Shown: piece by piece, positions 1 to 64,000 of the stretch
How the letters are laid out: each line of letters starts with the position of its first letter
How positions within the stretch are numbered: position 1 is the first letter of the stretch
Origin: Cucumibacter marinus DSM 18995
GTDB lineage: Bacteria > Pseudomonadota > Alphaproteobacteria > Rhizobiales > Devosiaceae
DNA: 64,000 nt
Assembly (NCBI RefSeq): GCF_000429865.1
Contig: NZ_AUCR01000010.1
Location: 135,166-199,165, forward strand
Direction of reading: 5' to 3'
Made by a program: the position numbers and the translations under genes
The notes under the pieces: generated by a model
The model's database searches: none
What the model was told of the DNA's origin: nothing
Seen by the model: the letters and a program-made list of their open reading frames with translations, nothing else

Positions 1-821
1 TCCTGTTCACCGCCGTCTATACCAACCGCGTTGCCCACGAAGCGCGTCAGCTCGCCGATGCGCTGACCGCGACCGAACTGGTGCTGGCTCGAGAACAGCA
101 CCTTTCCGTCCTCGACGGGCTTGCTGCGGCCGCCGCCCATGAGCTCGGCACCCCGCTTGCCACCATCGCGCTGGCGGCACGGGAGATGCAGACCGATCTC
201 TCCGACACCGAGGCGCTCAAGGAGGATGTCGACCTCATTGCCGAACAGGCGGCGCGTTGCCGCGCCATCCTCACCAAGCTGCGCAGCCTCGATGCCCATG
301 ACGAAACCATGTTCGGCTCGATTTCGCTGACCGACCTTGTGGCCGAGGTGATCGAGCCGCATCGCGATTTCGGCGTTGTCATTTCCATTGAAAAGGGCCG
401 CACGTCAGGGGAGGAACCGCGCATCCGCCGCAACGCAGGGCTGTTATATGGCCTCGGGAATCTCATCGAGAACGCCATCGACTATGCCAAGACCGCGACG
501 GATATCACCCTTGAATGGACCGCGGAGACGGTACGCATCGTCATCACCGACGACGGGCCCGGTTTCCCGCCCGATCTTGTCACCAAGCTCGGCGAGCCCT
601 ACCTGACCACCCGTCCTTCCGACCGTTCGGACAGCGACCCCACCGAACCCGGCGGCCTTGGACTGGGAATCTTCATCGCCAAGACCCTGCTCGAGCGGTC
701 CGGCGCCACGCTCTCATTCGGCAATAAAAGCCTTGATGGCCGGGCCCAGGTGGTCATCCGCTGGCCCCGCCCTGCCGTTGAATACAAGGAAGTCGCGCAA
801 CAATCGGATCCCGCGCTTTGA
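1..821 (+). CDS. actS: Sensor histidine kinase ActS/RegB/PrrB family, 5' end outside the window
   Basis: This is the cytoplasmic end of a membrane-bound redox-sensing histidine kinase that phosphorylates the response regulator encoded next. The reading frame is open from base 3, with no start codon, so the membrane domain lies upstream of the window. Visible parts are the dimerisation/H-box AAAHELGTPL (phospho-accepting His codon at 138-140), the N-box NLIENAIDYA, the G1 box DDGPGF and the G2 box GGLGLGIFIAKTLL, all intact. The H-box wording and the tight link to an ActR-like regulator place it in the RegB/PrrB/ActS group rather than among generic kinases. The partial state is due only to the window edge. 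Confidence 0.9.
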   Translation, partial: LFTAVYTNRVAHEARQLADALTATELVLAREQHLSVLDGLAAAAAHELGTPLATIALAAREMQTDLSDTEALKEDVDLIAEQAARCRAILTKLRSLDAHDETMFGSISLTDLVAEVIEPHRDFGVVISIEKGRTSGEEPRIRRNAGLLYGLGNLIENAIDYAKTATDITLEWTAETVRIVITDDGPGFPPDLVTKLGEPYLTTRPSDRSDSDPTEPGGLGLGIFIAKTLLERSGATLSFGNKSLDGRAQVVIRWPRPAVEYKEVAQQSDPAL

Positions 822-873
822 CGCCACGACAAGGCTTGGCTTAAAAGGAGGCGCGAAACTGGATGACAACACA

Positions 874-1425
874 ATGACGACCGTTCAGGACCTCATGGAT
901 CAGGACCGTTCCCTGCTGCTTGTCGATGACGACAAGCCCTTCCTCACCCGCCTCGAGCGGGCGATGGCCAAGCGCGGCTTCGACGTGCGCACCGCCGATT
1001 GCGTCGCCGCGGGGCTTGCGGCGGTCAAATCCGATCCGCCCGCCTTTGCGGTCGTCGACATGCGGCTCGGCGATGGCAACGGCCTCGATGTGGTTGAGGC
1101 TCTCAAATCGGTGCGCGAGGATGCGCGCGTCGTCGTGCTCACGGGCTATGGCAACATCGCCACCGCAGTGCTCGCAGTGAAGCTCGGCGCGGTCGACTAT
1201 CTCGCCAAGCCGGTTGATGGCGACGATGTCTTCAAGGCCCTCATCGCTGAAGGCGATGACAAGCCGGACCCGCCTGACAATCCCATGTCCGCCGATCGCG
1301 TGCGTTGGGAACATATCCAGCGGGTCTACGAGCTGTGCGACCGCAATGTCTCCGAGACCGCCCGCCGGCTGAACATGCACCGGCGTACCTTGCAGCGGAT
1401 TCTGGCCAAGCGCGCACCGCGCTGA
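874..1425 (+). CDS. actR: Response regulator ActR/RegA/PrrA family
   Basis: A 183-residue two-domain regulator: a receiver with acidic pocket VDDD near residues 17-20, phospho-acceptor Asp62 in VVDMRLGDGNG and Lys in LAKPV, then a Fis-type helix-turn-helix at about residues 140-180 (NVSETARRLNMHRRTLQRIL). This is the compact RegA architecture, which controls energy and redox genes. It lies 52 bp after actS on the same strand. The ATG at 874 fits the family N-terminus, but the only good Shine-Dalgarno (AGGAGG, 846-851) is 22 nt away and better placed for an ATG at 863, which opens a four-codon frame ending in TGA at 875-877. Translation of actR is therefore probably coupled to that mini-frame. 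Confidence 0.9.
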   Translation: MTTVQDLMDQDRSLLLVDDDKPFLTRLERAMAKRGFDVRTADCVAAGLAAVKSDPPAFAVVDMRLGDGNGLDVVEALKSVREDARVVVLTGYGNIATAVLAVKLGAVDYLAKPVDGDDVFKALIAEGDDKPDPPDNPMSADRVRWEHIQRVYELCDRNVSETARRLNMHRRTLQRILAKRAPR

Positions 1426-1430
1426 TTACC

Positions 1431-1600
1431 GCGAGCCCCGAAAAGTTGCAGACTTTTCGGACAAGGCGAAACGGGAAGCAAAGCGAGCCCCGAAAAGTTG
1501 CAGACTTTTCGGACAAGGCGAAGCGGGAAGCAAAGCGAGCCCCGAACCGGAGGTCCGCGTCAGCGAACAGTTGCAGACTTTTCGGACAAGGCGAAGCGGC
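1431..1600. repeat. Three-copy 52-bp intergenic repeat containing hairpins
   Basis: The unit starting GCGAGCCCCGAA recurs at 1431, 1483 and 1535, a period of 52 bp. The first two copies hold a perfect hairpin: arms CCGAAAAGT and ACTTTTCGG around TGCAG (first copy 1438-1460). The third copy keeps the right arm and downstream part but has a diverged left arm. The 310-bp gap between actR and the next gene holds nothing else. Similar hairpins are, to my knowledge, common between genes in Hyphomicrobiales; a termination, mRNA-stability or REP-like role is possible but not shown. Confidence 0.85.
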
Positions 1601-1735
1601 AGGTAACCCGCGTGCCGCGCTGAGCCATCCATCTGGCGGCGCTGGGTTTTCGCTCTGTCAGGGCCGACATGTCTTGAGTTTGTGAAGGGCACGGCCTAGC
1701 CTCAGGCCAACCCCTTCGACCGGCCCAGGATCCCT

Positions 1736-3340
1736 ATGACCGTCACTCTTTCCTTTCATGGCGCCGCCGGCACCGTCACCGGCTCTTGTTACCGTATTAC
1801 CCATCCCAAGGGCCGCTTTCTGATCGATTGCGGCATGTTCCAGGGCAACAAGACGGTCCGGGCGCTCAACAATAAGTCGTTTCCCTTCGATGCGTCGGGG
1901 ATCGACTTTCTGCTGCTGACCCACGCCCATATCGACCATTCGGGGCTGATCCCGAAACTGGTCAAATACGGCTTCAAGGGACCGATCCACGCCACCGGGC
2001 CAACCGCTGGTCTCCTCGAGTTCATGCTCGCCGACAGCGCCGGAATTCAGGAAAGCGAGGCTGAACGCGAAAACCGCAAGCGCGAGCGCCGCGGGCAGAA
2101 GCCTGTCGAACCGCTTTACAATCTCGAACACGCCGAAGAGGCGCTCAAGCGCTTCAAGGCCCACGACTATGAGGAGTGGATCGAGCCGGGACCGGGTGTG
2201 AAATGCCGGTTCTGGAATGCCGGTCACATTCTCGGCTCGGCCTCGATCGAAGTCCGAGTCGAGGACGAGAATGGCGATCCCGTCCATATCCTGTTTTCTG
2301 GCGATCTGGGACCCGATGAAAAGGTCTTCTATCTCGAGCCCGACGCCCCGGCCGGCTTTGACTACATCCTTTGCGAATCGACCTATGGCGGCCGCGAACG
2401 CGCCGATTATTCGCTCGATGAGCGTCGCAGGGTGCTCGCCAAGGAAATCAATGACGCGATGGAGCGCGGCGGCAATCTGGTCATGCCGACCTTTGCCGTC
2501 GAGCGCAGTCAGGAGCTGCTGCATGACATCGGAGTGCTGATCAAGCGCGGCGAGATCAACCCTTCGCTGGTCTTCCTTGATTCCCCGCTCGCCCGCCGGG
2601 TTACCCGCGTGTTCAAGCAGTTCGCCCCGACCATGCAGGATATCGAGTTGCCGCCTGAAGAGCTGTTCGCAGACGAACGCTTTCGGATCGTTGAATCGGT
2701 GCAGGAATCAAAGGACATCAACAACATCAAAGGCGGCGCGATCATCATGTCCGCCTCGGGCATGTGTGATGCCGGGCGCATCAAGCACCATTTGCGCAAC
2801 AATCTCTTCCGTCATGATGCGACCGTTCTGTTTGTCGGCTATCAGGCCCCCGGAACGTTGGGAAACATCATTCAGTCCGGCGCAGACGAGGTCCGAATCC
2901 ATGGCCGCGAGGTCAAGATCCGCGCCGCCATTCGCACCATCTCCAACTATTCCGCCCATGGCGATCACTCGGAGCTGATGGATTGGATCTCCGAACGGCT
3001 GCCGGCCCATGGTGCCATTTTCCTCACTCATGGCGAGGATGAGGGCCGCGAGGCCATGACCCAGGCGCTGGAGCGCGACAAGGGGCTCGGCCCCGACAAG
3101 GTGATCTCGCCCGAACTTGATGATCAGTTCGACCTGCGCGCTTCTGGTATCGGTGACGTCCACAAGCCCGAGAAACGGCGGATCGAAAAGGCGCAGATGA
3201 CCGACGACTGGCACAATGAATATGCCCGCTTCTCGCTCGATCTGTCAGAGGTGATCACTGCCGCCGAGAACGACCATGAACGGCTGGAGATCATGAAGGC
3301 GGTCAAATCCGCACTCGAAAAGGCGAGAGCCACCGAATAG
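1736..3340 (+). CDS. Metallo-beta-lactamase/beta-CASP RNA-processing-type hydrolase
   Basis: A 534-residue cytoplasmic protein of the beta-CASP branch of the metallo-beta-lactamase fold, the group containing CPSF73-like and archaeal/bacterial RNA nucleases. The zinc motif THAHIDH is at residues 62-68, with further ligands in GHILGS and SGDLG. The beta-CASP part follows with SASGMCDAGR, and the C-terminal half carries the RMMBL-type motif SNYSAHGDHSEL. Length and motif order match the bacterial 'MBL fold RNA exonuclease' family. It stands alone between the hairpin repeats and the convergent mmcB. Nuclease activity on RNA is inferred from the family; a DNA substrate cannot be excluded. Confidence 0.9.
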   Translation: MTVTLSFHGAAGTVTGSCYRITHPKGRFLIDCGMFQGNKTVRALNNKSFPFDASGIDFLLLTHAHIDHSGLIPKLVKYGFKGPIHATGPTAGLLEFMLADSAGIQESEAERENRKRERRGQKPVEPLYNLEHAEEALKRFKAHDYEEWIEPGPGVKCRFWNAGHILGSASIEVRVEDENGDPVHILFSGDLGPDEKVFYLEPDAPAGFDYILCESTYGGRERADYSLDERRRVLAKEINDAMERGGNLVMPTFAVERSQELLHDIGVLIKRGEINPSLVFLDSPLARRVTRVFKQFAPTMQDIELPPEELFADERFRIVESVQESKDINNIKGGAIIMSASGMCDAGRIKHHLRNNLFRHDATVLFVGYQAPGTLGNIIQSGADEVRIHGREVKIRAAIRTISNYSAHGDHSELMDWISERLPAHGAIFLTHGEDEGREAMTQALERDKGLGPDKVISPELDDQFDLRASGIGDVHKPEKRRIEKAQMTDDWHNEYARFSLDLSEVITAAENDHERLEIMKAVKSALEKARATE

Positions 3341-3361
3341 CGATTTCTCCAGGAAAGCGGC

Positions 3362-3838
3362 CTACCGGGGGCCCGGATCCATCAGCCCGTGCACCCGGTC
3401 GGCGCCCAGCCGCACCAGTTTGAGCATCATCGCCTTGCGCCGCGCCGGGGCCAGATTGTCTGCCGGCGCATCGCGCAGCACTTCCGCACCATGCCCGTCG
3501 GCGACCAGCAGCCCTTCAGTTTCGGGGAAAATGTCCGCGTCAAGCTCTGGCGGCTTGGCGAAATAGAACCGGTCGCAGAAATCCCGGTAATGGTGCCATT
3601 TGCCGTCGGCCCGGAAATCGGCAAGCGAAGATTTGATCTCGACGATCCAGATCTCTCCCCTGGGCCCGACCGCCAGCACGTCGGCCCGGCGGCTGTTGGC
3701 CAGCGCCACCTCCGCGAAACAGCAAAAATCGAAACGCCCGCGCAGCATGCGCATCACCCCGCGCTGAATCATCAGCGCAGTGTCCGATTGCCGCCCGTCG
3801 GTGATCAGCGGGCCGGTTTCGCCCGAAGTCTCGCTCAT
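3362..3838 (-). CDS. mmcB: MmcB family DNA repair/stress protein
   Basis: A 158-residue protein with the MmcB (PF06319) signature. It has a PD-(D/E)XK-like core with RADVLAVG followed by IWIVEIKSS, resembling a restriction-nuclease fold, and conserved segments DFRADGKWHHYRDFCDRF and ETEGLLVAD. In Caulobacter, mmcB belongs to the DNA-damage response; its exact reaction is not settled. The ATG at 3838 is chosen because the frame upstream runs through a 16-bp tandem repeat whose period is not a multiple of three and so is unlikely to be coding. It is convergent with the beta-CASP gene 21 bp away. Confidence 0.85.
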   Translation of the reverse strand: MSETSGETGPLITDGRQSDTALMIQRGVMRMLRGRFDFCCFAEVALANSRRADVLAVGPRGEIWIVEIKSSLADFRADGKWHHYRDFCDRFYFAKPPELDADIFPETEGLLVADGHGAEVLRDAPADNLAPARRKAMMLKLVRLGADRVHGLMDPGPR

Positions 3839-3840
3839 GA

Positions 3841-3922
3841 CCGAATCCAAATCTGCCCGAATCCAAGTTGGCCCGAATCCAAGTTTGCCCGAATCCAAGT
3901 TTGCCCGAATCCAGGTTTGCCG
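3841..3922. repeat. Five-copy 16-bp tandem repeat upstream of mmcB
   Basis: The word GAATCCAA/GG recurs at 3843, 3859, 3875, 3891 and 3907, exactly 16 bp apart; the middle copies read GAATCCAAGTTTGCCC. The array ends three bases before the mmcB start codon, so it forms its 5' leader or promoter region. The spacing is about one and a half helical turns. It does not match the alphaproteobacterial LexA box GTTC-N7-GTTC. Confidence 0.85.
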
Positions 3923-3965
3923 GAAGACCGAGCCTAGAAAGCCAGGCCCGGTGCGGCAAGCGCGA

Positions 3966-5126
3966 TCAGGCTTCGGCCGGCTTGGCTGCGGGCCTGGTGG
4001 ACATGCGGTGAGTGAACACGAAGCTCAGCAATACCATCGGCAGGATGACGAGGAAGCTGGCGCGGTTCCCGAAATGCTCGGCGACGAAACCGAGCAGCGG
4101 CGGTCCGAGGAAGAAGACCAGAAACGCGGTCTGCCCGAGCGCGGCGACATTGATTTCCGCCGGTCGGTCGGTCCGCCCCGCGGCTTCCGAAACCACAAGC
4201 GGGTAGATCGCCGAAGCACCGACGCCCATCAGCGCAAAGCCCAGGATCGCTAGCTCCGGGGTCGGCGCGAAGCCGACCAGCAACAGCCCGGCCGTGGCAA
4301 TGCAAAGCAGGAAATAGGTCACTTGCCGTGCCCCGAACCGGTCGACAACACTGTCGGCGCCGACCCGCGCGAGCCAGATCGAGGCCGAGATCGCGATCAG
4401 GCTCATCGAAGAGACGAAGGGTTCGCTCTCGAAAACGTCGCGCATATAGATCACCGACCAGTCAAATCCGGCCCCCTCGACCAGGGAAGCCGACAACGCC
4501 ACCGCACAAAGCGCCAGAATGCCGGGTGTCGGTATCGCGAAAACCGGGGTCTTTTGCTTGGAACCCTTGGGATGACGGCGCGGCGCAGGCGTGAACCCCC
4601 GCATGGCGATAAAGGCGCCTCCGGCCAGGACCGGCAGCATCAAAGCGAGGTGGATGACCATCGACACCTCGAACTGGCGCATCAGCCCCCCGATCACGGC
4701 GGAGGAGAAAAAGCCAAGGCTCCAGAAACTGTGAGCGCGATTCATGATCCGGCGACCGATGGCGGCCTCGGTGCGGTCCGCCTCGACATTGAGGACGATC
4801 TCAAGCATCCCGACCATCACCCCGCCAAACACCATGATGCCGAACACGGCAACTGGCATGCCCGAAGCCGCAGCCAGCAACTGGCAAAGTGCGCTTACCG
4901 TGATGGTGATGATGACGGTGCGTTTGACGCCAAGCCATTCGATGATCGGCGTGCAGAAGGTCATCGCAAACAGCATGCCCACCGACCAGCCGATCACCAC
5001 CATCCCGAACGGACCCTCCGAGAGGCCGAGTTCCACCTGCAGATCGGCAAAGCGGGACAACAGTCCCCCGATCGTCAGGGCAAAAAGATAGAAGGCGGCG
5101 TAAACGCGGTGTTGTGGTGCGATCAT
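3966..5126 (-). CDS. MFS transporter
   Basis: A 386-residue major facilitator permease with about twelve hydrophobic segments. The first (VYAAFYLFALTIGGLLSRF) follows a very short cytoplasmic start, and a basic loop (PAPRRHPKGSKQK) sits near the middle as in the usual 6+6 layout. The ATG at 5126 is preferred over upstream starts because AAGGA lies at the proper distance and the extra 49 upstream residues are hydrophilic and unlike the family. Substrate is not deducible; the fold resembles fucose/YbjJ-like permeases. It is alone in its transcription unit, and palindromes upstream (5250-5277, 5280-5304) suggest local regulation. Confidence 0.85.
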   Translation of the reverse strand: MIAPQHRVYAAFYLFALTIGGLLSRFADLQVELGLSEGPFGMVVIGWSVGMLFAMTFCTPIIEWLGVKRTVIITITVSALCQLLAAASGMPVAVFGIMVFGGVMVGMLEIVLNVEADRTEAAIGRRIMNRAHSFWSLGFFSSAVIGGLMRQFEVSMVIHLALMLPVLAGGAFIAMRGFTPAPRRHPKGSKQKTPVFAIPTPGILALCAVALSASLVEGAGFDWSVIYMRDVFESEPFVSSMSLIAISASIWLARVGADSVVDRFGARQVTYFLLCIATAGLLLVGFAPTPELAILGFALMGVGASAIYPLVVSEAAGRTDRPAEINVAALGQTAFLVFFLGPPLLGFVAEHFGNRASFLVILPMVLLSFVFTHRMSTRPAAKPAEA

Positions 5127-5249
5127 GTGTTCAAATCCTTGGCCCGCAAGGTTCAGGCGGGAACTTCCGGGATTGGCGTCCATCCGCGAAGGGCGGAAAC
5201 CGTCGGGCCTGCCGTTCGCATAGCACCGGACCAAGGAGGGCGGTACTGG

Positions 5250-5304
5250 TTTTATGTCTACACATGTTGCCATAAAAATCCAGCCAGGTCTGCGTATTGG
5301 CTGG
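5250..5304. promoter_or_regulatory. Palindromes upstream of the MFS gene
   Basis: Two perfect inverted repeats lie 124-178 bp upstream of the permease start. The first has arms TTTTATG (5250-5256) and CATAAAA (5271-5277) and contains ATGTCTACACAT, which resembles GntR-type operators. The second has arms CCAGCCA (5280-5286) and TGGCTGG (5298-5304). No regulator gene is adjacent. Confidence 0.4.
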
Positions 5305-5338
5305 CGTGCTGCGGTTACTTTGGGTGAAGTGTGAACGT

Positions 5339-5366
5339 AAAAAGGGGCGCCTTTTGCAGGCGCCCC
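5339..5366 (-). terminator. Rho-independent terminator on the minus strand
   Basis: Perfect 8-bp stem GGGGCGCC (5344-5351) with GGCGCCCC (5359-5366) around a seven-base loop, followed on the minus strand by five T residues (5343-5339). It is oriented to end transcripts arriving from the gene at 5740-6339 or from something between 5367 and 5739. Confidence 0.8.
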
Positions 5367-5739
5367 ACCGGCCTGAGGGGAGGGAGGGGATCAGGCCGCC
5401 TCATTCGCCACCATGCCACAAGAGGTAGCGTGGCGCCCGGTACCGGGGGGTTGAGGGGTGGACCGGCCGGACACAGGCAAAGCATGCGCTCAACAGGTTA
5501 ACTGTGTCTTTAATTCTTCCGCCGGTAAAACAGCTACGAAAATTGCGCAATATTGCGATAGATGGACCACAATACTGAATATGTTCAATAAAATCGCCGA
5601 GAATTGTGGACCGTAATCCATGGTCCCTGGTTGGCGCTGGCGGGCGGCGGCGGAAACCCATTAGGCTGAATTTCGCCAATACCGGAAACGATAGAGGTCA
5701 TTTCGGGGGGGGGGCTGGGGTCCTCAGGAAAGCCGATCG
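5367..5739. other. Gap without a recognisable gene
   Basis: About 370 bp between a minus-strand gene and a minus-strand terminator. Open frames here (for example 5401-5679) have no start context or recognisable family. It holds a ten-G run at 5705-5714, just beyond the stop codon of the next gene, and AT-richer sequence around 5500-5600. An untranslated 3' region or a small RNA is possible; I cannot support either. Confidence 0.5.
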
Positions 5740-6339
5740 CTAGAGGGCAATCAGCTCGGCATCGGCCTCGGGATCGACAACGTCTTCCTTCAGCACCTGA
5801 ACCCCGGACATGCTGTCGCGCAGGATCTCGTAGCGCCGATAGGCGTGGCCGCCTTCCTCACGTCCGTTCTGGGGGGACTTGGAGCCCGCGCCCAGAGCCG
5901 CCAGCCGGGCACGGCGATCCGGGCCGACATAATTCTCGGTGGCGAAATAGACGATCTTGCGGCCGGTCTGGAACTGCAGCCGGCGTGCCAGCTGGTCGGG
6001 GCTGGTGGGCAGAATCACCACATCGTCAAACCCGCAAGCGATCGAGCGCAGGATATCGGCGCGCGATGGATTGGCGGCAAAGCAGATCAATGGTGCAAAC
6101 CGGATGCGATTATCGCTCGCATGCCGGATCTCTTCGACCTGGTCATGGATCGGCGCGAAGTCGCTTGTGAGGTGAAACACGAAATAGCAAAGCGGGGTCA
6201 GCCGCGATTGATGGACGGCACCCTCGATATGCGTATGGCGGCGTTCAACTTCGAACCCGCATGGCGCGATCAGCTCGCTGATCCGCGCGCGTACGGCCTC
6301 GTCCGGCCCCATATTGATGGCGCAAGCGCTCATGGACAT
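5740..6339 (-). CDS. Degenerate receiver-like protein with PDRR motif
   Basis: A 199-residue cytoplasmic protein. Residues 45-125 have the alternating hydrophobic pattern of a CheY-like receiver (LCYFVFHL, FAPLICFAA, FDDVVILPTSPDQLARRL), but the usual phospho-acceptor motif is not visible, so it is probably a pseudo-receiver. After it comes YVGPDRRAR, a short motif I associate with the C-termini of small alphaproteobacterial regulators. The C-terminal 40 residues are charged. It is a single-gene unit, probably ended by the terminator at 5339-5366. Function unknown; a protein-interaction role in signalling is a guess. Confidence 0.65.
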   Translation of the reverse strand: MSMSACAINMGPDEAVRARISELIAPCGFEVERRHTHIEGAVHQSRLTPLCYFVFHLTSDFAPIHDQVEEIRHASDNRIRFAPLICFAANPSRADILRSIACGFDDVVILPTSPDQLARRLQFQTGRKIVYFATENYVGPDRRARLAALGAGSKSPQNGREEGGHAYRRYEILRDSMSGVQVLKEDVVDPEADAELIAL

Positions 6340-6507
6340 GGGTCATCTGCCCTCCCGCAGACGGCTGTCCCCGTATTTTTACGCTCGGAATGTTACGAGG
6401 TAGTTAGCGAATCCGTTCAGTACCGGAAATTCAGTTAAGCGTTTCCACAAATTGCCCAAATCGGATGTAATGAAGAAAGGGCGGGGTGTCGGAAAAGAGG
6501 GATTATC

Positions 6508-9063
6508 ATGCGCATCATCTTCCAGCGGGCGGCTATGGGTGCGCTCGTATTGTTTGCAGCACTGGCCCTTGCGGCCACCGGTGCATCGGCGGCGACACGC
6601 ATTCTCACGATCGCGGTCACGCCATCGGATGCCGACCTCGCCAGCGTCCGGTTCAACGATCGGCCTGCGAGGCTGTTGTCTCGCGCCGGCAATCTCGTCT
6701 TTGTCAGTGTCGATGATGGCGGCGCCGGCTTCGGTTGCGATAACACCATCAGTGCTACCGACAGCGCCGGCCGCAACAAATCGGTGCGGGCAAACACGTG
6801 CTCGACAGACTGGAAGGTCGCAATCAGTTTTGTCGGCGTGGCACCGGGCGGCGGATCGTCTGGGGGATCCGGCTCGGGCAGCAGTGGTGGCTCGGCCACG
6901 CAGACCTTCTCCATCAGGCCCGCCGACAGCGACCTGCGCATTCTCACCCTCTCCTTGAACGGCGCCCCCAAGGCATTCACCGCTTTCTCCGACACTAACC
7001 GGATCGAATTCACATTGCGGCGCGGCTCCTCGGGCTATGACTGCAATCAGCGCATTACCGCGCTGTTGTCGGATGGCACCACCTATGACCGCACCGGCAA
7101 TCTGTGTGCCAATGACTTCTCCTATGTGCTGGGTGCAGATAGCGGCGCGAGCGAAATACTGACCATCCTGGCGCCGGGCGCCCCGCGCATTACCTCGGTA
7201 TCGATCAACGGCAGCGCCGCCACCATCATCTCGCTTGTACCCAATGGTGTGCGTGCGCGGCTGACCTATGGGGCGGACGGACTGCCCTGTTCGGCCCGCG
7301 TCGATGTCAGCTTCGCCACCGGCCCCTCGGCCCGGACGACGACCAATCTGTGCACCGGCGGTTTTGAGGTCACTGTCAGTCAGCCTTCGGGCGGGTCATC
7401 CGGCGGCGGCTCTTCGGGCGGCGGCACGGATTATGCATCGCCCCATGCCTGGCGGCATATTGTTTCCAACGACACGGCGACACCTGCTCGGCTCGTCTAC
7501 CAGCGTTCCGGCGCCGACCCGGTCTTCGCTGCCTATTGCATGCCGGGAACGGCAGTCGTCAGTGCCTATTTTCCGGGCTTCGGCAATAATCGCGTCACCG
7601 GTTCATCCCCAAGCCTTGTCTTTGAAGCCGGCGACTATGCCAGTCGGGCGACGGGTCGGATCGACACCGTTCCGGGCGGCTCGGGCCGTTATCCGGCGGT
7701 CGATCTGAGGGCCGATTCGGGGCTGTGGAGCGGCATGATCGCGGGGCTGACATTCTCGGTGACTGCCGACGGCCGCCAGTCGATCTCCTACTCGCTGCGC
7801 GGCAGCGCTGGCCCGGTCCGCGATTTCATTCAGAACTGCAGGACCACGCCACGGCCCTTCGGCCCGAATGTGATCGGAGACGTAACGGGTGATACCAGCC
7901 TCGGCTGGCGTTATCTGCCGCCCTCGGGTGGCGGCAAGGCGCGCCTGCGCTTCTCGGACGCCTCTGGCGAACGCATCGGGCTTGAGGCGAGTTGTTCGCC
8001 TGAGGCCGGAATCGTCGAGCTCGTGACCCATTCCATGCCCACGGGCCTGCCTTCGGGCCGGAACTTCAATCTCGGTTGGTCAGTCGACGGATCGGGCGGT
8101 TCGCTGCCCGGTCAGACCGTCTCACGCAGTTCGGTGGACTGGGGCGCGCTCGGCTTCATCCGCATGGACGCCGAGCATGCCTTCTACCGCGCCGTCGCAG
8201 CGGGCAATGCGCTCACCTTGTCGGTCGATGGGCGCCAGATGGCCCGCTATTCCCTGCGCGGCAGTGCCGGGCCGACCCGTCAATTCGTTGCCGTCTGCCG
8301 CCCGCGGATCGTCTATGACGATTTCGCCGACGGCGACACGGGCGGATCCGGTGGATCCGGCGGTTCAGGCGGCAGCGGCGGTTCAGGCGGGCAGGAAGCG
8401 CTCGATGCCTTCAAGACGCTGATCGACATTTTTGCGACGATCCAGAACGCCGGATCCGGCGGTGATGGGGGTGGCGGTCGTCCTGGCGGCGATGCCGACC
8501 GCGAGCGGGACCGGCTGATCGCGGCGGCCCGCACCGACTACAACGCCAATCCCAACAAGGCCTGCGGCATGACCGGCGAATTCAGCCCTCCGGGCCCGCG
8601 TCCGGTCCGCACTACTTTCACCAATGATCGCCGTGTTCCGGTCCGGCTCTATGCCTATGATCGCGGCGGCAAGCGTCAGCTGACCGTTCTCGGCCCGGGT
8701 GACCGCTATGCCGACAATGGCAACGCCCTGCTCGGCTACGAGATCGCTTCAATGCGGGATGAGTGCCTGACGGCCTATCGCGCCCCGCGCGAGGAGACCG
8801 CCCTCACCATCCGGCCGGTGGTCGAACGGCCCGACCCGGCGGTCGAGATCTCGCTTTATCGCTGCGGGGTCGACGAGACCGTCGCTGTGGTGACGGAGCC
8901 GACCCGCGGCAAGCTCTTCATCGAGGGCGGACACGTCTTGCAGCGTACCGATGCAGGCGAATGGCGCTGGGGGCTCAAGACCGCCAGTTTCTCTGGTCGC
9001 GACATGGTGCTTACCCAGGGTGGCCGTGAACTGCTCAACTGCCGCAAGGTGCCTGGCACCTGA
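6508..9063 (+). CDS. Large secreted modular protein of unknown function
   Basis: An 851-residue exported protein with an N-terminal signal peptide (hydrophobic ALVLFAALALAATGASA, cleavage likely after ASA). Three short beta-rich cysteine-containing modules follow, separated by Gly/Ser linkers. Then come two copies of an about 145-residue module, each ending in a similar phrase (YSLRGSAGPVRDFIQNCR and YSLRGSAGPTRQFVAVCR). A Gly/Ser-rich stretch precedes a C-terminal region whose pattern TTFTNDRRVPVRLYAYDRGG...VLGPGDRY recalls the beta domain of VHL-like proteins. Conserved cysteines fit disulfides outside the cytoplasm. The ATG at 6508 follows an AGAGGG ribosome site. Function not recognised; adhesion or inhibitor-type binding would fit the layout. 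Confidence 0.75.
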   Translation: MRIIFQRAAMGALVLFAALALAATGASAATRILTIAVTPSDADLASVRFNDRPARLLSRAGNLVFVSVDDGGAGFGCDNTISATDSAGRNKSVRANTCSTDWKVAISFVGVAPGGGSSGGSGSGSSGGSATQTFSIRPADSDLRILTLSLNGAPKAFTAFSDTNRIEFTLRRGSSGYDCNQRITALLSDGTTYDRTGNLCANDFSYVLGADSGASEILTILAPGAPRITSVSINGSAATIISLVPNGVRARLTYGADGLPCSARVDVSFATGPSARTTTNLCTGGFEVTVSQPSGGSSGGGSSGGGTDYASPHAWRHIVSNDTATPARLVYQRSGADPVFAAYCMPGTAVVSAYFPGFGNNRVTGSSPSLVFEAGDYASRATGRIDTVPGGSGRYPAVDLRADSGLWSGMIAGLTFSVTADGRQSISYSLRGSAGPVRDFIQNCRTTPRPFGPNVIGDVTGDTSLGWRYLPPSGGGKARLRFSDASGERIGLEASCSPEAGIVELVTHSMPTGLPSGRNFNLGWSVDGSGGSLPGQTVSRSSVDWGALGFIRMDAEHAFYRAVAAGNALTLSVDGRQMARYSLRGSAGPTRQFVAVCRPRIVYDDFADGDTGGSGGSGGSGGSGGSGGQEALDAFKTLIDIFATIQNAGSGGDGGGGRPGGDADRERDRLIAAARTDYNANPNKACGMTGEFSPPGPRPVRTTFTNDRRVPVRLYAYDRGGKRQLTVLGPGDRYADNGNALLGYEIASMRDECLTAYRAPREETALTIRPVVERPDPAVEISLYRCGVDETVAVVTEPTRGKLFIEGGHVLQRTDAGEWRWGLKTASFSGRDMVLTQGGRELLNCRKVPGT

Positions 9064-9080
9064 GCCACCCAGGATCTCGA

Positions 9081-9100
9081 GCCCGGCTATCTCGCCGGGC
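9081..9100. terminator. Possible bidirectional hairpin between convergent genes
   Basis: Perfect 7-bp stem GCCCGGC/GCCGGGC around TATCTC, between the secreted-protein stop and the MarR-gene stop. There is no T run, so a terminator role is tentative. Confidence 0.35.
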
Positions 9101-9602
9101 CGAGCTTGTCTTCGATAGCCGTCAGCCCGTCCCTGAGCCGGGCGGCGGCCTCTTCGCCAAGTGTCGCGACGAGCGCCGCCTCGAAGTCCCGCGCAATCGT
9201 GACCAGGTCATTATAGTTCTGCCGGCCCTTCGGGCTCAGCGCGAGCATTTCGACTCGCCGGTCGGCGCTTGATGGCGTCCGGGTGAGCCAGTGCCGTGAT
9301 TCGAGGGAGTAGACCGCCCGGCTGACCTTGGTCTTGTGCATGGCCGAATGCCGGCCGATCTCGGTCGCGGTCATGGTGCCGAACTGCCCGAGCGTCGCCA
9401 GCACCCGCCATTCGGGGCGGGTCAGGCCCGCCTCGGCGCGATAGAGTCTTGCAAAGCGCTGGCTGACGCGTTCTGCGGCCTGGTTGAGCCGATAAGGCAG
9501 GAATGCCGAGAGATCGAGCCGCCCGCCGGCCGCGCCTTCCGATGGTTCTTGCTGCCGCTCGCTCGCGCCCGATCCGGCTTTGTCCTCCACCCTGTCCGTC
9601 AT
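9087..9602 (-). CDS. MarR family regulator, likely repressor of the homogentisate operon
   Basis: A 171-residue MarR-type winged-helix protein: an N-terminal helix ([19 protein letters not shown]), the DNA-binding core ([38 protein letters not shown]) and the wing motif [13 protein letters not shown], followed by C-terminal dimerisation helices. It is transcribed divergently from hmgA with a 142-bp shared promoter region, the usual place for a local repressor responding to an aromatic intermediate. Control of hmgA is inferred from position; HmgR proteins of several types occur in other bacteria. The ATG at 9602 starts a charged 30-residue extension before the fold. Confidence 0.85.
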
Positions 9603-9631
9603 CTGCCCTGTGCCCTGTATTGTGTTTGATA

Positions 9632-9653
9632 GTTACAAAATCAATTGTTACAA
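9632..9653. promoter_or_regulatory. Candidate regulator site in the marR-hmgA promoter region
   Basis: GTTACAA occurs at 9632-9638 and again at 9647-9653, 15 bp apart, in an AT-rich island inside an otherwise GC-rich divergent promoter region. It is a plausible MarR-family operator overlapping both promoters; no footprint-level evidence exists in the sequence. Confidence 0.4.
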
Positions 9654-9744
9654 CCACAACCAATATCAGTTTGGCCGCCGGAGACAAGGCACACGGGAAT
9701 TTCCGCGTTCCGCCTTGCCTTTCGCATGCACCAGGAGGCGATCC

Positions 9745-11103
9745 ATGGACAAGACTGACCTCAACCCCACCGGCACACCCGTCAGCGCGATGGTCGAGGG
9801 CTATATGCCCGGCTTCGGGAACGACTTTGAAACCGAGTGCCTGCCTGGCGCGCTGCCCCAAGGCCAGAACTCACCGCAAAAATGCGCCTATGGGCTCTAT
9901 GCCGAGCAGCTCTCCGGCTCGCCCTTCACCGCCCCGCGCGGCACCAATGAGCGCTCCTGGCTTTACCGCATTCGCCCCTCGGTCAAGCACAACACCGCCT
10001 TTGCCAATATGGATCTGCCTTATTGGCGAACGGCGCCGGCACCTTTCGATACCGATGCGCCGATCGCGCAATTGCGCTGGAACCCCACCCCTTCGCCTCA
10101 AGGCCGCACGACCTTCCTTGAGGGGATACGCACGGTCACGACCGCCGGCGATGTACACACCCAGGTCGGCATGGCCACCCATGTCTATGTCGCCAATGCC
10201 GCGATGGAAGACGAATATTTCTACAATGCCGATGCCGAGATGATGGTCGTCCCCGAAATGGGCGAACTCACCATCCATACTGAAATGGGCCGTATCGATC
10301 TCGAGCCCTCCGAGATCTGCATCGTCCCGCGCGGCATGATTATCCGCGTCGAACCGCGGGCCAGGGAGATCCGCGGCTATATCTGCGAGAACTACGGCGC
10401 CAAGTTCACCCTGCCCAATCGCGGCCCGATCGGTGCGAACTGCCTGGCCAATCCGCGCGATTTCAAGACCCCGGTCGCCGCTTACGAGGACAAGGAAACC
10501 CCCTCGAAGGTGATCGTCAAATGGTGCGGCCGCTTCTATGTCACCGAGATCGGGCATTCCCCGCTAGACGTCGTCGCCTGGCACGGCAATTACGCGCCCT
10601 ACAAATATGATCTGAGGACTTTCTCCCCGGTCGGCGCGATCCTGTTCGACCACCCGGACCCCTCGATCTTCACCGTGCTGACCGCACCCAGCGGGGAGGA
10701 AGGCACGGCGAACATCGACTTCGTCATCTTCCCGCCGCGCTGGATGGTGGCCGAGAACACCTTCCGCCCGCCCTGGTATCACCGGAACATCATGTCCGAG
10801 TTCATGGGCCTGATCTACGGCCAGTATGATGCCAAGGAAGAAGGCTTTGTGCCCGGCGGCATGAGCCTGCACAATATGATGCTGCCGCACGGGCCCGACG
10901 CCATGGGCTTCGATAAGGCATCGACAACCGAACTGAAGCCGCACAAGCTGGACAAGACCATGGCCTTCATGTTCGAAACCCGCTTCCCGCAACACGTGAC
11001 GCGCTACGCCATGGAGCTTGAAACCCTGCAGGAGGATTATCTCGACTGCTGGTCCGGGCTCAAAAAGCGCTTCAACGGCACCCCGCAAGGAGATTGGTCC
11101 TAG
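9745..11103 (+). CDS. hmgA: Homogentisate 1,2-dioxygenase
   Basis: A 452-residue cupin-fold, iron-dependent enzyme that opens the ring of homogentisate to 4-maleylacetoacetate in tyrosine and phenylalanine breakdown. Family landmarks are present: [13 protein letters not shown] near the N-terminus, [20 protein letters not shown] in the core, and the iron/substrate region [17 protein letters not shown] followed by [15 protein letters not shown]. Length matches the family. The ATG at 9745 is chosen over the long upstream frame because CAGGAGG lies at 9732-9738 and homologues begin near here. It is the first gene of a five-gene operon; its TAG abuts the ATG of fahA. Confidence 0.97.
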
Positions 11104-12123
11104 ATGAAGCTCGCCAGCCTCGACAATGGCAGCCGCGACGGCAAACTCGTCGTCGTCTCCAAAGACCTCACTCGCTACACAGACGCCACCACCATCGCTC
11201 CTACCCTTCAGGCCGCGCTCGACGATTGGGCTCATGCCGGGCCGGCGCTCATGCGCCTTGCCGAAAGCCTTGAGGCCGGCGCGGTGCCCGATGAGCGGTT
11301 CCGCGAGCACGATGCCCATTCGCCACTGCCGCGCGCCTATCAGTGGGCGGACGGTTCGGCCTATGTGAATCACGTCGAACTCGTGCGCAAGGCGCGGGGC
11401 GCCGAAATGCCCGAGACCTTCTGGACCGACCCGCTGATGTATCAGGGCGGTTCGGACAAGTTCATTCCCCCGCGCGCGCCGATCGCGCTTGCCGACACGG
11501 CCTGGGGCATCGATTTCGAGGCCGAGGTCGCGGTGATTACCGACGAGGTGCCCATGGGCGCCAGCGTCGATGAGGCGCGCGAGGCGATCCGCCTCGTCAT
11601 GCTGGTCAATGATGTGTCTTTGCGCGGGCTTATCCCTGGTGAACTGGCCAAGGGCTTCGGCTTTTTCCAGGGCAAACCCTCCTCGGCCTTCTCGCCGGTA
11701 GCGGTTACACCCGACGCGCTGGGCGATGCCTGGGATGGCGGCAAACTGAGCCTGCCCCTGATGGTCGACTATAATGAGAAGCCCTTCGGCCGCGCTGAAG
11801 CGGGCATCGACATGACCTTTGATTTTCCGACCCTGATCGCCCACGCGGCGAAGACCCGCCCCTTGGGCGCGGGCACCATCATCGGATCGGGCACTGTCTC
11901 CAACAAGCTCGATGGCGGGCCGGGCAAGCCGGTTGCCGAGGGCGGCGTCGGCTATTCCTGCATTGCCGAAATCCGCATGATCGAGACCATCAATACCGGC
12001 AAGCCGGTCACCCCCTTCATGCAGTTCGGCGACCAGATCCGCATCGAAATGCACGACAAGGCCGGCCATTCGATCTTCGGCGCCATCGAGCAGACCGTCG
12101 AACAGTACAAAAAGGGAGCCTGA
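11104..12123 (+). CDS. fahA: Fumarylacetoacetase (FAH family)
   Basis: A 339-residue hydrolase that splits fumarylacetoacetate into fumarate and acetoacetate, the last step of homogentisate breakdown. The FAH fold is evident from GIDFEAEVAVITDEV (metal-binding acidic cluster), LVNDVSLRGLIPGELAKGFGFFQGKP, and GTIIGSGTVSNK near the C-terminus. Its ATG directly follows the stop codon of hmgA, so the two are translationally linked. No maleylacetoacetate isomerase gene is in this operon; that step must be encoded elsewhere or use a glutathione-independent route. Confidence 0.93.
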   Translation: MKLASLDNGSRDGKLVVVSKDLTRYTDATTIAPTLQAALDDWAHAGPALMRLAESLEAGAVPDERFREHDAHSPLPRAYQWADGSAYVNHVELVRKARGAEMPETFWTDPLMYQGGSDKFIPPRAPIALADTAWGIDFEAEVAVITDEVPMGASVDEAREAIRLVMLVNDVSLRGLIPGELAKGFGFFQGKPSSAFSPVAVTPDALGDAWDGGKLSLPLMVDYNEKPFGRAEAGIDMTFDFPTLIAHAAKTRPLGAGTIIGSGTVSNKLDGGPGKPVAEGGVGYSCIAEIRMIETINTGKPVTPFMQFGDQIRIEMHDKAGHSIFGAIEQTVEQYKKGA

Positions 12124-12125
12124 CC

Positions 12126-13076
12126 ATGGCCAAACCCTTCGCCTCCCAGGGCGACATGACCGAGAAGAAGGTCTCTTTCACCGAGATCGGCAAGGGCCTT
12201 TGGGCTTTCACCGCCGAGGGCGATCCCAATACCGGCGTCATCATTGGCGACGATTCGGTGATGATCGTCGATGCGCAGGCCACCCCGCGCCTCGCCAACA
12301 AGGTGATCGAGAAGATCCGCGAGGTCACTGACAAGCCGATCAAGCATGTGGTCTTGAGCCATTATCACGCTGTGCGTGTGCTCGGCGCTTCGGCCTATCA
12401 TGCCTCCGAGATCGTGATGTCGGAAAAGGCCCGCGCCATGGTTGTCGAGCGCGGCCAGGAAGACTGGGATTCCGAGTTCCAGCGCTTCCCGCGCCTTTTC
12501 GAAGGCCATGAGAGCATTCCCGGTCTCACCTGGCCGTCGCAGACCTTCAAGTCCCGCATGTCGATCTATCTCGGCAATCGCCGGGTCGACCTCATGCATC
12601 TTGGCCGCGCCCACACCGCCGGCGACATCGTTGCATATGTGCCCGACGCCAATGTCATGTTCACCGGCGATATCGTTGAATACCACTCGGCTTGCTATTG
12701 CGGAGACGGGCATTTCCACGATTGGCCGGGCACGCTTGAAAAGATCCGCGCCTGGGACGTCGATGCCATCGCGCCGGGCCGCGGCGACGCGCTTGTCGGC
12801 AAGAAAATGGTCAATGAGGCGCTCGATTTGACCAGCGATTTTGTCACCTCGACCTATCGCCCGGTCGCCAGGGTGGCCCTTGGCGGTGGTTCGCTGAAAG
12901 ACGCCTGGGATGCCTGCCGGGCCGAGTGCGATCCGAAATTCGCCGACTATGCGATCTATGAACACTGCCTGCCCTTCAATGTCGCGCGCGCCTATGACGA
13001 GGCCCGCGATATCGATACACCGCGCATCTGGACCGCCGAGCGCGATATCGAGATGTGGAACCAGCTTCAGGGCTGA
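12126..13076 (+). CDS. MBL-fold protein of the homogentisate operon with an incomplete metal motif
   Basis: A 316-residue metallo-beta-lactamase-fold protein placed two bases after fahA. The usual metal motif HxHxDH is replaced by HYHAVRVLG: the two leading histidines remain but the Asp and third His are gone. Later elements persist (HLGRAHTAGDIVAY, MFTGDIVEY). The first 30 residues (FTEIGKGLWAFTAEGDPNTGVIIG) are typical of the fold. I recall this variant as conserved next to hmgA in Rhizobiales, so it is unlikely to be random decay. It may use one metal, another metal, or have a non-hydrolytic role; its step in aromatic breakdown is unknown. Confidence 0.8.
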   Translation: MAKPFASQGDMTEKKVSFTEIGKGLWAFTAEGDPNTGVIIGDDSVMIVDAQATPRLANKVIEKIREVTDKPIKHVVLSHYHAVRVLGASAYHASEIVMSEKARAMVVERGQEDWDSEFQRFPRLFEGHESIPGLTWPSQTFKSRMSIYLGNRRVDLMHLGRAHTAGDIVAYVPDANVMFTGDIVEYHSACYCGDGHFHDWPGTLEKIRAWDVDAIAPGRGDALVGKKMVNEALDLTSDFVTSTYRPVARVALGGGSLKDAWDACRAECDPKFADYAIYEHCLPFNVARAYDEARDIDTPRIWTAERDIEMWNQLQG

Positions 13077-13105
13077 GCCCGGGCGTTTGGGAGGACAGTG
13101 AGGCC

Positions 13106-14704
13106 ATGGGCCGATATCAGTACGAGCCGTTTGAAACCCATACGCCGCCCGAACTGTCGGGAGGGGATGTGCCGGCCCGCTACAAGGTCGCAATCGTCGG
13201 GGCAGGGCCGGTCGGCCTTGCCATGGCCATCGACCTGGCGCTGCACGGCGTGCCCGTCGTCGTGCTCGACGACAATAATGTCGTCTCGGTCGGCTCGCGC
13301 GCCATCTGCTGGTCGAAACGCACCCTTGAAGTCTTCGATAGGCTCGGGGTCGGCGAACGCATGGTCGACAAGGGCGTCACCTGGAAGGTCGGGCGGCTCT
13401 ATCACAAGGGCGAGGAGCTCTATTCCTTCGACCTCTTGCCCGAGCCGGGGCACAAGATGCCGGCCTTCATCAACCTCCAGCAATATTACGTCGAGGAATA
13501 TCTGGTCACCCGCTGCCGCGATTTCCCCGATCTCATTGACCTGAGGTTCAAGAACAAGGTCACCGGTGTCGAGAACGGGCCGGATGGCGCAACCCTCGCC
13601 ATTGAGACGCCGGAGGGCGACTACCGCCTCACCGCTGACTATGTCATCGCCTGCGATGGCGCCAAATCGCCAATCCGGGGCATGCTGGGGCTCGATTTCC
13701 TCGGACGCCTGTTCGAGGAACATTTCCTCATCGCCGATGTCGAGATGAAATCCGACACCCCATCCGAGCGCTGGTTCTGGTTTGAGCCCGATTTCCATCC
13801 CGGCCAGTCGGCGCTTCTGCACAAGCAGCCCGACGATATCTATCGCATCGATCTCCAGCTTGGCTGGGATGCGGATACCGAAGAGGAAAAAAAGCCCGAA
13901 AACGTCATCCCCCGCATCGAAAAGGCGGTGGGCGGGCGGCCTTTCGAGCTCGACTGGGTGTCGATCTACACTTTCCAATGCCGCCGCCTCGAACGCTTCG
14001 TGCATGACCGGGTGATCTTTGTCGGCGACAGCGCCCACATCGTTTCGCCCTTCGGCGCACGGGGCGGCAATGGCGGCATTCAGGATGTCGACAACCTCGG
14101 CTGGAAACTCGCCGCGATCATCGAGGGTGATGCACCACAAACTCTCATCGAGACCTATAATGACGAGCGCGTTCACGGCGCGGATGAGAACATCATGAAC
14201 TCGTCGCGCTCGACCAACTTCATGTCGCCGCGTTCGGACACCGAAATGCTGTTCCGCAACGAGGTGCTGCGGCTGGCTCACACCGAGCCTTTTGCCCGTA
14301 AGCTGATCAATTCCGGGCGCCTGTCCGTCCCCTGTTCGCTTGAGGGCTTCCCGCTCGGCACACCCTCTTCGGACGCGGTTCTGCCGGTCGGCAGTCCGCC
14401 TCTCGATGCCCCGCTCGAAGGACCGGCGGGCAGCGCCTGGCTTCTCAATGTCATCGGCGGAGACTTCACCCTTGTGGGCTTTGGCGATGTCGCCCTGCCC
14501 GAAGTCGAAGGTGTACGCACCCTCACCATCCGCAATGTCGGAGAGGGGGGCGACTATGCCGATGCGGACGGGCTCGCCTTCGAGCGCTATGGTGAGGGCC
14601 TCGCCTATCTGTTCCGTCCCGACCAGCATGTGGCGGCCGTATTTGCCGAGCCTGATGCTGAAACCGTGAAGGCCGCGCGCGACCGGGCCCTTGGCAAGGC
14701 CTAG
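13106..14704 (+). CDS. FAD-dependent aromatic monooxygenase (MhpA/PheA/TfdB class)
   Basis: A 532-residue class A flavoprotein hydroxylase. FAD-binding motifs are complete: Rossmann VAIVGAGPVGLAMAIDL near the N-terminus, the DG motif CDGAKSPIRGMLG, and the second FAD motif RVIFVGDSAHIVSPFGARGGNGGIQDVDNLGWKL region. Such enzymes hydroxylate phenolic acids using NAD(P)H and oxygen. As part of the hmg operon (29 bp after the MBL gene) it probably makes homogentisate or a related ring-hydroxylated substrate, for instance from a hydroxyphenylacetate or phenylpropanoid. The ATG at 13106 follows GGGAGG; the longer upstream frame overlaps the previous stop. Exact substrate cannot be read from sequence. 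Confidence 0.88.
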   Translation: MGRYQYEPFETHTPPELSGGDVPARYKVAIVGAGPVGLAMAIDLALHGVPVVVLDDNNVVSVGSRAICWSKRTLEVFDRLGVGERMVDKGVTWKVGRLYHKGEELYSFDLLPEPGHKMPAFINLQQYYVEEYLVTRCRDFPDLIDLRFKNKVTGVENGPDGATLAIETPEGDYRLTADYVIACDGAKSPIRGMLGLDFLGRLFEEHFLIADVEMKSDTPSERWFWFEPDFHPGQSALLHKQPDDIYRIDLQLGWDADTEEEKKPENVIPRIEKAVGGRPFELDWVSIYTFQCRRLERFVHDRVIFVGDSAHIVSPFGARGGNGGIQDVDNLGWKLAAIIEGDAPQTLIETYNDERVHGADENIMNSSRSTNFMSPRSDTEMLFRNEVLRLAHTEPFARKLINSGRLSVPCSLEGFPLGTPSSDAVLPVGSPPLDAPLEGPAGSAWLLNVIGGDFTLVGFGDVALPEVEGVRTLTIRNVGEGGDYADADGLAFERYGEGLAYLFRPDQHVAAVFAEPDAETVKAARDRALGKA

Positions 14705-14735
14705 CGCCAGAGCGAGACGATGATGGGAGGCAGTA

Positions 14736-14927
14736 ATGCCCGACTATGAACCTGATGGCCTTGGTGCCGACCGTGACGAATTTTACGAAGCGCTGATGAA
14801 CGCGCATGAAGGGCTCACGACCGAGGAGAGCCAAAAGCTCAATGCCCGGCTGATCCTTTATTTCGCCAACCAGATCGGCGATCTGCAGACACTCAAAAGG
14901 CTGATGGAAAAAGCCCGACAGGGCTAG
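14736..14927 (+). CDS. DUF2783 domain-containing small protein
   Basis: A 63-residue acidic, helical protein with the DUF2783 pattern (DEFYEALMNAHEGLTTEESQKLNARLILYFANQIGD). It follows the monooxygenase by 31 bp with a GGGAGG ribosome site. In alphaproteobacteria this family recurs directly after such monooxygenases, which suggests an accessory or assembly role, though none is proven. It is the last gene of the homogentisate operon. Confidence 0.85.
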   Translation: MPDYEPDGLGADRDEFYEALMNAHEGLTTEESQKLNARLILYFANQIGDLQTLKRLMEKARQG

Positions 14928-14933
14928 AAAAGC

Positions 14934-14961
14934 GGGTGCGGCCGTGGCCTCGACCGCACCC
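14934..14961 (+). terminator. Hairpin after the homogentisate operon
   Basis: Perfect 8-bp stem GGGTGCGG (14934-14941) with CCGCACCC (14954-14961), seven bases after the DUF2783 stop. No T run follows, so it may act in mRNA 3'-end protection or in factor-dependent termination. Confidence 0.45.
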
Positions 14962-15125
14962 TCCGGAGGCCAGGCAAACAATCCAGCGGGGTGTGTCCGG
15001 ATCGTCCTTGGCAGTCAGGCCCACCGCAACAAGCATCGGTTCCCGTTTTCGGCGGCTGTGCAATACCGCCCTGGGCCCATGATCCGAGACGTAACATGGT
15101 CTGCCTGACTGCGGCGTGATCTCCC

Positions 15126-15142
15126 TGTCAGGGGATTGTCAG
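15126..15142 (+). promoter_or_regulatory. Direct repeat TGTCAG upstream of the PepSY-like gene and two-component operon
   Basis: TGTCAG at 15126-15131 and 15137-15142, exactly 11 bp apart, 28 bp before the start codon. Tandem half-sites one helical turn apart are the usual target of OmpR/PhoB-type regulators, and such a regulator is encoded two genes downstream, so autoregulation is plausible. Confidence 0.45.
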
Positions 15143-15169
15143 CATTTTAACCTTATGATCGCGCCCGCG

Positions 15170-15823
15170 ATGAAGCTCACCCGACACCTTATCATCACCG
15201 CCTTTTTGGGCGCGGCGCTACTGGCTGCGGTTGCGCCGGCCCACGCCCAGCTTGGCCTCGACATCTCGATCGGCAAGGGCAAATCGGACAAGGGCAAATC
15301 GGACAAGGGCAATGCCGACAAGAGCAAATCGGACAAGGGCAATTCCAACGGGCAGAAATCGAACAATGCCGGTGGAAACAGCAATTCCGGCAGCAATGGC
15401 AACGGAAACTCCAATAGCGGCGGGCTCGGCGTCGGACTGTCAATCGGCGATTCCGTCAGCGTTGGTGTGAGCGTCGGGCCGGGCAATTCTGGCAACAATT
15501 CCAATGCCGGTGGCAATGGCAACGGCCTCGCTCTGGGCCTTGAAATCGGCAACGGCAATCAGGGCGAAACGCCAGGGAATGGCAACGATAACGCTGAGCT
15601 CGACCTGGAGCAGGCGCTTAAGGCAGTCGAGGACGAGCGCGCCCTCCCGCTTGGCCGGGTTCTGTCGATTGCCCGCAATTACACCTCGGGCCGGATCATT
15701 GATGTGCACCTGGTGACCGTGGATTCCTTCCTGCTGTATGAGCTTAAATCGCTCGAAAATGACGGTGAAGTCAGCCTGTGGTATTTCTATGCCAGCTCAG
15801 GTGCGCCGGTCCGCCGGCGCTGA
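15170..15823 (+). CDS. Secreted low-complexity protein with C-terminal PepSY-like domain
   Basis: A 217-residue exported protein. It has a clear signal peptide (LIITAFLGAALLAAVAPAHAQ), then lysine/aspartate-rich repeats of KSDKG type at about residues 33-60, an Asn/Gly/Ser-rich low-complexity middle, and a C-terminal 65-residue globular part (ALPLGRVLSIARNYTSGRIIDVHLVTVDSFLLYELK) resembling the small PepSY-like modules found beside two-component systems. The ATG at 15170 begins the signal peptide; an ATG at 15155 is the alternative. It lies 46 bp before the response regulator gene, consistent with a periplasmic input or target of that pair. Function unproven. Confidence 0.75.
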   Translation: MKLTRHLIITAFLGAALLAAVAPAHAQLGLDISIGKGKSDKGKSDKGNADKSKSDKGNSNGQKSNNAGGNSNSGSNGNGNSNSGGLGVGLSIGDSVSVGVSVGPGNSGNNSNAGGNGNGLALGLEIGNGNQGETPGNGNDNAELDLEQALKAVEDERALPLGRVLSIARNYTSGRIIDVHLVTVDSFLLYELKSLENDGEVSLWYFYASSGAPVRRR

Positions 15824-15869
15824 GCAATACCGGACAGACTGACGGCCCGGGGAAGGATTCGCAGCGCAG

Positions 15870-16535
15870 ATGAAGGTGCTCGTTGCCGAAGACGACAAAC
15901 GCATCGCCGATTCCATTGCCACCGCGCTCGAAATGGCCGGTCTTGTCGCCGAATGCGAAAGCGATGGCGAGAATGTCTGGTTTCGCGGCGACACCGAACC
16001 CTTCGATGCCATTATTCTCGATCTCGGGCTGCCCACCCTTGATGGGTTGACCATTCTCAAGCGCTGGCGCCGCCAGGGCCGCGACACGCCGGTCCTGATC
16101 CTGACCGCGCGTGGAGACTGGGAGGAGCGTGTCGAGGGCATCGAGGCAGGCGCAGACGACTATGTCGTCAAGCCGTTCCGCATGGAGGAAGTCGTTGCCC
16201 GAATCAAGGCGCTGATCCGGCGCGCTTCGGGGCATTCCTCTGGCCGCATCGAGGCGGGCGAGATCTCGCTCGACACCCGCACCATGCAGGTTTCGCGCAA
16301 GGGAGTGCCGGTGCCGCTCACCCCGCAGGAGTATCGGCTGATCGCCTTTTTGATGCATAACCGCGGACGCGTCATTTCCCAGCTCGAGATCACCGAACAC
16401 CTATACGCTCAGGATTATGAGCGCGATTCCAATGCCATCGAGGTGCTGGTCGGCCGCGTCCGGCGCAAGCTCGGAGCCGGGGTCATTAACACCCGACGCG
16501 GCTTTGGCTATTTCATCGGCGGCGAGCCCTCGTGA
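15870..16535 (+). CDS. OmpR/PhoB family response regulator
   Basis: A 221-residue two-domain regulator: receiver with VAEDD, phospho-acceptor Asp51 in ILDLGLPTLDG, switch Thr in ILTARGD and Lys in VVKPF, then a winged-helix effector domain (LTPQEYRLIAFLMHNRGRVISQLEI ... DSNAIEVLVGRVRRKLG ... TRRGFGYF). It resembles the PhoP/QseB/FeuP subgroup. The stop overlaps the GTG start of the next gene (GTGA), so regulator and kinase are translationally coupled. The direct repeat at 15126-15142 is a candidate target. Confidence 0.92.
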   Translation: MKVLVAEDDKRIADSIATALEMAGLVAECESDGENVWFRGDTEPFDAIILDLGLPTLDGLTILKRWRRQGRDTPVLILTARGDWEERVEGIEAGADDYVVKPFRMEEVVARIKALIRRASGHSSGRIEAGEISLDTRTMQVSRKGVPVPLTPQEYRLIAFLMHNRGRVISQLEITEHLYAQDYERDSNAIEVLVGRVRRKLGAGVINTRRGFGYFIGGEPS

Positions 16536-17914
16536 CTGCGCGGGGCCTGCGATTCAGGTTATTCCTGGGCGCAGCGATCTGGGTCACGCTGGCGCTGGTC
16601 ATCGCCGGCAGCGCGATCGCCTGGCTGTTTGTCGCCAATGTCGAAGCAACCGCTCGCCGTGACCTTGAAGCCGAACTGAGCCGGCTTGCCGCCCTGATCG
16701 ACCCCTTGCCGGTCAAGCCCGAACTGACCGCGAGCATGCCCGATCCGCGCTACGAAACGCCGTTTTCGGGCCTCTATTGGCAGATTACCGGCGAGGATGG
16801 CTCTGCCCTGCGCTCGCGTTCGCTTTGGGACTCCACGCTTTCGCCCATATCCGGCGCCGCAGCAGATGGAAACATTCGCTTTGGCGTCATCGAAGGGCCG
16901 GATGGTCAGTCCCTGACCGCCATCCAGCGGTCCTTGCGTTTCGCCGCTGAAAATGAAGACCGCCGTTTCTCCGTGATCCTGGCTGAGGACAGGGCGGTGA
17001 TCGATGCCTCGATCGCCCGCTTCGGGCTTGATCTCGTATTGGCCCTGATGGTTCTGGGGCTCGCCCTGCTGATTGCCGCCTTCCTGCAGGTCGAACTGGG
17101 CTTGCGGCCTCTCAAATCCTTGCGCGAAGGGGTGGAACGGATCCGCCGGGGCCGGGCCGCAAGGCTCGATGAAAGCTATCCCGAGGAAGTGCTGCCGCTC
17201 GTCGCCGAGGTCAATGATCTGCTCGACAGCCAGACAACATCGCTCGAATTCGCCCGCGCCCGTGCTGCCGATCTTGCCCATGGCCTCAAGACCCCGCTGG
17301 CCGTGCTTTCCAATTCCGCCTCGGACCTGGCGGCACGAGGCGAAACCGAAATCGCTGCGACCCTCGAGGAACTGGCCGCGGACATGACCGACCGGATCGA
17401 CTACCAGCTCCGCCTGTCGCGTCTCAGCCTCAGATCCCACAATCAGATCTTTTCTGCGGACCTGTCCGAAGCGCTCAATCGCTCGATCAATGTGCTGAGC
17501 AAGACGCGGGCCGGCGAAAGAATCGCCTTCTCGCTCGATATTGGCGCGGATCTGATTGTCGATATCGATCCGCACGATCTGATCGAGCTGGTCGGTGTGG
17601 TCCTTGAAAACGCGGTGAAATGGGCCGACAGCCTGATCGTGGTCGCCGTGCACAGCGAAGGGCCGATGGCGATCCTTGAAATTGCCGATGACGGGCCGGG
17701 CCTTGCGCCCGAAAAGATCCGGCAGATCACCGAACGCGGCCAGCGCCTGGACGAGACACGCCCCGGCACAGGGCTGGGGCTGGCGATTGCCACCGAGATC
17801 ATCGAAATGAATCGCGGCCGGATCGCCTTTTCCGCCTCCTCGATCGGTGGACTGCTGGTCCGCATCGAACTGCCCAATTCACCGCAACGTGAACCGGGCC
17901 CGTGTGCCCGCTGA
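16532..17914 (+). CDS. Sensor histidine kinase (PhoQ/FeuQ-like)
   Basis: A 460-residue membrane kinase with two transmembrane segments (about residues 8-34 and 167-189), a periplasmic sensing loop of about 130 residues between them, a HAMP region, and the catalytic core: H-box DLAHGLKTPLAVL, N-box ELVGVVLENAVKWA, G1 ADDGPGLAPEKI and G2 GTGLGLAIATEI. The GTG start at 16532 overlaps the response regulator stop. Sequence style is that of PhoQ-type kinases, which sense divalent cations or envelope stress in other bacteria; the signal here is unknown. A short hairpin (17902-17924) overlaps its stop. Confidence 0.9.
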   Translation: MTARGLRFRLFLGAAIWVTLALVIAGSAIAWLFVANVEATARRDLEAELSRLAALIDPLPVKPELTASMPDPRYETPFSGLYWQITGEDGSALRSRSLWDSTLSPISGAAADGNIRFGVIEGPDGQSLTAIQRSLRFAAENEDRRFSVILAEDRAVIDASIARFGLDLVLALMVLGLALLIAAFLQVELGLRPLKSLREGVERIRRGRAARLDESYPEEVLPLVAEVNDLLDSQTTSLEFARARAADLAHGLKTPLAVLSNSASDLAARGETEIAATLEELAADMTDRIDYQLRLSRLSLRSHNQIFSADLSEALNRSINVLSKTRAGERIAFSLDIGADLIVDIDPHDLIELVGVVLENAVKWADSLIVVAVHSEGPMAILEIADDGPGLAPEKIRQITERGQRLDETRPGTGLGLAIATEIIEMNRGRIAFSASSIGGLLVRIELPNSPQREPGPCAR

Positions 17915-18039
17915 AGCGGGACACCAACATCGACCCTTGGCGGCGCGCGGCTGCTGTGCTGCTATGGAGCTAACGCCGATTCCTGCGGCAAAGCCCTCTC
18001 ATTCCGACCGAAATCCCGGATTTCAAAGTATCCTGAATA

Positions 18040-19098
18040 ATGACAGAAGCGCCTATCCCTGTTTTTGACGGCCACAACGATGTGTTGTGGCGCCTGTGGT
18101 CCAGTGCCGGCGGTCTCGACAAGGCCGTGAAGATCTTCACCGAAGGCGCCGCTGACGGCCATATCGATGCGATCAAGGCCAGGAAAGGCGGGCTCGCCGG
18201 TGGTCTTTGCGCGATTTATGTGCCCTCCAACGACCAGAAACGGGCCACCCGCAACGCCGACGGGCACTACGACACCCCGCTGGCCGGGCCGCTCGAGCGC
18301 GGACCCTCGCTGGATATCGCCTTGCAGATGGCGCATATCGCGCTCGAGATCGAGCGGGCAGGCGGCTGGCGGCTGTGCCGCAGCGGAGCGGATATCGACA
18401 CCGCCATGGCCGACGGCGTGTTCGCCGCGGTGCTGCATCTCGAAGGCTGCGAACCCATCGGCGCCGATCTGTCAGCCCTGTCCGTGCTTCACGCGGCGGG
18501 CTTGCGCTCGCTCGGTCCGGTGTGGAGCCGCAACAATATCTTCGCCCATGGCGTGCCTTTCGCCTTCCCCAAGTGTCCCGACACCGGTCCCGGCCTCACC
18601 GATCTCGGCAAGGCGCTGGTCAGGGAATGCGATCGCCTCGGCATTCTCGTCGATTGCGCGCATATCACCGAGAAAGGCTTCTGGGACATCGCCGAGACAT
18701 CGGAAAACCCCCTGATTGTCAGCCATTCCAACGCGCATGCGCTCACCCCGGTGGCCCGCAATCTCACCGACCGACAACTCGACGCCGTGCGCGAGCGCAA
18801 AGGCATTGTCGGCCTCAATTATGCGGTCTCGATGCTGCGCGAGGATGGCGCCGAGAATCCCGACACCTCAATCGATGATATGCTGCGCCATATCGATTAT
18901 CTCGTCGAGCGGGTCGGAATTGACGGCGTGGCGCTCGGCTCAGATTTCGACGGCGCCATGATCCCGGCGGTGATCGGCAGCGCGGCAGGGCTGCCGTCGC
19001 TGGTGCGCGGGCTCGAGACGCACGGCATTACCGGCCCCGATCTCGAAAAGCTGTGTCGCGGCAACTGGCGGCGCGTCATCGGCCAGGTTATCGGATAG
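18040..19098 (+). CDS. Membrane-type (renal) dipeptidase, peptidase family M19
   Basis: A 352-residue zinc dipeptidase of the M19 family, which cleaves dipeptides including those with a C-terminal D-residue. Metal ligands are recognisable: FDGHND at the N-terminus, the bridging Glu in LHLEGCEPIG, HSNAHAL in the middle and the Asp in LGSDFDGA near the C-terminus. No signal peptide is seen, so it is cytoplasmic. It lies 19 bp before a D-amino-acid-aminotransferase-like gene, and together they could recycle D-residue peptides from cell-wall turnover. Confidence 0.9.
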   Translation: MTEAPIPVFDGHNDVLWRLWSSAGGLDKAVKIFTEGAADGHIDAIKARKGGLAGGLCAIYVPSNDQKRATRNADGHYDTPLAGPLERGPSLDIALQMAHIALEIERAGGWRLCRSGADIDTAMADGVFAAVLHLEGCEPIGADLSALSVLHAAGLRSLGPVWSRNNIFAHGVPFAFPKCPDTGPGLTDLGKALVRECDRLGILVDCAHITEKGFWDIAETSENPLIVSHSNAHALTPVARNLTDRQLDAVRERKGIVGLNYAVSMLREDGAENPDTSIDDMLRHIDYLVERVGIDGVALGSDFDGAMIPAVIGSAAGLPSLVRGLETHGITGPDLEKLCRGNWRRVIGQVIG

Positions 19099-19117
19099 GT
19101 CATTGGAGAATAACGCC

Positions 19118-19990
19118 ATGGCACGTATTGCCTATGTGAATGGAGAATATGTTCCGCTCGACGAGGCGAAAATCTCGATTCTCGATCGCGGCTTCATTTT
19201 CGCCGATTCAATCTATGAGGTCACCGCCGTCATCGATGGCGGGCTGATCGATTCCGATCTGCATATGGCGCGGCTCGAGCGCTCGCTCGGCGAAATCGGC
19301 ATGCCCATGCCTGTGCCGGCCAGCGAAATTGTCGCCATCGAGCGGGTGCTGATGGAAAAGAACGGGCTGACCAATGGGATGATCTACCTGCAGGTCACGC
19401 GGGGGGCGGTGGAACGCGACTTCCCGTTTCCGGCCAGGGACACACCGCAATCGCTGGTGATGTTCACCGTCGAGAAGGACCTCGCCAACGATCCCGTCGC
19501 TGAGACCGGTATCAGGGTGAAATCGGTGCCGGATCTGCGTTGGGCGCGGCGCGACATCAAATCGACCGCTCTGCTGGCCCAGGTTCTGGCCAAACAGGCT
19601 GCCCGCGCCGAGGGATGCGGGGAGGCCTGGATGCTTGAAGGCGACACCGTCACCGAAGGCGGCTCGTCGACGGCCTATATCGTAACCGCCGACAAGCGGC
19701 TGATCACGCGTCCGCTCTCGCAAAAGGTCCTGCCCGGCTGCACCCGGGCGGCTCTTCTGGCGCTCATCGCGGAAGGCGGTGCGACGCTTGAGGAGCGCCC
19801 CTTCACCCTTGATGAGGCCAAACAGGCCAGCGAAGCCTTCATCACCGGCGCCGGCGCGCTGGTGATGCCGGTGGTCGGGATCGATGACGTGACCCTGGGC
19901 GATGGCAAGCCCGGACCGGTCACCAGAAGGCTGCGCACACTTTATATCGAGCAGGCGCGCAGGCAGGCCGCCGAACAGGCAGGCGGGTAA
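19118..19990 (+). CDS. dat: D-amino-acid aminotransferase, class IV PLP enzyme
   Basis: A 290-residue fold-type IV transaminase. The catalytic PLP-binding lysine is Lys148 in RRDIKSTALL. Family signatures follow in EAWMLEGDTVTEGGSSTAYIV and LPGCTRAALLAL, which bind the cofactor. These enzymes interconvert D-alanine, D-glutamate and their 2-oxo acids; the branched-chain relative IlvE is the main alternative, but the N-terminal wording (ILDRGFIFADSIYEV) favours the D-amino-acid type. The ATG at 19118 is chosen over a TTG at 19103 because GGAG lies just upstream. It forms an operon with the dipeptidase. Confidence 0.88.
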   Translation: MARIAYVNGEYVPLDEAKISILDRGFIFADSIYEVTAVIDGGLIDSDLHMARLERSLGEIGMPMPVPASEIVAIERVLMEKNGLTNGMIYLQVTRGAVERDFPFPARDTPQSLVMFTVEKDLANDPVAETGIRVKSVPDLRWARRDIKSTALLAQVLAKQAARAEGCGEAWMLEGDTVTEGGSSTAYIVTADKRLITRPLSQKVLPGCTRAALLALIAEGGATLEERPFTLDEAKQASEAFITGAGALVMPVVGIDDVTLGDGKPGPVTRRLRTLYIEQARRQAAEQAGG

Positions 19991-20002
19991 GGCTCCGGAA
20001 CG

Positions 20003-20043
20003 AAAAAAAAGCCCCCACCCCGAACGTGTCGGAGAGTGAGGGC
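20003..20043 (-). terminator. Rho-independent terminator for the saccharopine-dehydrogenase-like gene
   Basis: GC-rich imperfect stem between 20011 and 20043, followed on the minus strand by eight T residues (20010-20003). It lies between two convergent genes and is correctly oriented for the one starting at 21192. Confidence 0.75.
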
Positions 20044-20076
20044 TGATTTGTTGGTTGAAGCGGCAGAACCGCCGGT

Positions 20077-21192
20077 TCAGGCGACGCTGCGCTCCGAGTG
20101 TTCGCCAACCTCGGCACCACGATCAAAGACCTGGCCGAACCGGTTGGCGAGGAAATCATCGAGCGCGATGTCTTCTTGCTGCACATAGCCTTTTTGCGGC
20201 AATTGCCCCTTGGCCAGCATATCCAGCACGGTAGAGGCGCCCGCCGATGTGGTGCGCTGGATGGCCGAGCGCATCTTGCCGCCAATGGCGCCGGGATAGA
20301 CCTTGTTGGCATAGGTCTCCTGCACCAGGTGGCCGTTCTTGCGGCCAGTCACCGTGACGAAGATCACAACCACATCCTGCTGGGTGGTGGGCAGGGCATG
20401 CTCGAAAATATCCTTGAGCAGGTCGCGGCGCTCGCCCAGCCGGAGATCGCGCAGCAGGGTCTTCATGATCGCTGCATGACCCGGATAGCGGATTGTGCGG
20501 TAGTTGAGGTCGCGGACCCGGCCCTTCAGCGTCTCGCACAGCGAGCCTAGACCACCCGAGGTGTTGAACGCCTCATAGGTCACGCCGTCGATCGAAAATT
20601 CTTCGCGTTCTTCGAGCGCGGGTACTTCGCGCAACTCGCCACCGACAATGGCTTCGCAAGGCTCGCAATATTCGTTGATCACCCCTTCGGGAGACCAGGT
20701 CAGATTGTAGTTGAGCGCGTTGGACGGATACTGCGGCAGGGCGCCGACGCGCATGCGCACGGTCTCGATTTCATCGAAGGCGCGCGCCATGGAATGCGCG
20801 GCAATGGTGATAAAGCCCGGGGCCAGTCCGCATTGAGGAATGAAGGCGGTATCAGCGGTTTCCGCGATCTGCTTGACCCGGCGCGTGCTCGCCACGTCTT
20901 CGGTCAGATCGATATAGTGAACGCGCGCTTCGGCAGCAGCTTCCGCGATCGCTGTCGTGAACTGATAGGGTGCCGCCGAGATCACGGCGAACTTGCCCTC
21001 CAGCGCATCGACCAGAGCCGTTTTGTCAGTGATATCGAGTGCCCGCTTTTCCGCTCGCGTCGCCATATCGGCGCCCAGCAAGGCGGTTTCGGACTTGTCG
21101 ATCAGGGTGACGCGATAGTCACCGCTCGCGCCCAGCATGTCTCCGAGCGCGGTTCCGATACGACCTGCGCCGACAATCGCTACTGATTTCAT
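20077..21192 (-). CDS. Saccharopine dehydrogenase family protein
   Basis: A 371-residue oxidoreductase with an N-terminal NAD(P)-binding Rossmann motif (VAIVGAGRIGTALGDML) and the catalytic/C-terminal domain of saccharopine dehydrogenases (CGLAPGFITIAAH, YNLTWSPEGVINEY, RYPGHAAIMKTLLRDL). Relatives act on lysine- or carboxynorspermidine-type imines; a Lys6-dehydrogenase-like role is possible but the substrate cannot be read here. The ATG at 21192 has GGAGTGAGG upstream and is preferred over a GTG nine bases earlier. It is a single-gene unit closed by the terminator at 20003-20043. Confidence 0.85.
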   Translation of the reverse strand: MKSVAIVGAGRIGTALGDMLGASGDYRVTLIDKSETALLGADMATRAEKRALDITDKTALVDALEGKFAVISAAPYQFTTAIAEAAAEARVHYIDLTEDVASTRRVKQIAETADTAFIPQCGLAPGFITIAAHSMARAFDEIETVRMRVGALPQYPSNALNYNLTWSPEGVINEYCEPCEAIVGGELREVPALEEREEFSIDGVTYEAFNTSGGLGSLCETLKGRVRDLNYRTIRYPGHAAIMKTLLRDLRLGERRDLLKDIFEHALPTTQQDVVVIFVTVTGRKNGHLVQETYANKVYPGAIGGKMRSAIQRTTSAGASTVLDMLAKGQLPQKGYVQQEDIALDDFLANRFGQVFDRGAEVGEHSERSVA

Positions 21193-21491
21193 GTGCCTCA
21201 CTCCCGTTTTGCCCTGTGAACTGACCCATGCCCCGCATCCGGGGCCGCGATAGGGGTCGACATCGCCTATTATCGCGCCGACTGATGTCGAAAAACAGGT
21301 GAGAATTGGGCGAAAACACGCATCTATTTCGGCGAAATCAACATTAGATCATGCATTAAGACGAAATATTCCTAACGCGCCTTTACCTTTTCAGTTCGCC
21401 TTTTCGGGATTGTTGGCTACCGCGCTCTGCGTCACACTCGTTGGGCCGAAGTCGGTAGCGGGGTGGTCACCAAACGAAACGGGAGAAGACC
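21193..21491. other. Divergent promoter region, no gene
   Basis: This 299-bp stretch between the saccharopine-dehydrogenase-like gene and cutA has no supported frame. Its middle (about 21300-21390) is distinctly AT-rich compared with the flanks, as expected for a promoter region serving both directions. Confidence 0.6.
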
Positions 21492-21833
21492 ATGCAAACC
21501 AATCCCGATGCGCTGCTGGTAACGATCAGCATCGATACGCTGGCCAATGCCCGCCGCTTGGCCGACGCGTTGGTCTCTGAGCGCGTTGCTGCCTGCGTGC
21601 AAATCCTGCCAGCCACCAGCGTCTATCGCTGGCAGGGCGCGATCGAGGCAGCAGAAGAACTGATTCTGACCGCCAAGACACGATCGGGCCTTCTGGAGAG
21701 CCTCGAAAGGGTCGTCGCCGATCATCACACCTATGATGTGCCCGAAATCGTCGCGACACCGGTTGTGGCCATCAATCGGGATTATGCCGACTGGCTGGCC
21801 TCCAGTCTCGAAGGTCCTGCCGCGGCGGATTGA
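21492..21833 (+). CDS. cutA: Divalent-cation tolerance protein CutA
   Basis: A 113-residue protein of the CutA family, a small trimeric ferredoxin-like fold. Typical features are ALLVTISIDTLANARRLADALVSERVAACVQILP, the SVYRWQGAIEAAEELILTAKT strand pair and HTYDVPEIVATPV near the C-terminus. E. coli cutA mutations alter copper sensitivity, but the molecular role is still debated; PII-like signalling has been suggested for the fold. It precedes an SDR gene by 117 bp and may stand alone. Confidence 0.92.
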   Translation: MQTNPDALLVTISIDTLANARRLADALVSERVAACVQILPATSVYRWQGAIEAAEELILTAKTRSGLLESLERVVADHHTYDVPEIVATPVVAINRDYADWLASSLEGPAAAD

Positions 21834-21950
21834 TCGTTCCGCAAATCGAAAAACTCAGTAGACCGTTCGGTCCATTCCCCGCCGGGTGGAATGCGGGCAG
21901 GGTGCGCACGCATTTGAGTGAACAGGATCAACGGGTTGAGGGAGACCATC

Positions 21951-22736
21951 ATGATTTTCGGCAAGACCATCGTCGTTACGGGCGCCGCATCGGGCATTGG
22001 CAAGCGCACCGCAGAGCTCGCGGCCCGGATGGGGGCCGATGTCATCGGCATTGATATCAACGAACCGGCGATCCCCGCAGGCCGGTTTCTCAAGGGTGAC
22101 CTGTCTTCGCCCGAAGGCGTGGCGGAGATCGCCATGGCGTTGCCCGACCGGATCGACGGGCTATGCAATATCGCGGGGCTGTCCGGCCGCGCGGGTGCAG
22201 TGAAGACCCTGAGCGTCAATTTCTACGGGCTTCGCGCCCTCACCGAAGCGCTGGCGCCCAAGCTGCGTGATGGTGCCGCGGTCGTCAATCTCGCTTCGCT
22301 GGCCGGCTATGGCTGGCGCACGGAAGTCGAGCGCGCGCGGGACTTGTGCGATGCTGAAGGGTTCCCCGAGGTTGAGGCATTGGTGGCCAGGCATGGCATT
22401 GGCGATGCCGAAAGCTATCCGGTCTCCAAACAGGTCTTGATCCTGTGGACCCAGCGCGCCGCCCATCAGCCCTTGTTCAAATCCCGCGGTATCCGCGTCA
22501 ATGCAGTCAGCCCGGGTCCGGTCGAAACACCGATCCTTTCCGATTTTCGCCAGGTTCTGGGGGATGAGAAGGTCGACGGTGACGTGGCGCGCGCCGGGCG
22601 TGCGGGGATCGCCGAGGATATTGCCCCGCCGGTCCTGTTCCTGTGTTCAGACGCCGCGCGCTGGATCAACGGTGCCAATATTCCCGTCGATGGCGGGGTT
22701 GAGGCCTCGATCAATGCCGATGTGATCGGTTTCTAG
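21951..22736 (+). CDS. Short-chain dehydrogenase, coniferyl-alcohol-dehydrogenase-like
   Basis: A 261-residue classical SDR. The cofactor motif is TGAASGIGK near residue 10, the structural motif is NIAGLSG, and the active-site pair is YPVSK. The C-terminal phrase NAVSPGPVETPIL is typical. A one-off insertion around residues 120-145 (WRTEVERARDLCD) and the overall wording resemble CalA-type coniferyl-alcohol dehydrogenases, but 3-alpha-hydroxysteroid dehydrogenases share this layout, so the substrate is open. ATG at 21951 follows GAGGGAG. Confidence 0.85.
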   Translation: MIFGKTIVVTGAASGIGKRTAELAARMGADVIGIDINEPAIPAGRFLKGDLSSPEGVAEIAMALPDRIDGLCNIAGLSGRAGAVKTLSVNFYGLRALTEALAPKLRDGAAVVNLASLAGYGWRTEVERARDLCDAEGFPEVEALVARHGIGDAESYPVSKQVLILWTQRAAHQPLFKSRGIRVNAVSPGPVETPILSDFRQVLGDEKVDGDVARAGRAGIAEDIAPPVLFLCSDAARWINGANIPVDGGVEASINADVIGF

Positions 22737-22882
22737 ACCGCGCATCGCCGAGCGCCGGTCCGCCGCCATACCGCCGGAAAGTGCTCAATCCGGTTTCGAT
22801 GGTGTCAGCCTCCTGCCGGGCCGGCGCATGGCACGGCCCCTTGCGCGCATGAGCCCGGCTGTTCCATGGTGTCGAAAATGAA

Positions 22883-22901
22883 AATGCAAATGAGTTGCAT
22901 T
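22883..22901. promoter_or_regulatory. Fur-family-like (Mur/Irr) palindrome 1 upstream of the metal transporter
   Basis: Perfect inverted repeat with arms AATGCAA and TTGCATT around ATGAG, 19 bp in all, about 100 bp before the transporter start. Size, AT-rich arms and position fit a manganese- or iron-responsive Mur/Fur/Irr operator of alphaproteobacteria. Confidence 0.6.
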
Positions 22902-22923
22902 AAGAACTGAGATATGCGAGTTG

Positions 22924-22940
22924 TTGCGAATGGTTCGCAA
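22924..22940. promoter_or_regulatory. Palindrome 2 upstream of the metal transporter
   Basis: Perfect inverted repeat with arms TTGCGAA and TTCGCAA around TGG, 22 bp after palindrome 1 and 59 bp before the proposed start. It could be a second site for the same Fur-family protein or for another regulator; its GC content differs from the first. Confidence 0.5.
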
Positions 22941-22999
22941 TAACAATGATGCTGCGAATCTCGATAACTGGACACCTGGCACATGAGTGCCCGACACAA

Positions 23000-23935
23000 A
23001 TGAGCACCCCGCCGATGAAGACTTCTCTCCTGATCGACTTGATGCCGCGCTTCGCCTACCGCGCGGTCTTTGCCTTGTCGCTGCTGGCCGTCTTTGCCGG
23101 CCCTGCGCCGGCTTTTGCCAAGTTCAAGGCAGTGACGACCTTCACCGTGATCGCCGACATGGCCCAGAACGTTGCCGGAGACGCTGCGATCGTTGAATCG
23201 ATCACCAAGCCCGGCGCCGAAATCCACAATTACCAGCCCACTCCAGGCGATATCATCAAGGCACAGGGCGCTCAGCTGATCCTGTGGAACGGGCTCAATC
23301 TCGAATTGTGGTTCGAAAAGTTCTTTCAAACCTTGAGGGACGTTCCCGGAGTAGTGGTGTCTGAGGGCATCGAGCCGATGAGCATCGCCGAGGGGCCTTA
23401 CGAGGGCAAACCCAATCCCCACGCCTGGATGTCGCCGGATAACGCCGTCATCTATGTCAACAATATCCGCGATGCTTTCATCGCGCACGATCCCGATAAT
23501 GCCGGAACTTACACTGCCAATGCGGCGGCCTATGTCGAGCGCCTCAACGCCGCCATGCAGCCCTTGCGCGACGAACTTGCCAGCGTCGGTGAGGACCACC
23601 GCTGGCTGGTGACCTCGGAGGGCGCCTTTTCCTATCTCGCCCGCGATTTTGGCCTGCGCGAACTCTATTTGTGGCCGATCAATGCCGACCAGCAGGGCAC
23701 GCCGCAGCAGGTACGCAAGGTGATCGACGCGGTGCGTGACAACGACATCAAGGTCGTTTTCGCCGAAAGCACCATTTCACCCAAGCCTGCCCAACAGGTG
23801 GCGCGCGAGACCGGTGCGGCCTATGGCGGCGTGCTGTACGTCGATTCCCTGTCCGATCCCGAAGGGCCGGTGCCGACCTATATCGATCTGATGCAGGTCA
23901 CCACCCGTACCATTATCGAAGGTCTGACCCGATGA
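23000..23935 (+). CDS. sitA: Mn/Fe ABC transporter substrate-binding protein (SitA/MntC-like)
   Basis: A 311-residue periplasmic cluster A-I metal-binding protein. It has a signal peptide ([18 protein letters not shown]) and the family phrases [26 protein letters not shown] and [17 protein letters not shown]; His, His, Glu and Asp ligands of the SitA/MntC type are visible. The first expected ligand phrase HxYxP reads HNYQP. The first of four genes, it delivers Mn(II)/Fe(II) to the permeases encoded downstream. The start is uncertain: ATG 23000 is used here, ATG 23015 and 23042 are alternatives. Two Fur-family-like palindromes lie upstream. Confidence 0.9.
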
Positions 23936-24879
23936 GCAGGTTCACCATGCCATCCGAACTCAAGCCGGGCGTTCAGGCGTCCGGTTTCGATACCCCCGGT
24001 CTTGCGGTTGAAGGCGCGACGGTCACCTATCGCAACGGCCATACCGCGCTCTACGACGCCAGCTTTTCCATTCCCGCCGGCACCATCACCGCGCTGGTGG
24101 GGGTCAACGGCTCGGGCAAATCGACATTGTTCAAGGCGATCATGGGTTTCGTACCTGTCGCCCGTGGCACTGTCTCCGTGCTTGGTATGCCCGCCAACGA
24201 GGCGCTGAAGAAAAACCTCGTTGCTTATGTCCCCCAGGCCGAAGAAGTCGACTGGAGCTTCCCGGTGCTGGTCGAGGACGTCGTGATGATGGGCCGATAC
24301 GGCCACATGAACTTCCTGCGCATTCCGCGCCAGGCCGACCGCGACGCGGTTCAATCCGCGCTTGAGCGGGTCAATATGGCCGGCTACCGCAAACGCCAGA
24401 TCGGTGAACTGTCCGGCGGCCAGAAGAAGCGCGTCTTCCTGGCCCGGGCCCTGGCCCAGGACAGCAAGGTGATCCTTCTCGACGAGCCGTTTACCGGCGT
24501 CGACGTCAAGACCGAGGAGGCCATCATCAAACTCCTCAAATCGCTGCGCGATGAGGGCAGGGTGATGCTGGTCTCGACCCACAATCTGGGCACGGTGCCC
24601 GAATTCTGCGACCGCACCGTTCTGCTCAACCGCACTGTTCTCGATCATGGCCCGACTGCGGAAATCTTCACCCACGACAATCTCGAAAAGACCTTTGGCG
24701 GCGTTTTGCGCCACTTCGTGCTGGGTGGCGAGGAACTGCATGACGATGCCGCAACCGACACCCGTTCGGTCACTGTTTTGACCGATGATGAGCGCCCCTT
24801 CGTCATCTATGGCGAGGCCGGGGATCAGGCGCCGGCGGACAACGTCCGGACGGATAAGGCGAAAGACAGTTCCCGATGA
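23932..24879 (+). CDS. sitB: Mn/Fe ABC transporter ATP-binding protein
   Basis: A 315-residue ABC ATPase powering the metal importer. Walker A is GVNGSGKST, the signature [18 protein letters not shown], Walker [12 protein letters not shown] and the switch His is in VSTHNLG. A C-terminal tail of about 60 residues beyond the usual domain is acidic and of unknown role. Its ATG overlaps the stop of sitA (ATGA), and its stop overlaps the start of the next gene, so the four subunits are translationally coupled. Confidence 0.93.
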
Positions 24880-25739
24880 TCCTCCTCGAGCCCTTTTCCT
24901 ATGGCTATATGTTCAACGCCATGTGGGTGTCGGCCCTGGTCGGGGCGGTCTGTGCCTTCCTGTCCGCCTATCTCATGCTCAAGGGCTGGTCGCTGATCGG
25001 CGATGCGCTCTCCCACTCGATCGTTCCCGGCGTCGCCGGCGCTTACATGATCGGCCTGCCCTTCTCGGTCGGCGCATTCTTCGCCGGCGGGTTGGCCGCC
25101 GGTGCCATGCTGTTTCTCAATCAGCGCACACGGCTCAAGGAAGATGCGATCATCGGGCTGATCTTCACCTCGTTCCTGGGGCTGGGCCTGTTCATGATCT
25201 CGCTCGATCCTGTCTCGGTTGATATCCAGACCATCATCCTGGGCAATATCCTCGCCATCACGCCCGAGGATACGCTTCAGCTCGCCATCATCGGATTTGT
25301 CTCGCTCGCGGTGCTGCTGCTCAAATGGAAGGATCTGATGGTCACCTTCTTCGATGAGAGCCATGCGCGCTCGGTCGGGCTCAACCCGGATCTCTTAAAG
25401 GTGATCTTCTTCACGCTTCTGAGCGCCTGTACCGTCGCCGCCTTGCAGACCGTGGGGGCCTTCCTGGTCATCGCCATGGTCGTCACCCCCGGCGCCACGG
25501 CCTACCTTCTCACCGACCGGTTCGAACGGCTTCTGATCATCTCGGTGGTGATCGGTGCGGCCACCAGCTTCACCGGCGCCTATGTCAGCTATTTCCTTGA
25601 TGGCGCGACCGGTGGTGTCATCGTCGTGCTGCAGACCGTAATCTTCCTCATCGCCTTTTTCCTCGCGCCCAAGCACGGTCTGTTTGCGGCCCGCCGCCGC
25701 GCCGCGGAAACGCTGAGGCAGCTGGAGGCCGCAGAATGA
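24876..25739 (+). CDS. sitC: Mn/Fe ABC transporter permease (SitC-like)
   Basis: A 287-residue integral membrane protein with about eight hydrophobic helices, family ABC-3 (ZnuB/MntB/SitC). Landmarks are [28 protein letters not shown] near the N-terminus and the coupling region [11 protein letters not shown]. The following gene has the same fold and 280-residue size; the two probably form a heterodimeric channel. The ATG overlaps the ATPase stop codon. Confidence 0.92.
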
Positions 25740-26587
25740 CTGCCTTGATGGACAGCCTGCTGCTGCCGTTCCAGTTCGAGTTCATGCGCAACGCGATGCT
25801 GATCTCGGTGCTGGTGGCGCTACCTGCCGCGCTCCTGTCGGCCTTCATGGTGCTGAAAGGCTGGTCGCTGATGGGCGACGCCATCTCGCATGCCGTGCTG
25901 CCCGGGGTCGTTCTGGCCTATATGGCCGGCCTGCCCCTGGCTGTTGGTGCTTTCGGTGCCGGGATGAGTTGTGCACTGCTGACTGGCTATCTCAGCGAAA
26001 ATTCACGCATCAAGCAGGACACGGTGATGGGTGTCGTCTTTTCCGGCATGTTCGGGCTTGGCATCGTGATGTACACCGGTATCCGCACCGATGTGCATCT
26101 CGATCACATCCTGTTTGGCGACATGCTCGGCATCGGCCTGCCAGACCTCATCGAATCCGGCTTGATCGCGGTGATCGTTGCCGTGATCCTGATCGTCAAA
26201 TGGCGCGATATCCTGCTGCACGCCTTCGATCCGGCCCAGGCCAAGGCCGTCGGCCTTCCGGTTACCCTTCTGCACTACGGGCTGCTGGCCATCCTGTCTT
26301 TGACCATTGTCGGTGCGCTCAAGGCCGTCGGCATCATCCTCGCCATCGCGCTTCTGGTGGCGCCCGGTGCCATCGCCTTTTTGATCACGCGGCGGTTCTC
26401 GCACATGCTTGTTGCCTCCGCCCTGATCGCGGTCGCAGCCGCCTTTTTCGGGGTCTATTTGAGCTTCTTCCTCAATTCTGCCCCGGCTCCGACCATCGTT
26501 CTGCTGATGACTGGCGGGTTCATTCTGGCCTTCATCTATTCGCTCATCCGCACCGCGCGCATCAGCCGGCAGGCAGCCCCTGCCTGA
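25736..26587 (+). CDS. sitD: Mn/Fe ABC transporter permease (SitD-like)
   Basis: A 283-residue second ABC-3 permease, with SAFMVLKGWSLMGDAISHAVLPGVVLAY matching the first permease, and DPAQAKAVGLPV in the coupling loop. It overlaps the end of the first permease gene by four bases (ATGA). It ends the sit operon; the next gene is convergent, 33 bp away. Confidence 0.92.
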   Translation: MTALMDSLLLPFQFEFMRNAMLISVLVALPAALLSAFMVLKGWSLMGDAISHAVLPGVVLAYMAGLPLAVGAFGAGMSCALLTGYLSENSRIKQDTVMGVVFSGMFGLGIVMYTGIRTDVHLDHILFGDMLGIGLPDLIESGLIAVIVAVILIVKWRDILLHAFDPAQAKAVGLPVTLLHYGLLAILSLTIVGALKAVGIILAIALLVAPGAIAFLITRRFSHMLVASALIAVAAAFFGVYLSFFLNSAPAPTIVLLMTGGFILAFIYSLIRTARISRQAAPA

Positions 26588-26620
26588 GCGCCGGGGCCCC
26601 GCCAGTGCTTGGCCATCCGG

Positions 26621-27451
26621 TCAGGACCGTTGTGCCACGATGATGTGCGGGACGATCTGCCCGGCCTCGAGGCCCGCGAGATAGCCGGTGAATTTCTCTG
26701 TGGCATTCTCGCCGACCAACAGATGCAGTCCGAGCGGCGGCGGGCCATCGCCGGCATTCTCGAACACCTTGTGAAAATAGCCGATCGCGTAGTCTGTGAG
26801 GTCTTTTTCCGCCTCCACCTCAAAGCCGGCATCGGCCATCAGATCCCGGGTTTCCGCCGGGGACTTGAGAAAGCTTGTCGCCGCAGTCTCGGCCCAGGGC
26901 ACCGGATAGGGGACCCCCGGTGCAGAGCCCTTCATCACGTCGAACACCAGGAACCGGGAACCCGGCTTCAACACCCGGAACACCTCGCGATAGAATCCGG
27001 CCCGGTCTGCAATATTCATACCGACATGAAAGGTGATCGCCGCATCAAAGCTGCCCTTTTCGGCGGGGATGGACAGCACGCTGCCGGTTTCGAACCGGCA
27101 TTTGTCGCCAAGCCCCGTCCGGGCCGTCAGAGCCCTGGCCGTTTCAGTGAATTCCGGCGTGAGGTCGATCCCGGTGACCTGGCAGCCATGGTTGGACGCG
27201 ATCAGCCGGGCGGTGCCGCCGAGCCCTGACCCCGCGTCGAGCACATGCATGCCCGGTTCGAGCGGCAGCATGTCGAGCGCCATCAGACTCGCCTCGCGTC
27301 CGCCGGTATGAAATTCGTCAACCGGGGCGAGCGTCTCGATTTCCGGCTGCGAGGGGTCGCCACCGGCGGCAAGCACCCCGTCGAGAATGGTTTCGGTCAG
27401 ACCCGCCTTGCCATAGTGGGCGGCGACATCACGTTCGATCAGGTGGTTCAT
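26621..27451 (-). CDS. Class I SAM-dependent methyltransferase
   Basis: A 276-residue methyltransferase with SAM motif I VLDAGSGLGGTARLIA, acidic loop VTGIDLTPEF and motif IV-like FDAAITFHVGMNI. The spacing resembles the UbiE/sterol-methyltransferase group (Methyltransf_11/25). A substrate cannot be named. The ATG at 27451 follows GGAGGAG; the longer frame to 27556 runs into the divergent promoter. It is divergent from an HxlR regulator that may control it. Confidence 0.82.
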   Translation of the reverse strand: MNHLIERDVAAHYGKAGLTETILDGVLAAGGDPSQPEIETLAPVDEFHTGGREASLMALDMLPLEPGMHVLDAGSGLGGTARLIASNHGCQVTGIDLTPEFTETARALTARTGLGDKCRFETGSVLSIPAEKGSFDAAITFHVGMNIADRAGFYREVFRVLKPGSRFLVFDVMKGSAPGVPYPVPWAETAATSFLKSPAETRDLMADAGFEVEAEKDLTDYAIGYFHKVFENAGDGPPPLGLHLLVGENATEKFTGYLAGLEAGQIVPHIIVAQRS

Positions 27452-27552
27452 GATCTCCTCCGCTATTGAGTGTCTGCCCCAACAAAAGCAGCACACCCGC
27501 TGGGCGGATAGTCCAGAAAATGGAGTGTTCCTTGCAGCGCTGTTTGTTACCA

Positions 27553-27569
27553 TCACCGCTGAACGGTGA
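27553..27569. promoter_or_regulatory. Palindrome in the methyltransferase-HxlR divergent promoter
   Basis: Perfect inverted repeat with arms TCACCG and CGGTGA around CTGAA, between the two divergent start codons. It is a candidate HxlR operator. Confidence 0.35.
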
Positions 27570-27617
27570 AAGGGGGAGACAGCCCGAAGGTGACGAACCC
27601 GTTCGAGGGAGAGGCCT

Positions 27618-28304
27618 ATGAAGTCCTATGCCCAGTTCTGTCCGGTCGCCAAGGCTGCGGACATCTTTTGCGAAAGATGGACCGCTCTCATCATTCGCGA
27701 CCTCGCATGGGGGGCGACCCGTTTCTCCGAACTCCAGCGCGGCGTGCCGCTGATGTCACCGACTTTGTTGTCCCAACGCCTCAAGCGTCTTGAGCGCGAA
27801 GGCATCGTCAAGGTCGACAAGCGGCCCGGCGAACGTGGCCGGCACTATCGGCTGACTGCAATGGGCGAGGATTTCGTGCCTGTAATCGATGCCCTGGGGG
27901 TCTGGGGACAGCGCTGGTCGCGCCGCGAGCTCGAGGATGACGAAGTCGATCTGGGTCTGCTGCTCTGGTCGATCGAGCGCCGTGCCGCCCCTGACGCCTT
28001 CGAACGGTCACCCGCAGTTGTGCAGCTCACATTTACCGATCAGCCAGACGGCTTTGAGAATTGGTGGTTTCTCAACGAGGAAGGCGCTTGCGAGGTCTGC
28101 CGCGACGATCCCGGTTTCGGGGTCGATATCTATCTGACCGTCTCCTTGCCGGACATGATCCGGATCGTACGCGGTGATATCGCCATTCCGGCAGCTCTCG
28201 ACCAAGGCGCCCTCGAGGCCCATGGCAGTGCGACCGCCCGGCGCGCGCTAGCCGGTTGGCTCAACCTGTCCCCGCTGGCTGCAATCCCTTCGCGCCGGAA
28301 CTGA
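27618..28304 (+). CDS. HxlR family transcriptional regulator with C-terminal SCP2-like domain
   Basis: A 228-residue protein. Residues 1-95 are an HxlR winged helix (CPVAKAADIFCERWTALIIRDLAWGATRFSEL, SPTLLSQRLKRLEREGIV, YRLTAMG), including the conserved early Cys typical of redox- or aldehyde-sensing HxlR proteins. The remaining 130 residues resemble a sterol-carrier-protein-like ligand domain (WFLNEEGACEVCRDDPGFGVDIYLT), an architecture seen in longer HxlR members. The start is supported by GAGGGAGAGG. A target in the divergent methyltransferase gene is inferred from position. Confidence 0.87.
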   Translation: MKSYAQFCPVAKAADIFCERWTALIIRDLAWGATRFSELQRGVPLMSPTLLSQRLKRLEREGIVKVDKRPGERGRHYRLTAMGEDFVPVIDALGVWGQRWSRRELEDDEVDLGLLLWSIERRAAPDAFERSPAVVQLTFTDQPDGFENWWFLNEEGACEVCRDDPGFGVDIYLTVSLPDMIRIVRGDIAIPAALDQGALEAHGSATARRALAGWLNLSPLAAIPSRRN

Positions 28305-28375
28305 CGCACACCCCGGTTTGTTGCAATTGTCACTAAACTCGGCCACTCTTGCCCAACGGTAGGAGGAACGGGCCC

Positions 28376-31282
28376 ATGTGGACGTTGTGGACGCCTTGGA
28401 CCAACACCGCACCCCGCATGCGCCGCAAACAGCGCCTGGTGGGCACGGTGGCCTATGCAATAGCATTGCTGTCGATGATCCTGGCTGCGCCGGTTGCGCA
28501 TGCGGCCGGCAAGGTAGCGCTGGTCGTGGGCAATGGTGCCTATGAACACGCAGCCCCGCTGGCCAATCCGGCGGCGGACGCCATGGCCGTCAGCGCCAAG
28601 CTGGAGAGTCTTGGCTTTGAGGTTCACACGGCGGTTGACGCCACCCAGACCCAGCTTCTCGACACCCTCGCCGGTTTCAACGCGGCGTTGAGCGGAGCGG
28701 AGGCGGCTGTCTTCTATTATTCCGGACACGGCTTGCAGCTCGGCCAGGAGAACTACCTGCTGCCGGTCGATATCGATGTGCGCAACGAGCTCTCCGTGCG
28801 CTACGGGGCCATTGGCATCTCCGACATTCTGACCGACATCGAGCGCCAGGCCGACATCACCATCGTGGTTCTCGACGCCTGCCGCGACAATCCCTTTGCC
28901 GAGGATCTGCGCCGCGCCGCCGGTGACACGCGGTCTGTTGCGGTCTCCCGCGGGCTGGCACCCATGCGGCCTTCCGCCTCGGGCACCATCATCGCCTATG
29001 CGGCGGCGGCCGGTGATGTCGCCTCGGACGGAACAGGTGAGCACAGCCCCTATACCGAGGCGTTCCTTGAAGAAATCGACCGCCCCGGCGCCGAAGTCGG
29101 GCTGATCTTCCGTCGCATCGCGGGCCGGGTGATCGAGACCACAGGCGGTGATCAGCGCCCCGAATTGCTGGTGCGGCTGACAAGCGAGTTCTATTTCTCC
29201 GCGCCAGAACTGGTCGAGGTGGCCACGCCGCCAGCCCCGGACGGAACCGATGACAGTGTGACCACGGAGGTGGCCGAGGCCACGCCAGAAACGCTGCCGG
29301 AAACCCGCACCACCCAGCCGGCAATTGAGGAAGCTGCCTCTCCGGTCAGGCTCGACCGCAGCGACGAGCTGTCACCCGCCCGCTGGGGCTATGACGCCAC
29401 CTTGCACCCTCGCCCGATCTATCTGCCCCCGGCCCCGTGGGAAGCGCCCGTCGGCCAGCAGCGTGAAGAACAGGGCGAAAACGGCAATGTGACCACCTCG
29501 CAACTTCTGGGCCCGAACGACACCTGGCGGATCGCCATTCTGCCAAGAGGTGACCGCGACTTGGCCCGTCTGCCCATTGGCCGGACAGGCACATTGGGAG
29601 TGCGGGCGAGGGGTCTGCCCGCCGAGATCGATCTGGCCGCCCGGCTGCTCGATCAGGACCGCAACGTCATCACCAACTGGACGACGGCCCCCCGGCCCGG
29701 CGGCGATTTCGAGATGATTTCCGATATCGCGCGCCCCGGCATCTATCTGCTTGAAGTGGCCGACGGCAGCTCCGACGCCGAGAGCCCCGAAGGCATCGAC
29801 CTGGCGCTCGAATTTACCCCGTCGCCGGACCTCTATGAGCCCAATGAGACTTTGGGGGCTGCGCGAGAGGCTGCGCTGAACGATAGCCGTCGCCACACCA
29901 TCCTGCCCAAGGGCGACGCGGACTGGTTTGCGCTGTCTGCGCCGGTGTCCGGTGAATTGATCATCGAGGCTCTCGATGTGCCGGACAATCTCGACATCTC
30001 CTTCCGCCTGCTTGATGGCGAACGCAATATCATCATGAACTGGGCCCGCGGTCCGCGCACCGGCGGCGACACCTATGCGGTGGCCGATCTGCCGCGCCCG
30101 GGCACTTATTTCCTCGAGGTGCGCGACGGCGACAACAATGAGCGTTCGGTCGAACCCTTCACCCTGCGCACCACCTTCACCGAGAATGTCGATGTATCCG
30201 AACCCCACAATCTGTTGAGCGCGGCCTATCCGATCGCCGAGAATTCCGAGCTCGACATGACCATCTTCCCCAAGGGAGATGTCGACTGGCTGGCCGTCAC
30301 TGTCGATCAGCCCGGCATGCTGGAGCTCGAGGCGACCCGGTCGCCAGCCAATCTCGACATCGCCTTCCGGGTTCTCGATGGCGAACGCAACATCATCATG
30401 AACTGGCTGACCGCGCCCAGAAAGGGCGGCCAGAACTATGCCTTCGCCGATTTCGCCCGCCCCGGCACCTATTTTGTCGAGGTGCGCGATGGCAGCAATG
30501 ACGAGCGGTCGATTGATCCGTTCAAGCTCAACACCACCTTCACGCCGGCGCCGGATCAATATGAACCCAATGATTCAATGAGCGCGGCCCGCAATCTCAC
30601 CCCGGGCGGGACGACCGCCTTCACCATCCTGCCGCTCGGGGATCACGACTGGTTCCGCGTCAGCGTCGACACGCCGGGCGAACTGGCGATCGATATCGAT
30701 GAGGGGCCAAAGGATCTCGATATTCACGTCCGCGTGCTCGACGCCGACCGCAATATCGTCCTCAACTGGGTGGCGCCTTACGCGCCGGGCGGACTGACCG
30801 AGGCGATTGCCGATCTGCCGCGAGCCGGCACCTATTTCCTCGATATCGCCGACGGCAACTCCGATGCCCGCTCGGTTGAGCACGCGACACTATCGACCCG
30901 CTTCACCCCGTTGCTCAACGCCCATGAACCCAACAACACGCTCGGCGCGGCCACGCCAGTGACCCTCGAAGGCGAAACGTTTGCTCACATCCTTCCCAAG
31001 GGCGATGGCGACTGGTTCCGTATCGAGGTGCCGGGCCCCGGGAGCCTCGATTTCACCATCGATCAGGTTGCCGAAGCGCTGGATATCTCGGTGCGTGTTC
31101 TCGATCCCGACCGCAACATCATCATGAACTGGATCAACGCACCGCGCCCCGGCGGCGTCACCACTGCAACCACCGATTTCGAGAAAGCCGGCACCTATTT
31201 CTTCGAGATCCGCGATGGCGGCTCGGACGCCCGCAGCCCGCAGCCGTTCCGGATCACCCGCGCCTGGCGCCCGGCTGGATGA
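28376..31282 (+). CDS. Secreted caspase-fold (peptidase C14) protein with five PPC-like repeats
   Basis: A 968-residue exported protein. After an N-terminal hydrophobic signal (TVAYAIALLSMILAAPVAHAA) comes a caspase-like domain (about residues 45-270) with catalytic His118 in YYSGHGLQ and Cys169 in VVLDACRDNPF, both intact. A proline/threonine-rich linker leads to five tandem repeats of about 115 residues, each with a core of the form DxxRNIIxNWxxxPRxGG and a closing GTYFxEVxDGxxxxRS, resembling bacterial pre-peptidase C-terminal (PPC) domains. The start at 28376 follows AGGAGG. Arg/Lys specificity and a periplasmic or extracellular role are inferred from metacaspase relatives. Confidence 0.87.
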   Translation: MWTLWTPWTNTAPRMRRKQRLVGTVAYAIALLSMILAAPVAHAAGKVALVVGNGAYEHAAPLANPAADAMAVSAKLESLGFEVHTAVDATQTQLLDTLAGFNAALSGAEAAVFYYSGHGLQLGQENYLLPVDIDVRNELSVRYGAIGISDILTDIERQADITIVVLDACRDNPFAEDLRRAAGDTRSVAVSRGLAPMRPSASGTIIAYAAAAGDVASDGTGEHSPYTEAFLEEIDRPGAEVGLIFRRIAGRVIETTGGDQRPELLVRLTSEFYFSAPELVEVATPPAPDGTDDSVTTEVAEATPETLPETRTTQPAIEEAASPVRLDRSDELSPARWGYDATLHPRPIYLPPAPWEAPVGQQREEQGENGNVTTSQLLGPNDTWRIAILPRGDRDLARLPIGRTGTLGVRARGLPAEIDLAARLLDQDRNVITNWTTAPRPGGDFEMISDIARPGIYLLEVADGSSDAESPEGIDLALEFTPSPDLYEPNETLGAAREAALNDSRRHTILPKGDADWFALSAPVSGELIIEALDVPDNLDISFRLLDGERNIIMNWARGPRTGGDTYAVADLPRPGTYFLEVRDGDNNERSVEPFTLRTTFTENVDVSEPHNLLSAAYPIAENSELDMTIFPKGDVDWLAVTVDQPGMLELEATRSPANLDIAFRVLDGERNIIMNWLTAPRKGGQNYAFADFARPGTYFVEVRDGSNDERSIDPFKLNTTFTPAPDQYEPNDSMSAARNLTPGGTTAFTILPLGDHDWFRVSVDTPGELAIDIDEGPKDLDIHVRVLDADRNIVLNWVAPYAPGGLTEAIADLPRAGTYFLDIADGNSDARSVEHATLSTRFTPLLNAHEPNNTLGAATPVTLEGETFAHILPKGDGDWFRIEVPGPGSLDFTIDQVAEALDISVRVLDPDRNIIMNWINAPRPGGVTTATTDFEKAGTYFFEIRDGGSDARSPQPFRITRAWRPAG

Positions 31283-31342
31283 GGGGAGGGTGGCGCGCGC
31301 TTTTTGGACCGGTGTGGCGCGCCGGTTGAGAGGCCCGGCGCG

Positions 31343-31852
31343 CTAGGACTTGACGTAGCGATAGACCTCATGCGGCCCATGCACTGACAGATCGATAGTA
31401 CACTCATAGTGGGCGCCAAGGCCCTCTGCCACGCGCTTTGAGGCCGCGTTCGCAGGATCGATATAGCTTACGAGCGTATCGAGCCCCATCGTGGTGAAGG
31501 CATGATCGCGGATGCGCCCGGCCGCCTCGCTGACAACGCCCTTGCCGCGCGCTTCGGGCAACAGCCAGTATCCCATCTCGATTTCCGGCCAGCCATCGGG
31601 CTCCATCAGCCCGGCATCGCCCAGAAGCGCACCGTTGTTCCGGTCTTCGATAGCCCATTCCCCGAAACCCTTGAGCGCCCAATGTCCCAATAGCGACGCG
31701 AATCTTCGCCAGGCCGTTGTCCGGTCCGCTGGCCCACCGACATAGCGCGACTGCAATGGATCCGCGTAGAAGCCGGCAAACGCCTCGAAATCATCGAGCT
31801 GCCAGGGTCTCAGCACAAACCGCTCGGTCTCGATCCGGGGAATGGAAATCAC
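31343..31852 (-). CDS. GNAT family N-acetyltransferase (RimJ/RimL-like)
   Basis: A 169-residue acetyltransferase: IETERFVLRPWQLDDFEAFAGFYADP at the N-terminus, acceptor strand EIEMGYWLLPEARGKGVVSEAAG with the acetyl-CoA pyrophosphate loop, and LVSYIDPANAASKRVAEGLG near the end. The RimJ/RimL type modifies protein N-termini or small molecules. No ATG fits: a GTG at 31852 is used, since upstream starts would run into the tRNA fragment. It is the last chromosomal gene before the integration site. Confidence 0.82.
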   Translation of the reverse strand: MISIPRIETERFVLRPWQLDDFEAFAGFYADPLQSRYVGGPADRTTAWRRFASLLGHWALKGFGEWAIEDRNNGALLGDAGLMEPDGWPEIEMGYWLLPEARGKGVVSEAAGRIRDHAFTTMGLDTLVSYIDPANAASKRVAEGLGAHYECTIDLSVHGPHEVYRYVKS

Positions 31853-31943
31853 GAGGCTAGTCCTCTTGCAGAAGGCCGTTGCGTGAAACACTAGGCGCTT
31901 CGCCAAGCAATGGCGACCCGGGAGACTCCTCGAAGTGAAAAAC

Positions 31944-31988
31944 TGGCGCACCCGATAGGATTCGAACCTATGACCTCTGCCTTCGGAG
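31944..31988 (-). other. 3' half of a tRNA-Arg(CCG) gene, integration site
   Basis: On the minus strand this 45-bp piece runs from the anticodon loop (CTCCGAA, anticodon CCG) through the T arm (ATAGG-TTCGAAT-CCTAT) to an encoded CCA end at 31944. The 5' half (acceptor strand, D arm) is absent; sequence beyond 31988 does not fit a tRNA. Such truncation at the anticodon loop is the footprint of a tyrosine integrase, and one is encoded immediately to the right. No intact copy is in the window. Confidence 0.85.
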
Positions 31989-32012
31989 CTGGTCTAAGGG
32001 CCTATCCGAATT

Positions 32013-32040
32013 GCACGATAGGGCACGCCAGAGCACGATA
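32013..32040. repeat. Direct repeats near the integrase, possible arm-type sites
   Basis: GCACGATA occurs at 32013-32020 and 32033-32040, 20 bp apart, between the tRNA fragment and the integrase gene. Position suggests integrase arm-type or excisionase binding, without further proof. The remainder of the 178-bp gap from 31989 to 32166 shows no gene. Confidence 0.35.
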
Positions 32041-32166
32041 ACCAACTGAAATATATTGATTTTCAGTATCGGCCCTCCGAAGTCTCTATCCGAGAATACG
32101 CCTTGATTTCCGCCCGCGTGCTTGCGTGGTGCTTACTCGAAATCGGGGCTTCCGAGGGACGGGAGC

Positions 32167-33489
32167 ATGACCAAACTGACCAAAAGGTTTGTAGAGGCTG
32201 TCGAGCCGCAGAGCAAAGGTCACGTCGTCTGGGACGACGAATTGCCGGGCTTCGGTCTTCGCGTCTATCCCTCCGGAAAGCGCAGCTACATCGTCCAGTA
32301 TCGGTCTCGTGGCCGATCGCGCCGCTACACGATCGGCCTCCACGGCGTATGGGCGCCCGAGACTGCGCGCCGCGAAGCCAAGGCCCTGCTCGGACAGGTC
32401 GCTCATGGCGGCGATCCTGCTGAAAAACGCGAGGAAGATCGCAAGGCGCTGACCATCAAGCAGCTCTGCGAACAGTACATCGCCGACATGGAAGCTGGCC
32501 TCATCCTGGGAAAAGGCGGCCGGCCAAAGAAGGACACCACCATCGCCACCGATGTCGGCCGTATCCGCAGGCACATCATTCCCCTTCTCGGGACGCGAAG
32601 TGTGCGGGACATCACCAAGCCGGACATGAACAACCTGATGAAGGACATCATCGCCGGCAAGACACGCGTGACCATGAAGACCGAAAAGCTGCGCGGAAAG
32701 GCCATCGTGCGCGGCGGTCGCGGCACCGCGATCCGGACGATGGGCCTGCTCGGCGGCATCTTTTCATATGCCGTCGAGGCCGGAGTGATCGAGCACAATC
32801 CTACGCATGGCCTTCGCAAGCCGAAATACCAGGTCCGCGACCGTCGCCTCAGCGAAGCTGAGTACCGTACTTTGGGAGACATCCTTCGTCAGGCTCAGCA
32901 AAGCGACCGCTACAGGATACATGCCGAGATCCTTAGGCTAATTACGCTGAGCGGCTGCCGACGCGGAGAAATCGTCAACCTCAAATGGAGCGAGGTCGAT
33001 CTTGATGGTAGTTCCCTGCGATTAGTCGATAGCAAGGAAGGCTCTTCGGTCCGCCCGGTAGGCCTTCCAATCGTGGAATACCTGGAGAAGGAACGACCGC
33101 ACAGAACCGGAACGTACGTCTTTCCCGGCCAAGGCATCGACAACGCAGTCGGCAATTTCCCGCAGAGTTGGAAGAAGCTGTTCAAGGAAACCCCGCTGTG
33201 GGACGTGACGCCTCACGTACTGCGGCACAGTTTCGCGAGCATCGCCAACGACCTGGGCTTCACAGAGATCACGATCGCAGCATTGATCGGGCACGCGAAA
33301 GGTTCGGTGACGAGCAAGTACGTCCATACGCTCGACTCCACACTGATCATGGCTGCAGACACCGTGTCTGGCTACGTAAAAGCCCTGCTCGAAGGCGGCG
33401 AGTTCAGGCGGAACACCTACACGCTGGATCGCCAATCCCGCAAAAGCGCCATTGATCAAATGCTTAGAAATTCACGACCTGCGAGGTGA
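32167..33489 (+). CDS. int: P4-type tyrosine site-specific integrase
   Basis: A 440-residue tyrosine recombinase. Its N-terminus is the DUF4102 arm-binding module (GFGLRVYPSGKRSYIVQYRSRGRSRRYTIG), followed by a core-binding domain and the catalytic domain with Arg in SGCRRGEIVNLKW, the HxxR motif HVLRHSFAS, His in IGHA and the tyrosine in TSKYVHTLD. All catalytic residues are present, so the enzyme may still be active. The ATG at 32167 follows GACGGGAG. Adjacent to a tRNA-Arg 3' fragment, it marks the left end of the integrated element and points into it. Confidence 0.95.
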   Translation: MTKLTKRFVEAVEPQSKGHVVWDDELPGFGLRVYPSGKRSYIVQYRSRGRSRRYTIGLHGVWAPETARREAKALLGQVAHGGDPAEKREEDRKALTIKQLCEQYIADMEAGLILGKGGRPKKDTTIATDVGRIRRHIIPLLGTRSVRDITKPDMNNLMKDIIAGKTRVTMKTEKLRGKAIVRGGRGTAIRTMGLLGGIFSYAVEAGVIEHNPTHGLRKPKYQVRDRRLSEAEYRTLGDILRQAQQSDRYRIHAEILRLITLSGCRRGEIVNLKWSEVDLDGSSLRLVDSKEGSSVRPVGLPIVEYLEKERPHRTGTYVFPGQGIDNAVGNFPQSWKKLFKETPLWDVTPHVLRHSFASIANDLGFTEITIAALIGHAKGSVTSKYVHTLDSTLIMAADTVSGYVKALLEGGEFRRNTYTLDRQSRKSAIDQMLRNSRPAR

Positions 33490-33524
33490 GCAACAGGTTG
33501 TTCCAGCGCACCAAGCCATCGAAC

Positions 33525-34208
33525 TCACGCGATTGCGGCCTCATAATTGAAGGAGAAGACCTCCGCGAACTTTGGCGCCGCCAGATTCGGCAGTGCTTCA
33601 TGAATGTTGTAGAGACCGGTTTTCCCGGTAATAGGTTCTCCCTTTTGAAGCGGGAAGTTTCGCAGCGCGGGGAAGGGATCCCTTTGAAGCCAATCAAATA
33701 GCCTGCAAAGGCCGTTGCTCATTGCAGCAAGCCGAGACACACGCTCGTCGTCTGCAAAAAAATTCAATTGATTGCAGTCCGCATAGAGGATCAGCACCAC
33801 CTGATCTTGGGGGCCCAAGAATGGAATGGCGAGGTAGGACACTGGAATCTTGCTGAGATCACCTTTTTCGGTGTCGTGAAGGTCGGCGTGGAGCGCCTCC
33901 ACACTGTCGTAGTGGTGTGTGCGCCAGATCGTTCCCGAACCATAGGCGGCGCCCATGATACGATCGTTCACTGGAAAAAACCGGCCAACGGTACCATTCG
34001 CATTGACTCCGGATTCCTCAAGGTATGCGCAAACCTGCTGGAGATATCCATCCCCCTCACGACTCACTGCGCGATGCATCGTAATCCGAAGACCGGGAAC
34101 ATCGCCTTCTTCGCGGAGATAGCCGTCCACGGCTGCCAAGAAGGGCAAGACAGCCAGTTGGGAGGCAGGCGGCACCGGTTCGGGGTGCTTATAGAGATTT
34201 TCCGCCAT
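33525..34208 (-). CDS. GAF-like protein paired with an FAD oxidoreductase
   Basis: A 227-residue cytoplasmic protein. The pattern from about residue 35 to 190 (LRITMHRAV...GYLQQVCAYLEESG, IMGAAYGSGTIWRT, PVSYLAIPFLGPQDQVVLILYADCNQLNFFADDERVSRLAAM) looks like a GAF-type sensor fold, with a cysteine and aromatic residues that could line a pocket. The last 40 residues are helical. The ATG at 34208 has AAAAGGATC upstream and lies 14 bp after the FAD gene, so the two form an operon. Base composition is more AT-rich than the chromosome. No family assigned with certainty. Confidence 0.6.
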   Translation of the reverse strand: MAENLYKHPEPVPPASQLAVLPFLAAVDGYLREEGDVPGLRITMHRAVSREGDGYLQQVCAYLEESGVNANGTVGRFFPVNDRIMGAAYGSGTIWRTHHYDSVEALHADLHDTEKGDLSKIPVSYLAIPFLGPQDQVVLILYADCNQLNFFADDERVSRLAAMSNGLCRLFDWLQRDPFPALRNFPLQKGEPITGKTGLYNIHEALPNLAAPKFAEVFSFNYEAAIA

Positions 34209-34222
34209 GGTGAGATCCTTTT

Positions 34223-35557
34223 CTAATCGATTTTTGAGCGGGGGTTCGGAAACGCGCCGGGCTGCCAAAGGCGCCTAGTCACCTGTTTCCGACTGTCCTT
34301 CATTTCCGTCAGGCGAGTCTCCAAATCAGTATGATCCGCGATCATATCACGGAGATGCTGTACGGTGTCCGCCCCGTAGCGGCAGAGCACATGGTCACGC
34401 GAAATACCGTTCTTCGGAGCAAATTCACTCGGCTCTTCGAAACTCAACGAAAACGCTCCACATCGATACAAAAGGAATGTCATCAACCGATTCAGAACCG
34501 AACTCCGCTGACCAAATATCTCTGAGAACCGCGCAATCTTCCCATCTCTGCCAGAAATGTGCAGGACGACGGACGTGTCTTTGCGCACCCTGTTGGATAT
34601 TTCCTGTTTCGCGCGCACGAGTCGGTTTTGATCGTATCCGGTCAGAAGCTCATATAGGTTCGCGTCGTCACCAATCTTAGAGATGTCATTCCTGAAAACC
34701 TCCTCTACGGGTTCAAGATCATCCCCAAATAGCTCGTACAGGATCGTATCTTGACGATAACGTTCGACAGTCAGCCTACAAAGGTCGACTAAAGCGCCAT
34801 CACCAAATCCAGAAATAAGGTAGCGGTGGTGCGCTCCGTTGAGCGCCGGCTGTGCCAATTGATCATTTCGCCAATAAGATGACACAGGGAACTCATCGGC
34901 CCCGCTTTCAAGGCCGAAGCCACTGGCTAGAACAATACAGTCGAACGTCGATGTGCCACCTTCGGGCTGATCTAAGTCGAAAAAGGCTCCGGTTCTTTTC
35001 GATCGCGTGCCGACGTAATCGATGGTTTTATCACCGACGTTCAGCGTGAAATTGCGGAGCCCTAGGTAGACGGAGATACGGTCACCGTCCGCTGCGAATC
35101 CATCGCAAAACTGACCGAACTCGTTCAAAATGGTCCGGGCGACGTCTGATGCTCTCCCCTCAGACCAGTTGAGCACGGGTAGAGACGCACCCGGCGCCCG
35201 ACTCCCGAAATATGGCCAGTCATAGATTCTGGGGTGTAGCCAACGCCCGTCAGCGCCTTGCTGAATCGGGCTCAAATCCCACAGTTTCTCAAAGATAGTG
35301 ACTTTTGTAGTCGGCTCAAACAGAGATAGAAGGCACGCGGCCATCGTGAGGCCACCAATGCCGCCACCTACTACAGCGATATTCTTAATCGGATAGCTTT
35401 TCCGTCGCTCCCATAATGCCCATGCGAGATTATGAGCGCGGACCTGTTGATTATAGACGGTGACGCCTCGCTCTAAGCTCCCCAAAAGGTAACATCCATC
35501 GGCTAACCGGTAGGCCGCTTCGATTTCGGATGCTCGTGCTTCAACATCAACAGTCAT
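34223..35557 (-). CDS. FAD/NAD(P)-binding oxidoreductase of unknown role
   Basis: A 444-residue protein. An unusual 55-residue helical N-terminus precedes a Rossmann FAD motif (NIAVVGGGIGGLTMAACL, glycines at 64-69), FEKLWDLSPIQQGADGRWLHPRIYDWPY and a second nucleotide-binding region FDCIVLASGFGLESG. The C-terminal 170 residues lack a familiar substrate domain. It is co-transcribed with the GAF-like gene and sits between the integrase and the Druantia-like cluster. A redox sensor-effector pair within the defence island is conceivable; no function can be claimed. Confidence 0.65.
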   Translation of the reverse strand: MTVDVEARASEIEAAYRLADGCYLLGSLERGVTVYNQQVRAHNLAWALWERRKSYPIKNIAVVGGGIGGLTMAACLLSLFEPTTKVTIFEKLWDLSPIQQGADGRWLHPRIYDWPYFGSRAPGASLPVLNWSEGRASDVARTILNEFGQFCDGFAADGDRISVYLGLRNFTLNVGDKTIDYVGTRSKRTGAFFDLDQPEGGTSTFDCIVLASGFGLESGADEFPVSSYWRNDQLAQPALNGAHHRYLISGFGDGALVDLCRLTVERYRQDTILYELFGDDLEPVEEVFRNDISKIGDDANLYELLTGYDQNRLVRAKQEISNRVRKDTSVVLHISGRDGKIARFSEIFGQRSSVLNRLMTFLLYRCGAFSLSFEEPSEFAPKNGISRDHVLCRYGADTVQHLRDMIADHTDLETRLTEMKDSRKQVTRRLWQPGAFPNPRSKID

Positions 35558-35959
35558 ATGTTGCCAGACCCAAAAGTACTGGCCAATATGTTAATCTCGA
35601 TTCAAGGCGTATACTACCTTTTGTCACGGTCGCCGTGCGATCTCGTGTCATTCACGAATTTCCTCGCACGAACTTGTGAGCAAACGCGTTCTTATAGCCG
35701 GAGCACGCCCGACAACGGCCGCCAATGATGTGCGTGCAAACACCAGATTGCCGCGATCCATGTGGAGAGACATCTACGAGTTCTTCCTTTTCATTGTCAC
35801 GTAGAAGTTGGAAGCGCAGTGCCGCCGCCGCAATCTTCGCATTCAGCGAGATTGACGACAATGGGATGAAGGCTTGGGTAATACGCGTAGATATTCGCTC
35901 TCGCGGTACCTACGCTTATCTGGATGGTATGAGTATTCGCAGCGGGGGCGGAGCTCAAA
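35558..35959. other. Gap with one weak cysteine-rich frame
   Basis: About 400 bp upstream of the FAD operon and downstream of the nuclease-helicase gene. A minus-strand frame at 35652-35861 (TTG start only, 69 residues) contains GVCTHIIGGRCRACSGY, a Cys/His cluster that could bind zinc, but there is no ATG or ribosome site. The promoter of the FAD-GAF operon should lie in the first 100 bp. Confidence 0.35.
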
Positions 35960-37924
35960 TTACAGACCTACCCATTCAACAAAATCAGATCTCCGCTTCT
36001 GCACCCTCATGAGCGCATCTTTCACGACCGAGGGCCGCTTCGACACGTTGATGACCAGTGTATCCATCGCTCGGGTCAGTGGGATCATCATCCATTGCGC
36101 GGCAAAAGCCGCCGCAAGATCATCCTTCGTTTCAAATAACCCGCCAAGATCCGGCGGCGATGCCAGCCATTGTTCGTATTTGTAATCATAGAAATCATCA
36201 AAGGCGTAGTTGATCACGGTCCAGCCTTCGAGCCCGCGGCAGGAGTCGTATTGCACGATCCGCAGAGCGTCGCGCTCCGTTGGATAAATTTCCCGGACGT
36301 CAGACGATGATGCGTCCCAAACGACGCCTCCGTTCTGGCGAATAGTCCGTCCCGGTATCGAGTAGGTATCTTCACCATCGCGGACCACCAACGATGGCGG
36401 AACGCACGCAAGTAGATCGACAGGGTAGTTTCCGAGTTCCGCGGCTTCCCCGAAAATCTGACTCAACAACGCAGTTTGACCGGACATGTCACCCTCAACG
36501 ATGATGACCCGTCCTCCATTGGCGTCTGGATTTGGTTCGAGGTCCCAGTTCTGAAGGCCGAGGGAATTAGCACAATCGGCTACGAAATGCGCGAGACTAG
36601 CCTTCATTCTCAGGCACCGCCGCAACCGGCGCGGCCGCATCTTTTCCCGTGCAAGTCCCGATGACCAATCCGCTACGGATGCCCGCACATACTGATCGAC
36701 TCCGTCGGCCACAACAATGCGTTCCGGTTGGTAGACTGCCCGCAAAATCTCGATTTCATTGGATGGCCAATCCTGCCCTTCATCGACGAAGATTGCGTCC
36801 CAGGCAAAATCATCGGCGTTATCCTGAAGGACGCTCTCAAGGTCATCACTGGAAAGCGCTCCGCTACGAATGTAGTCTAAGAGAGTTTCCTTGTGTTCCT
36901 CGTAGCGCTCCAAAAAGCTATCGTAAGTCTTGATGATGCCGAGTTCATGCATCAGGCGGCCGACGAACGCATGCACCGTTTCAATCCGAATGCCGCCTTT
37001 TTCGATCTGGTGAGGGACACCGAGCAGTGCCATCGTGCGTCTCATGTCGGCGACAAGTGCCTTGTTGTAGGTCAGCACGAGCGACCGCATCCGGTTACTG
37101 TCGTAAGCACGGTACGCCATCTGAAGAAGAATGACGGTCTTCCCAACGCCGCCTCTGCCACGGACTACGACTTGCCTATGTGTCAGATCATCGAGCCAGG
37201 CCTCGGGCAGTGCTGCCTTGACAATGCGATCCATGCGCCGCCGGTCGAGCGGCGTGGGCTCCATGGTCTGAAGCAAAGCGGTCTCTGACGAAAAGATTGA
37301 ATCGAAGACGTCCTCCGAGCCGAAGCTGAGCGTTACGCGGCGGTCGTTGTTAGCCGGAGACGACACTTGGCCCAAAATGTTGAGAATGCGTTCGAAGCTC
37401 GCATCGATGCCGAAACAGTTGTGCGGCCGATTAGGGAGGTCGGGCTCACGCAGTCCGGAAAAGAAAATCAGATCCTGGAGATAGATCTTCGGCACACCGT
37501 TCCGCGCAAGGTACTTCTTGAGTTCGAATAACTGCTGCCGGGCCTTCTCGGTCACGCACTCCCAGCCTCTGGGATACCTTACCGAAGCAACCTTGTCGTC
37601 GAACCTAACACCCGTCGCATCGTGTGATTTGGCCTCAATGACAAGGGCGAAGTTGCGCACCGAAGCGCGCCGCGGAACGAAAGGCTCGCCCTCGCGCGGA
37701 TAGAATTTGAACTCAATGTCAAACTCGCGTGGCTCAGAGAACTGCCCCACCACAAAAAGGTCGATGTCTTCGATCGGATGTCCGTAAAGCTTGAGGCCAA
37801 CGAAAATCTTCACATGATCGTCGGGGTGCTGGCTGAGGTCGGGCCAGACGGCAAGCAATTGCTTACGCAAATGCAGGGCTGCCTCGTATTCTTTCCCTTC
37901 GCCGACGCCAACCAGTTCTATCAT
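35960..37924 (-). CDS. NERD-like nuclease fused to a UvrD-type helicase
   Basis: A 654-residue protein. The N-terminal 130 residues carry a PD-(D/E)XK-like nuclease pattern: Asp53/Asp55 in IEDIDLFVVG and Glu97-Ala-Lys99 in ALVIEAKSHD, as in NERD domains. From residue 250 a superfamily 1 helicase follows with Walker A GRGGVGKT (256-263), Walker B IFVDEGQDW and the late motif YDSCRGLEGWTVI, ending in a region MMIPLTRAMDTLVI. It starts six bases after the giant helicase stop, so it is the last gene of the Druantia-like operon and a candidate DNA-degrading partner. Confidence 0.8.
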   Translation of the reverse strand: MIELVGVGEGKEYEAALHLRKQLLAVWPDLSQHPDDHVKIFVGLKLYGHPIEDIDLFVVGQFSEPREFDIEFKFYPREGEPFVPRRASVRNFALVIEAKSHDATGVRFDDKVASVRYPRGWECVTEKARQQLFELKKYLARNGVPKIYLQDLIFFSGLREPDLPNRPHNCFGIDASFERILNILGQVSSPANNDRRVTLSFGSEDVFDSIFSSETALLQTMEPTPLDRRRMDRIVKAALPEAWLDDLTHRQVVVRGRGGVGKTVILLQMAYRAYDSNRMRSLVLTYNKALVADMRRTMALLGVPHQIEKGGIRIETVHAFVGRLMHELGIIKTYDSFLERYEEHKETLLDYIRSGALSSDDLESVLQDNADDFAWDAIFVDEGQDWPSNEIEILRAVYQPERIVVADGVDQYVRASVADWSSGLAREKMRPRRLRRCLRMKASLAHFVADCANSLGLQNWDLEPNPDANGGRVIIVEGDMSGQTALLSQIFGEAAELGNYPVDLLACVPPSLVVRDGEDTYSIPGRTIRQNGGVVWDASSSDVREIYPTERDALRIVQYDSCRGLEGWTVINYAFDDFYDYKYEQWLASPPDLGGLFETKDDLAAAFAAQWMMIPLTRAMDTLVINVSKRPSVVKDALMRVQKRRSDFVEWVGL

Positions 37925-37929
37925 CTACT

Positions 37930-40900
37930 TCAACCGGTGATCTGCTGGTAGATGGTGCGCGTTGCCGTTGGAAGGTTACCCCGTATCACGAGTTCATTCT
38001 CGACAATCACCTGGTACTCAGTGCCGCTGTCGCGAAATTCAGCTATCGCCGGATCAGCGGGATGACCTGTCGTCAAAGGCCCCGAAAGCGCAATGACGAA
38101 CTTCCGACCTTTGCATTCAGCAAGAATTGGAGCCGTGACTGACTTTCCATTTCCATAGGCGATTTTTAGCCCAGCCTCGAATGTCGCCATCCCCTCGTCG
38201 CGCCGGAGGAGGTCGTTCAGCAACAAGGCTGTAGATCGCTTGAGGCGTTCAGCGCTGAATCCGGGATTCAGTCCTGTCAGCAGATATTCCAGCAGTTCAG
38301 CGCCCACATGCCTGTCGAGCAGGCGATGTTCGAACTTATTCTTGAAGCTCCGCAAACAGCGGTAGCACGAAGCGTCGCAGTCCTCGGGGCAGGTTTTCAG
38401 CAATTGGAGTGCGCGCTGGAACAGCTCAAGTCCGCGATCTGCAAACTGACTCGCAAAGCCCGCGCCGCCAGGAAGCGTGTCATAGAGAAAGATCTCTGCT
38501 TCCAACCCGCTTTTACCCGCAGGAGTGAGCGCAGGTCGATACTCGGCCATCAACTCGCCAGGCTCGATCTCCAGTATCTGGCATGCCGCCTTGGCAAGTG
38601 CTTCGCTGACAGTTCGCAGCGCGACATCCGTTGAATAGTGCCCCGGCTTCAGTTTGAGCGGTGCGGCCACGCGCATTGAGAACAGCGCGATGTCCGTAAT
38701 GAAATCGGTGCCAAGCACCAGGTGGCGTGTCGGTCCAATGCCATCACACATGAGTTTGTCATCATCATCCGGATACGGCTTGCGGTGAGGCGCCGCCAGG
38801 ATCGGCGATGGGGTGTTGCTCGCTTCTATTCGGCCGCATTTGACACAGTAGTTGTATCCTTCTTGCTGCGGACCCGTATTCGACACCAGGAGGTGTCGCC
38901 GGGTTTTCAGACTACGGATTCGCTCATTGGCTTCGGACCAGCCCTCATCGTCTCCCGGCGTTCCCATCGTCAACTTCGCTCGGGTGGCGTAGCTGGTTTC
39001 CGGAATTTCGTCGGGAGACGTCATCTCCTCGACGCCGATCGGGTGAGCGAACCCCGGCGGCCGCATCCAGTAGCGAGCGGGCCCAAATGTGTTTTCGCCA
39101 CCGCATGCCTCGCAATCAGTCGTGTCATTGCGGACGATTTCACCCGCTTCGAACGTCCTCGCGAAACCACAGTCGCTGCATTCCATGTAGAGACGTTTGC
39201 TCTCCCAAGCGTGGAAGCGGTCGTCCTTCATGACCGAATAGATGGCCCCCGAGGTGTAGCACTTGCCCGCAATCCAGACCTGTTTGTCCGGCGCATATTG
39301 GGAAAGCGCTATCGGCAAGCCCTGTGAGGGCGCGAATTTCATGATGTGCCTGTGGCGGGACGACCGGTCGCGGTCGAATACGTTGAAGGTCGCAACATCA
39401 GTCGGAAATGCGTATCGAGGGAGCTTCCCGCAGTAAAGGAGGCGGTCCAGCATCTTGCCGGGGCTGGAAGCCTGCTGCGGGTGTTCTTCTCCTTCCTCAG
39501 CTGCTTCTTCGTCACCTGCGGTATCGGCGTCGTCGTCATCCTCGGTCTCGTCCTCTTCACCGGGACCAGGGGCGATGGCCTCGCCCACAGCTTGAAGGCA
39601 ATCACTGACGAACTCACCTAGGAGAAGAGCCCGATCGTCTCCGGATAGTTGCTCAGGAATCCACCCGGCTATGCGGGTACGCAACGTCTCCTCATTGTCG
39701 GCGAGCCATGCCGCGAAGTCATCCCGATTCAAGAGCGAATCCGCCTTCCGAAAACCGGAGACACTTCCCAGAACAGAAAACAGGTCGTGTGGTTGGTCAG
39801 GGTCGATGATCGGAAGGCGATCCTGGTGATAGTTCTGCAGGAGGAACGCGCGGATGTGGCGGCGCACGATCTCAGGGTTGTCCAATGTCAGTTTCGGGTC
39901 GACGACATCACCCCGGATCATCTCGTCGGGCTGGGAGAAATAGTGCTCATCATGGGTGTCTGCGCTCCCAAACGCGACGACTGTGGCTACAGCATTGCCG
40001 CGGCGACCTGCACGGCCTGCCCGCTGCTGATAGTTAGCACGCCCAGGCGGCATGTTTCGCAGGGCCACGCCTGACAATGCTCCGAGGTCGATACCGACTT
40101 CCATAGTCGTCGTGCTGGACAAAATGTCGATTGCGGTGGAACGCCCTCCAAGACCGCTCCCACTCAGCGCGATATCCTGGAACAAGAGCTCATTTTCTTC
40201 TGCTTTGGAGAACACATCCTCGTTTTGCGGCGCGTTTAGCTGGGCAGTGTGTTCAGCGGCAATGAGAGCCATCGGCTGCCGCGGCGGGTCCTCAAGGGCC
40301 TGCGTAACCGGTTTGCGATAAAAACCTTTGCGCGCAAGAAAGACCGGGTCGGCATCTGGATCAAGGGCGGAGACGGTATCACTTCCGCAGTCAAGGCAGC
40401 TTTCAATGCCAGGGATAGGACGATGGACCGATTTGCAACTTGAGCAATGCATCCAGGCACCATCAAACTGGAGCGAAAGCTCGCTGCCGTTCAGGCACCG
40501 ATACCCACTCTCCACTGATTGCGTGAACCACTTGAGCAGTTCCGGCGACCAGCTATCCCAAAAGACCTTCCTGGCGGCCTTATCGTCGATGACGGATTCA
40601 ATTGCCTTGATCTTGGCTTTCGGGTTTCGCGGCTTGACCCGAAATCCTTCTGATGGCGGCCGATTGATCCAGGTGCCCGGCATCTGCGCAAGCCTGAAGC
40701 CGTTGTTGTTCCAGCACCGCAACCAGTAGCGCGCGATCGCAAGTTTGGCCTCATCGTTCTCAGCGAATCCCGGTATCGGCGGCAGGCCCAATATCTTCTT
40801 TGTGTGGCGATCGCTTTCTTTCAAAGTTGCGAGCGCCAGGGGTTCCATCCCCCAAAACCTGTCGGTCAAGGTCGTCAGCATGCTGCTAAGCAGCGACTCC

Positions 40901-43494
40901 GGCGGACGGTGAGCCCGAATTTCCAACAACAAGCTCAACAAGGTCGACGGATCTTCCAGTTCATCCTGGCGGACCGCCTCGTCTACAACTTCTTCAGCAT
41001 CAAAGTTTTCCCCGCCCCGCATTTCCGGACGCAGGCGCACGTTCAGGCGTTTGGACGCGAGCAACACACCAAAATAAAGGTCGTCAAGATTCAGGTGCGG
41101 GCGAATTGCATTCTGTTCCTTGAGCCAATTGAAGCCGCTGATGATCAGGGGGCGGAGAGAATCCCGTTCGGAATACATCTGCAGATTTGGTGCCAGACGA
41201 GCTGCCACCTGCCGGGAGTCCGAGAAGGCGAGCACTTTGCGGCCTCGCAGCGGAGCAAATGGTGTCGCTTCCTTTGGCCCAGGAGGCTGAATTTGAATTT
41301 GTCGGGCCAGTAACGCCTGAAAGGGCTGGTCGCCCTTGGTTTGATGGTCCTGCACGTAGCTTCGCCCAAAGCGTGCGGTCTTGCCGCAAACCGCACACGG
41401 AGTGAACTGGCCGCGCGACTCGAAACCGGTGTCGTTCTCATTCTCGTCGTCGGCCGTATCGGTGAGCCGATCCTGCCGGATGAAGACCGTTCGCATGCGC
41501 GGTCCGGGAGAGAGCGGATTCAGTTGTCCTGTTTCCAGATCGTAGTCGGCAGGTTCGGCGCCATCGTCGTGCGCCGGTTGCTCAAGAAGCAAATCGATAG
41601 GCAGCAACGGGCTCGTCTCGCCACTCGCCATGCGCAACTGCTCTCCCGGCTCGGACCAGAGAGCACGCGGTGAATCGACGTCGTCGGTATAGGCGCGAGC
41701 GTAGGCGGTTCCGCAGTTTCGGCAGGTGAACAGCTCGAGCACCCGGGCCCCGCAGCCGCATTCTTCTGACGGCTGTGAGCACATTTTTCCGCAGATGCCA
41801 TCACGTTGATCCTCGGAGAGCTCGCTGCAGCCCGGATCCATACAGACCCAAAGGCCAGGCAAGCCCCGAAAGAAGTTGTGTATGCGGCAGGGCAGCAGTC
41901 CGGGTAGATTCGGCTCCGGCCTCGCAACGCTTCCGAGCGCCATCAGGACAGTAACGGCTTCGTCGGCAGTTTTGGCCGGAACATCACCGGCAAACAGAAA
42001 AGTACCAAGCTCGGCGATGGGCCGGGCTTCCTTCATGGTCGCATTAATCAGTGCGCACATTGCAGGGAGCGATTTCAGCGCATCGAAGAGCCCACGTTCT
42101 GTCGATTCCGCACCCGTGACGCCTCGGTAGTCGAGCAATGGCGTGATCAATGCCAGCTTGGCATCGTCGGTATCCGCCTCGTAGAACGCATTCAGATCAA
42201 TCCCGGAAAGGGCTTCGGCGTCCTCCAACGTTCCCTTCCCAGCACCTTCCTTGAGATCGAGTGTGCCTTCGATTGGAACGAAGGTATCAGCCGGGATGCC
42301 GGAGAGCTGCGATCCAAACGCCGGGGCATAATCAGCATCTTTGAAACTCGCTGTCGCGCAGATAATCCGGAAACGGTCTTCCGGGACACCGATCCGGTCC
42401 CGCAACCGTCTTAGCAGCAATCCCACTTCTGCGCCGGCCGCACCGCGATAGAGGTGTGCTTCGTCGAGCACCACCAGAAAGGTCTCATCTGGGTTGTCAG
42501 CAAGCCACTCACGTGTCCTGTCAAAGATAGGTCGCTCGATTGGTCGCATGAGCATGTATTCGAGCATCGAATAGTTCGTGACGAGCAGGTCAGGCGGTGC
42601 GGCATGGACCTCGTGTCGCGTCAGAAGTTCGGAGTCGTCAGGTAGCGTAACTGCCCTGACGAACTCTCCCGTCTTCCGGTCTTGCCAGGCGCTGCCCTTT
42701 TGCCCGAACCAGGCTTCAAGATCGGGTTTTGCTGGCCATTTGCCGCGATCCTTCAAGGCGGTCAGCAACTCAACAGCCTGTGCCTTCTCTTCGGCATCTT
42801 CGCTCTCCGCACGCCTGAGCACGTCGACGTAGAAGCTGTCGAAGGATTGTAGTCGTGACGAATCCTTCTTCGACGTGCGAATGCCTGCATAAGGGGTCCG
42901 GCTTGTATATCGGGCAAATCGAGGTGGGCGGCCACACCACTCCTTGAAGGAACTGACGAGGCGCGGGTCGCCCAGCAAGGCGCGAAGTCGCCCCAACTGG
43001 TCGTTTACGAGCGCATTCATCGGGTACATGATCAGCGCCCGCATCGCGGGCTGCTCAGCGAAGACACTGGGACGCGTTTGCGCCTCCTGCGCAAACTTGC
43101 CCAGGATCGGAAGAAGGAATGATTCCGTCTTTCCCGAACCCGTCCCGGTCATGATGACCAGATTCTTTCCGTCGATGAGATTGTGACGAAGCGACTCAGC
43201 CTGGTGCTTGTACGGAGGATCGTAAATCAACCGCGGAAGGTCTTCGCTCGGAGAACTCAATCGTGAAAAGAGCGTCTGCGCGGCCGACGGCAGTCCGACC
43301 ATTGAGCCGAATGTATCGCCCGTTTGGTATTTAGGCGTCGATTCGAGATAAGGGACGCGATGAATGATGCCGTCACGTTCAAGAAGGTGTTGCCGCTGCG
43401 CAATCAACGACGGGGCACTTATGTGGTATGTCGCCTCGATATAGTCACTCAGCGAGCCGTGCAGGTTTTCTATAGTTTCTTTAATTGTCTGCAT
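37930..43494 (-). CDS. druE: DruE-like giant DEAH helicase with DUF1998 domain
   Basis: An 1854-residue superfamily 2 helicase. Walker A is GTGSGKTES (about residues 116-124), Walker B VVLDEAHLYRG, motif III-like ICATASF and motif VI NYQQRAGRAGRRGN. Between and after the helicase lobes are several zinc-ribbon-like CxxC clusters (for example CRNCGTAY, CSSCKSVH, CSDCGFAR). The C-terminus has the DUF1998 signature LYDTLPGGAGFA with CDASCYRCLRSFKN. Size and layout match DruE, the common component of Druantia antiphage systems. The ATG at 43494 has a strong GGGAGGGGGG site; an ATG at 43524 overlaps the previous stop. Confidence 0.82.
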   Translation of the reverse strand: MQTIKETIENLHGSLSDYIEATYHISAPSLIAQRQHLLERDGIIHRVPYLESTPKYQTGDTFGSMVGLPSAAQTLFSRLSSPSEDLPRLIYDPPYKHQAESLRHNLIDGKNLVIMTGTGSGKTESFLLPILGKFAQEAQTRPSVFAEQPAMRALIMYPMNALVNDQLGRLRALLGDPRLVSSFKEWCGRPPRFARYTSRTPYAGIRTSKKDSSRLQSFDSFYVDVLRRAESEDAEEKAQAVELLTALKDRGKWPAKPDLEAWFGQKGSAWQDRKTGEFVRAVTLPDDSELLTRHEVHAAPPDLLVTNYSMLEYMLMRPIERPIFDRTREWLADNPDETFLVVLDEAHLYRGAAGAEVGLLLRRLRDRIGVPEDRFRIICATASFKDADYAPAFGSQLSGIPADTFVPIEGTLDLKEGAGKGTLEDAEALSGIDLNAFYEADTDDAKLALITPLLDYRGVTGAESTERGLFDALKSLPAMCALINATMKEARPIAELGTFLFAGDVPAKTADEAVTVLMALGSVARPEPNLPGLLPCRIHNFFRGLPGLWVCMDPGCSELSEDQRDGICGKMCSQPSEECGCGARVLELFTCRNCGTAYARAYTDDVDSPRALWSEPGEQLRMASGETSPLLPIDLLLEQPAHDDGAEPADYDLETGQLNPLSPGPRMRTVFIRQDRLTDTADDENENDTGFESRGQFTPCAVCGKTARFGRSYVQDHQTKGDQPFQALLARQIQIQPPGPKEATPFAPLRGRKVLAFSDSRQVAARLAPNLQMYSERDSLRPLIISGFNWLKEQNAIRPHLNLDDLYFGVLLASKRLNVRLRPEMRGGENFDAEEVVDEAVRQDELEDPSTLLSLLLEIRAHRPPESLLSSMLTTLTDRFWGMEPLALATLKESDRHTKKILGLPPIPGFAENDEAKLAIARYWLRCWNNNGFRLAQMPGTWINRPPSEGFRVKPRNPKAKIKAIESVIDDKAARKVFWDSWSPELLKWFTQSVESGYRCLNGSELSLQFDGAWMHCSSCKSVHRPIPGIESCLDCGSDTVSALDPDADPVFLARKGFYRKPVTQALEDPPRQPMALIAAEHTAQLNAPQNEDVFSKAEENELLFQDIALSGSGLGGRSTAIDILSSTTTMEVGIDLGALSGVALRNMPPGRANYQQRAGRAGRRGNAVATVVAFGSADTHDEHYFSQPDEMIRGDVVDPKLTLDNPEIVRRHIRAFLLQNYHQDRLPIIDPDQPHDLFSVLGSVSGFRKADSLLNRDDFAAWLADNEETLRTRIAGWIPEQLSGDDRALLLGEFVSDCLQAVGEAIAPGPGEEDETEDDDDADTAGDEEAAEEGEEHPQQASSPGKMLDRLLYCGKLPRYAFPTDVATFNVFDRDRSSRHRHIMKFAPSQGLPIALSQYAPDKQVWIAGKCYTSGAIYSVMKDDRFHAWESKRLYMECSDCGFARTFEAGEIVRNDTTDCEACGGENTFGPARYWMRPPGFAHPIGVEEMTSPDEIPETSYATRAKLTMGTPGDDEGWSEANERIRSLKTRRHLLVSNTGPQQEGYNYCVKCGRIEASNTPSPILAAPHRKPYPDDDDKLMCDGIGPTRHLVLGTDFITDIALFSMRVAAPLKLKPGHYSTDVALRTVSEALAKAACQILEIEPGELMAEYRPALTPAGKSGLEAEIFLYDTLPGGAGFASQFADRGLELFQRALQLLKTCPEDCDASCYRCLRSFKNKFEHRLLDRHVGAELLEYLLTGLNPGFSAERLKRSTALLLNDLLRRDEGMATFEAGLKIAYGNGKSVTAPILAECKGRKFVIALSGPLTTGHPADPAIAEFRDSGTEYQVIVENELVIRGNLPTATRTIYQQITG

Positions 43495-43516
43495 ACTTGT
43501 CCCCCCTCCCGCATTC

Positions 43517-44593
43517 TTACGCATCCGTTGACACCAGCCACAAGTTTTCCTGAAGGTTTTTTTCTTCTTCAGCAGCCTCTGCCACGGGAATCTCGTACGC
43601 GAACAAACTGCGGCTACGTGGACGTTCGTGACCGAGAACCATCAATCGGCGCTGCGCCCAGAGTGGCAACGGCGAAAAGAAATCGAAACGGACACCGGCA
43701 TCTGTAGCGCTGCGCCTGTATTGCTGCGGATGTCCCGCGATGCGGTCAATCGCCATCTGTAAGTGCCACGCGGCATCGCATCCGCGCCAACGAAAGTGCC
43801 TGGGAGGCAAGTCGACGATCCGCTTCAACGTGCCATCGACGAGTTCTGCGAAGCTCCAGAGCGGCGCGCCGAACTCCTGCGGCCGGCGTGCGACAAATGT
43901 ACCGGTCTGCCCACGCGGTGCGCCCCATCGCCCGCGATAGTAGGTCACCTTGGTATCTCGATCGAGGATCTCGAGACCGGATACCGGTCCGCATGTCGGC
44001 TGAGAGGCCAGTTGATTTTCGAAACGTTGGATCAACTGTTCAGGGGTCTGCGCCTTGGGCGATCGGAGCCACACGGACTCAGACAACTGATGCAGTCCGT
44101 GCGCGATCAACTGCTCGATCAGATCCTCGCCAGGCTCGGGTGCGATAAACTGCGTCACGTGGGAGCGGACCACGCGCCGCGCCAGGTGTTCCGGCAACAA
44201 GATGTCCTGATCGGGAGCGATTCCGGTCAAGAAGATGCTTCCGGTACGGCGAACCACAAAAGATGGCGGCGCCGCAAAAACCCAGGTTCCTTTGGCGTCT
44301 GGGTCATCGGTCGCGACATCGGATAGCTCTAGCAAGTCACCGGCGACGATCATGGCCTCGGTAAGATTGTCCAGCCGATCGGCGAGTGCTCCGAAGACCG
44401 GCTGCAAGTATGCAAGGCTTTCCATGAGGGCAGCGCGAAGCGCGGTCCTTGAACATGGACAGTGTATCCCTGCTGCACGTCGCAGGAGGCCCGCCAACAG
44501 AATGTCGTCAAGCCCAGAAGACTCGATCCCGATGCCAAGCGACGTACGGCAGCAGCCCAAAACCTCATCCGGAGTGAGTTCAGTGATCGTCAT
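43517..44593 (-). CDS. Unrecognised Druantia-cluster protein (358 aa)
   Basis: A cytoplasmic protein with no familiar domain. Residues 1-20 (ITELTPDEVLGCCRTSLGIG) and 95-180 are helical; the centre has VFAAPPSFVVRRTGSIFLTGI and the phrase VTYYRGRWGAPRGQTGTFVARRPQ; the C-terminus (FFSPLPLWAQRRLMVLG) is hydrophobic-basic. The ATG at 44593 overlaps the stop of the 953-residue gene (ATGA) and its own stop overlaps or nearly touches the helicase start, so it is translated with both. By position it corresponds to the DruC/DruD slot of Druantia type I, but I cannot show homology. Confidence 0.7.
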   Translation of the reverse strand: MTITELTPDEVLGCCRTSLGIGIESSGLDDILLAGLLRRAAGIHCPCSRTALRAALMESLAYLQPVFGALADRLDNLTEAMIVAGDLLELSDVATDDPDAKGTWVFAAPPSFVVRRTGSIFLTGIAPDQDILLPEHLARRVVRSHVTQFIAPEPGEDLIEQLIAHGLHQLSESVWLRSPKAQTPEQLIQRFENQLASQPTCGPVSGLEILDRDTKVTYYRGRWGAPRGQTGTFVARRPQEFGAPLWSFAELVDGTLKRIVDLPPRHFRWRGCDAAWHLQMAIDRIAGHPQQYRRSATDAGVRFDFFSPLPLWAQRRLMVLGHERPRSRSLFAYEIPVAEAAEEEKNLQENLWLVSTDA

Positions 44594-47451
44594 TCCCACC
44601 TCGGCAGCAACTCTATGGGCCCATTTTCCACGCACGCATGGCTGAGCGCGACGATCCGGGCGCCGCGCAGCAACAGAGGTTTCGCCAGAATGCGTTTGAG
44701 AAGGTCCGGCAGCCTGTCACGGTAGAGGCGCGGCACCTCGTGCGGACGGCTGGCTATCTCGACTGCCAGGGAGCAAAGCGCTTGGTCGGAACAAACGCCA
44801 TAGCGTGCGGCCAAATCGGCATACCAGCCCACAATCGCCTTCCTTCCACCTTCGATGCTCAGGGCATCACGACGCAGCACGGACGGAAAACCTCCCCTGT
44901 GATCAAGCAACGATTGCAGATGATCGAGACCCTTTTCACGATCGCTGCTTCGCATGAAAGCGGCCTCGGCTCGGCCCCAATCTCGACCGGCCAAGGCCCC
45001 ATAAAGGCGAGTGGTCAGGCCAACCACGACCTGGCCCCGCCGTGCGTTGGCAAGGAAGCCCGCAAGCCGCGCTGACCTCCAATAGCGCAATATCCTCATA
45101 TGCTTGATGATGGATTTGGGGCTGTCGGCAATACTGGCGTAGACAGGATGAACACCCAAGCCCTCCAGGCCGCTACCGGACAGCCCGGTGCTGACGATCA
45201 CCAAGTCCCGGAACTTGCCGTGTTGGACGATATACAGCCCGCCTGGCGACTGGACATCGAACCCCGCAAGGGCTTCTCCAGCATCGAGGCGCTCGATCCT
45301 GGTTGGTGTCTCCATGTTGAAAAAGCGGCATTTCGGTTCCGCGTCTTCTTGCCCTGTATCGTCGACAAGCCGAAGCGCAATGGCTTCGCCTTGATGACGC
45401 AAGACCCAGCGGACCGGTAGCGCATCGTGGTCGAACCGGACGACGAACCGCCCAAGTTCCTGCCCCTCGATTGTGAGAAGGCCGGAAGCGGCCTCAAGGT
45501 ATCGCCACTCCGCGTGTTGCTGCTGCAGGAATTCCTGGAACCGCCTTTCCCAAATTTCTGGAAGAATCGGCAGGTCGACTGGTGGGCAGACCTGGGCGCT
45601 GTAGATCTCCTCGCCCTTGGCATCCTCAAGGCTCACATGCGGGGTAACCTGACGACCTTCGGGACCGAAAACCGTTAGGTCCAACTGATTCTCCCAAAAC
45701 ACGTCCAGCGTGGCGTCATGCGGATTGCTATTGACCACAAGGCCTACATGCGAGGTCGCTCCGGGTATCCATGGCTCAGGCTCACGTATTCTGAGTTCCA
45801 GGAAACCTTCATTTGAGGGCGGTGCTGTGGTTTCATCCAGAGCCGCACTTCGGTGCGCTTTGACGTTGAGGCGATATGTCCCGGCCGCCAATTGCGGTAG
45901 TTGAATGAAGGTTGGCTGTCCCGGCTTTCCGGCCGGAAAGGTAGCGGTCGCGACATCACCGAGCGTGACCCGGTAGGAGTCCACGGGATGATCGGGAACG
46001 ATCCCGAAACACGGTTTTTCGGTCGTCAGCCATTCGCTTCGCCCTTCTCCATCCCAGTTCCGGCCGGGCAAACCGGCAGGCCAGACACGGATGGTTCTGG
46101 CAAGTTCGAGATTTCGTATCCGCAGCCATTGAATATATGCGGCGGTCACATCGGAAGGCACCGAAACTCGGATGGCGCGGATATCGCTGCATTCGATGGC
46201 GCAGCCTGTCATGCCTTCTTGCAGGTCTTCGAATTCATCGGGTGACGCCAAGATGTAATCATTACCGGGACGCATCAGGCGGCTGGCAATCTCGCGGGCG
46301 ATGCCGTCGGCGCCAATGCGGAAGAGCCAGATCGGACCCGGGCTAATCCGGCATTCGCTCTCAAGAAGATGATCGACGATTCCGTTGGAGGACTCAAAAC
46401 TGACCAGCGGTCTGGATGGGTCAGGCCATGCTTTGAGAACCGCACGGCGGTTACCGGACAGGACCCAGCCGGCCGGCCGTCTGACATCATCGCCATTTAA
46501 CTTCGAACGGGTTCGCCGAAGAAACTGCTGGATCTCCGGGTTGAGAGCGGCAATTGGCTTGAAATTGGGAACGTCGATCACGAGCGTCCAACGCCCGTCG
46601 CCGGCATATCGCAAGCGCAGATCGGGCCGAACATCGGGCCTGGCTTCCCGCAGCCTTCGCTCGACGGAATCCAGGCCGTCTCCGAAAGATCGAGGCGCCG
46701 CACCCCGACCGATGCCCTTGAAGCGGTCAGCCACAACGCGACTTGCCTCTCTGAGCCAACCGCGGGCGTGACGCATCTGCTCAAGATCGGCGACGATCCG
46801 ATCGAGCGTAGCGGGCAGAAGCGGCTCTTCACCTTCACGTGGATCTTGGTGGAGAAGCGCAAGGACGATACGGCCGACCAGTTCCTCTTGCTGAAGAAAC
46901 TGCTCGAAACGTGTCGACGCGTAATAGACATTACTCGCGATCAAACGGCCAATTACCGCAGGCTCGATCGTCGTCAGCCGCGCGAGCGTGAAGCGCAAGT
47001 CATATAATGTCCGGGCAAATTGCTGCTGCAAATAGCGGGGCAAAACGGCATGGGTAATCGGCCAGGCGATTATGCTGAAATGCGACGCCCACGGTCCGGA
47101 AGGAACTACGCCATTGTAGGTTGAATGGAATTTCGAGAACCAAGCCGTAACCCGGTACCGGTCTCGGGAATCCCAGCCGGGTGTGACATCTTCGAAAGAC
47201 TGCCAATATTCACCGCCTTCATAGGTGTATCCTCTCTCTGCTGCGTAGATTGTCCAGAGCAACCAGTGTGGCGCTAGTCTCAGTCCGGTGTTCAGGCGCG
47301 CCCGTAGCTGTTCGGCAATTTCCTCCAGTTCACCATCATCAAGACCGTGCTCCAGAGCAAAAAGAGGAAAGCCGGACGCCGCGCGACGCTCTGCAAGCGC
47401 CGCAAAATGCCGCTCCATTCGCTCCTGCCATTGGTCCAAAGGCACAGCCAT
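44590..47451 (-). CDS. Unrecognised large Druantia-cluster protein (953 aa)
   Basis: A cytoplasmic protein. The N-terminal 270 residues are a conserved-looking helical block (PHWLLWTIYAAERGYTYEG, EYWQSFEDVTPGW, GPWASHFSIIAWPITHAVLP, STRFEQFLQQEELVGRIV) that I associate with large unnamed proteins in genomic islands. The middle (about 430-600) is beta-rich, including an Ig-like stretch. The C-terminus is helical again. No catalytic motif is evident. Located six bases after druA and overlapping the next gene by four, it takes the DruB position; a structural or DNA-clamping role would fit, but this is inference. The ATG at 47451 is preferred to a TTG at 47457. Confidence 0.7.
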   Translation of the reverse strand: MAVPLDQWQERMERHFAALAERRAASGFPLFALEHGLDDGELEEIAEQLRARLNTGLRLAPHWLLWTIYAAERGYTYEGGEYWQSFEDVTPGWDSRDRYRVTAWFSKFHSTYNGVVPSGPWASHFSIIAWPITHAVLPRYLQQQFARTLYDLRFTLARLTTIEPAVIGRLIASNVYYASTRFEQFLQQEELVGRIVLALLHQDPREGEEPLLPATLDRIVADLEQMRHARGWLREASRVVADRFKGIGRGAAPRSFGDGLDSVERRLREARPDVRPDLRLRYAGDGRWTLVIDVPNFKPIAALNPEIQQFLRRTRSKLNGDDVRRPAGWVLSGNRRAVLKAWPDPSRPLVSFESSNGIVDHLLESECRISPGPIWLFRIGADGIAREIASRLMRPGNDYILASPDEFEDLQEGMTGCAIECSDIRAIRVSVPSDVTAAYIQWLRIRNLELARTIRVWPAGLPGRNWDGEGRSEWLTTEKPCFGIVPDHPVDSYRVTLGDVATATFPAGKPGQPTFIQLPQLAAGTYRLNVKAHRSAALDETTAPPSNEGFLELRIREPEPWIPGATSHVGLVVNSNPHDATLDVFWENQLDLTVFGPEGRQVTPHVSLEDAKGEEIYSAQVCPPVDLPILPEIWERRFQEFLQQQHAEWRYLEAASGLLTIEGQELGRFVVRFDHDALPVRWVLRHQGEAIALRLVDDTGQEDAEPKCRFFNMETPTRIERLDAGEALAGFDVQSPGGLYIVQHGKFRDLVIVSTGLSGSGLEGLGVHPVYASIADSPKSIIKHMRILRYWRSARLAGFLANARRGQVVVGLTTRLYGALAGRDWGRAEAAFMRSSDREKGLDHLQSLLDHRGGFPSVLRRDALSIEGGRKAIVGWYADLAARYGVCSDQALCSLAVEIASRPHEVPRLYRDRLPDLLKRILAKPLLLRGARIVALSHACVENGPIELLPRWE

Positions 47452-47457
47452 GGCCAA

Positions 47458-48690
47458 CTATGACCCTGAGGCCATGTCCTTGAGCAGATCTGAGCACTTT
47501 AACTGGTTGCGCAGCATACGGGTCTGATTTCCGAAGAGATCGATGAGGTCACTCGAATCCCAGTCCTTGAACTCAGGCCTGCGCTTGGCGCGAGGCACCA
47601 TCCACCGCTCGAGCGCCAGTTCAGATATTTCTTTGGCCGAAAGGAGTTCTCCGACGTCAGGCGTCCCCTTGCCGGTGTGCAATATCTTGGCTGCGTTCTT
47701 GGCGAGTTCACAAATGAAGACCTCGCGCTGAATTCCGTGTCGCAACATGTCCTCTTTGAAACCGAGCGCCGAAAGTGCTGCCCTTGTCGTTCGCAAACGC
47801 CAGTTTGGTCCTTGGCCAAAACGGTGCTGGTCTGCATAGGTATGGTCGATATCGCGTAGATAATCGCGCAAATCCGCAAATAACCGATCCGGTATGTGAA
47901 AATGTCCCCATCCACCCGTATAGCCGATAGATTTCAGATACTGTTGACCCCCGAGCTTGAGGCGATTGTAGACCGACGATCGCCCCATTGAAGACGATGT
48001 GGTAACAGCGAGCAGACGCGCTTTTTTCTCCTCTTTCGAGATTATTCCGGTGGAACCGCCATAGGTGCGCGCAAAATCGTCATATAAATCGCGGCTTCGA
48101 AGCAGGCAGGCTACAAGTTTCCCGCCCAGCAATTCGTTGTAGGGGGGGATGGCTCCAAGAACGTAGGCATCCATCACGTTGACGAGGCGGGCACTTCTGT
48201 CATGGGTATCCCAACCAATGAGTTTGTCCCTCACCGCGAGGTTGAAGACCGGATCTCCGATGGCAATGAGGCCCATGAGCTTGCCATTGTTTTCATCCCA
48301 GACGAGATACCGCAGCCGCCTGCCGAAGCCATTTGAAACTGGAACCGACCATGTCAGCGATGCGAGGCGAAACAGATCACCTTGCGGAGTCCCCGCTGAT
48401 ACACGTTCGAGTACCGGCGAAATTCTATCGGGATCAATTTCCTTGCCAGAAGCAAAATGCCTCAACAGCTTCTCGGCCTTGGCTGCAATGAAGTCGCGGT
48501 TTAGATGGAGCCGCTCTTGCCGCTGCGCGCGGTGTAGCGTGCGAACAATGTCCTTTCCGGACCCTTGAATGCGAAGCGCACCTTCTTCAGACTTCTCGAA
48601 ACCTAGTGCATGCAGATGTCGGCGCAGTTTTCGTTTAATGTGGGCTTCACGAGAAGCAATGCTAACGACATTTCCTTTGCTTATTGACAT
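47458..48690 (-). CDS. druA: DruA-like protein, DUF4338 domain
   Basis: A 410-residue protein with an N-terminal basic helical part and the DUF4338 core: FGRRLRYLVWDENNGKLMGLIAIGDPVFNLAVRDKLIGW followed by MDAYVLGAIPPYNELLGGKLVACLL and YGGSTGIISKEEKKARLLAVTTSSSMGRSSVYNRL. DUF4338 is the marker of DruA in Druantia type I and also occurs near transposon-type recombinases. Here it leads a same-strand operon ending in a DruE-like helicase, which supports the defence reading. The GNAT-like middle suggests binding rather than a known reaction. Confidence 0.85.
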   Translation of the reverse strand: MSISKGNVVSIASREAHIKRKLRRHLHALGFEKSEEGALRIQGSGKDIVRTLHRAQRQERLHLNRDFIAAKAEKLLRHFASGKEIDPDRISPVLERVSAGTPQGDLFRLASLTWSVPVSNGFGRRLRYLVWDENNGKLMGLIAIGDPVFNLAVRDKLIGWDTHDRSARLVNVMDAYVLGAIPPYNELLGGKLVACLLRSRDLYDDFARTYGGSTGIISKEEKKARLLAVTTSSSMGRSSVYNRLKLGGQQYLKSIGYTGGWGHFHIPDRLFADLRDYLRDIDHTYADQHRFGQGPNWRLRTTRAALSALGFKEDMLRHGIQREVFICELAKNAAKILHTGKGTPDVGELLSAKEISELALERWMVPRAKRRPEFKDWDSSDLIDLFGNQTRMLRNQLKCSDLLKDMASGS

Positions 48691-48748
48691 TCTCAGTTGT
48701 GCCCCCCGAAATTTGCAATGTCTTTTGTCGCGTACATATTACGACGTT

Positions 48749-49618
48749 TCAAGAAATCAGTTTTCTAGCCCGCGAAGCATGCGGCAAGAGGAAGATGGCA
48801 AGGTCTTCAACGACCGCCGATAAATCTACTGCATTGAAGTCTACATCCTCAACGAAAGCTCGCCACTGCTTTTGCTTCTGTGCATCGGTCGCAAATTCCA
48901 GCGTAAGGGCATCCGGCAACTCAGTCGGGATCACCGTTTCGCGTCGCGCAAAGGTCGCTGCAATCGCGCGGGCGAGCCTATCATCATTAAAGGTGAACGA
49001 CCGGCTGAGAAGCCAGATGTCGTAGAAGTCCTTCATCCGGCTGTTGGCCCGGCCCAGCGCCACCATCGCCTGGAATTTCTCGGCGATGACCGTCTCCCGC
49101 GCATAGGCGCGCAGTCTCGGCGCGGGGAGATCGAGCATGACCGGGTAGTCGACGACTTCCGCCCCAGGTTCCAGCGCATCGCCAAAGCCGATGTCGATCG
49201 TGAGGTTGATCCGGGCGCCGCCGACCGAAGCGATCGCACGCAGCCGGAGACCCCCATAGTCGAGCTCCTCGCGAATGCGATCGACACGCAGCGTGTCCGG
49301 ATCGAACACGACGCCGTCTTCGGCGTCCTGAGCGAGGATGTCCCGGAATGTCGCCAGCATCGCGGCTTCGCTCGGGTCGCCGAAACCCAGCAGATCGAGA
49401 TCGCGCGTCCCGCGGTGCGGATCGTCGAACCAGCTCATCATCAGCATGGCCCCTTTCAGCACGAAGCGCTCGGCATGGGGTGACTGGCTGAGCCGGAACA
49501 GGAGGCGCTCCAGCGCGAAGCGCGTGAGCACCAGATCGAAGCTCTGTCCGCTCGCCTTGGAGAGGTTGAGGAGCCGGGCGCGCACCGAGGCGCCGATATT
49601 CCTGATCTCCTTAGCCAT
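48749..49618 (-). CDS. AbiEii/AbiGii family nucleotidyltransferase toxin
   Basis: A 289-residue type IV toxin of the nucleotidyltransferase fold. The family motif FVLKGAMLMMSWF followed by RGTRDLDLLGFG gives the metal-binding Asp pair, and downstream segments LRVDRIREELDYGGLRLRAIA and ARETVIAEKFQAMVALG with MKDFYDIWLL are typical. Relatives block growth by transferring nucleotides to GTP-binding or tRNA targets when phage infection disturbs the antitoxin. It overlaps the antitoxin gene by eight bases. It lies directly downstream of its antitoxin, beside the Druantia-like operon. Confidence 0.9.
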   Translation of the reverse strand: MAKEIRNIGASVRARLLNLSKASGQSFDLVLTRFALERLLFRLSQSPHAERFVLKGAMLMMSWFDDPHRGTRDLDLLGFGDPSEAAMLATFRDILAQDAEDGVVFDPDTLRVDRIREELDYGGLRLRAIASVGGARINLTIDIGFGDALEPGAEVVDYPVMLDLPAPRLRAYARETVIAEKFQAMVALGRANSRMKDFYDIWLLSRSFTFNDDRLARAIAATFARRETVIPTELPDALTLEFATDAQKQKQWRAFVEDVDFNAVDLSAVVEDLAIFLLPHASRARKLIS

Positions 49619-50228
49619 TGGCGGTCAGCGCCTCCAGATAGGGGCGGATCACCGTGCCGACCCCGCCTGTATCCGCCGCCCTCGCGATCTCTGCCGGCGT
49701 GGCCTTTCGTTGGCGCAGAGCCTCTTGCAGACCTTCGAGCGCGACGGCGAGACCGATCTTGCCGCGATGGCGGAAGCAGTCCGCGACGGTCTTTGCCACG
49801 CTGAACACCTTTACCGACACGCCTTCGATCACATGGGTTTCGACGCTGTCGGCAAGCAGGTCGTCCGAGAATCGCAGCACGCGGATCGGCATGTCGCTCG
49901 GCTTCGGCGTCCAGTCGTTCCGGCCGATCGCCATCCACACCTTCTTGGGGAGCTGATCCGTGATTCCATGAAAGGCGAGCGCCGAAACGAGGCAGATCAC
50001 GCCCTTGGGGAAACGCTTGGCCGCCTCGGCAAGGCTGTGGTTTGCGTCGAGTTCTGCGTCGGCAAGCTGATAGAGCCCGCGCGCCAGTCGGATGACCTCG
50101 CCATCCTTCTCCATGCGGCTGACGGTTGCGGCGGTCACGCCGGTATCCCTCAGTTCCGCAAGGCGCAGAATCCCACGGGCCGCGAGGAGATCGCGGGCTA
50201 TCTCGCGCTGGGACCGGGTCCGGGGCAT
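49611..50228 (-). CDS. AbiEi family type IV antitoxin
   Basis: A 205-residue protein with an N-terminal winged helix (SQREIARDLLAARGILRLAELRDTGVTAATVSRMEKDGEVIRLARGLYQL) and the C-terminal antitoxin domain (VICLVSALAFHGIT, SVKVFSVAKTVADCFRHRGKIGLAVALEGL). Such antitoxins repress their own promoter by binding inverted repeats and neutralise the toxin indirectly. The ATG at 50228 is preferred to one at 50258 because the latter sits in the inverted repeat at 50231-50275. Confidence 0.9.
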   Translation of the reverse strand: MPRTRSQREIARDLLAARGILRLAELRDTGVTAATVSRMEKDGEVIRLARGLYQLADAELDANHSLAEAAKRFPKGVICLVSALAFHGITDQLPKKVWMAIGRNDWTPKPSDMPIRVLRFSDDLLADSVETHVIEGVSVKVFSVAKTVADCFRHRGKIGLAVALEGLQEALRQRKATPAEIARAADTGGVGTVIRPYLEALTANG

Positions 50229-50230
50229 AG

Positions 50231-50275
50231 ATACATACTCTCGCACTTCAATATCCATAGTGTGAGGATTTGTAT
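50231..50275. promoter_or_regulatory. Inverted-repeat operator of the AbiE operon
   Basis: Two 17-bp arms, 50231-50247 (ATACATACTCTCGCACT) and 50259-50275 (AGTGTGAGGATTTGTAT), match at 13 of 17 positions as an inverted repeat around 11 bp. It lies immediately before the AbiEi start, where these antitoxins bind their own promoter. Confidence 0.65.
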
Positions 50276-50484
50276 CATATGGAGCAGTAAAGGAAAAGAC
50301 CAACGAGGTTGTTGGATCGGCTGATTGGAAGCCACCGTGCCGCTGATTGGAAGCGTATGAACCGCGACGTGGAAAGCCCGGGAGGGGAAAGCCTTCCCCT
50401 GCGGCCGAGCCTGTCGTCTCGACCGACCCCTTCTGCGGGGACACCCCGCAACGCCCCGAGAGTGAGAGTGCGGACCGGTTTGCC

Positions 50485-50532
50485 GTGACGGGTTGAAAGC
50501 CGAGGGAGAGGCCCTTGGCGCCCGTCGCGGAG
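50485..50532 (+). promoter_or_regulatory. Structured leader, copy 1 (before ardC)
   Basis: A 48-nt element ending in the ribosome site GCGGAG, seven bases before the ardC ATG. Predicted fold: outer stem GACGGG/CCCGTC, internal loop, inner 7-bp stem CCGAGGG/CCCTTGG (one G-T pair) and loop AGAGG. A second copy precedes parB at 51987-52034; the three differences inside the inner stem all keep pairing. The rest of the gap from 50276 to 50484 shows no gene. Confidence 0.7.
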
Positions 50533-50539
50533 AACCGCG

Positions 50540-51505
50540 ATGTCCAGAATGAACCGCAGGTCCGGCATCAGGCGCGACCGGACCAGTCTCTATTCCGAGA
50601 TCACCGACAAGATCATCACCGAGTTGGACGCGGGCCGCGTGCCCTGGGTCCAGCCATGGGGCACGGCGGCGGCGAAAGCGCCGCTCGGCCTTCCGAAGAA
50701 CGCCTCGACCGGCCGAACCTATTCCGGGATCAACGTGCTTCTCCTGTGGGGCGCGGTGATCGAACGTGGCTTTACTGGCCAGAGCTGGCTCACCTTCCGC
50801 CAGGCTCTGTCGCTCGGCGGCAATGTCATGAAGGGCGAGCGCGGCACCACCGTGGTCTATGCCGACCGCTTCGTGCCGGAGGACGAGAAGCGGCGCGCGC
50901 GCGAGACCGGCGACGAAGCCCAGGCGATCCCGTTCCTGAAGCGCTTCACCGTCTTCAACACCGATCAGTGCGAAAACCTGCCCGAGGATGTGGCGACCGC
51001 AGCGCCGCCGGTCCCGACGGGGCTGATCGAACCGCGCGTCGAGGCGCTGATCGAAGCCACCGGCGTCGACTTCCGCATCGGCGGCAACCGGGCTTTCTAT
51101 GTCCCGGCGCATGACTATGTGCAGGTGCCGCCGCCGCAGGCCTATTTCGAACCGATCAACTGGCATCGCACGGCGCTGCACGAGCTCGGTCACGCCAGCG
51201 GCGCGCCCCACCGGCTCAACCGTGATCTCTCCGGATCGTTCGGATCGAAGAAATACGCCTTCGAGGAACTCGTCGCCGAGATCAACGCCGCCTTCTGCTG
51301 CGCCTCGCTCGGCATCGAGCCTACGGTCCGGCATGCCGACTACATCGGGTCCTGGCTGGAGATGCTGCGCGAGGACAATCGCGCCATCGTCCGCGCCGCC
51401 AGCCAGGCAAGCAAGGCCGCCGACTGGCTTCTGGCCTTCCTGCCTGAAGACGAGCAGCGGCGGCGCGATGAGGAAGATCTCTCTTTCGATAGGAGGGTGG
51501 CATGA
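50540..51505 (+). CDS. ArdC-type antirestriction protein with zincin domain
   Basis: A 321-residue protein. The N-terminal half is the ArdC ssDNA-binding domain (DKIITELDAGRVPWVQPWG, GRTYSGINVLLLWG, GNVMKGERGTTVVY). The C-terminal half is a zincin-like metallopeptidase with HELGH at 214-218 and the third ligand in FEELVAEINAAF. ArdC protects incoming single-stranded conjugative DNA from restriction. It is the first gene of the ICE-type backbone and overlaps the next gene by four bases (ATGA). A structured leader lies just upstream. Confidence 0.93.
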   Translation: MSRMNRRSGIRRDRTSLYSEITDKIITELDAGRVPWVQPWGTAAAKAPLGLPKNASTGRTYSGINVLLLWGAVIERGFTGQSWLTFRQALSLGGNVMKGERGTTVVYADRFVPEDEKRRARETGDEAQAIPFLKRFTVFNTDQCENLPEDVATAAPPVPTGLIEPRVEALIEATGVDFRIGGNRAFYVPAHDYVQVPPPQAYFEPINWHRTALHELGHASGAPHRLNRDLSGSFGSKKYAFEELVAEINAAFCCASLGIEPTVRHADYIGSWLEMLREDNRAIVRAASQASKAADWLLAFLPEDEQRRRDEEDLSFDRRVA

Positions 51506-51873
51506 TCCTGCTGACCGACGACCAGCGCGATCTCCTGCTCGCCAATGGTCGGCAGCGCGATGTCGACCACCTGCCGGTGGTCAAGTTCTTCAACCCGCTG
51601 GGCGAAGGCGTCTGGCTCGCGACCGAGCTCGACGCGGACGGCGATACACTCTTCGGCCTCGCCGATACCGGCTATCCCGAGCTGGGCTGTTTCTCGCTCG
51701 AGGAACTGACCTCGATCCGTCTGCCGTTCGGCATGCGGATCGAGCGCGACATCCTCTTCACCGGCGATTTCCCGATCTCGGTCTGGATCGAAGCGGCCCG
51801 CGACGCCGGGAGCATCCGCGCAGCCGAACGCATCCTCTATCGCGCGGCGCAGCCTTCTCGTGATGGCGGATGA
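51502..51873 (+). CDS. DUF2958 domain-containing protein
   Basis: A 123-residue cytoplasmic protein with the DUF2958 pattern (HLPVVKFFNPLGEGVWLATELD, LFGLADTGYPELGCFSLEELTSIR, GMRIERDILFTG). The family is confined mostly to conjugative elements and plasmids of Proteobacteria and is of unknown function; it often follows ArdC-like genes, as here, with translational coupling through ATGA. Confidence 0.9.
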   Translation: MILLTDDQRDLLLANGRQRDVDHLPVVKFFNPLGEGVWLATELDADGDTLFGLADTGYPELGCFSLEELTSIRLPFGMRIERDILFTGDFPISVWIEAARDAGSIRAAERILYRAAQPSRDGG

Positions 51874-51986
51874 CGCCCTTTCTTCCTGAAATCCGCAAAG
51901 CCGGAGATGCGCGTGTCCGCGTCTCCGGCTCTGCGCGTCCCCGGATCGCCGGCAGGCGGCGCCGTAAGAGGGCGGTGCTTCGCTTC

Positions 51987-52034
51987 GTGACGGGTTGGAG
52001 GTCGAGAGAGAGGCTCTCGGCGCCCGTCGCGGAG
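51987..52034 (+). promoter_or_regulatory. Structured leader, copy 2 (before parB)
   Basis: A 48-nt element aligning end to end with copy 1 at 50485-50532, with six differences. The inner stem reads TCGAGAG/CTCTCGG around AGAGG. Changes at element positions 21 and 29 exchange a G-C pair for A-T; those at 16 and 32 exchange pairs and wobbles. The ribosome site GCGGAG closes the element, and the parB ATG is nine bases later. Confidence 0.7.
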
Positions 52035-52043
52035 TAAATCCCC

Positions 52044-54175
52044 ATGGCTACTGCTGCAAAGAAGATCGCCCTGTCGTCCTCGCGCGACATCCCCTTCAAC
52101 AAGCTCGTGCTCAGCCAGTCGAACGTCCGGCGCGTCAAGGCCGGCGTCTCGATCGAGGAACTGGCGGCGGATATTGCCCGGCGCGGGCTGCTGCAAGGGC
52201 TGAGCGTGCGGGCCGTTGTCGACGAAGGGGGCGCCGAGACCGGCATGTTCGAGATCCCCGCCGGCGGCCGACGCTATCGCGCCCTCGAACTCTTGGTAAA
52301 ACAGAAGCGGCTCGCCAAGACGGCGCCGGTGCCCTGCGTGATCCGTGAAGGCGGCATCGCCGAGGAGGACTCGCTGGCCGAGAACGTCCAGCGCGCGCGC
52401 CGCTGCATCCGCTCGACCAGTTCCGCGCCTTCCTCGCGCTTCGAGAGAAGGGCCAGTCCGAGGAGGAGATCGCCGCCGCGTTCTTCGTCTCGGTCAACGT
52501 GGTCAAGCAGCGGCTGAAGCTCGCCTCAGTCTCGCCGGCGCTGCTCGACATCTACGCCGAGGACGGCATGACGCTCGACCAACTCATGGCCTTCACCGTT
52601 TCGGGCGACCACGAGCGCCAGGAACAGGTGTTCGAGCGGCTGAAGGCGTCTTACGACAAGCAGCCTTACGTCATCCGCCGCATGCTGACAGAGGGCGCGG
52701 TGCGCGCGTCCGACAAGCGCGCCGAGTTCATCGGCGTCGATGCCTACATCGAGGCCGGCGGCACCATGCTTCGTGACCTGTTCCAGGGCGACGACGGCGG
52801 ATGGCTTCAGGACGTGGCGCTGGTCGACGAGATGGTTGCGGCCAAGCTGAAGGCGGAATCCGAGGCGGTCGCTGCGGAAGGCTGGAAGTGGATCGAGGTC
52901 GCCCCGGACTTCGCCTACGGCCATACTTTCGGCCTTCGTCAGCTACGCGGCGAGCCCGTGCCGCTCACGGCCGAGGAGCAATCCACGCGCGACGCGCTTC
53001 AGACCGAATACGATCGCCTGGTCGCCGAGCACGAAGACGCCGACGAACTGCCGGACGATGTCGATGAACGGCTCGGCGAGCTGGAAACGGCGCTCGAGGC
53101 CTTCGCGGAGCGGCCACTGTCGTTCGATCCCGACGAGATCGGCCGGGCCGGCGCGTTCGTCAGCATTGCGCCCGATGGGAGGTTGCGCGTCGAGCGCGGC
53201 TATGTTCGCCCGGAGGACGAACGGCCGGTCGGGAAGGATCCCGAGGAGGACGATCGTGGCCAAGGCTCTGGGGCCGAATCCCGCAATGACGGCGAGGAGG
53301 ATCCTGAGACCGAGGCCGATGCCTCCGCGCCGGAGCCCGAGGACGAGGACGAGAGGTTGTCGCCAATCTCCGACCGGCTGATGACGGAACTTACCGCTCA
53401 TCGCACGCTCGGCTTGCGGCACGCGCTCGGCGAGCAGCCGCAGATCGCCTTCCACGCGGCCCTGCACGCTCTGACGCTCAAGGTCTTCTACCACTACGGC
53501 TCGGACAGTTGCCTGGAGCTGGACCTGAAGAGCGTCAGCTTTGGGACGCAGGCACCGGGGCTGAACGACAGCGCCTCGGCCGTGGCGATCCGGGTCCGGC
53601 ACGAGACCTGGGCGAAGGCTCTGCCGAAAGACTCCGCCGACCTCTGGGACGCGCTCCAGGAGTGGGATGGCGACAGCCAGGCGATGCTCTTTGCCCATGT
53701 CGTCAGCCTGTCGGTCAACGCCGTGCACGAGGCCTGGCACCGGCGGCCGCGCGCGCTCGCTCACGCCGACCAACTGGTGCAAGCTGTCGGGCTCGACATG
53801 GCTGCGGCGGGGTGGCGGCCGACGGTCGATACGTTCCTTGGCCGCGTGACCAAGGCCCGCATTCTCCAGGCTGTCGCCGAGGCCAAAGGCCAGCGCGACG
53901 CCGACCGGATCGAGCACTTGAAGAAGGTTGAGATGGCCGAGCAGGCCGAGGCGCTACTGGCCGAAACCGGTTGGCTCCCGGAGCCGCTGCGCACGCCGGG
54001 CCGCGATGTGCCGGAGGCCGTCGAACCCGACGCCACAGATCTCGTCGAAGCGGGCACCGATACGACGGTCGAAGAAACGGCGGCGGACGGCGGCGAAACG
54101 GCCATGGTCGAAGACGAGGACATGGCCGAGGATGACTCGGTCGCGCTCGAACGCCTCGCGACCGCGGCCGAATAA
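52044..54175 (+). pseudogene. ParB/RepB/Spo0J family protein interrupted by a 2-nt insertion
   Basis: The first frame (from the ATG at 52044) encodes an N-terminal ParB nuclease-like domain: VRRVKAGVSIEELAADIARRGLLQGL, the motif PAGGRRYRALELL and SLAENVQRA. At about 52391-52402 a GC dinucleotide run is two bases too long, and translation shifts out of frame to a stop at 52517. The expected continuation (PLHPLDQFRAFLALREKG, then VNVVKQRLKLASVSPALL) resumes in another frame that stays open to 54175. Repaired, the protein would have about 709 residues, the usual size for conjugative-element ParB homologues. The cause may be real decay or a sequencing error in the repeat. Confidence 0.85.
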
Positions 54176-54198
54176 CCAAGGAGCCAACCGCACTGTCA

Positions 54199-54227
54199 GG
54201 AGCCGCCAGCGATGGCGGCTCCTTTTT
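54199..54227 (+). terminator. Rho-independent terminator after parB
   Basis: Perfect 10-bp stem GGAGCCGCCA (54199-54208) with TGGCGGCTCC (54213-54222) around GCGA, followed by TTTTT. It separates the parB transcript from the Toprim gene, whose start is 17 bp beyond. Confidence 0.92.
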
Positions 54228-54243
54228 CGTTTCGGAGGACACG

Positions 54244-55308
54244 ATGCCGGAGAACGCATCCGATCTGGCGCAGCGTCTCGCCCGACAGGCCGAGGCGGTG
54301 TGTCGCGAATACTTGTCTGCCGGACGGCGCGAAGGCCGTTACTGGATGGTGGGCGATGTGCGCAACGCGCCGGGCCGATCGATGTTCGTGCGCCTTAAGG
54401 GATCAGAGCGCGGCAAGGGAGTGGCGGGCAAATGGACCGACGCCGCGACGGGAGAGCATGGCGATCTCCTCGATGTCATCCGCGAGAGCTGCGGCCTGAT
54501 CGATTTCAAGGACGTTGCCGACGAGGCAAGGCGCTTCCTCGCCCTACCGCATCCCGAACCGGAACCGGCATCAGCATATCGACGGAAGGCGCCCGCACCG
54601 ACGGGTTCGCCACTCGCGGCGAAGCGGCTGTTTTCGCTGGCTCTGCCGATCACGGGCACGCTCGCGGAAGCTTATTTCCGTAGGCGCGGCATTACGGCTT
54701 TGCACGGAACCGGATCGCTGCGGTTTCATCCACGCTGCTATTACCGCCCCGACGAGCACAGCGCGACCGAGACCTGGCCAGCGCTGATCGCCTCGGTCAC
54801 CGATCTCGACGGTCACCAGACCGGCGCGCATCGCACCTGGCTCGATCCGAACGGGTTCAGCGAGGCGGCGCTCGGCAAGGCGCCGATCGAGACGCCGCGA
54901 CGGGCAATGGGCGACCTGCTCGGCCATGCGGTGCGCTTTGGCGTGACCGGCGAGGTCATGGCGGCCGGCGAAGGCATCGAGACCATGCTGTCGCTGCGAT
55001 GCGTATTGCCCGAGATGCCGATGGCCGCCGCACTCTCCGCAGCCCATCTCGCCGCCATCCTGTTCCCTGACACGCTGCGCCGGCTCTATATCGTGCGCGA
55101 TGACGACCCGGCGGGCGACGGTGCACGGGATACGCTCGTCGAACGGGCAGACGCGCTCGGCATCGAAGCGCTGCCACTCTCGCCGATGCTGGGCGATCTC
55201 AACGAGGATCTGCGCCTGCGTAGCATCCATGCATTCCGGGCCTCGATCCGGGTCCAACTCGCCCCGCAGGATGTCGCCAGGTTCATGGAGTCCGTTCTGT
55301 CCGCCTGA
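54244..55308 (+). CDS. Toprim domain-containing, primase-like protein
   Basis: A 354-residue protein. The N-terminus resembles the CHC2/DUF7146 region of mobile-element primases (ARQAEAVCREYLSAGRREGRYWMVGDV, GDLLDVIRESCGLIDFKDVADEARRFLALP). The C-terminal Toprim fold shows the acidic motifs AAGEGIETMLSL and LYIVRDDDPAGDGARDTL, needed for metal binding and nucleotidyl transfer. It probably primes replication of the transferred strand of the conjugative element. ATG at 54244 has GGAGG at a good distance. Confidence 0.87.
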   Translation: MPENASDLAQRLARQAEAVCREYLSAGRREGRYWMVGDVRNAPGRSMFVRLKGSERGKGVAGKWTDAATGEHGDLLDVIRESCGLIDFKDVADEARRFLALPHPEPEPASAYRRKAPAPTGSPLAAKRLFSLALPITGTLAEAYFRRRGITALHGTGSLRFHPRCYYRPDEHSATETWPALIASVTDLDGHQTGAHRTWLDPNGFSEAALGKAPIETPRRAMGDLLGHAVRFGVTGEVMAAGEGIETMLSLRCVLPEMPMAAALSAAHLAAILFPDTLRRLYIVRDDDPAGDGARDTLVERADALGIEALPLSPMLGDLNEDLRLRSIHAFRASIRVQLAPQDVARFMESVLSA

Positions 55309-55632
55309 ACGGGGCAGCGGTGCGGGCTATGGCGGTGATGTCGCAGCCTTCCTCAACGGCTCCCAGTGAATGTCGGAGAGGGCCGCGCCCCGGCCTTCTT
55401 CAGAGGGCGACCGGACAGCAGGCGGCCCGGTCCGGCAATGGCTGCGGCCAACGATTTTCCCTCGGCCCTTCGGGCCTTTCCATCGCGAAACAAAATCGCC
55501 GGCCTTCGCCATCCTCCGCTGACGCTCCGGTCCTTCCGCAGCCGCTCCAGGATGCAGGCCCGGCCCGCCTGCCGTCTTTCGGCGCCATGAAGGCCGCGGC
55601 GGGCGCGGCCAACCGACAAAGGGAGCCACCCA
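55309..55632. other. Gap without a gene, carrying a duplicated leader sequence
   Basis: No supported coding frame. The stretch 55481-55620 is related to sequence at 60421-60545, each copy ending shortly before an ICE gene. The best-conserved 26-bp core is at 55507-55532 and begins CGCCATCCTCCGCTGACGCT; it matches the other copy at 25 of 26 positions. Confidence 0.6.
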
Positions 55633-56553
55633 ATGACACCCGACGACGACACCTTCGAACCCCATCACGAATCCTCGCCAACCGAGCACGCACTGAGCGA
55701 ACTGGAACTCCACGGCTACCGCCACGACGGGCACGGCCCGGATCCCCGCCTCGTCCCGGAGGACAACGTTATCGCGGGTGCCGTCTCCGACATCTTCGAC
55801 GCCCTGATCGCCACCATGGCGGATACCGCCCTCGATGGCGAACTCGACGATCTCCTCTGGTCGACGGTCAACATGTTCCATCGCGCCGCCGACCGGCTCG
55901 AACGCAAGCTAGACGACAACGAGCAGGCTCAGAAGCGCGGGCAGCGCGAGCAGGACGGCTCCGAAATCAAGGCGGTCGAGCTCGAACGCCTCATCGAGAC
56001 CGGACAAGACCTCATCGAACGCCGCGACAGCCTTGAGGTCTTCCGCGACAGCGCCGCCGAACACTATCTGCGCACCACCGGCTCACCCTGGTCCCCGCGC
56101 ACCGGCTCGCAGGTGAACCACCGCGCCCTGACATCGGCGATGATCGACAGCCGGGATTTCATCGCCGAGCGCAAACGCGCCAACCGCGAAGTGCTGTTGC
56201 CCGCAGGTCCGAAGGTCGCCGTCTCCGGTGGAGCAGACTTCAACGATCACAAGCTGATCTGGGACAAGCTCGACCAGGTGCAGGCCAAGCACCCTGATAT
56301 GGTGCTGATGCACGGCAAGTCGCCGAAGGGCGCCGAGAAGATCGCCGCCCGCTGGGCCGATCACCGCGACGTCACCCAAATCGGTTTCGCGCCCGACTGG
56401 ACGAAGCACGGCCGCGCCGCGCCCTTCAAGCGCAATGACCAGATGCTCGATATCCTGCCGATCGGGGTCATGGTGTTCCCCGGCACGGGGATTCAGGAAA
56501 ACCTCGCCGATAAGGCTCGGAAACTCGGCATTCCAGTCTGGCGGTTCCAGTAA
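55633..56553 (+). CDS. DUF2493 (SLOG-like) domain protein of conjugative elements
   Basis: A 306-residue protein. A long helical N-terminus (residues 60-140, with a coiled-coil stretch around DRLERKLDDNEQAQKRGQ) precedes a DUF2493 domain (KVAVSGGADFNDHKLIWDKLDQV, MVLMHGKSPKGAEKIAARWA, RNDQMLDILPIGVMVFPGTGIQENLADKARK). DUF2493 belongs to the SLOG superfamily of nucleotide-binding Rossmann folds. It is a standard passenger of alphaproteobacterial integrative elements with unknown function. ATG 55633 follows AAAGGGAG. Confidence 0.88.
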   Translation: MTPDDDTFEPHHESSPTEHALSELELHGYRHDGHGPDPRLVPEDNVIAGAVSDIFDALIATMADTALDGELDDLLWSTVNMFHRAADRLERKLDDNEQAQKRGQREQDGSEIKAVELERLIETGQDLIERRDSLEVFRDSAAEHYLRTTGSPWSPRTGSQVNHRALTSAMIDSRDFIAERKRANREVLLPAGPKVAVSGGADFNDHKLIWDKLDQVQAKHPDMVLMHGKSPKGAEKIAARWADHRDVTQIGFAPDWTKHGRAAPFKRNDQMLDILPIGVMVFPGTGIQENLADKARKLGIPVWRFQ

Positions 56554-56694
56554 GGCGCAGCCAATGGGCACTTTGGGAGACGAAGGTATCGCACATTCCC
56601 GATTCATCAGTGCTGCCTCAGCGAGCGCCGATACCACAACCGAAGGCGCCCGTATCCGCAATCGCGAGGCATCAATCTCTGACGGCTATGCTCC

Positions 56695-57237
56695 TCATAC
56701 ATCATCTTGCCGCCCTTTTAGACGGTCCAAGTGAAGCAATGATGCAGTCGGCGAATGTTGCCCCTGATACTTACCCGTATAGGGGCGAAATTCTCCGCTT
56801 GTTGTAAACCAAAATATTTGACCAAACGGCATCAGCGGATAGACAATAGTCGGCTTGGCCACCGTGATCTCCAAGGTTACTCGGCCGAAAAAGCCTTGGT
56901 CGATGAGGCCGGCACAGACATGATTGGTTATGAACTTGCGGCCCACAGAGCTCCTTCCGGTTATTAGAGAAGCGTAGACCTCAGACCCAAAGCGTTCTGC
57001 CGTCGTTCCCAAGTAGCATTCGCTTGGCTCCAGTCTCATGCCGCTCTCCGGGATTGTCAGTTCCTCAAAACTGTCTTCGAGCGCGCAGTCGATGACCTCA
57101 TTGGTCATGCGCCGGAGTTCGGGCGCTAGTCTATAGTTGTAAGAATTGGAGTTGAGTCGCCCTTCGAAATACTCATCGATCAGGATTCGGTCCCGTTTCA
57201 CCTCCCGCTCAATTTCATTTCCCGTCAGCCAACCCAT
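56695..57237 (-). CDS. dcd: dCTP deaminase family protein (Dcd/DUT fold)
   Basis: A 180-residue trimeric-type Dcd homologue. Family motifs are all visible: GRSSVGR (94-100), H106, AGLIDQGFFGRVTLE with the catalytic Glu123, PFGQIFWF and the C-terminal nucleotide-clamping YQGQHSPTAS (157-166). Such enzymes deaminate dCTP to dUTP, or to dUMP in bifunctional forms. Base composition is AT-rich and the gene is the third of an operon with a nucleotide kinase (six bases upstream) and a STAND NTPase, inside a mobile element. That setting suggests an immune enzyme that depletes dCTP rather than a housekeeping dcd. Confidence 0.88.
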   Translation of the reverse strand: MGWLTGNEIEREVKRDRILIDEYFEGRLNSNSYNYRLAPELRRMTNEVIDCALEDSFEELTIPESGMRLEPSECYLGTTAERFGSEVYASLITGRSSVGRKFITNHVCAGLIDQGFFGRVTLEITVAKPTIVYPLMPFGQIFWFTTSGEFRPYTGKYQGQHSPTASLLHLDRLKGRQDDV

Positions 57238-57243
57238 ATTGTC

Positions 57244-57777
57244 TTAATCCAACTCTAGCTCTGAAATCATGTCTTCACATTGCGCTATTGTTGTTTCAAA
57301 CGAACCGTTGTTGTCGATAACGAACTGGCAAATTTCTCGATTTATTCCGCGCTCAACGGGATGATTGGGATCGATCGGCACGTGGTCGGTACGCGCGCGC
57401 TCATGCCTATTTTTCTCACTTGTACGCACATGGACAAAGACAGTCCCCACATGGCGCAATGCGTCGTAACAGTTGGGGCGGCAGTCGTCGTTCACGACAA
57501 TTTCTCTGTCGACCGAATGAAGCTGTTTCAGGAACTGATCGCAGAGCCAGCCCGGCTGCTCGCGTTCAATTTTTCCGCCGAGGAACTGTAGCAACTCCCC
57601 GTCTTGGCCGCTGATGTTCTTGTCTATCGTCGCGTAAAAGTGGCGTTGAAGCTCATAAAGCGGCGCAGCGATTTTCAGCAACCGGCCGTTCAGCCTTGTC
57701 ACAAGATGGTTGGCTATCGTTGATTTACCCGAGCCGGTTGGCCCGATCAGCGACAAGCAGTGAGGTCTTTGTCTCAT
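57244..57777 (-). CDS. P-loop nucleotide kinase (dNMP-kinase-like)
   Basis: A 177-residue P-loop kinase: Walker A GPTGSGKST (12-20), then KIAAPLYELQRHFYATI, the NMP-binding-like DGELLQFLGGKIERE, a central IVVNDDCRPNCYDALRHVG strand with acidic residue, and a lid-like VRTSEKNRHERARTDHVPID. The layout resembles phage-type deoxynucleoside monophosphate kinases. The ATG at 57777 has GGCGGTG upstream and limits overlap with the STAND gene to 53 bases; an ATG at 57804 would give 80. With a dCTP deaminase next to it, a joint action on pyrimidine deoxynucleotides is likely. Substrate unproven. Confidence 0.75.
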   Translation of the reverse strand: MRQRPHCLSLIGPTGSGKSTIANHLVTRLNGRLLKIAAPLYELQRHFYATIDKNISGQDGELLQFLGGKIEREQPGWLCDQFLKQLHSVDREIVVNDDCRPNCYDALRHVGTVFVHVRTSEKNRHERARTDHVPIDPNHPVERGINREICQFVIDNNGSFETTIAQCEDMISELELD

Positions 57778-59845
57778 TCGGTTCACCGCCGATTTGGAAT
57801 TCATCGCTTATGAGTCTGCACTCCACTGGCATACCCAACCGTTCGAAAATATCATGCGCTTCGCGCGCGAGCTTCTGGCACCCCGGCTCCTCCGAGATCT
57901 TTCTAATTTGCGCCAAGCGCCACTTTGTTGTTGCCAAGCCTTCTTGATTGCCGACGCGCTGGAAGTACTCATAGCTCGCGTCGCATGCCCTTACGGCGCG
58001 ATCAGCGTCTCCCATCATTGTCGCCACACCGGCAATGTTGCATTGGATACCGGCCTCTATGGCGTTGCTCTCGCCCCCCAACTCCTCCAGCGCCTCGTCA
58101 AAGCGCTTCAGAGAAGCAGTTAGATCGCTTCGATCCCGTTCAAGCTTGCCCATCTCATTGAGCGTAAGAGCGACATGCTGTGCAATGCCAGTTGCACGGG
58201 AAAGCTCTAGGCTGCGTTCATAAGCGTCGTCCGCCAAATCGAACTGCCGATTCTTTCGAAATGCACGGCCAGCGTTTCGGTGCGCCACAGCCAGTCCCTC
58301 CCGATCGCCGCATTCTTCATACAAAACCACCGCCTTTTTAAATGCCGCGATAGCTTTCCCGAACTCGTGTCGATTCGAGTACAGATGACCGATCATGTGG
58401 GTCGTGATCCAGGCTTCAAGTCGCTGGTCAGAGGCCATCTGCGCTGCAAGAGCAGCCCGCTCTCCATATTCCAGGCAGGTCCCCCAATAACCTTTCATAT
58501 ACAGGTACTCTGCAATTGATTTTGCCAGCACGGCAAATTGTTCAAACTGCTGCTCTTCCCAACACCAGTCGAGCAGAAACAGGATGTTCGCCCGTTCGTA
58601 GTCAACATCATCATAAACCCTGCGGCCCTCCCAATATCCCGTCTCTCTATTGCCGAGCAGGCGCAGATAGAATTGGTAGAGGTTGCGGTGAAACGAGTGG
58701 TCCGACTCGAAAAGATGCAGCCGAGCGCCTGCATATGCTAGTGTTAAGGGGTGCATAGCGTAACGCGTCACCCGCTCCGAAAGGCCGTTCGCCCGTTCTG
58801 CAAGCCGGTGAGACAGGAGTTCCTTCAAAGAAGACGATGAAAGAGATGGCGATAGGCCGCTCGTTGCCATGATCGCGTCCGAGCAGAAAGTGGACGGGAA
58901 CAAGGTGGCAGCGGCGAGGGTCAATCTCGCGAAGTCGGACAGGTCGCTCCACTTGTGTGAGAATAAAAACTCAAACAGCTCCCCCTGCGCTGCACGAAGA
59001 GACGAGAGCATTTCCTCAAAACCGAGGCCGTCGCTCCGCAGAGAGGAAATCGCCATAATGATCGCAAGGGGATTACCCTTAGTGAGATCGTATAGTTCGC
59101 CGAAATGACGCTCTTCCGGCGACGAATCTCTTGAAAGGGCAAGACGGCTCAATTCGCGTCCCGCTAGTTTCCGGGCTTCTGCGGGTTCCAGTCCTTCCAA
59201 CTGCTTGATGAGGAAGTGTGTGCCTAATTCTCGCTCGATGCCTGGTATCGGTCGGGATGTTACAATAGACTTGGAAGCTCCCTGAACGGTGTTCAGAAAT
59301 GCGATGGTCCATTGGCGCTCCGTGGATTCGATGCTCTCGAAATTATCCACGATCAGTAAGGTCGCGTGGTCCCTCAGCAGCTTCCTGGCAGCGTCCGGTT
59401 TTTTGTCCGATTCCAGCTGCGTGTATGAAGCGTATCCGTGCGCGAGGAATATGCGGTCCAGTAAGACAGACCTGTTTATGCGTTCTTCTTTGGAGCTTAC
59501 CCAGCAAATTGCGCCAAAGCTGCTCAGGTCACGCATCGCAGCGACGACACTCGTGGCCAGAGTAGACTTGCCAACGCCACCAATACCTTCAATCAGAACA
59601 GCTTGCGTGTCGCCTTGCAGTGCGTCGACGATTTCACGGATTTCAGTTGTGCGTCCAATAAGGGGCTCGGCGGGCGGCGGCACAACGCGTTCATCTGGTG
59701 CATGCAGTCTGCGCCAAACTGGCAGGGTGTCCAGGGACCGGCGAAGTCTTGAGCTGCGTGGAAGCCTTTCGGCGATTTGCCAGATACCGATAATGGCACC
59801 AGTCACAGCAGCAATTGCCGCGCATACCGCTATGATTGCTTCCAA
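57725..59845 (-). CDS. Membrane-anchored STAND NTPase with TPR-like repeats
   Basis: A 706-residue protein. Residues 2-22 (EAIIAVCAAIAAVTGAIIGIW) form one transmembrane segment. The NB-ARC-type ATPase follows with Walker A GIGGVGKST (87-95), Walker B LLIVDNFES (Asp167) and a GNPLAI motif. The C-terminal 280 residues are TPR-like helical pairs (for example IGHLYSNRHEFGKAIAAFKKAVVLYEECGD and AFRKNRQFDLADDAYERSLEL). This is the sensor layout of STAND immune proteins, but no N-terminal effector enzyme is fused. A TTG at 59845 with AAAGGGA upstream is the only usable start, since a TAG lies six codons earlier. Confidence 0.82.
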   Translation of the reverse strand: MEAIIAVCAAIAAVTGAIIGIWQIAERLPRSSRLRRSLDTLPVWRRLHAPDERVVPPPAEPLIGRTTEIREIVDALQGDTQAVLIEGIGGVGKSTLATSVVAAMRDLSSFGAICWVSSKEERINRSVLLDRIFLAHGYASYTQLESDKKPDAARKLLRDHATLLIVDNFESIESTERQWTIAFLNTVQGASKSIVTSRPIPGIERELGTHFLIKQLEGLEPAEARKLAGRELSRLALSRDSSPEERHFGELYDLTKGNPLAIIMAISSLRSDGLGFEEMLSSLRAAQGELFEFLFSHKWSDLSDFARLTLAAATLFPSTFCSDAIMATSGLSPSLSSSSLKELLSHRLAERANGLSERVTRYAMHPLTLAYAGARLHLFESDHSFHRNLYQFYLRLLGNRETGYWEGRRVYDDVDYERANILFLLDWCWEEQQFEQFAVLAKSIAEYLYMKGYWGTCLEYGERAALAAQMASDQRLEAWITTHMIGHLYSNRHEFGKAIAAFKKAVVLYEECGDREGLAVAHRNAGRAFRKNRQFDLADDAYERSLELSRATGIAQHVALTLNEMGKLERDRSDLTASLKRFDEALEELGGESNAIEAGIQCNIAGVATMMGDADRAVRACDASYEYFQRVGNQEGLATTKWRLAQIRKISEEPGCQKLAREAHDIFERLGMPVECRLISDEFQIGGEPNETKTSLLVADRANRLG

Positions 59846-60568
59846 ATCCTCGGTCCCTTTCTAAAATGGGATTACTCGAGATTTTACCTTAATCTACGAC
59901 ATTTGCTCGGGACAACAACGCAAGACTATTACCCTATTTCTCGCTTGTACAAGGCCCCGATCGACAAGACTTGTCGGCCGATCCGGATTTTCCTGATGCG
60001 TTCGGCGCTAGCAGAAAGTCGCTCCACGCTGTCTCACCCATATCGTAGGCTGATTACGTAGAGCGGGATAAGTGCCAAGCCGACGATTTCGGTCGAGGAT
60101 CGGAGCTCGTAGGCGGCATAGTCGAAGTTGCCTCGAACTCCGTGCAACCGGCAATGCACGGGACTGGCTCCGGGTTTGCGTTTAATGGTGCTGGATACGA
60201 TGCCGGCTGGACTGCTCGGTAGCGGATGATCCGCGTACCTTTGCCAGGCAGGAACTTGAGCGCACGGTGTCGCCACTGTCTCCTTGAGCGATCCCTGTGA
60301 GCCGACCGCTCCAAACGGCCTCTTCAATGGGCTGATCTGGCCGAAGACCGGCTGCGCCTCGATCGCCTATGGCGCGCAATGACGCCCGCCAAGTTTCTTC
60401 CCCTGCCGGCTGCGCCGTCATTCCTCGCGAGGCAACAAACCCGCCGGATCGCCATCCTCCGCTGACGCTGCGGTCGCAAGCGATGCGCCGTCGATCGCCT
60501 CCGGCCCCTCCGATCGCCATCGAGGCCGCATGGTGCGGGCTCGAAACCAGTGATCAAGGAGAGCTACC
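59846..60568. other. Gap without a supported gene
   Basis: This 723-bp stretch separates the STAND gene from the DUF736 gene. The first 200 bp are AT-rich and should contain the STAND operon promoter. Frames at 60034-60520 on the minus strand have no ribosome site or recognisable family. From 60421 to 60545 it carries the second copy of the leader-like repeat also found at 55481-55620 (core 60450-60475). Confidence 0.6.
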
Positions 60569-60889
60569 ATGGCAACCATCGGCACCTTCAAGAAGTCCGG
60601 CAACGAATTCACCGGCGAAATCGTCACCCTCAACGTGCAGGCCAAGAACGTCCGCATCGTTCCCGAAACCAACCAGACCAGCGCGAACGCCCCCAGCCAC
60701 CGCGTCCTTGTCGGCCGCGCCGAAATCGGGGCAGCCTGGTCCAAGCAGTCGAACGAGGGCCGCGACTATCTCGGCCTCAAGCTCGACGACCCGAGCTTCA
60801 CCGCTCCGATCTACGCCAACCTCTTCGACGACGAGGACGGCGGTTACAGCCTCATCTGGTCCCGTCCCACTCGTCGCAACGGCGAATGA
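60569..60889 (+). CDS. DUF736 domain-containing protein
   Basis: A 106-residue beta-rich protein with the DUF736 pattern (MATIGTFKKSGNEFTGEIVTLN, HRVLVGRAEIGAAWSKQSNEGRDYLGLKLDDPSF, IYANLFDDEDGGYSLIW). It is among the commonest conserved genes of alphaproteobacterial conjugative elements and plasmids, function unknown. ATG 60569 follows AAGGAGAG; a strong terminator follows the stop. Confidence 0.93.
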   Translation: MATIGTFKKSGNEFTGEIVTLNVQAKNVRIVPETNQTSANAPSHRVLVGRAEIGAAWSKQSNEGRDYLGLKLDDPSFTAPIYANLFDDEDGGYSLIWSRPTRRNGE

Positions 60890-60900
60890 GGCCCGACACG

Positions 60901-60931
60901 GTCCCGCCCGGCAGGTCCGGGCGGGACCTTT
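60901..60931 (+). terminator. Rho-independent terminator after DUF736
   Basis: Perfect 11-bp stem GTCCCGCCCGG (60901-60911) with CCGGGCGGGAC (60917-60927) around CAGGT, followed by CTTTCTT. It closes the DUF736 transcript ahead of a convergent XRE gene. Confidence 0.85.
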
Positions 60932-60951
60932 CTTGCCTCCATCAAGACCGA

Positions 60952-61170
60952 TTACGCCTGATCATCTGGCTGAACGAGTTCGACGTGACTGACGCCCAAA
61001 GCCTGGGAAAGCTCGTAGAGCGTAATAACGGTCGGATTTCTGCGGCCGCGCTCCAAACTGCTGAGATATTGCTGGCTAAATCCGGAACGCGCTTCGACTT
61101 CCTCCTGGGTCAGGCCCTTCTCCCGACGCAGGCGGGCGAAGTTCCGGCCGACCAGTTTGCGCATATCCAT
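60952..61170 (-). CDS. XRE family (Cro/C1-type) regulator
   Basis: A 72-residue single-domain helix-turn-helix protein (RKLVGRNFARLRREKGLTQEEVEARSGFSQQYLSSLERGRRNPTVITLYELSQALG), the size and style of small C.-protein-like or mobile-element regulators. The ATG at 61170 is used; ATG 61164 is also possible, and a TTG at 61209 would place the start inside a perfect inverted repeat that is probably its operator. It is divergent from the DUF2285 gene at 61343 and convergent with DUF736, so it may control the ICE genes on its right and itself. Confidence 0.88.
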   Translation of the reverse strand: MDMRKLVGRNFARLRREKGLTQEEVEARSGFSQQYLSSLERGRRNPTVITLYELSQALGVSHVELVQPDDQA

Positions 61171-61184
61171 ACGCAGAAGATCGC

Positions 61185-61225
61185 GATTTACATACTTTAA
61201 GTTTATCAACTATGGTATGTAAATC
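61185..61225. promoter_or_regulatory. Perfect inverted repeat, probable XRE operator
   Basis: Arms GATTTACATAC (61185-61195) and GTATGTAAATC (61215-61225) are exact reverse complements over 11 bp with a 19-bp spacer, in an AT-rich patch immediately upstream of the XRE gene. The arm spacing places both on the same face of the helix, as for a pair of dimer sites. Confidence 0.7.
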
Positions 61226-61342
61226 GGCCCCCATCACGGATGGCGAGGAAGTTGCATCGCATCTAGGAATGCGGCTCAACAATTCAGTCGCATTGCGTTA
61301 ACCATAGACTGCACAGCACCACGCCGAGACAAGGGAATGCAG

Positions 61343-61606
61343 ATGGGCAAAGCTGACTTTCTGGACGAGCCCCCGGACAGTGCGCACCTGACCGACTACG
61401 ACCGCGCCCATTTCGCAACCTATCTGCGCCTGTTGGACGCAGAGGCGGACGCCGCCCATTGGGCCGAAGCGGTCCGCGTCATCTTCGGCCTCGATCCCGA
61501 CGAACAACCCGATCGCGCCCAGCACGTTCACGAGACGCATCTCGCCCGCGCGCGCTGGATGGCAGAGAACGGCTACCGCGATCTTCTTCGATCCGCCTAT
61601 CACTGA
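61343..61606 (+). CDS. DUF2285-type small ICE protein
   Basis: An 87-residue acidic, helical protein (LTDYDRAHFATYLRLLDAEADAAHWAEAVRVIFGLDPDEQPDRAQHVHETHLARARWMAENGYRDLL). It matches a small family adjacent to DUF6499/DUF2285 regulators in alphaproteobacterial integrative elements, usually annotated as a DUF2285 protein. ATG 61343 is preferred over 61337 because AAGGGA (61331-61336) would otherwise touch the start codon. Function unknown. Confidence 0.75.
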   Translation: MGKADFLDEPPDSAHLTDYDRAHFATYLRLLDAEADAAHWAEAVRVIFGLDPDEQPDRAQHVHETHLARARWMAENGYRDLLRSAYH

Positions 61607-61723
61607 CAGGTGATGCGCAACACGCATCTCCATATGCCGGTTGCCCGGCTATCTAAGTTTCAATTTTGACGCGATCTTCCAACGACCTGCGAACCACCGC
61701 GTAGAGTCGGGGAGGAAATCGGC

Positions 61724-62422
61724 ATGGTGGCAGAAACGAACTGGCGAGACCCGACAAACTATCGATATCTAGACGGTCTGAACCCTTCCGAACTCGCCTG
61801 GGAGTTCCTCAGGCGCAATCCCGAGTATGAAAAGGAGGTCTCGGCTTCCAATCCGGCAGACGATCACGCCTCGACCGCGCTGACGGCGCACTGGGGGTTA
61901 CGCTTTCCCGATAGCGCCGAACTTGTACGCACCCAATGCCGACATCTTCTGGAGCCCTGCTGTCGACCCGAGCGTCCTGATCTTCGCCCCTCAGCAAGGG
62001 CCAAACATGACCACCGTGAACTTCAAGGTCGTTCCGGCCGATGCCCGAACATCGGATGAAGGTCTCTATATTCACTTCGTGATCGACACAGAGCACTTCG
62101 TGGCAATCTGCCTCGACGGCAGAGCGCCCGACGGACCGGTCGCGGCCGTTACGCTTATCGACCAGTTCCTGCAGGATAGAGTCGATGCGATTGTTCGGTT
62201 CCGAGATGCTGTACTCCATCACCGAATATCGCCCGACACGCGATTGACGCCGCAACGCAGGCAACGCCTCATCGAAAGCCTCCGCGCGATCGACGGTCGA
62301 CGTGCAGGGGCCACCTATCAGCAAATCGCCGAGGCCGTCTTCGGCGCCGCTCCAGTCAACGCCATCACGTGGAAATCAGCACCGCTGCGCGACACCGTAA
62401 TGCGCCGCGTCGCCGCCGGCCT
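61724..62422 (+). pseudogene. DUF6499/DUF2285 transcriptional-regulator-like gene, frameshifted and truncated
   Basis: The first frame begins TNWRDPTNYRYLDGLNPSELAWEFLRRNPEYEKE, the DUF6499-type N-terminus, and is normal to AHWGLRFPDSAEL. At 61923-61924 one extra T shifts it; the proper continuation YAPNADIFWSPAVDPSVLIFAPQQG is in the next frame. That frame carries on through a DUF2285 domain (LTPQRRQRLIESLRAIDGRRAGATYQQIAEAVFG, LRDTVMRRVAAGL) and then passes without a stop into membrane-transporter sequence at about 62420. The gene is therefore broken twice. Confidence 0.85.
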
Positions 62423-63431
62423 GATGGTGCCCGCCGGTCAGGCGGTCCTGGCGTCCACCGCTGATCGACGCCAATTGGGTCGGCTCATGGGCGTCGTGGG
62501 TTTCGCAGTCGCGCTCGGACCAGCATTGGGACCGGCATTCGGTGGCATGCTGATCGATGCAGCCTCTTGGAGGTGGTTGTTCCTGATAAACGTGCCAGTA
62601 GGCTTCGCCGCTCTGATTGGTGCCGCGCGCCTCGTACCGTCCGGTGAAACGACGCCGGAGGCCCGGATCGACTTTCGCGGATTGATCCTGATCAGCTTCG
62701 GCCTTCCTCTGCTGCTCTACGGTGCCGCGGAGATCGGATCGAGCACTATCAGCATGCTCTCCATAGCCAGTGCTGGCATCGGGATTGGCTTGACGGCGCT
62801 CTTTGTTTTCCACGCAGTCCAAAGTCCCGATCCCCTGATCGATGTCGCCCTTCTATTGCGGTCAGGTTTTTCTGCCCCAGTCGTGACCGCCGGATTGACC
62901 GGCGCCGCCATGTACGGCGGATTGCTCCTTCTGCCGTTATTTTTACAACGCAGCCTGGGACAAACGCCAACCGAAGCCGGCCTTATGCTCATGGCTATGG
63001 GGCTTGGCTCCGCCTTTATTCTGCCAGTAGCGGGAGCGTTGACGGATCGATATGGACCGAGAAGGATATCTCTCGGCGGAGGAGGATTGCTGATTTTGAC
63101 AACAATCCCTTTCGTCTCCCCAGTGCCACTCGCCTTTGCGGCGGTCGTCATTCTTCTCGTTACACGCGGAGCGGCGCTGGCCTTGGCGCAGATGCCCGCG
63201 ATTACAGCCGCCTATAATGCAGTTGACGAGGCTGAAACCGGTGACGCCGCGACTTTGATCAATATCGGTCAGCGCTTGGGAGGCGCATTGGGCGCAATTG
63301 CCATGGTCGCTGTCATTGAACAGTTCGGCGACTCCGCGTCGGTGAAGGCCTATCAGATCGCGTTCGGAGCTCTGGCTGTCATTTCAGTCGGTGCAATGCT
63401 GGTCGCAACCCGCGTTGCTGTGCGCCGCTAG
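61923..63431 (+). CDS. Chimeric ORF: DUF2285 domain fused to the 3' part of a DHA2-type MFS exporter
   Basis: A 502-residue open frame. Residues 1-165 are the DUF2285 part of the regulator above. From about residue 167 (MVPAGQAVLASTADRRQLGRLMGVVGFAVALGPALGPAFGGMLID) it is an EmrB/QacA-type 14-helix exporter, starting within helix 4 and including motif C of helix 5, then running to a normal MFS end. Roughly the first 115 residues (helices 1-4) of the exporter are missing, so transport is unlikely. Likely starts are TTG 61923 or ATG 62007. The seam in a Gly-Leu-Met stretch suggests recombination or deletion at the right edge of the element. Confidence 0.8.
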   Translation: MYAPNADIFWSPAVDPSVLIFAPQQGPNMTTVNFKVVPADARTSDEGLYIHFVIDTEHFVAICLDGRAPDGPVAAVTLIDQFLQDRVDAIVRFRDAVLHHRISPDTRLTPQRRQRLIESLRAIDGRRAGATYQQIAEAVFGAAPVNAITWKSAPLRDTVMRRVAAGLMVPAGQAVLASTADRRQLGRLMGVVGFAVALGPALGPAFGGMLIDAASWRWLFLINVPVGFAALIGAARLVPSGETTPEARIDFRGLILISFGLPLLLYGAAEIGSSTISMLSIASAGIGIGLTALFVFHAVQSPDPLIDVALLLRSGFSAPVVTAGLTGAAMYGGLLLLPLFLQRSLGQTPTEAGLMLMAMGLGSAFILPVAGALTDRYGPRRISLGGGGLLILTTIPFVSPVPLAFAAVVILLVTRGAALALAQMPAITAAYNAVDEAETGDAATLINIGQRLGGALGAIAMVAVIEQFGDSASVKAYQIAFGALAVISVGAMLVATRVAVRR

Positions 63432-63736
63432 AACAACGTGGGCTGATAAGCTATCTGCACAAGACGGGGCTACGCTCGCAACACTCTTCTCACCGCCCCA
63501 TATGGTTGCGCAGCGCCGTTCCGTAACCCTTCAAACTGACTTCGGCTTTCGCAGACGTGCCGACTTGGTTGACTGCGGCGCTCTAGTGGCGCGCAAAGCG
63601 CACAAGCAGCGCCGGGCTCTGGTCGACGCCCACGGCCGCGCGTTCCTAGCCGTGGTTTGCATCACAACTTCGCGGCAGTCGATATTATGATTGTTTACGG
63701 GAGTTCCGGGCATCCGCTCAGCCGAAAGACTATTCA
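63432..63736. other. Gap without a supported gene
   Basis: A 305-bp stretch between the MFS tail and the convergent XRE/MmyB-like gene. The plus frame 63391-63690 overlaps the MFS end and shows no family features. No hairpin with a T run is evident. Confidence 0.5.
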
Positions 63737-64000
63737 TTAATCCGGCACGGGCATCTGAGCCAGAAGCAGATCCGACGTCTCCTGATCCGCCGGCACGAAG
63801 GTCTCGATCGTGAGTTCCGACAATAAAACTTCTCCGGCGCTGCCGAATATCGTGGTCGTGGAGAAGAAAGATAGTGTCCTGTCTCCAACGCGCAACCGCA
63901 ACGGTAGAATGAGTTCAGGCCCAGAGGCGGAGGCGTGCGCGTTTTTCGCGCCAAGACTCCGAGCGCGCCGGATCATCTCTGCGATTTTTGGATCCAGGGT
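63737..64000 (-). CDS. XRE/MmyB-like regulator, C-terminal part (runs off the window)
   Basis: The frame is open to the window edge, so only the last 88 residues are seen. LPLRLRVGDRTLSFFSTTTIFGSAGEVLLSELTIETFVPADQET matches, as I recall, the C-terminal ligand-binding (MmyB-like) part of XRE-family regulators, where strands LSFFSTTTxFG and LSELxIExFxPAD are typical. An internal ATG at 63976 is not the true start, because the frame continues upstream with TLDPKIAEMIRR. The helix-turn-helix should lie beyond 64000. Confidence 0.65.
   Translation of the reverse strand, partial: TLDPKIAEMIRRARSLGAKNAHASASGPELILPLRLRVGDRTLSFFSTTTIFGSAGEVLLSELTIETFVPADQETSDLLLAQMPVPD

Follow-up and report, generated by a model that had tools for sequence, protein, structure and literature searches.

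A probable new Druantia subtype in Cucumibacter marinus with a single unmodelled gene in the place of druB and druC

Druantia type I reportedly consists of the genes druABCDE, as described by Doron and colleagues in 2018. A stretch of 64,000 nucleotides from Cucumibacter marinus DSM 18995 (contig NZ_AUCR01000010.1, positions 135,166 to 199,165, referred to here as the window) contains an operon with a druA homolog as its first gene and a large druE-like helicase gene as its fourth, raising the question of whether this is an ordinary type I system or a different kind of Druantia, and whether the nuclease-helicase gene at its end belongs to the system.

Gene content of the cluster

Five open reading frames, all on the minus strand, were found at positions 35960-48690, encoding proteins of 410, 953, 358, 1854 and 654 residues (ATG starts). 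They are given here with two features of their context:

47458..48690, minus strand: druA (410 aa, DUF4338); Pfam PF14236, PADLOC PDLC00002 DruA1
44590..47451, minus strand: gene X (953 aa, ATG start), in the druB-druC place of type I; without a model, candidate DruH-like sensor
43517..44593, minus strand: druD variant (358 aa); PADLOC DruD1 PDLC00010
37930..43494, minus strand: druE (1854 aa), YprA-family SF2 helicase with MrfA Zn-binding domain; PADLOC DruE1, Pfam, tree
35960..37924, minus strand: gene N (654 aa), NERD-type PD-(D/E)xK nuclease with SF1/UvrD-like helicase, accessory; PADLOC, Pfam, conserved position
32122..33489, plus strand: tyrosine integrase, context; Pfam PF00589, E 5e-17
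48749..50444, minus strand: abiEii and abiEi toxin-antitoxin pair, context; PADLOC, Pfam

The druA and X genes are separated by 6 nt, X and druD overlap by 4 nt (ATGA), and druE and N are separated by 5 nt, while 22 nt lie between druD and druE; with position 43524 as the start of druE, these two genes would instead overlap. Open reading frames, coordinates and the PADLOC labels DruA1 and DruE1 agree with the preliminary description of a five-gene minus-strand operon with DruA first and a DruE-like protein of 1854 residues fourth. Searches with the Dru models identified the first gene as DruA1, the third as DruD1 and the fourth as DruE1; none of the five genes matched the PADLOC models DruB1 or DruC1 (X was checked at E values up to 10), under which the DruB and DruC of the P. 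putida reference score 762 and 902 bits. The same description had two genes filling the space from druB to druD, which holds for the absence of DruB and DruC but not for the 358-residue gene; as PADLOC labels the latter DruD1, only one unmodelled gene is left in the DruB-DruC place.

Regarding DruA, the protein matches PF14236 (E 2.3e-83) and PDLC00002 (E 5.8e-215) and is 73% identical to the canonical type I DruA of P. putida, while the best match among PDB sequences had E 0.87. The loci of E. coli E62 and P. putida pKF715A served as canonical type I references. In DruA trees built without the short sequences of loci L034 and L037, the second tree also without eight distant DruA, canonical DruA branches within the DruA of relatives that carry X (X-type loci), with p-AU 0.031 in a nesting test for which the group was named after viewing the tree.

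The DruE protein matches the PADLOC model DruE1 with 2038.9 bits over residues 11-1862, nearly its full length, the best scores for DruE2, DruE3 and DrmA being 627, 549 and 47 bits, and has the Pfam domains DEAD, Helicase_C and, near the C-terminus, MZB (MrfA Zn-binding). A DISARM/MrfA helicase was ruled out by the distance between the DruE1 and DrmA scores and by the presence of helicase and MZB in a single chain, in keeping with the earlier view of this protein as DruE-like; DrmB was not among the PADLOC matches listed (for DruE, the best 25 of 31). Sequence comparison with proteins of solved structure gave as relatives YprA (6znp) and a pair of large helicases (9tu7, 9wae). A DruE tree was built from the window, the 35 relatives with a DruE of more than 1700 aa (of 42 with any DruE), the two canonical sequences, locus L052 and a type III DruE; here the DruE of the window and those of the 35 relatives cluster together (36 rows, SH-aLRT 99), with canonical DruE falling outside.

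Regarding DruD, the best models were PDLC00010 (E 1.1e-133) and PDLC00012 (E 5e-117), whereas canonical DruD best fits PDLC00009. As the likeness between the DruD of the X-type group and canonical DruD is weak (hhalign probability 21%), it is mainly the PADLOC model that identifies the protein as DruD. The AlphaFold2 model of DruD (mean pLDDT 90.2) yielded no Foldseek row at E 0.001, and the best VIA-align rows were mostly winged-helix proteins with Z up to 7.7, below the telling level of this tool, so that DNA binding by DruD is conjecture.

Gene X and its relatives

Gene X, the defining new component of the variant although the preliminary description gave it no special place, matched no family of PADLOC, NCBIfam or Pfam, and its best match among PDB sequences had E 0.16. 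Profiles of two sequences gave hhalign probabilities of 0.8% with canonical DruB and 0.0% with canonical DruC, and together with the lack of PADLOC matches these values led to the rejection of X as a DruB, a DruC or a fusion of both.

The preliminary description had asked whether the genes of 953, 358 and 654 residues always travel with this DruA/DruE pair. X is present in 41 of 42 testable relatives from several phyla, and N in 22 of 38. A total of 43 relatives were counted, with L050 left out as it lies on the same contig as L002. X is directly beside druD (gap of at most 18 nt) in 40 of the 41, the exception having an IS21 element in between, a linkage that is conditional on the query, as most relatives were found through DruD. 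An all-against-all comparison of flanking open reading frames gave no further family in more than six loci. Scans of viral contigs found nothing with X alone; those with DruD and N each gave a single contig, which was identical in the two scans. Among 398 genomes of the phylum, with up to two candidates scored per genome, X was detected in three, including the DISARM-like G635.

The AlphaFold2 model of X has a mean pLDDT of 81.9 and a pTM of 0.43, which leaves the packing of domains unsure, and predicts a helical part, an alpha-beta and Ig-like part (Ig-like matches at residues 451-562) and a further helical part, a layout that resembles the published DruH of Druantia III. Foldseek gave no whole-protein match, with a query TM of at most 0.12 among the rows listed; despite its E of 5.5e-7, the top row, a yeast TRAPPII subunit, had TM 0.09 with an rmsd of 52, and most other rows were Ig/FN3-type chains. 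Phage T5-like tail-tip and baseplate proteins were matched with E near 1e-3, which may be the same Ig-like match.

Comparison of the N-terminus of X with DruH by hhalign gave scores of 31.8 and 34.5, against a best score of 22.2 in 150 column shuffles and of 23.4 among 23 real control windows. Across profile versions, the probability was at most 36% and E values ranged from 4e-4 to 0.8, the low values having been reached only after several of these. The first tries gave E 0.76 with a single DruH sequence and E 0.064 with a DruH profile of four rows; with a profile of ten rows, X alone gave E 0.076 and X with three relatives E 6.4e-4, the latter becoming E 0.8 in global mode. Trimmed full-length profiles gave E 0.0094 and the N-termini E 0.001 and 3.9e-4, with E 0.4 for the reversed control, while the C-termini gave E 0.0086, a value without shuffle control. 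Neither PADLOC DruH3 nor NCBIfam YjiT matched X, and its relatives were likewise not called DruH by PADLOC, NCBIfam or Pfam. The profile scores suggest a weak similarity of X to the N-terminus of DruH. The alignment of X comprised the window and 31 of 41 relatives, picked by hand after dropping partial copies and near repeats. Mean identity was 0.46 for X and 0.47 for DruD against 0.69 for DruE and 0.65 for N, X and DruD thus diverging faster; DruH is likewise reported to be more divergent than DruE (PMC13192584). DruD, however, changes at the same pace as X, which means that a high rate of divergence is no mark of a sensor in particular.

The nuclease-helicase gene and the genomic context

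The N protein matches the PADLOC NERD+UvrD model C3a187 (E 6.5e-8) and Pfam AAA_19 (E 7.8e-6), and no PDB sequence at E 0.001. The nuclease residues D55, E97 and K99 and the Walker A/B residues, presumed to be catalytic from the fold and read off the alignment, are invariant in the 17 intact copies, window included. N could be scored in 38 of the 43 relatives: where it follows druE, it is intact in 16 loci and partial, broken (at least four) or cut by the contig in six, and in the other 16 it is absent. In all 22 relatives holding any N, the gene is on the same strand and 3' of druE at -4 to 81 nt, a position kept across distances where DruE identity drops to about 60%. The pairwise identity of N tracks that of DruE (r 0.982), X (0.978) and DruD (0.985) in 16 loci, and, mapped onto the DruE tree, the N label requires four changes, whereas shuffled labels need 13.4 and none of 500 shuffles came as low, partial or broken copies being scored as N. 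N does not form one lineage on this tree, as at least three changes are forced; the named loci with N have alphaproteobacterial hosts, and N is missing at two alphaproteobacterial loci, L035 and L041. Among 385 genomes of the class (up to three candidates scored per genome, E 1e-20 or better), N was detected in two, the second copy just after druE, and both belong to the five genomes with a DruD match, one of these matches (in G300) being a weak fragment interrupted by a stop.

In some of the relatives, N has been inherited together with DruE; it is an accessory, optional component. Its earlier description as part of the system stands insofar as it travels with DruE and is no chance neighbour, but not as regards the core. 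DNA degradation by N is plausible, since type I DruE is reported to have only an inactivated C-terminal nuclease (PMC12458937) and the ExK-like position is, by eye, not conserved here.

Regarding the genomic context, the integrase of the window is 96% identical to that of Aquibium (L011), where the integrase gene immediately adjoins this cluster, and the abiEii/abiEi pair, 58 nt upstream of druA, has counterparts there of 95% and 88% identity. An integrase-bearing element seems to carry the cluster. In the window, the cluster has AbiE and a LmuA-like gene as neighbours, and the clusters of some relatives are beside an integrase or on plasmids.

Interpretation and comparison with known systems

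The cluster is probably (at roughly 60%) a new Druantia subtype with the core DruA-X-DruD-DruE and the optional nuclease-helicase N. The earlier proposal of a variant or new subtype is supported, as regards a distinct variant, by the missing DruB and DruC, a DruE1 group apart from canonical DruE and the conservation of X, and neither a description of such a subtype nor a phage assay of any member was found in the literature. In this subtype, X may act as a scaffold or as the sensor of infection, as has been proposed in the literature for type III DruH, and would license DruE once triggered; DruE, presumably lacking an active nuclease itself, could load on phage replication intermediates containing ssDNA, as reported for type III DruE. 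DruD may be a DNA-binding adaptor and DruA an exchangeable module, and N, where present, would degrade exposed DNA with its PD-(D/E)xK nuclease, which is joined to an SF1 helicase. For type I Druantia, the literature listings searched contained no published mechanism. More tentatively, and with the odds somewhat against the combination as a whole, X may be a highly diverged DruH-type sensor and the subtype a hybrid of type I (DruA, DruD, DruE1) and type III, X-family sensors having been plugged repeatedly into YprA-helicase systems (Druantia and the DISARM-like loci L053 and L085), sometimes with a NERD/UvrD protein as sensor, translocase and degrader, and canonical type I DruA having come from this lineage.

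It is very unlikely that the cluster is an ordinary type I system whose 953-residue protein is simply a diverged fusion of DruB and DruC: X does occupy the exact druB-druC place, next to a DruA close to the canonical one, and PADLOC gives DruA, DruD and DruE type I labels, but X has neither a DruB1/DruC1 match nor profile similarity to either protein, differs in length from the 558 + 625 aa of P. putida, and has relatives adjoining DrmA helicases, with no DruA or DruD hit by tblastn at one of these loci (L085). There is somewhat more room, if still little, for the NERD-UvrD gene being an independent defence gene, placed beside the system by chance in related elements. Defence genes cluster in islands, N is absent or broken in many relatives, and locus L012 keeps druA, X, druD and druE open with N reduced to 84 aa; its constant strand and place down to DruE identities of about 60%, its divergence in step with DruE and the fact that no N was seen in a class genome without DruD argue against chance. 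A comparably small probability is given to a cluster that is not primarily anti-phage and serves competition between plasmids or mobile elements, or DNA repair, as might be read from the integrases and plasmids near such clusters and from one branch of the YprA family being related to DNA repair (PMC12458937); the DruE1 score of 2039 bits and the adjoining AbiE and LmuA-like genes speak against this.

If the new-subtype reading is correct, a sister system with one large sensor-like protein instead of DruB and DruC, occurring naturally both with and without the nuclease, would allow the functions of DruA, DruD and DruE to be probed by comparison and would connect types I and III. Three of its genes receive type I names from current models, which nevertheless miss X, the gene that distinguishes it.

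Among known systems, all Druantia types reportedly share DruE as a YprA-family helicase (PMC13192584), and the DruE1 match places the cluster within Druantia. Type I, listed as druABCDE (PMC13316683), is resembled in DruA being first, DruD directly preceding a DruE1-type YprA helicase and the C-terminal nuclease looking inactive, and the DruA and DruD models are matched; in contrast, the variant has X instead of DruB and DruC, often has the extra NERD-UvrD gene, and its DruE is only 32% identical to the canonical one. Types II (DruM, DruF, DruG) and IV (DruF, DruL) are defined by genes (PMC8565338, PMC13316683) of which none was among the PADLOC matches listed (for DruE, the best 25 of 31). 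TALON of Chloroflexota, for which TPR-CSD and TBP genes are named (PMC12458937), similarly combines a YprA-family helicase and a NERD nuclease in one operon, but the five genes here include no TPR-CSD or TBP, their NERD nuclease is part of one protein with a UvrD-like helicase, and their YprA-family member is a DruE1.

DISARM differs in having DrmA with a separate DrmB, whereas DruE of the variant joins helicase and MZB in a single chain. In two DISARM-like loci, L085 (G635) and L053 (a plasmid of Azospirillum ramasamyi), an X relative (profile E 1.8e-27 in L085, hhalign 99.8% for L053) lies beside DrmA and a GajB-like UvrD helicase. L085 has NERD-UvrD as well, but instead of DruE carries DrmA with a separate DrmB and a SNF2 helicase, and its 16-kb contig had no tblastn match to DruA or DruD; L053 has DrmA with a DUF1998 gene (by annotation) in place of DruE.

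Type III is described as DruH and DruE alone, its DruE having a predicted active PLD nuclease (PMC13192584, PMC13316683). The variant differs from it in the presence of DruA and DruD, in the score of its DruE (2039 bits for DruE1 against 549 for DruE3) and in the DruH models missing X, but shares with it a large Ig-like and helical partner upstream of DruE, the N-terminus of which appears weakly similar to the DruH profile.

Gene content, conservation and inheritance of the cluster

The Druantia-like cluster is located on contig 7 of an assembly of 22 contigs and 3.7 Mb, its five genes spanning positions 48690 to 35960 of the window:

Minus strand, first of five: DruA, 410 aa, PADLOC DruA1
Minus strand, second of five: X, 953 aa, without PADLOC match
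Minus strand, third of five: DruD, 358 aa, PADLOC DruD1
Minus strand, fourth of five: DruE, 1854 aa, PADLOC DruE1
Minus strand, fifth of five: N, 654 aa, weak match to the PADLOC NERD+UvrD model (E 6.5e-8)

Spacings are 6 nt (DruA-X), -4 nt (X-DruD), 22 nt (DruD-DruE) and 5 nt (DruE-N). The open reading frames agree with the coordinates and lengths of the preliminary description, and the PADLOC type I models DruA1 and DruE1 fit its order of DruA first and a DruE-like helicase fourth; of its two non-standard middle genes only X stands, for which no family match was detected in PADLOC, NCBIfam or Pfam, while the 358-aa gene is DruD1 by PADLOC.

Scanning 84,980 species genomes with a DruD alignment as query gave 40 loci which, with an IMG/VR contig and plasmids from N. 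watsonii and Sinorhizobium, make up 43 distinct loci, hosted by Alpha-, Beta- and Gammaproteobacteria, Acidobacteriota, Myxococcota, Armatimonadota and Gemmatimonadota. X was found in 41 of the 42 relatives whose contig could show it, with the exception of L041 (L023, cut by a contig end, was left out of this count). DruA of at least 60% identity is directly upstream of X in 27/43 relatives, only a distant DruA (29-42%) is nearby in nine, six of these downstream on the opposite strand, none was seen within the stretch examined in four, and in three the contig end intervenes. The A-X-D-E-N set also occurs in G708, another genome of the same class as the window. The cluster has a defined composition, is conserved and is co-inherited; in the 16 loci where X, D, E and N are all complete, the correlation with pairwise DruE identity is r 0.978 for X, 0.985 for D and 0.982 for N, X and D evolving fastest of the four.

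The nuclease-helicase N and the phylogenies of DruE and DruA

N is intact (at least 640 aa) in 16/43 relatives, shorter in six and absent in 16, its presence not being testable in five. Among the shorter copies, that of L010 is cut by the contig end, that of L036 stops 49 bases short of it, and four are truncated or frame-broken inside the contig:

L012 16708-16962: broken N
L020 16749-17762: broken N
L037 16643-17728: broken N
L009 20263-21612: broken N

In L012, L020 and L037 the reading frames of X, DruD and DruE remain open, whereas in L009 DruE is broken too and IS elements are inserted.

In every relative with any N, the gene lies 3' of DruE in the same orientation, with a spacing of -4 to 81 nt. 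Of these 22 carriers, the 21 with named hosts are all alphaproteobacterial by organism name and the remaining one is a viral contig; the alphaproteobacterial loci L035 and L041 are without N. Nuclease and helicase residues are conserved across 17 intact copies, including that of the window. Mapped on the DruE tree, N presence takes 4 changes, shuffled labels taking 13.4 on average, and in a class sample of 385 genomes, searched for N and DruD with few candidates scored per genome, N occurs in two, both among the five with a DruD match. Distribution, fixed place after DruE, tree fit and class sample argue that N is a true partner of the system, yet not part of its core.

Regarding phylogeny, window DruE and 35 relatives form one group (36 rows, SH-aLRT 99), apart from canonical DruE on a long branch, in a quick midpoint-rooted tree whose long deep branches are of uncertain order. 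Canonical DruA (E. coli, P. putida), in contrast, falls inside X-type DruA next to N. watsonii (support 97 in a quick tree; 92/96 in a careful tree, within a group of 15 at 97/95), and constraining the 24 X-type DruA rows together without canonical DruA was rejected (p-AU 0.031). Judged from these trees, DruA seems to have moved between backgrounds. No conserved ExK was seen by eye in the aligned DruE C-terminal region, in agreement with the inactivated Vsr nuclease reported for type I DruE (PMC12458937).

Flanking genes and distant relatives of X

In Aquibium (L011), the stretch from AbiEi through N (14.5 kb) is 94% identical to the window and is followed, 62 bp beyond N, by an integrase region 90% identical to that of the window; the cluster is therefore probably cargo of an integrase element. 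Where L011 has these 62 bp, the window has two further genes, and 58 nt separate druA from a toxin-antitoxin pair upstream of it:

33525-35557, minus strand: LmuA-like gene and 247-aa gene, between N and integrase
48749-50444, minus strand: AbiEi-AbiEii toxin-antitoxin pair

The AbiE arrangement is identical in L011, and with this same-strand spacing the pair and the cluster may share one transcript. The LmuA-like protein (444 aa) matches PADLOC PDLC03858 (E 5e-64) and Pfam DAO (E 3e-4) and has a possible FAD-binding motif; no model matched the 247-aa protein. L009 has relatives of this pair near the system (54%/53%, the first gene split over two frames), and in L045 they lie between DruD and DruE (48%/50%); the pair may represent an independent defence module of two genes. 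An ORF family, mostly of 510-665 aa, is present in the flanks of six relatives (L037, L039, L042, L043, L044 and L045), directly downstream of N in L043 (18769-20307) and L044 (18748-20331).

DISARM-like loci of Azospirillum (L053, 1-11847) and genome G635 (L085, 1-16367) have DrmA and a GajB-like UvrD helicase beside a more distant X relative that fits no family; L085 further encodes DrmB, a NERD-UvrD protein and an SNF2 helicase of DrmD/BrxHI-like type. Such loci are possibly a new DISARM variant. In the Leisingera sp. S132 plasmid (L052, 8970-27009), an X relative lies 3 kb from a DruE/NERD locus. This further Druantia-like locus encodes a long DruA-type protein of 659 aa, a DruE1-type helicase of 2094 aa, a NERD-UvrD protein and a 333-aa protein, after which an SNF2 helicase and the X relative follow on the other strand. 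By profile, N is related to the NERD-UvrD proteins of L085 (hhalign 95.9%) and L052 (hhalign 90.8%).

Comparison with Druantia types III and I

The AlphaFold2 model of X (32 sequences; mean pLDDT 81.9, pTM 0.43) falls into three parts, helical at the N-terminus (about 1-270), alpha/beta and beta-sandwich in the centre (277-755) and helical again at the C-terminus (778-940), and structure comparison matches 451-562 to Ig-like domains (Z up to 8.9, rmsd 3.2, 95 residues). This predicted layout resembles that described for type III DruH, a proposed sensor with Ig-like domains (PMC13192584). In profile comparison the N-termini align in register, X 14-225 with DruH 15-270 (E 1e-3, score 31.8) and X 14-73 with DruH 15-76 (E 4e-4, score 34.5), against best control scores of 22.2 in 150 column shuffles and 23.4 in 23 windows taken from DruE, N, DruD and the remaining parts of X; the full-length comparison was weaker (E 0.0094; 0.06 to 0.8 in earlier versions). 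A relationship between X and DruH is suggestive, not proven. Type III DruE is described as a dimeric helicase loading on 3' ssDNA (PMC13192584). In the proposed mechanism X would sense, DruE would unwind, DruD would act as adaptor and N, where present, would degrade. No account of a Druantia system with these genes, or of one accompanied by a NERD-UvrD gene, was found in searches of the open-licence literature.

The type I references were a P. putida plasmid system, in which all five genes match their own PADLOC models, and a chromosomal system of E. coli with druABCDE as its annotation. Compared with P. putida, window DruA is 73%, DruE 32% and DruD 24% identical (the last over 273 residues, E 0.005), and sequence and profile comparison show no resemblance of X to DruB or DruC. 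With the DruA-E models, too, neither middle gene is DruB or DruC; these two defining components of type I were looked for and are absent, and the cluster is therefore not filed as type I. Canonical DruA of both references (L051 and L055) is nested in the variant's DruA (window 47458-48690) despite helicases just 32% identical, and DruA identity by itself cannot diagnose Druantia type. The PADLOC DruD1 models PDLC00010 and PDLC00012 fit window DruD far better than P. putida DruD, which fits PDLC00009; this suggests that the PADLOC type I training set already contained such loci, with X left unmodelled.
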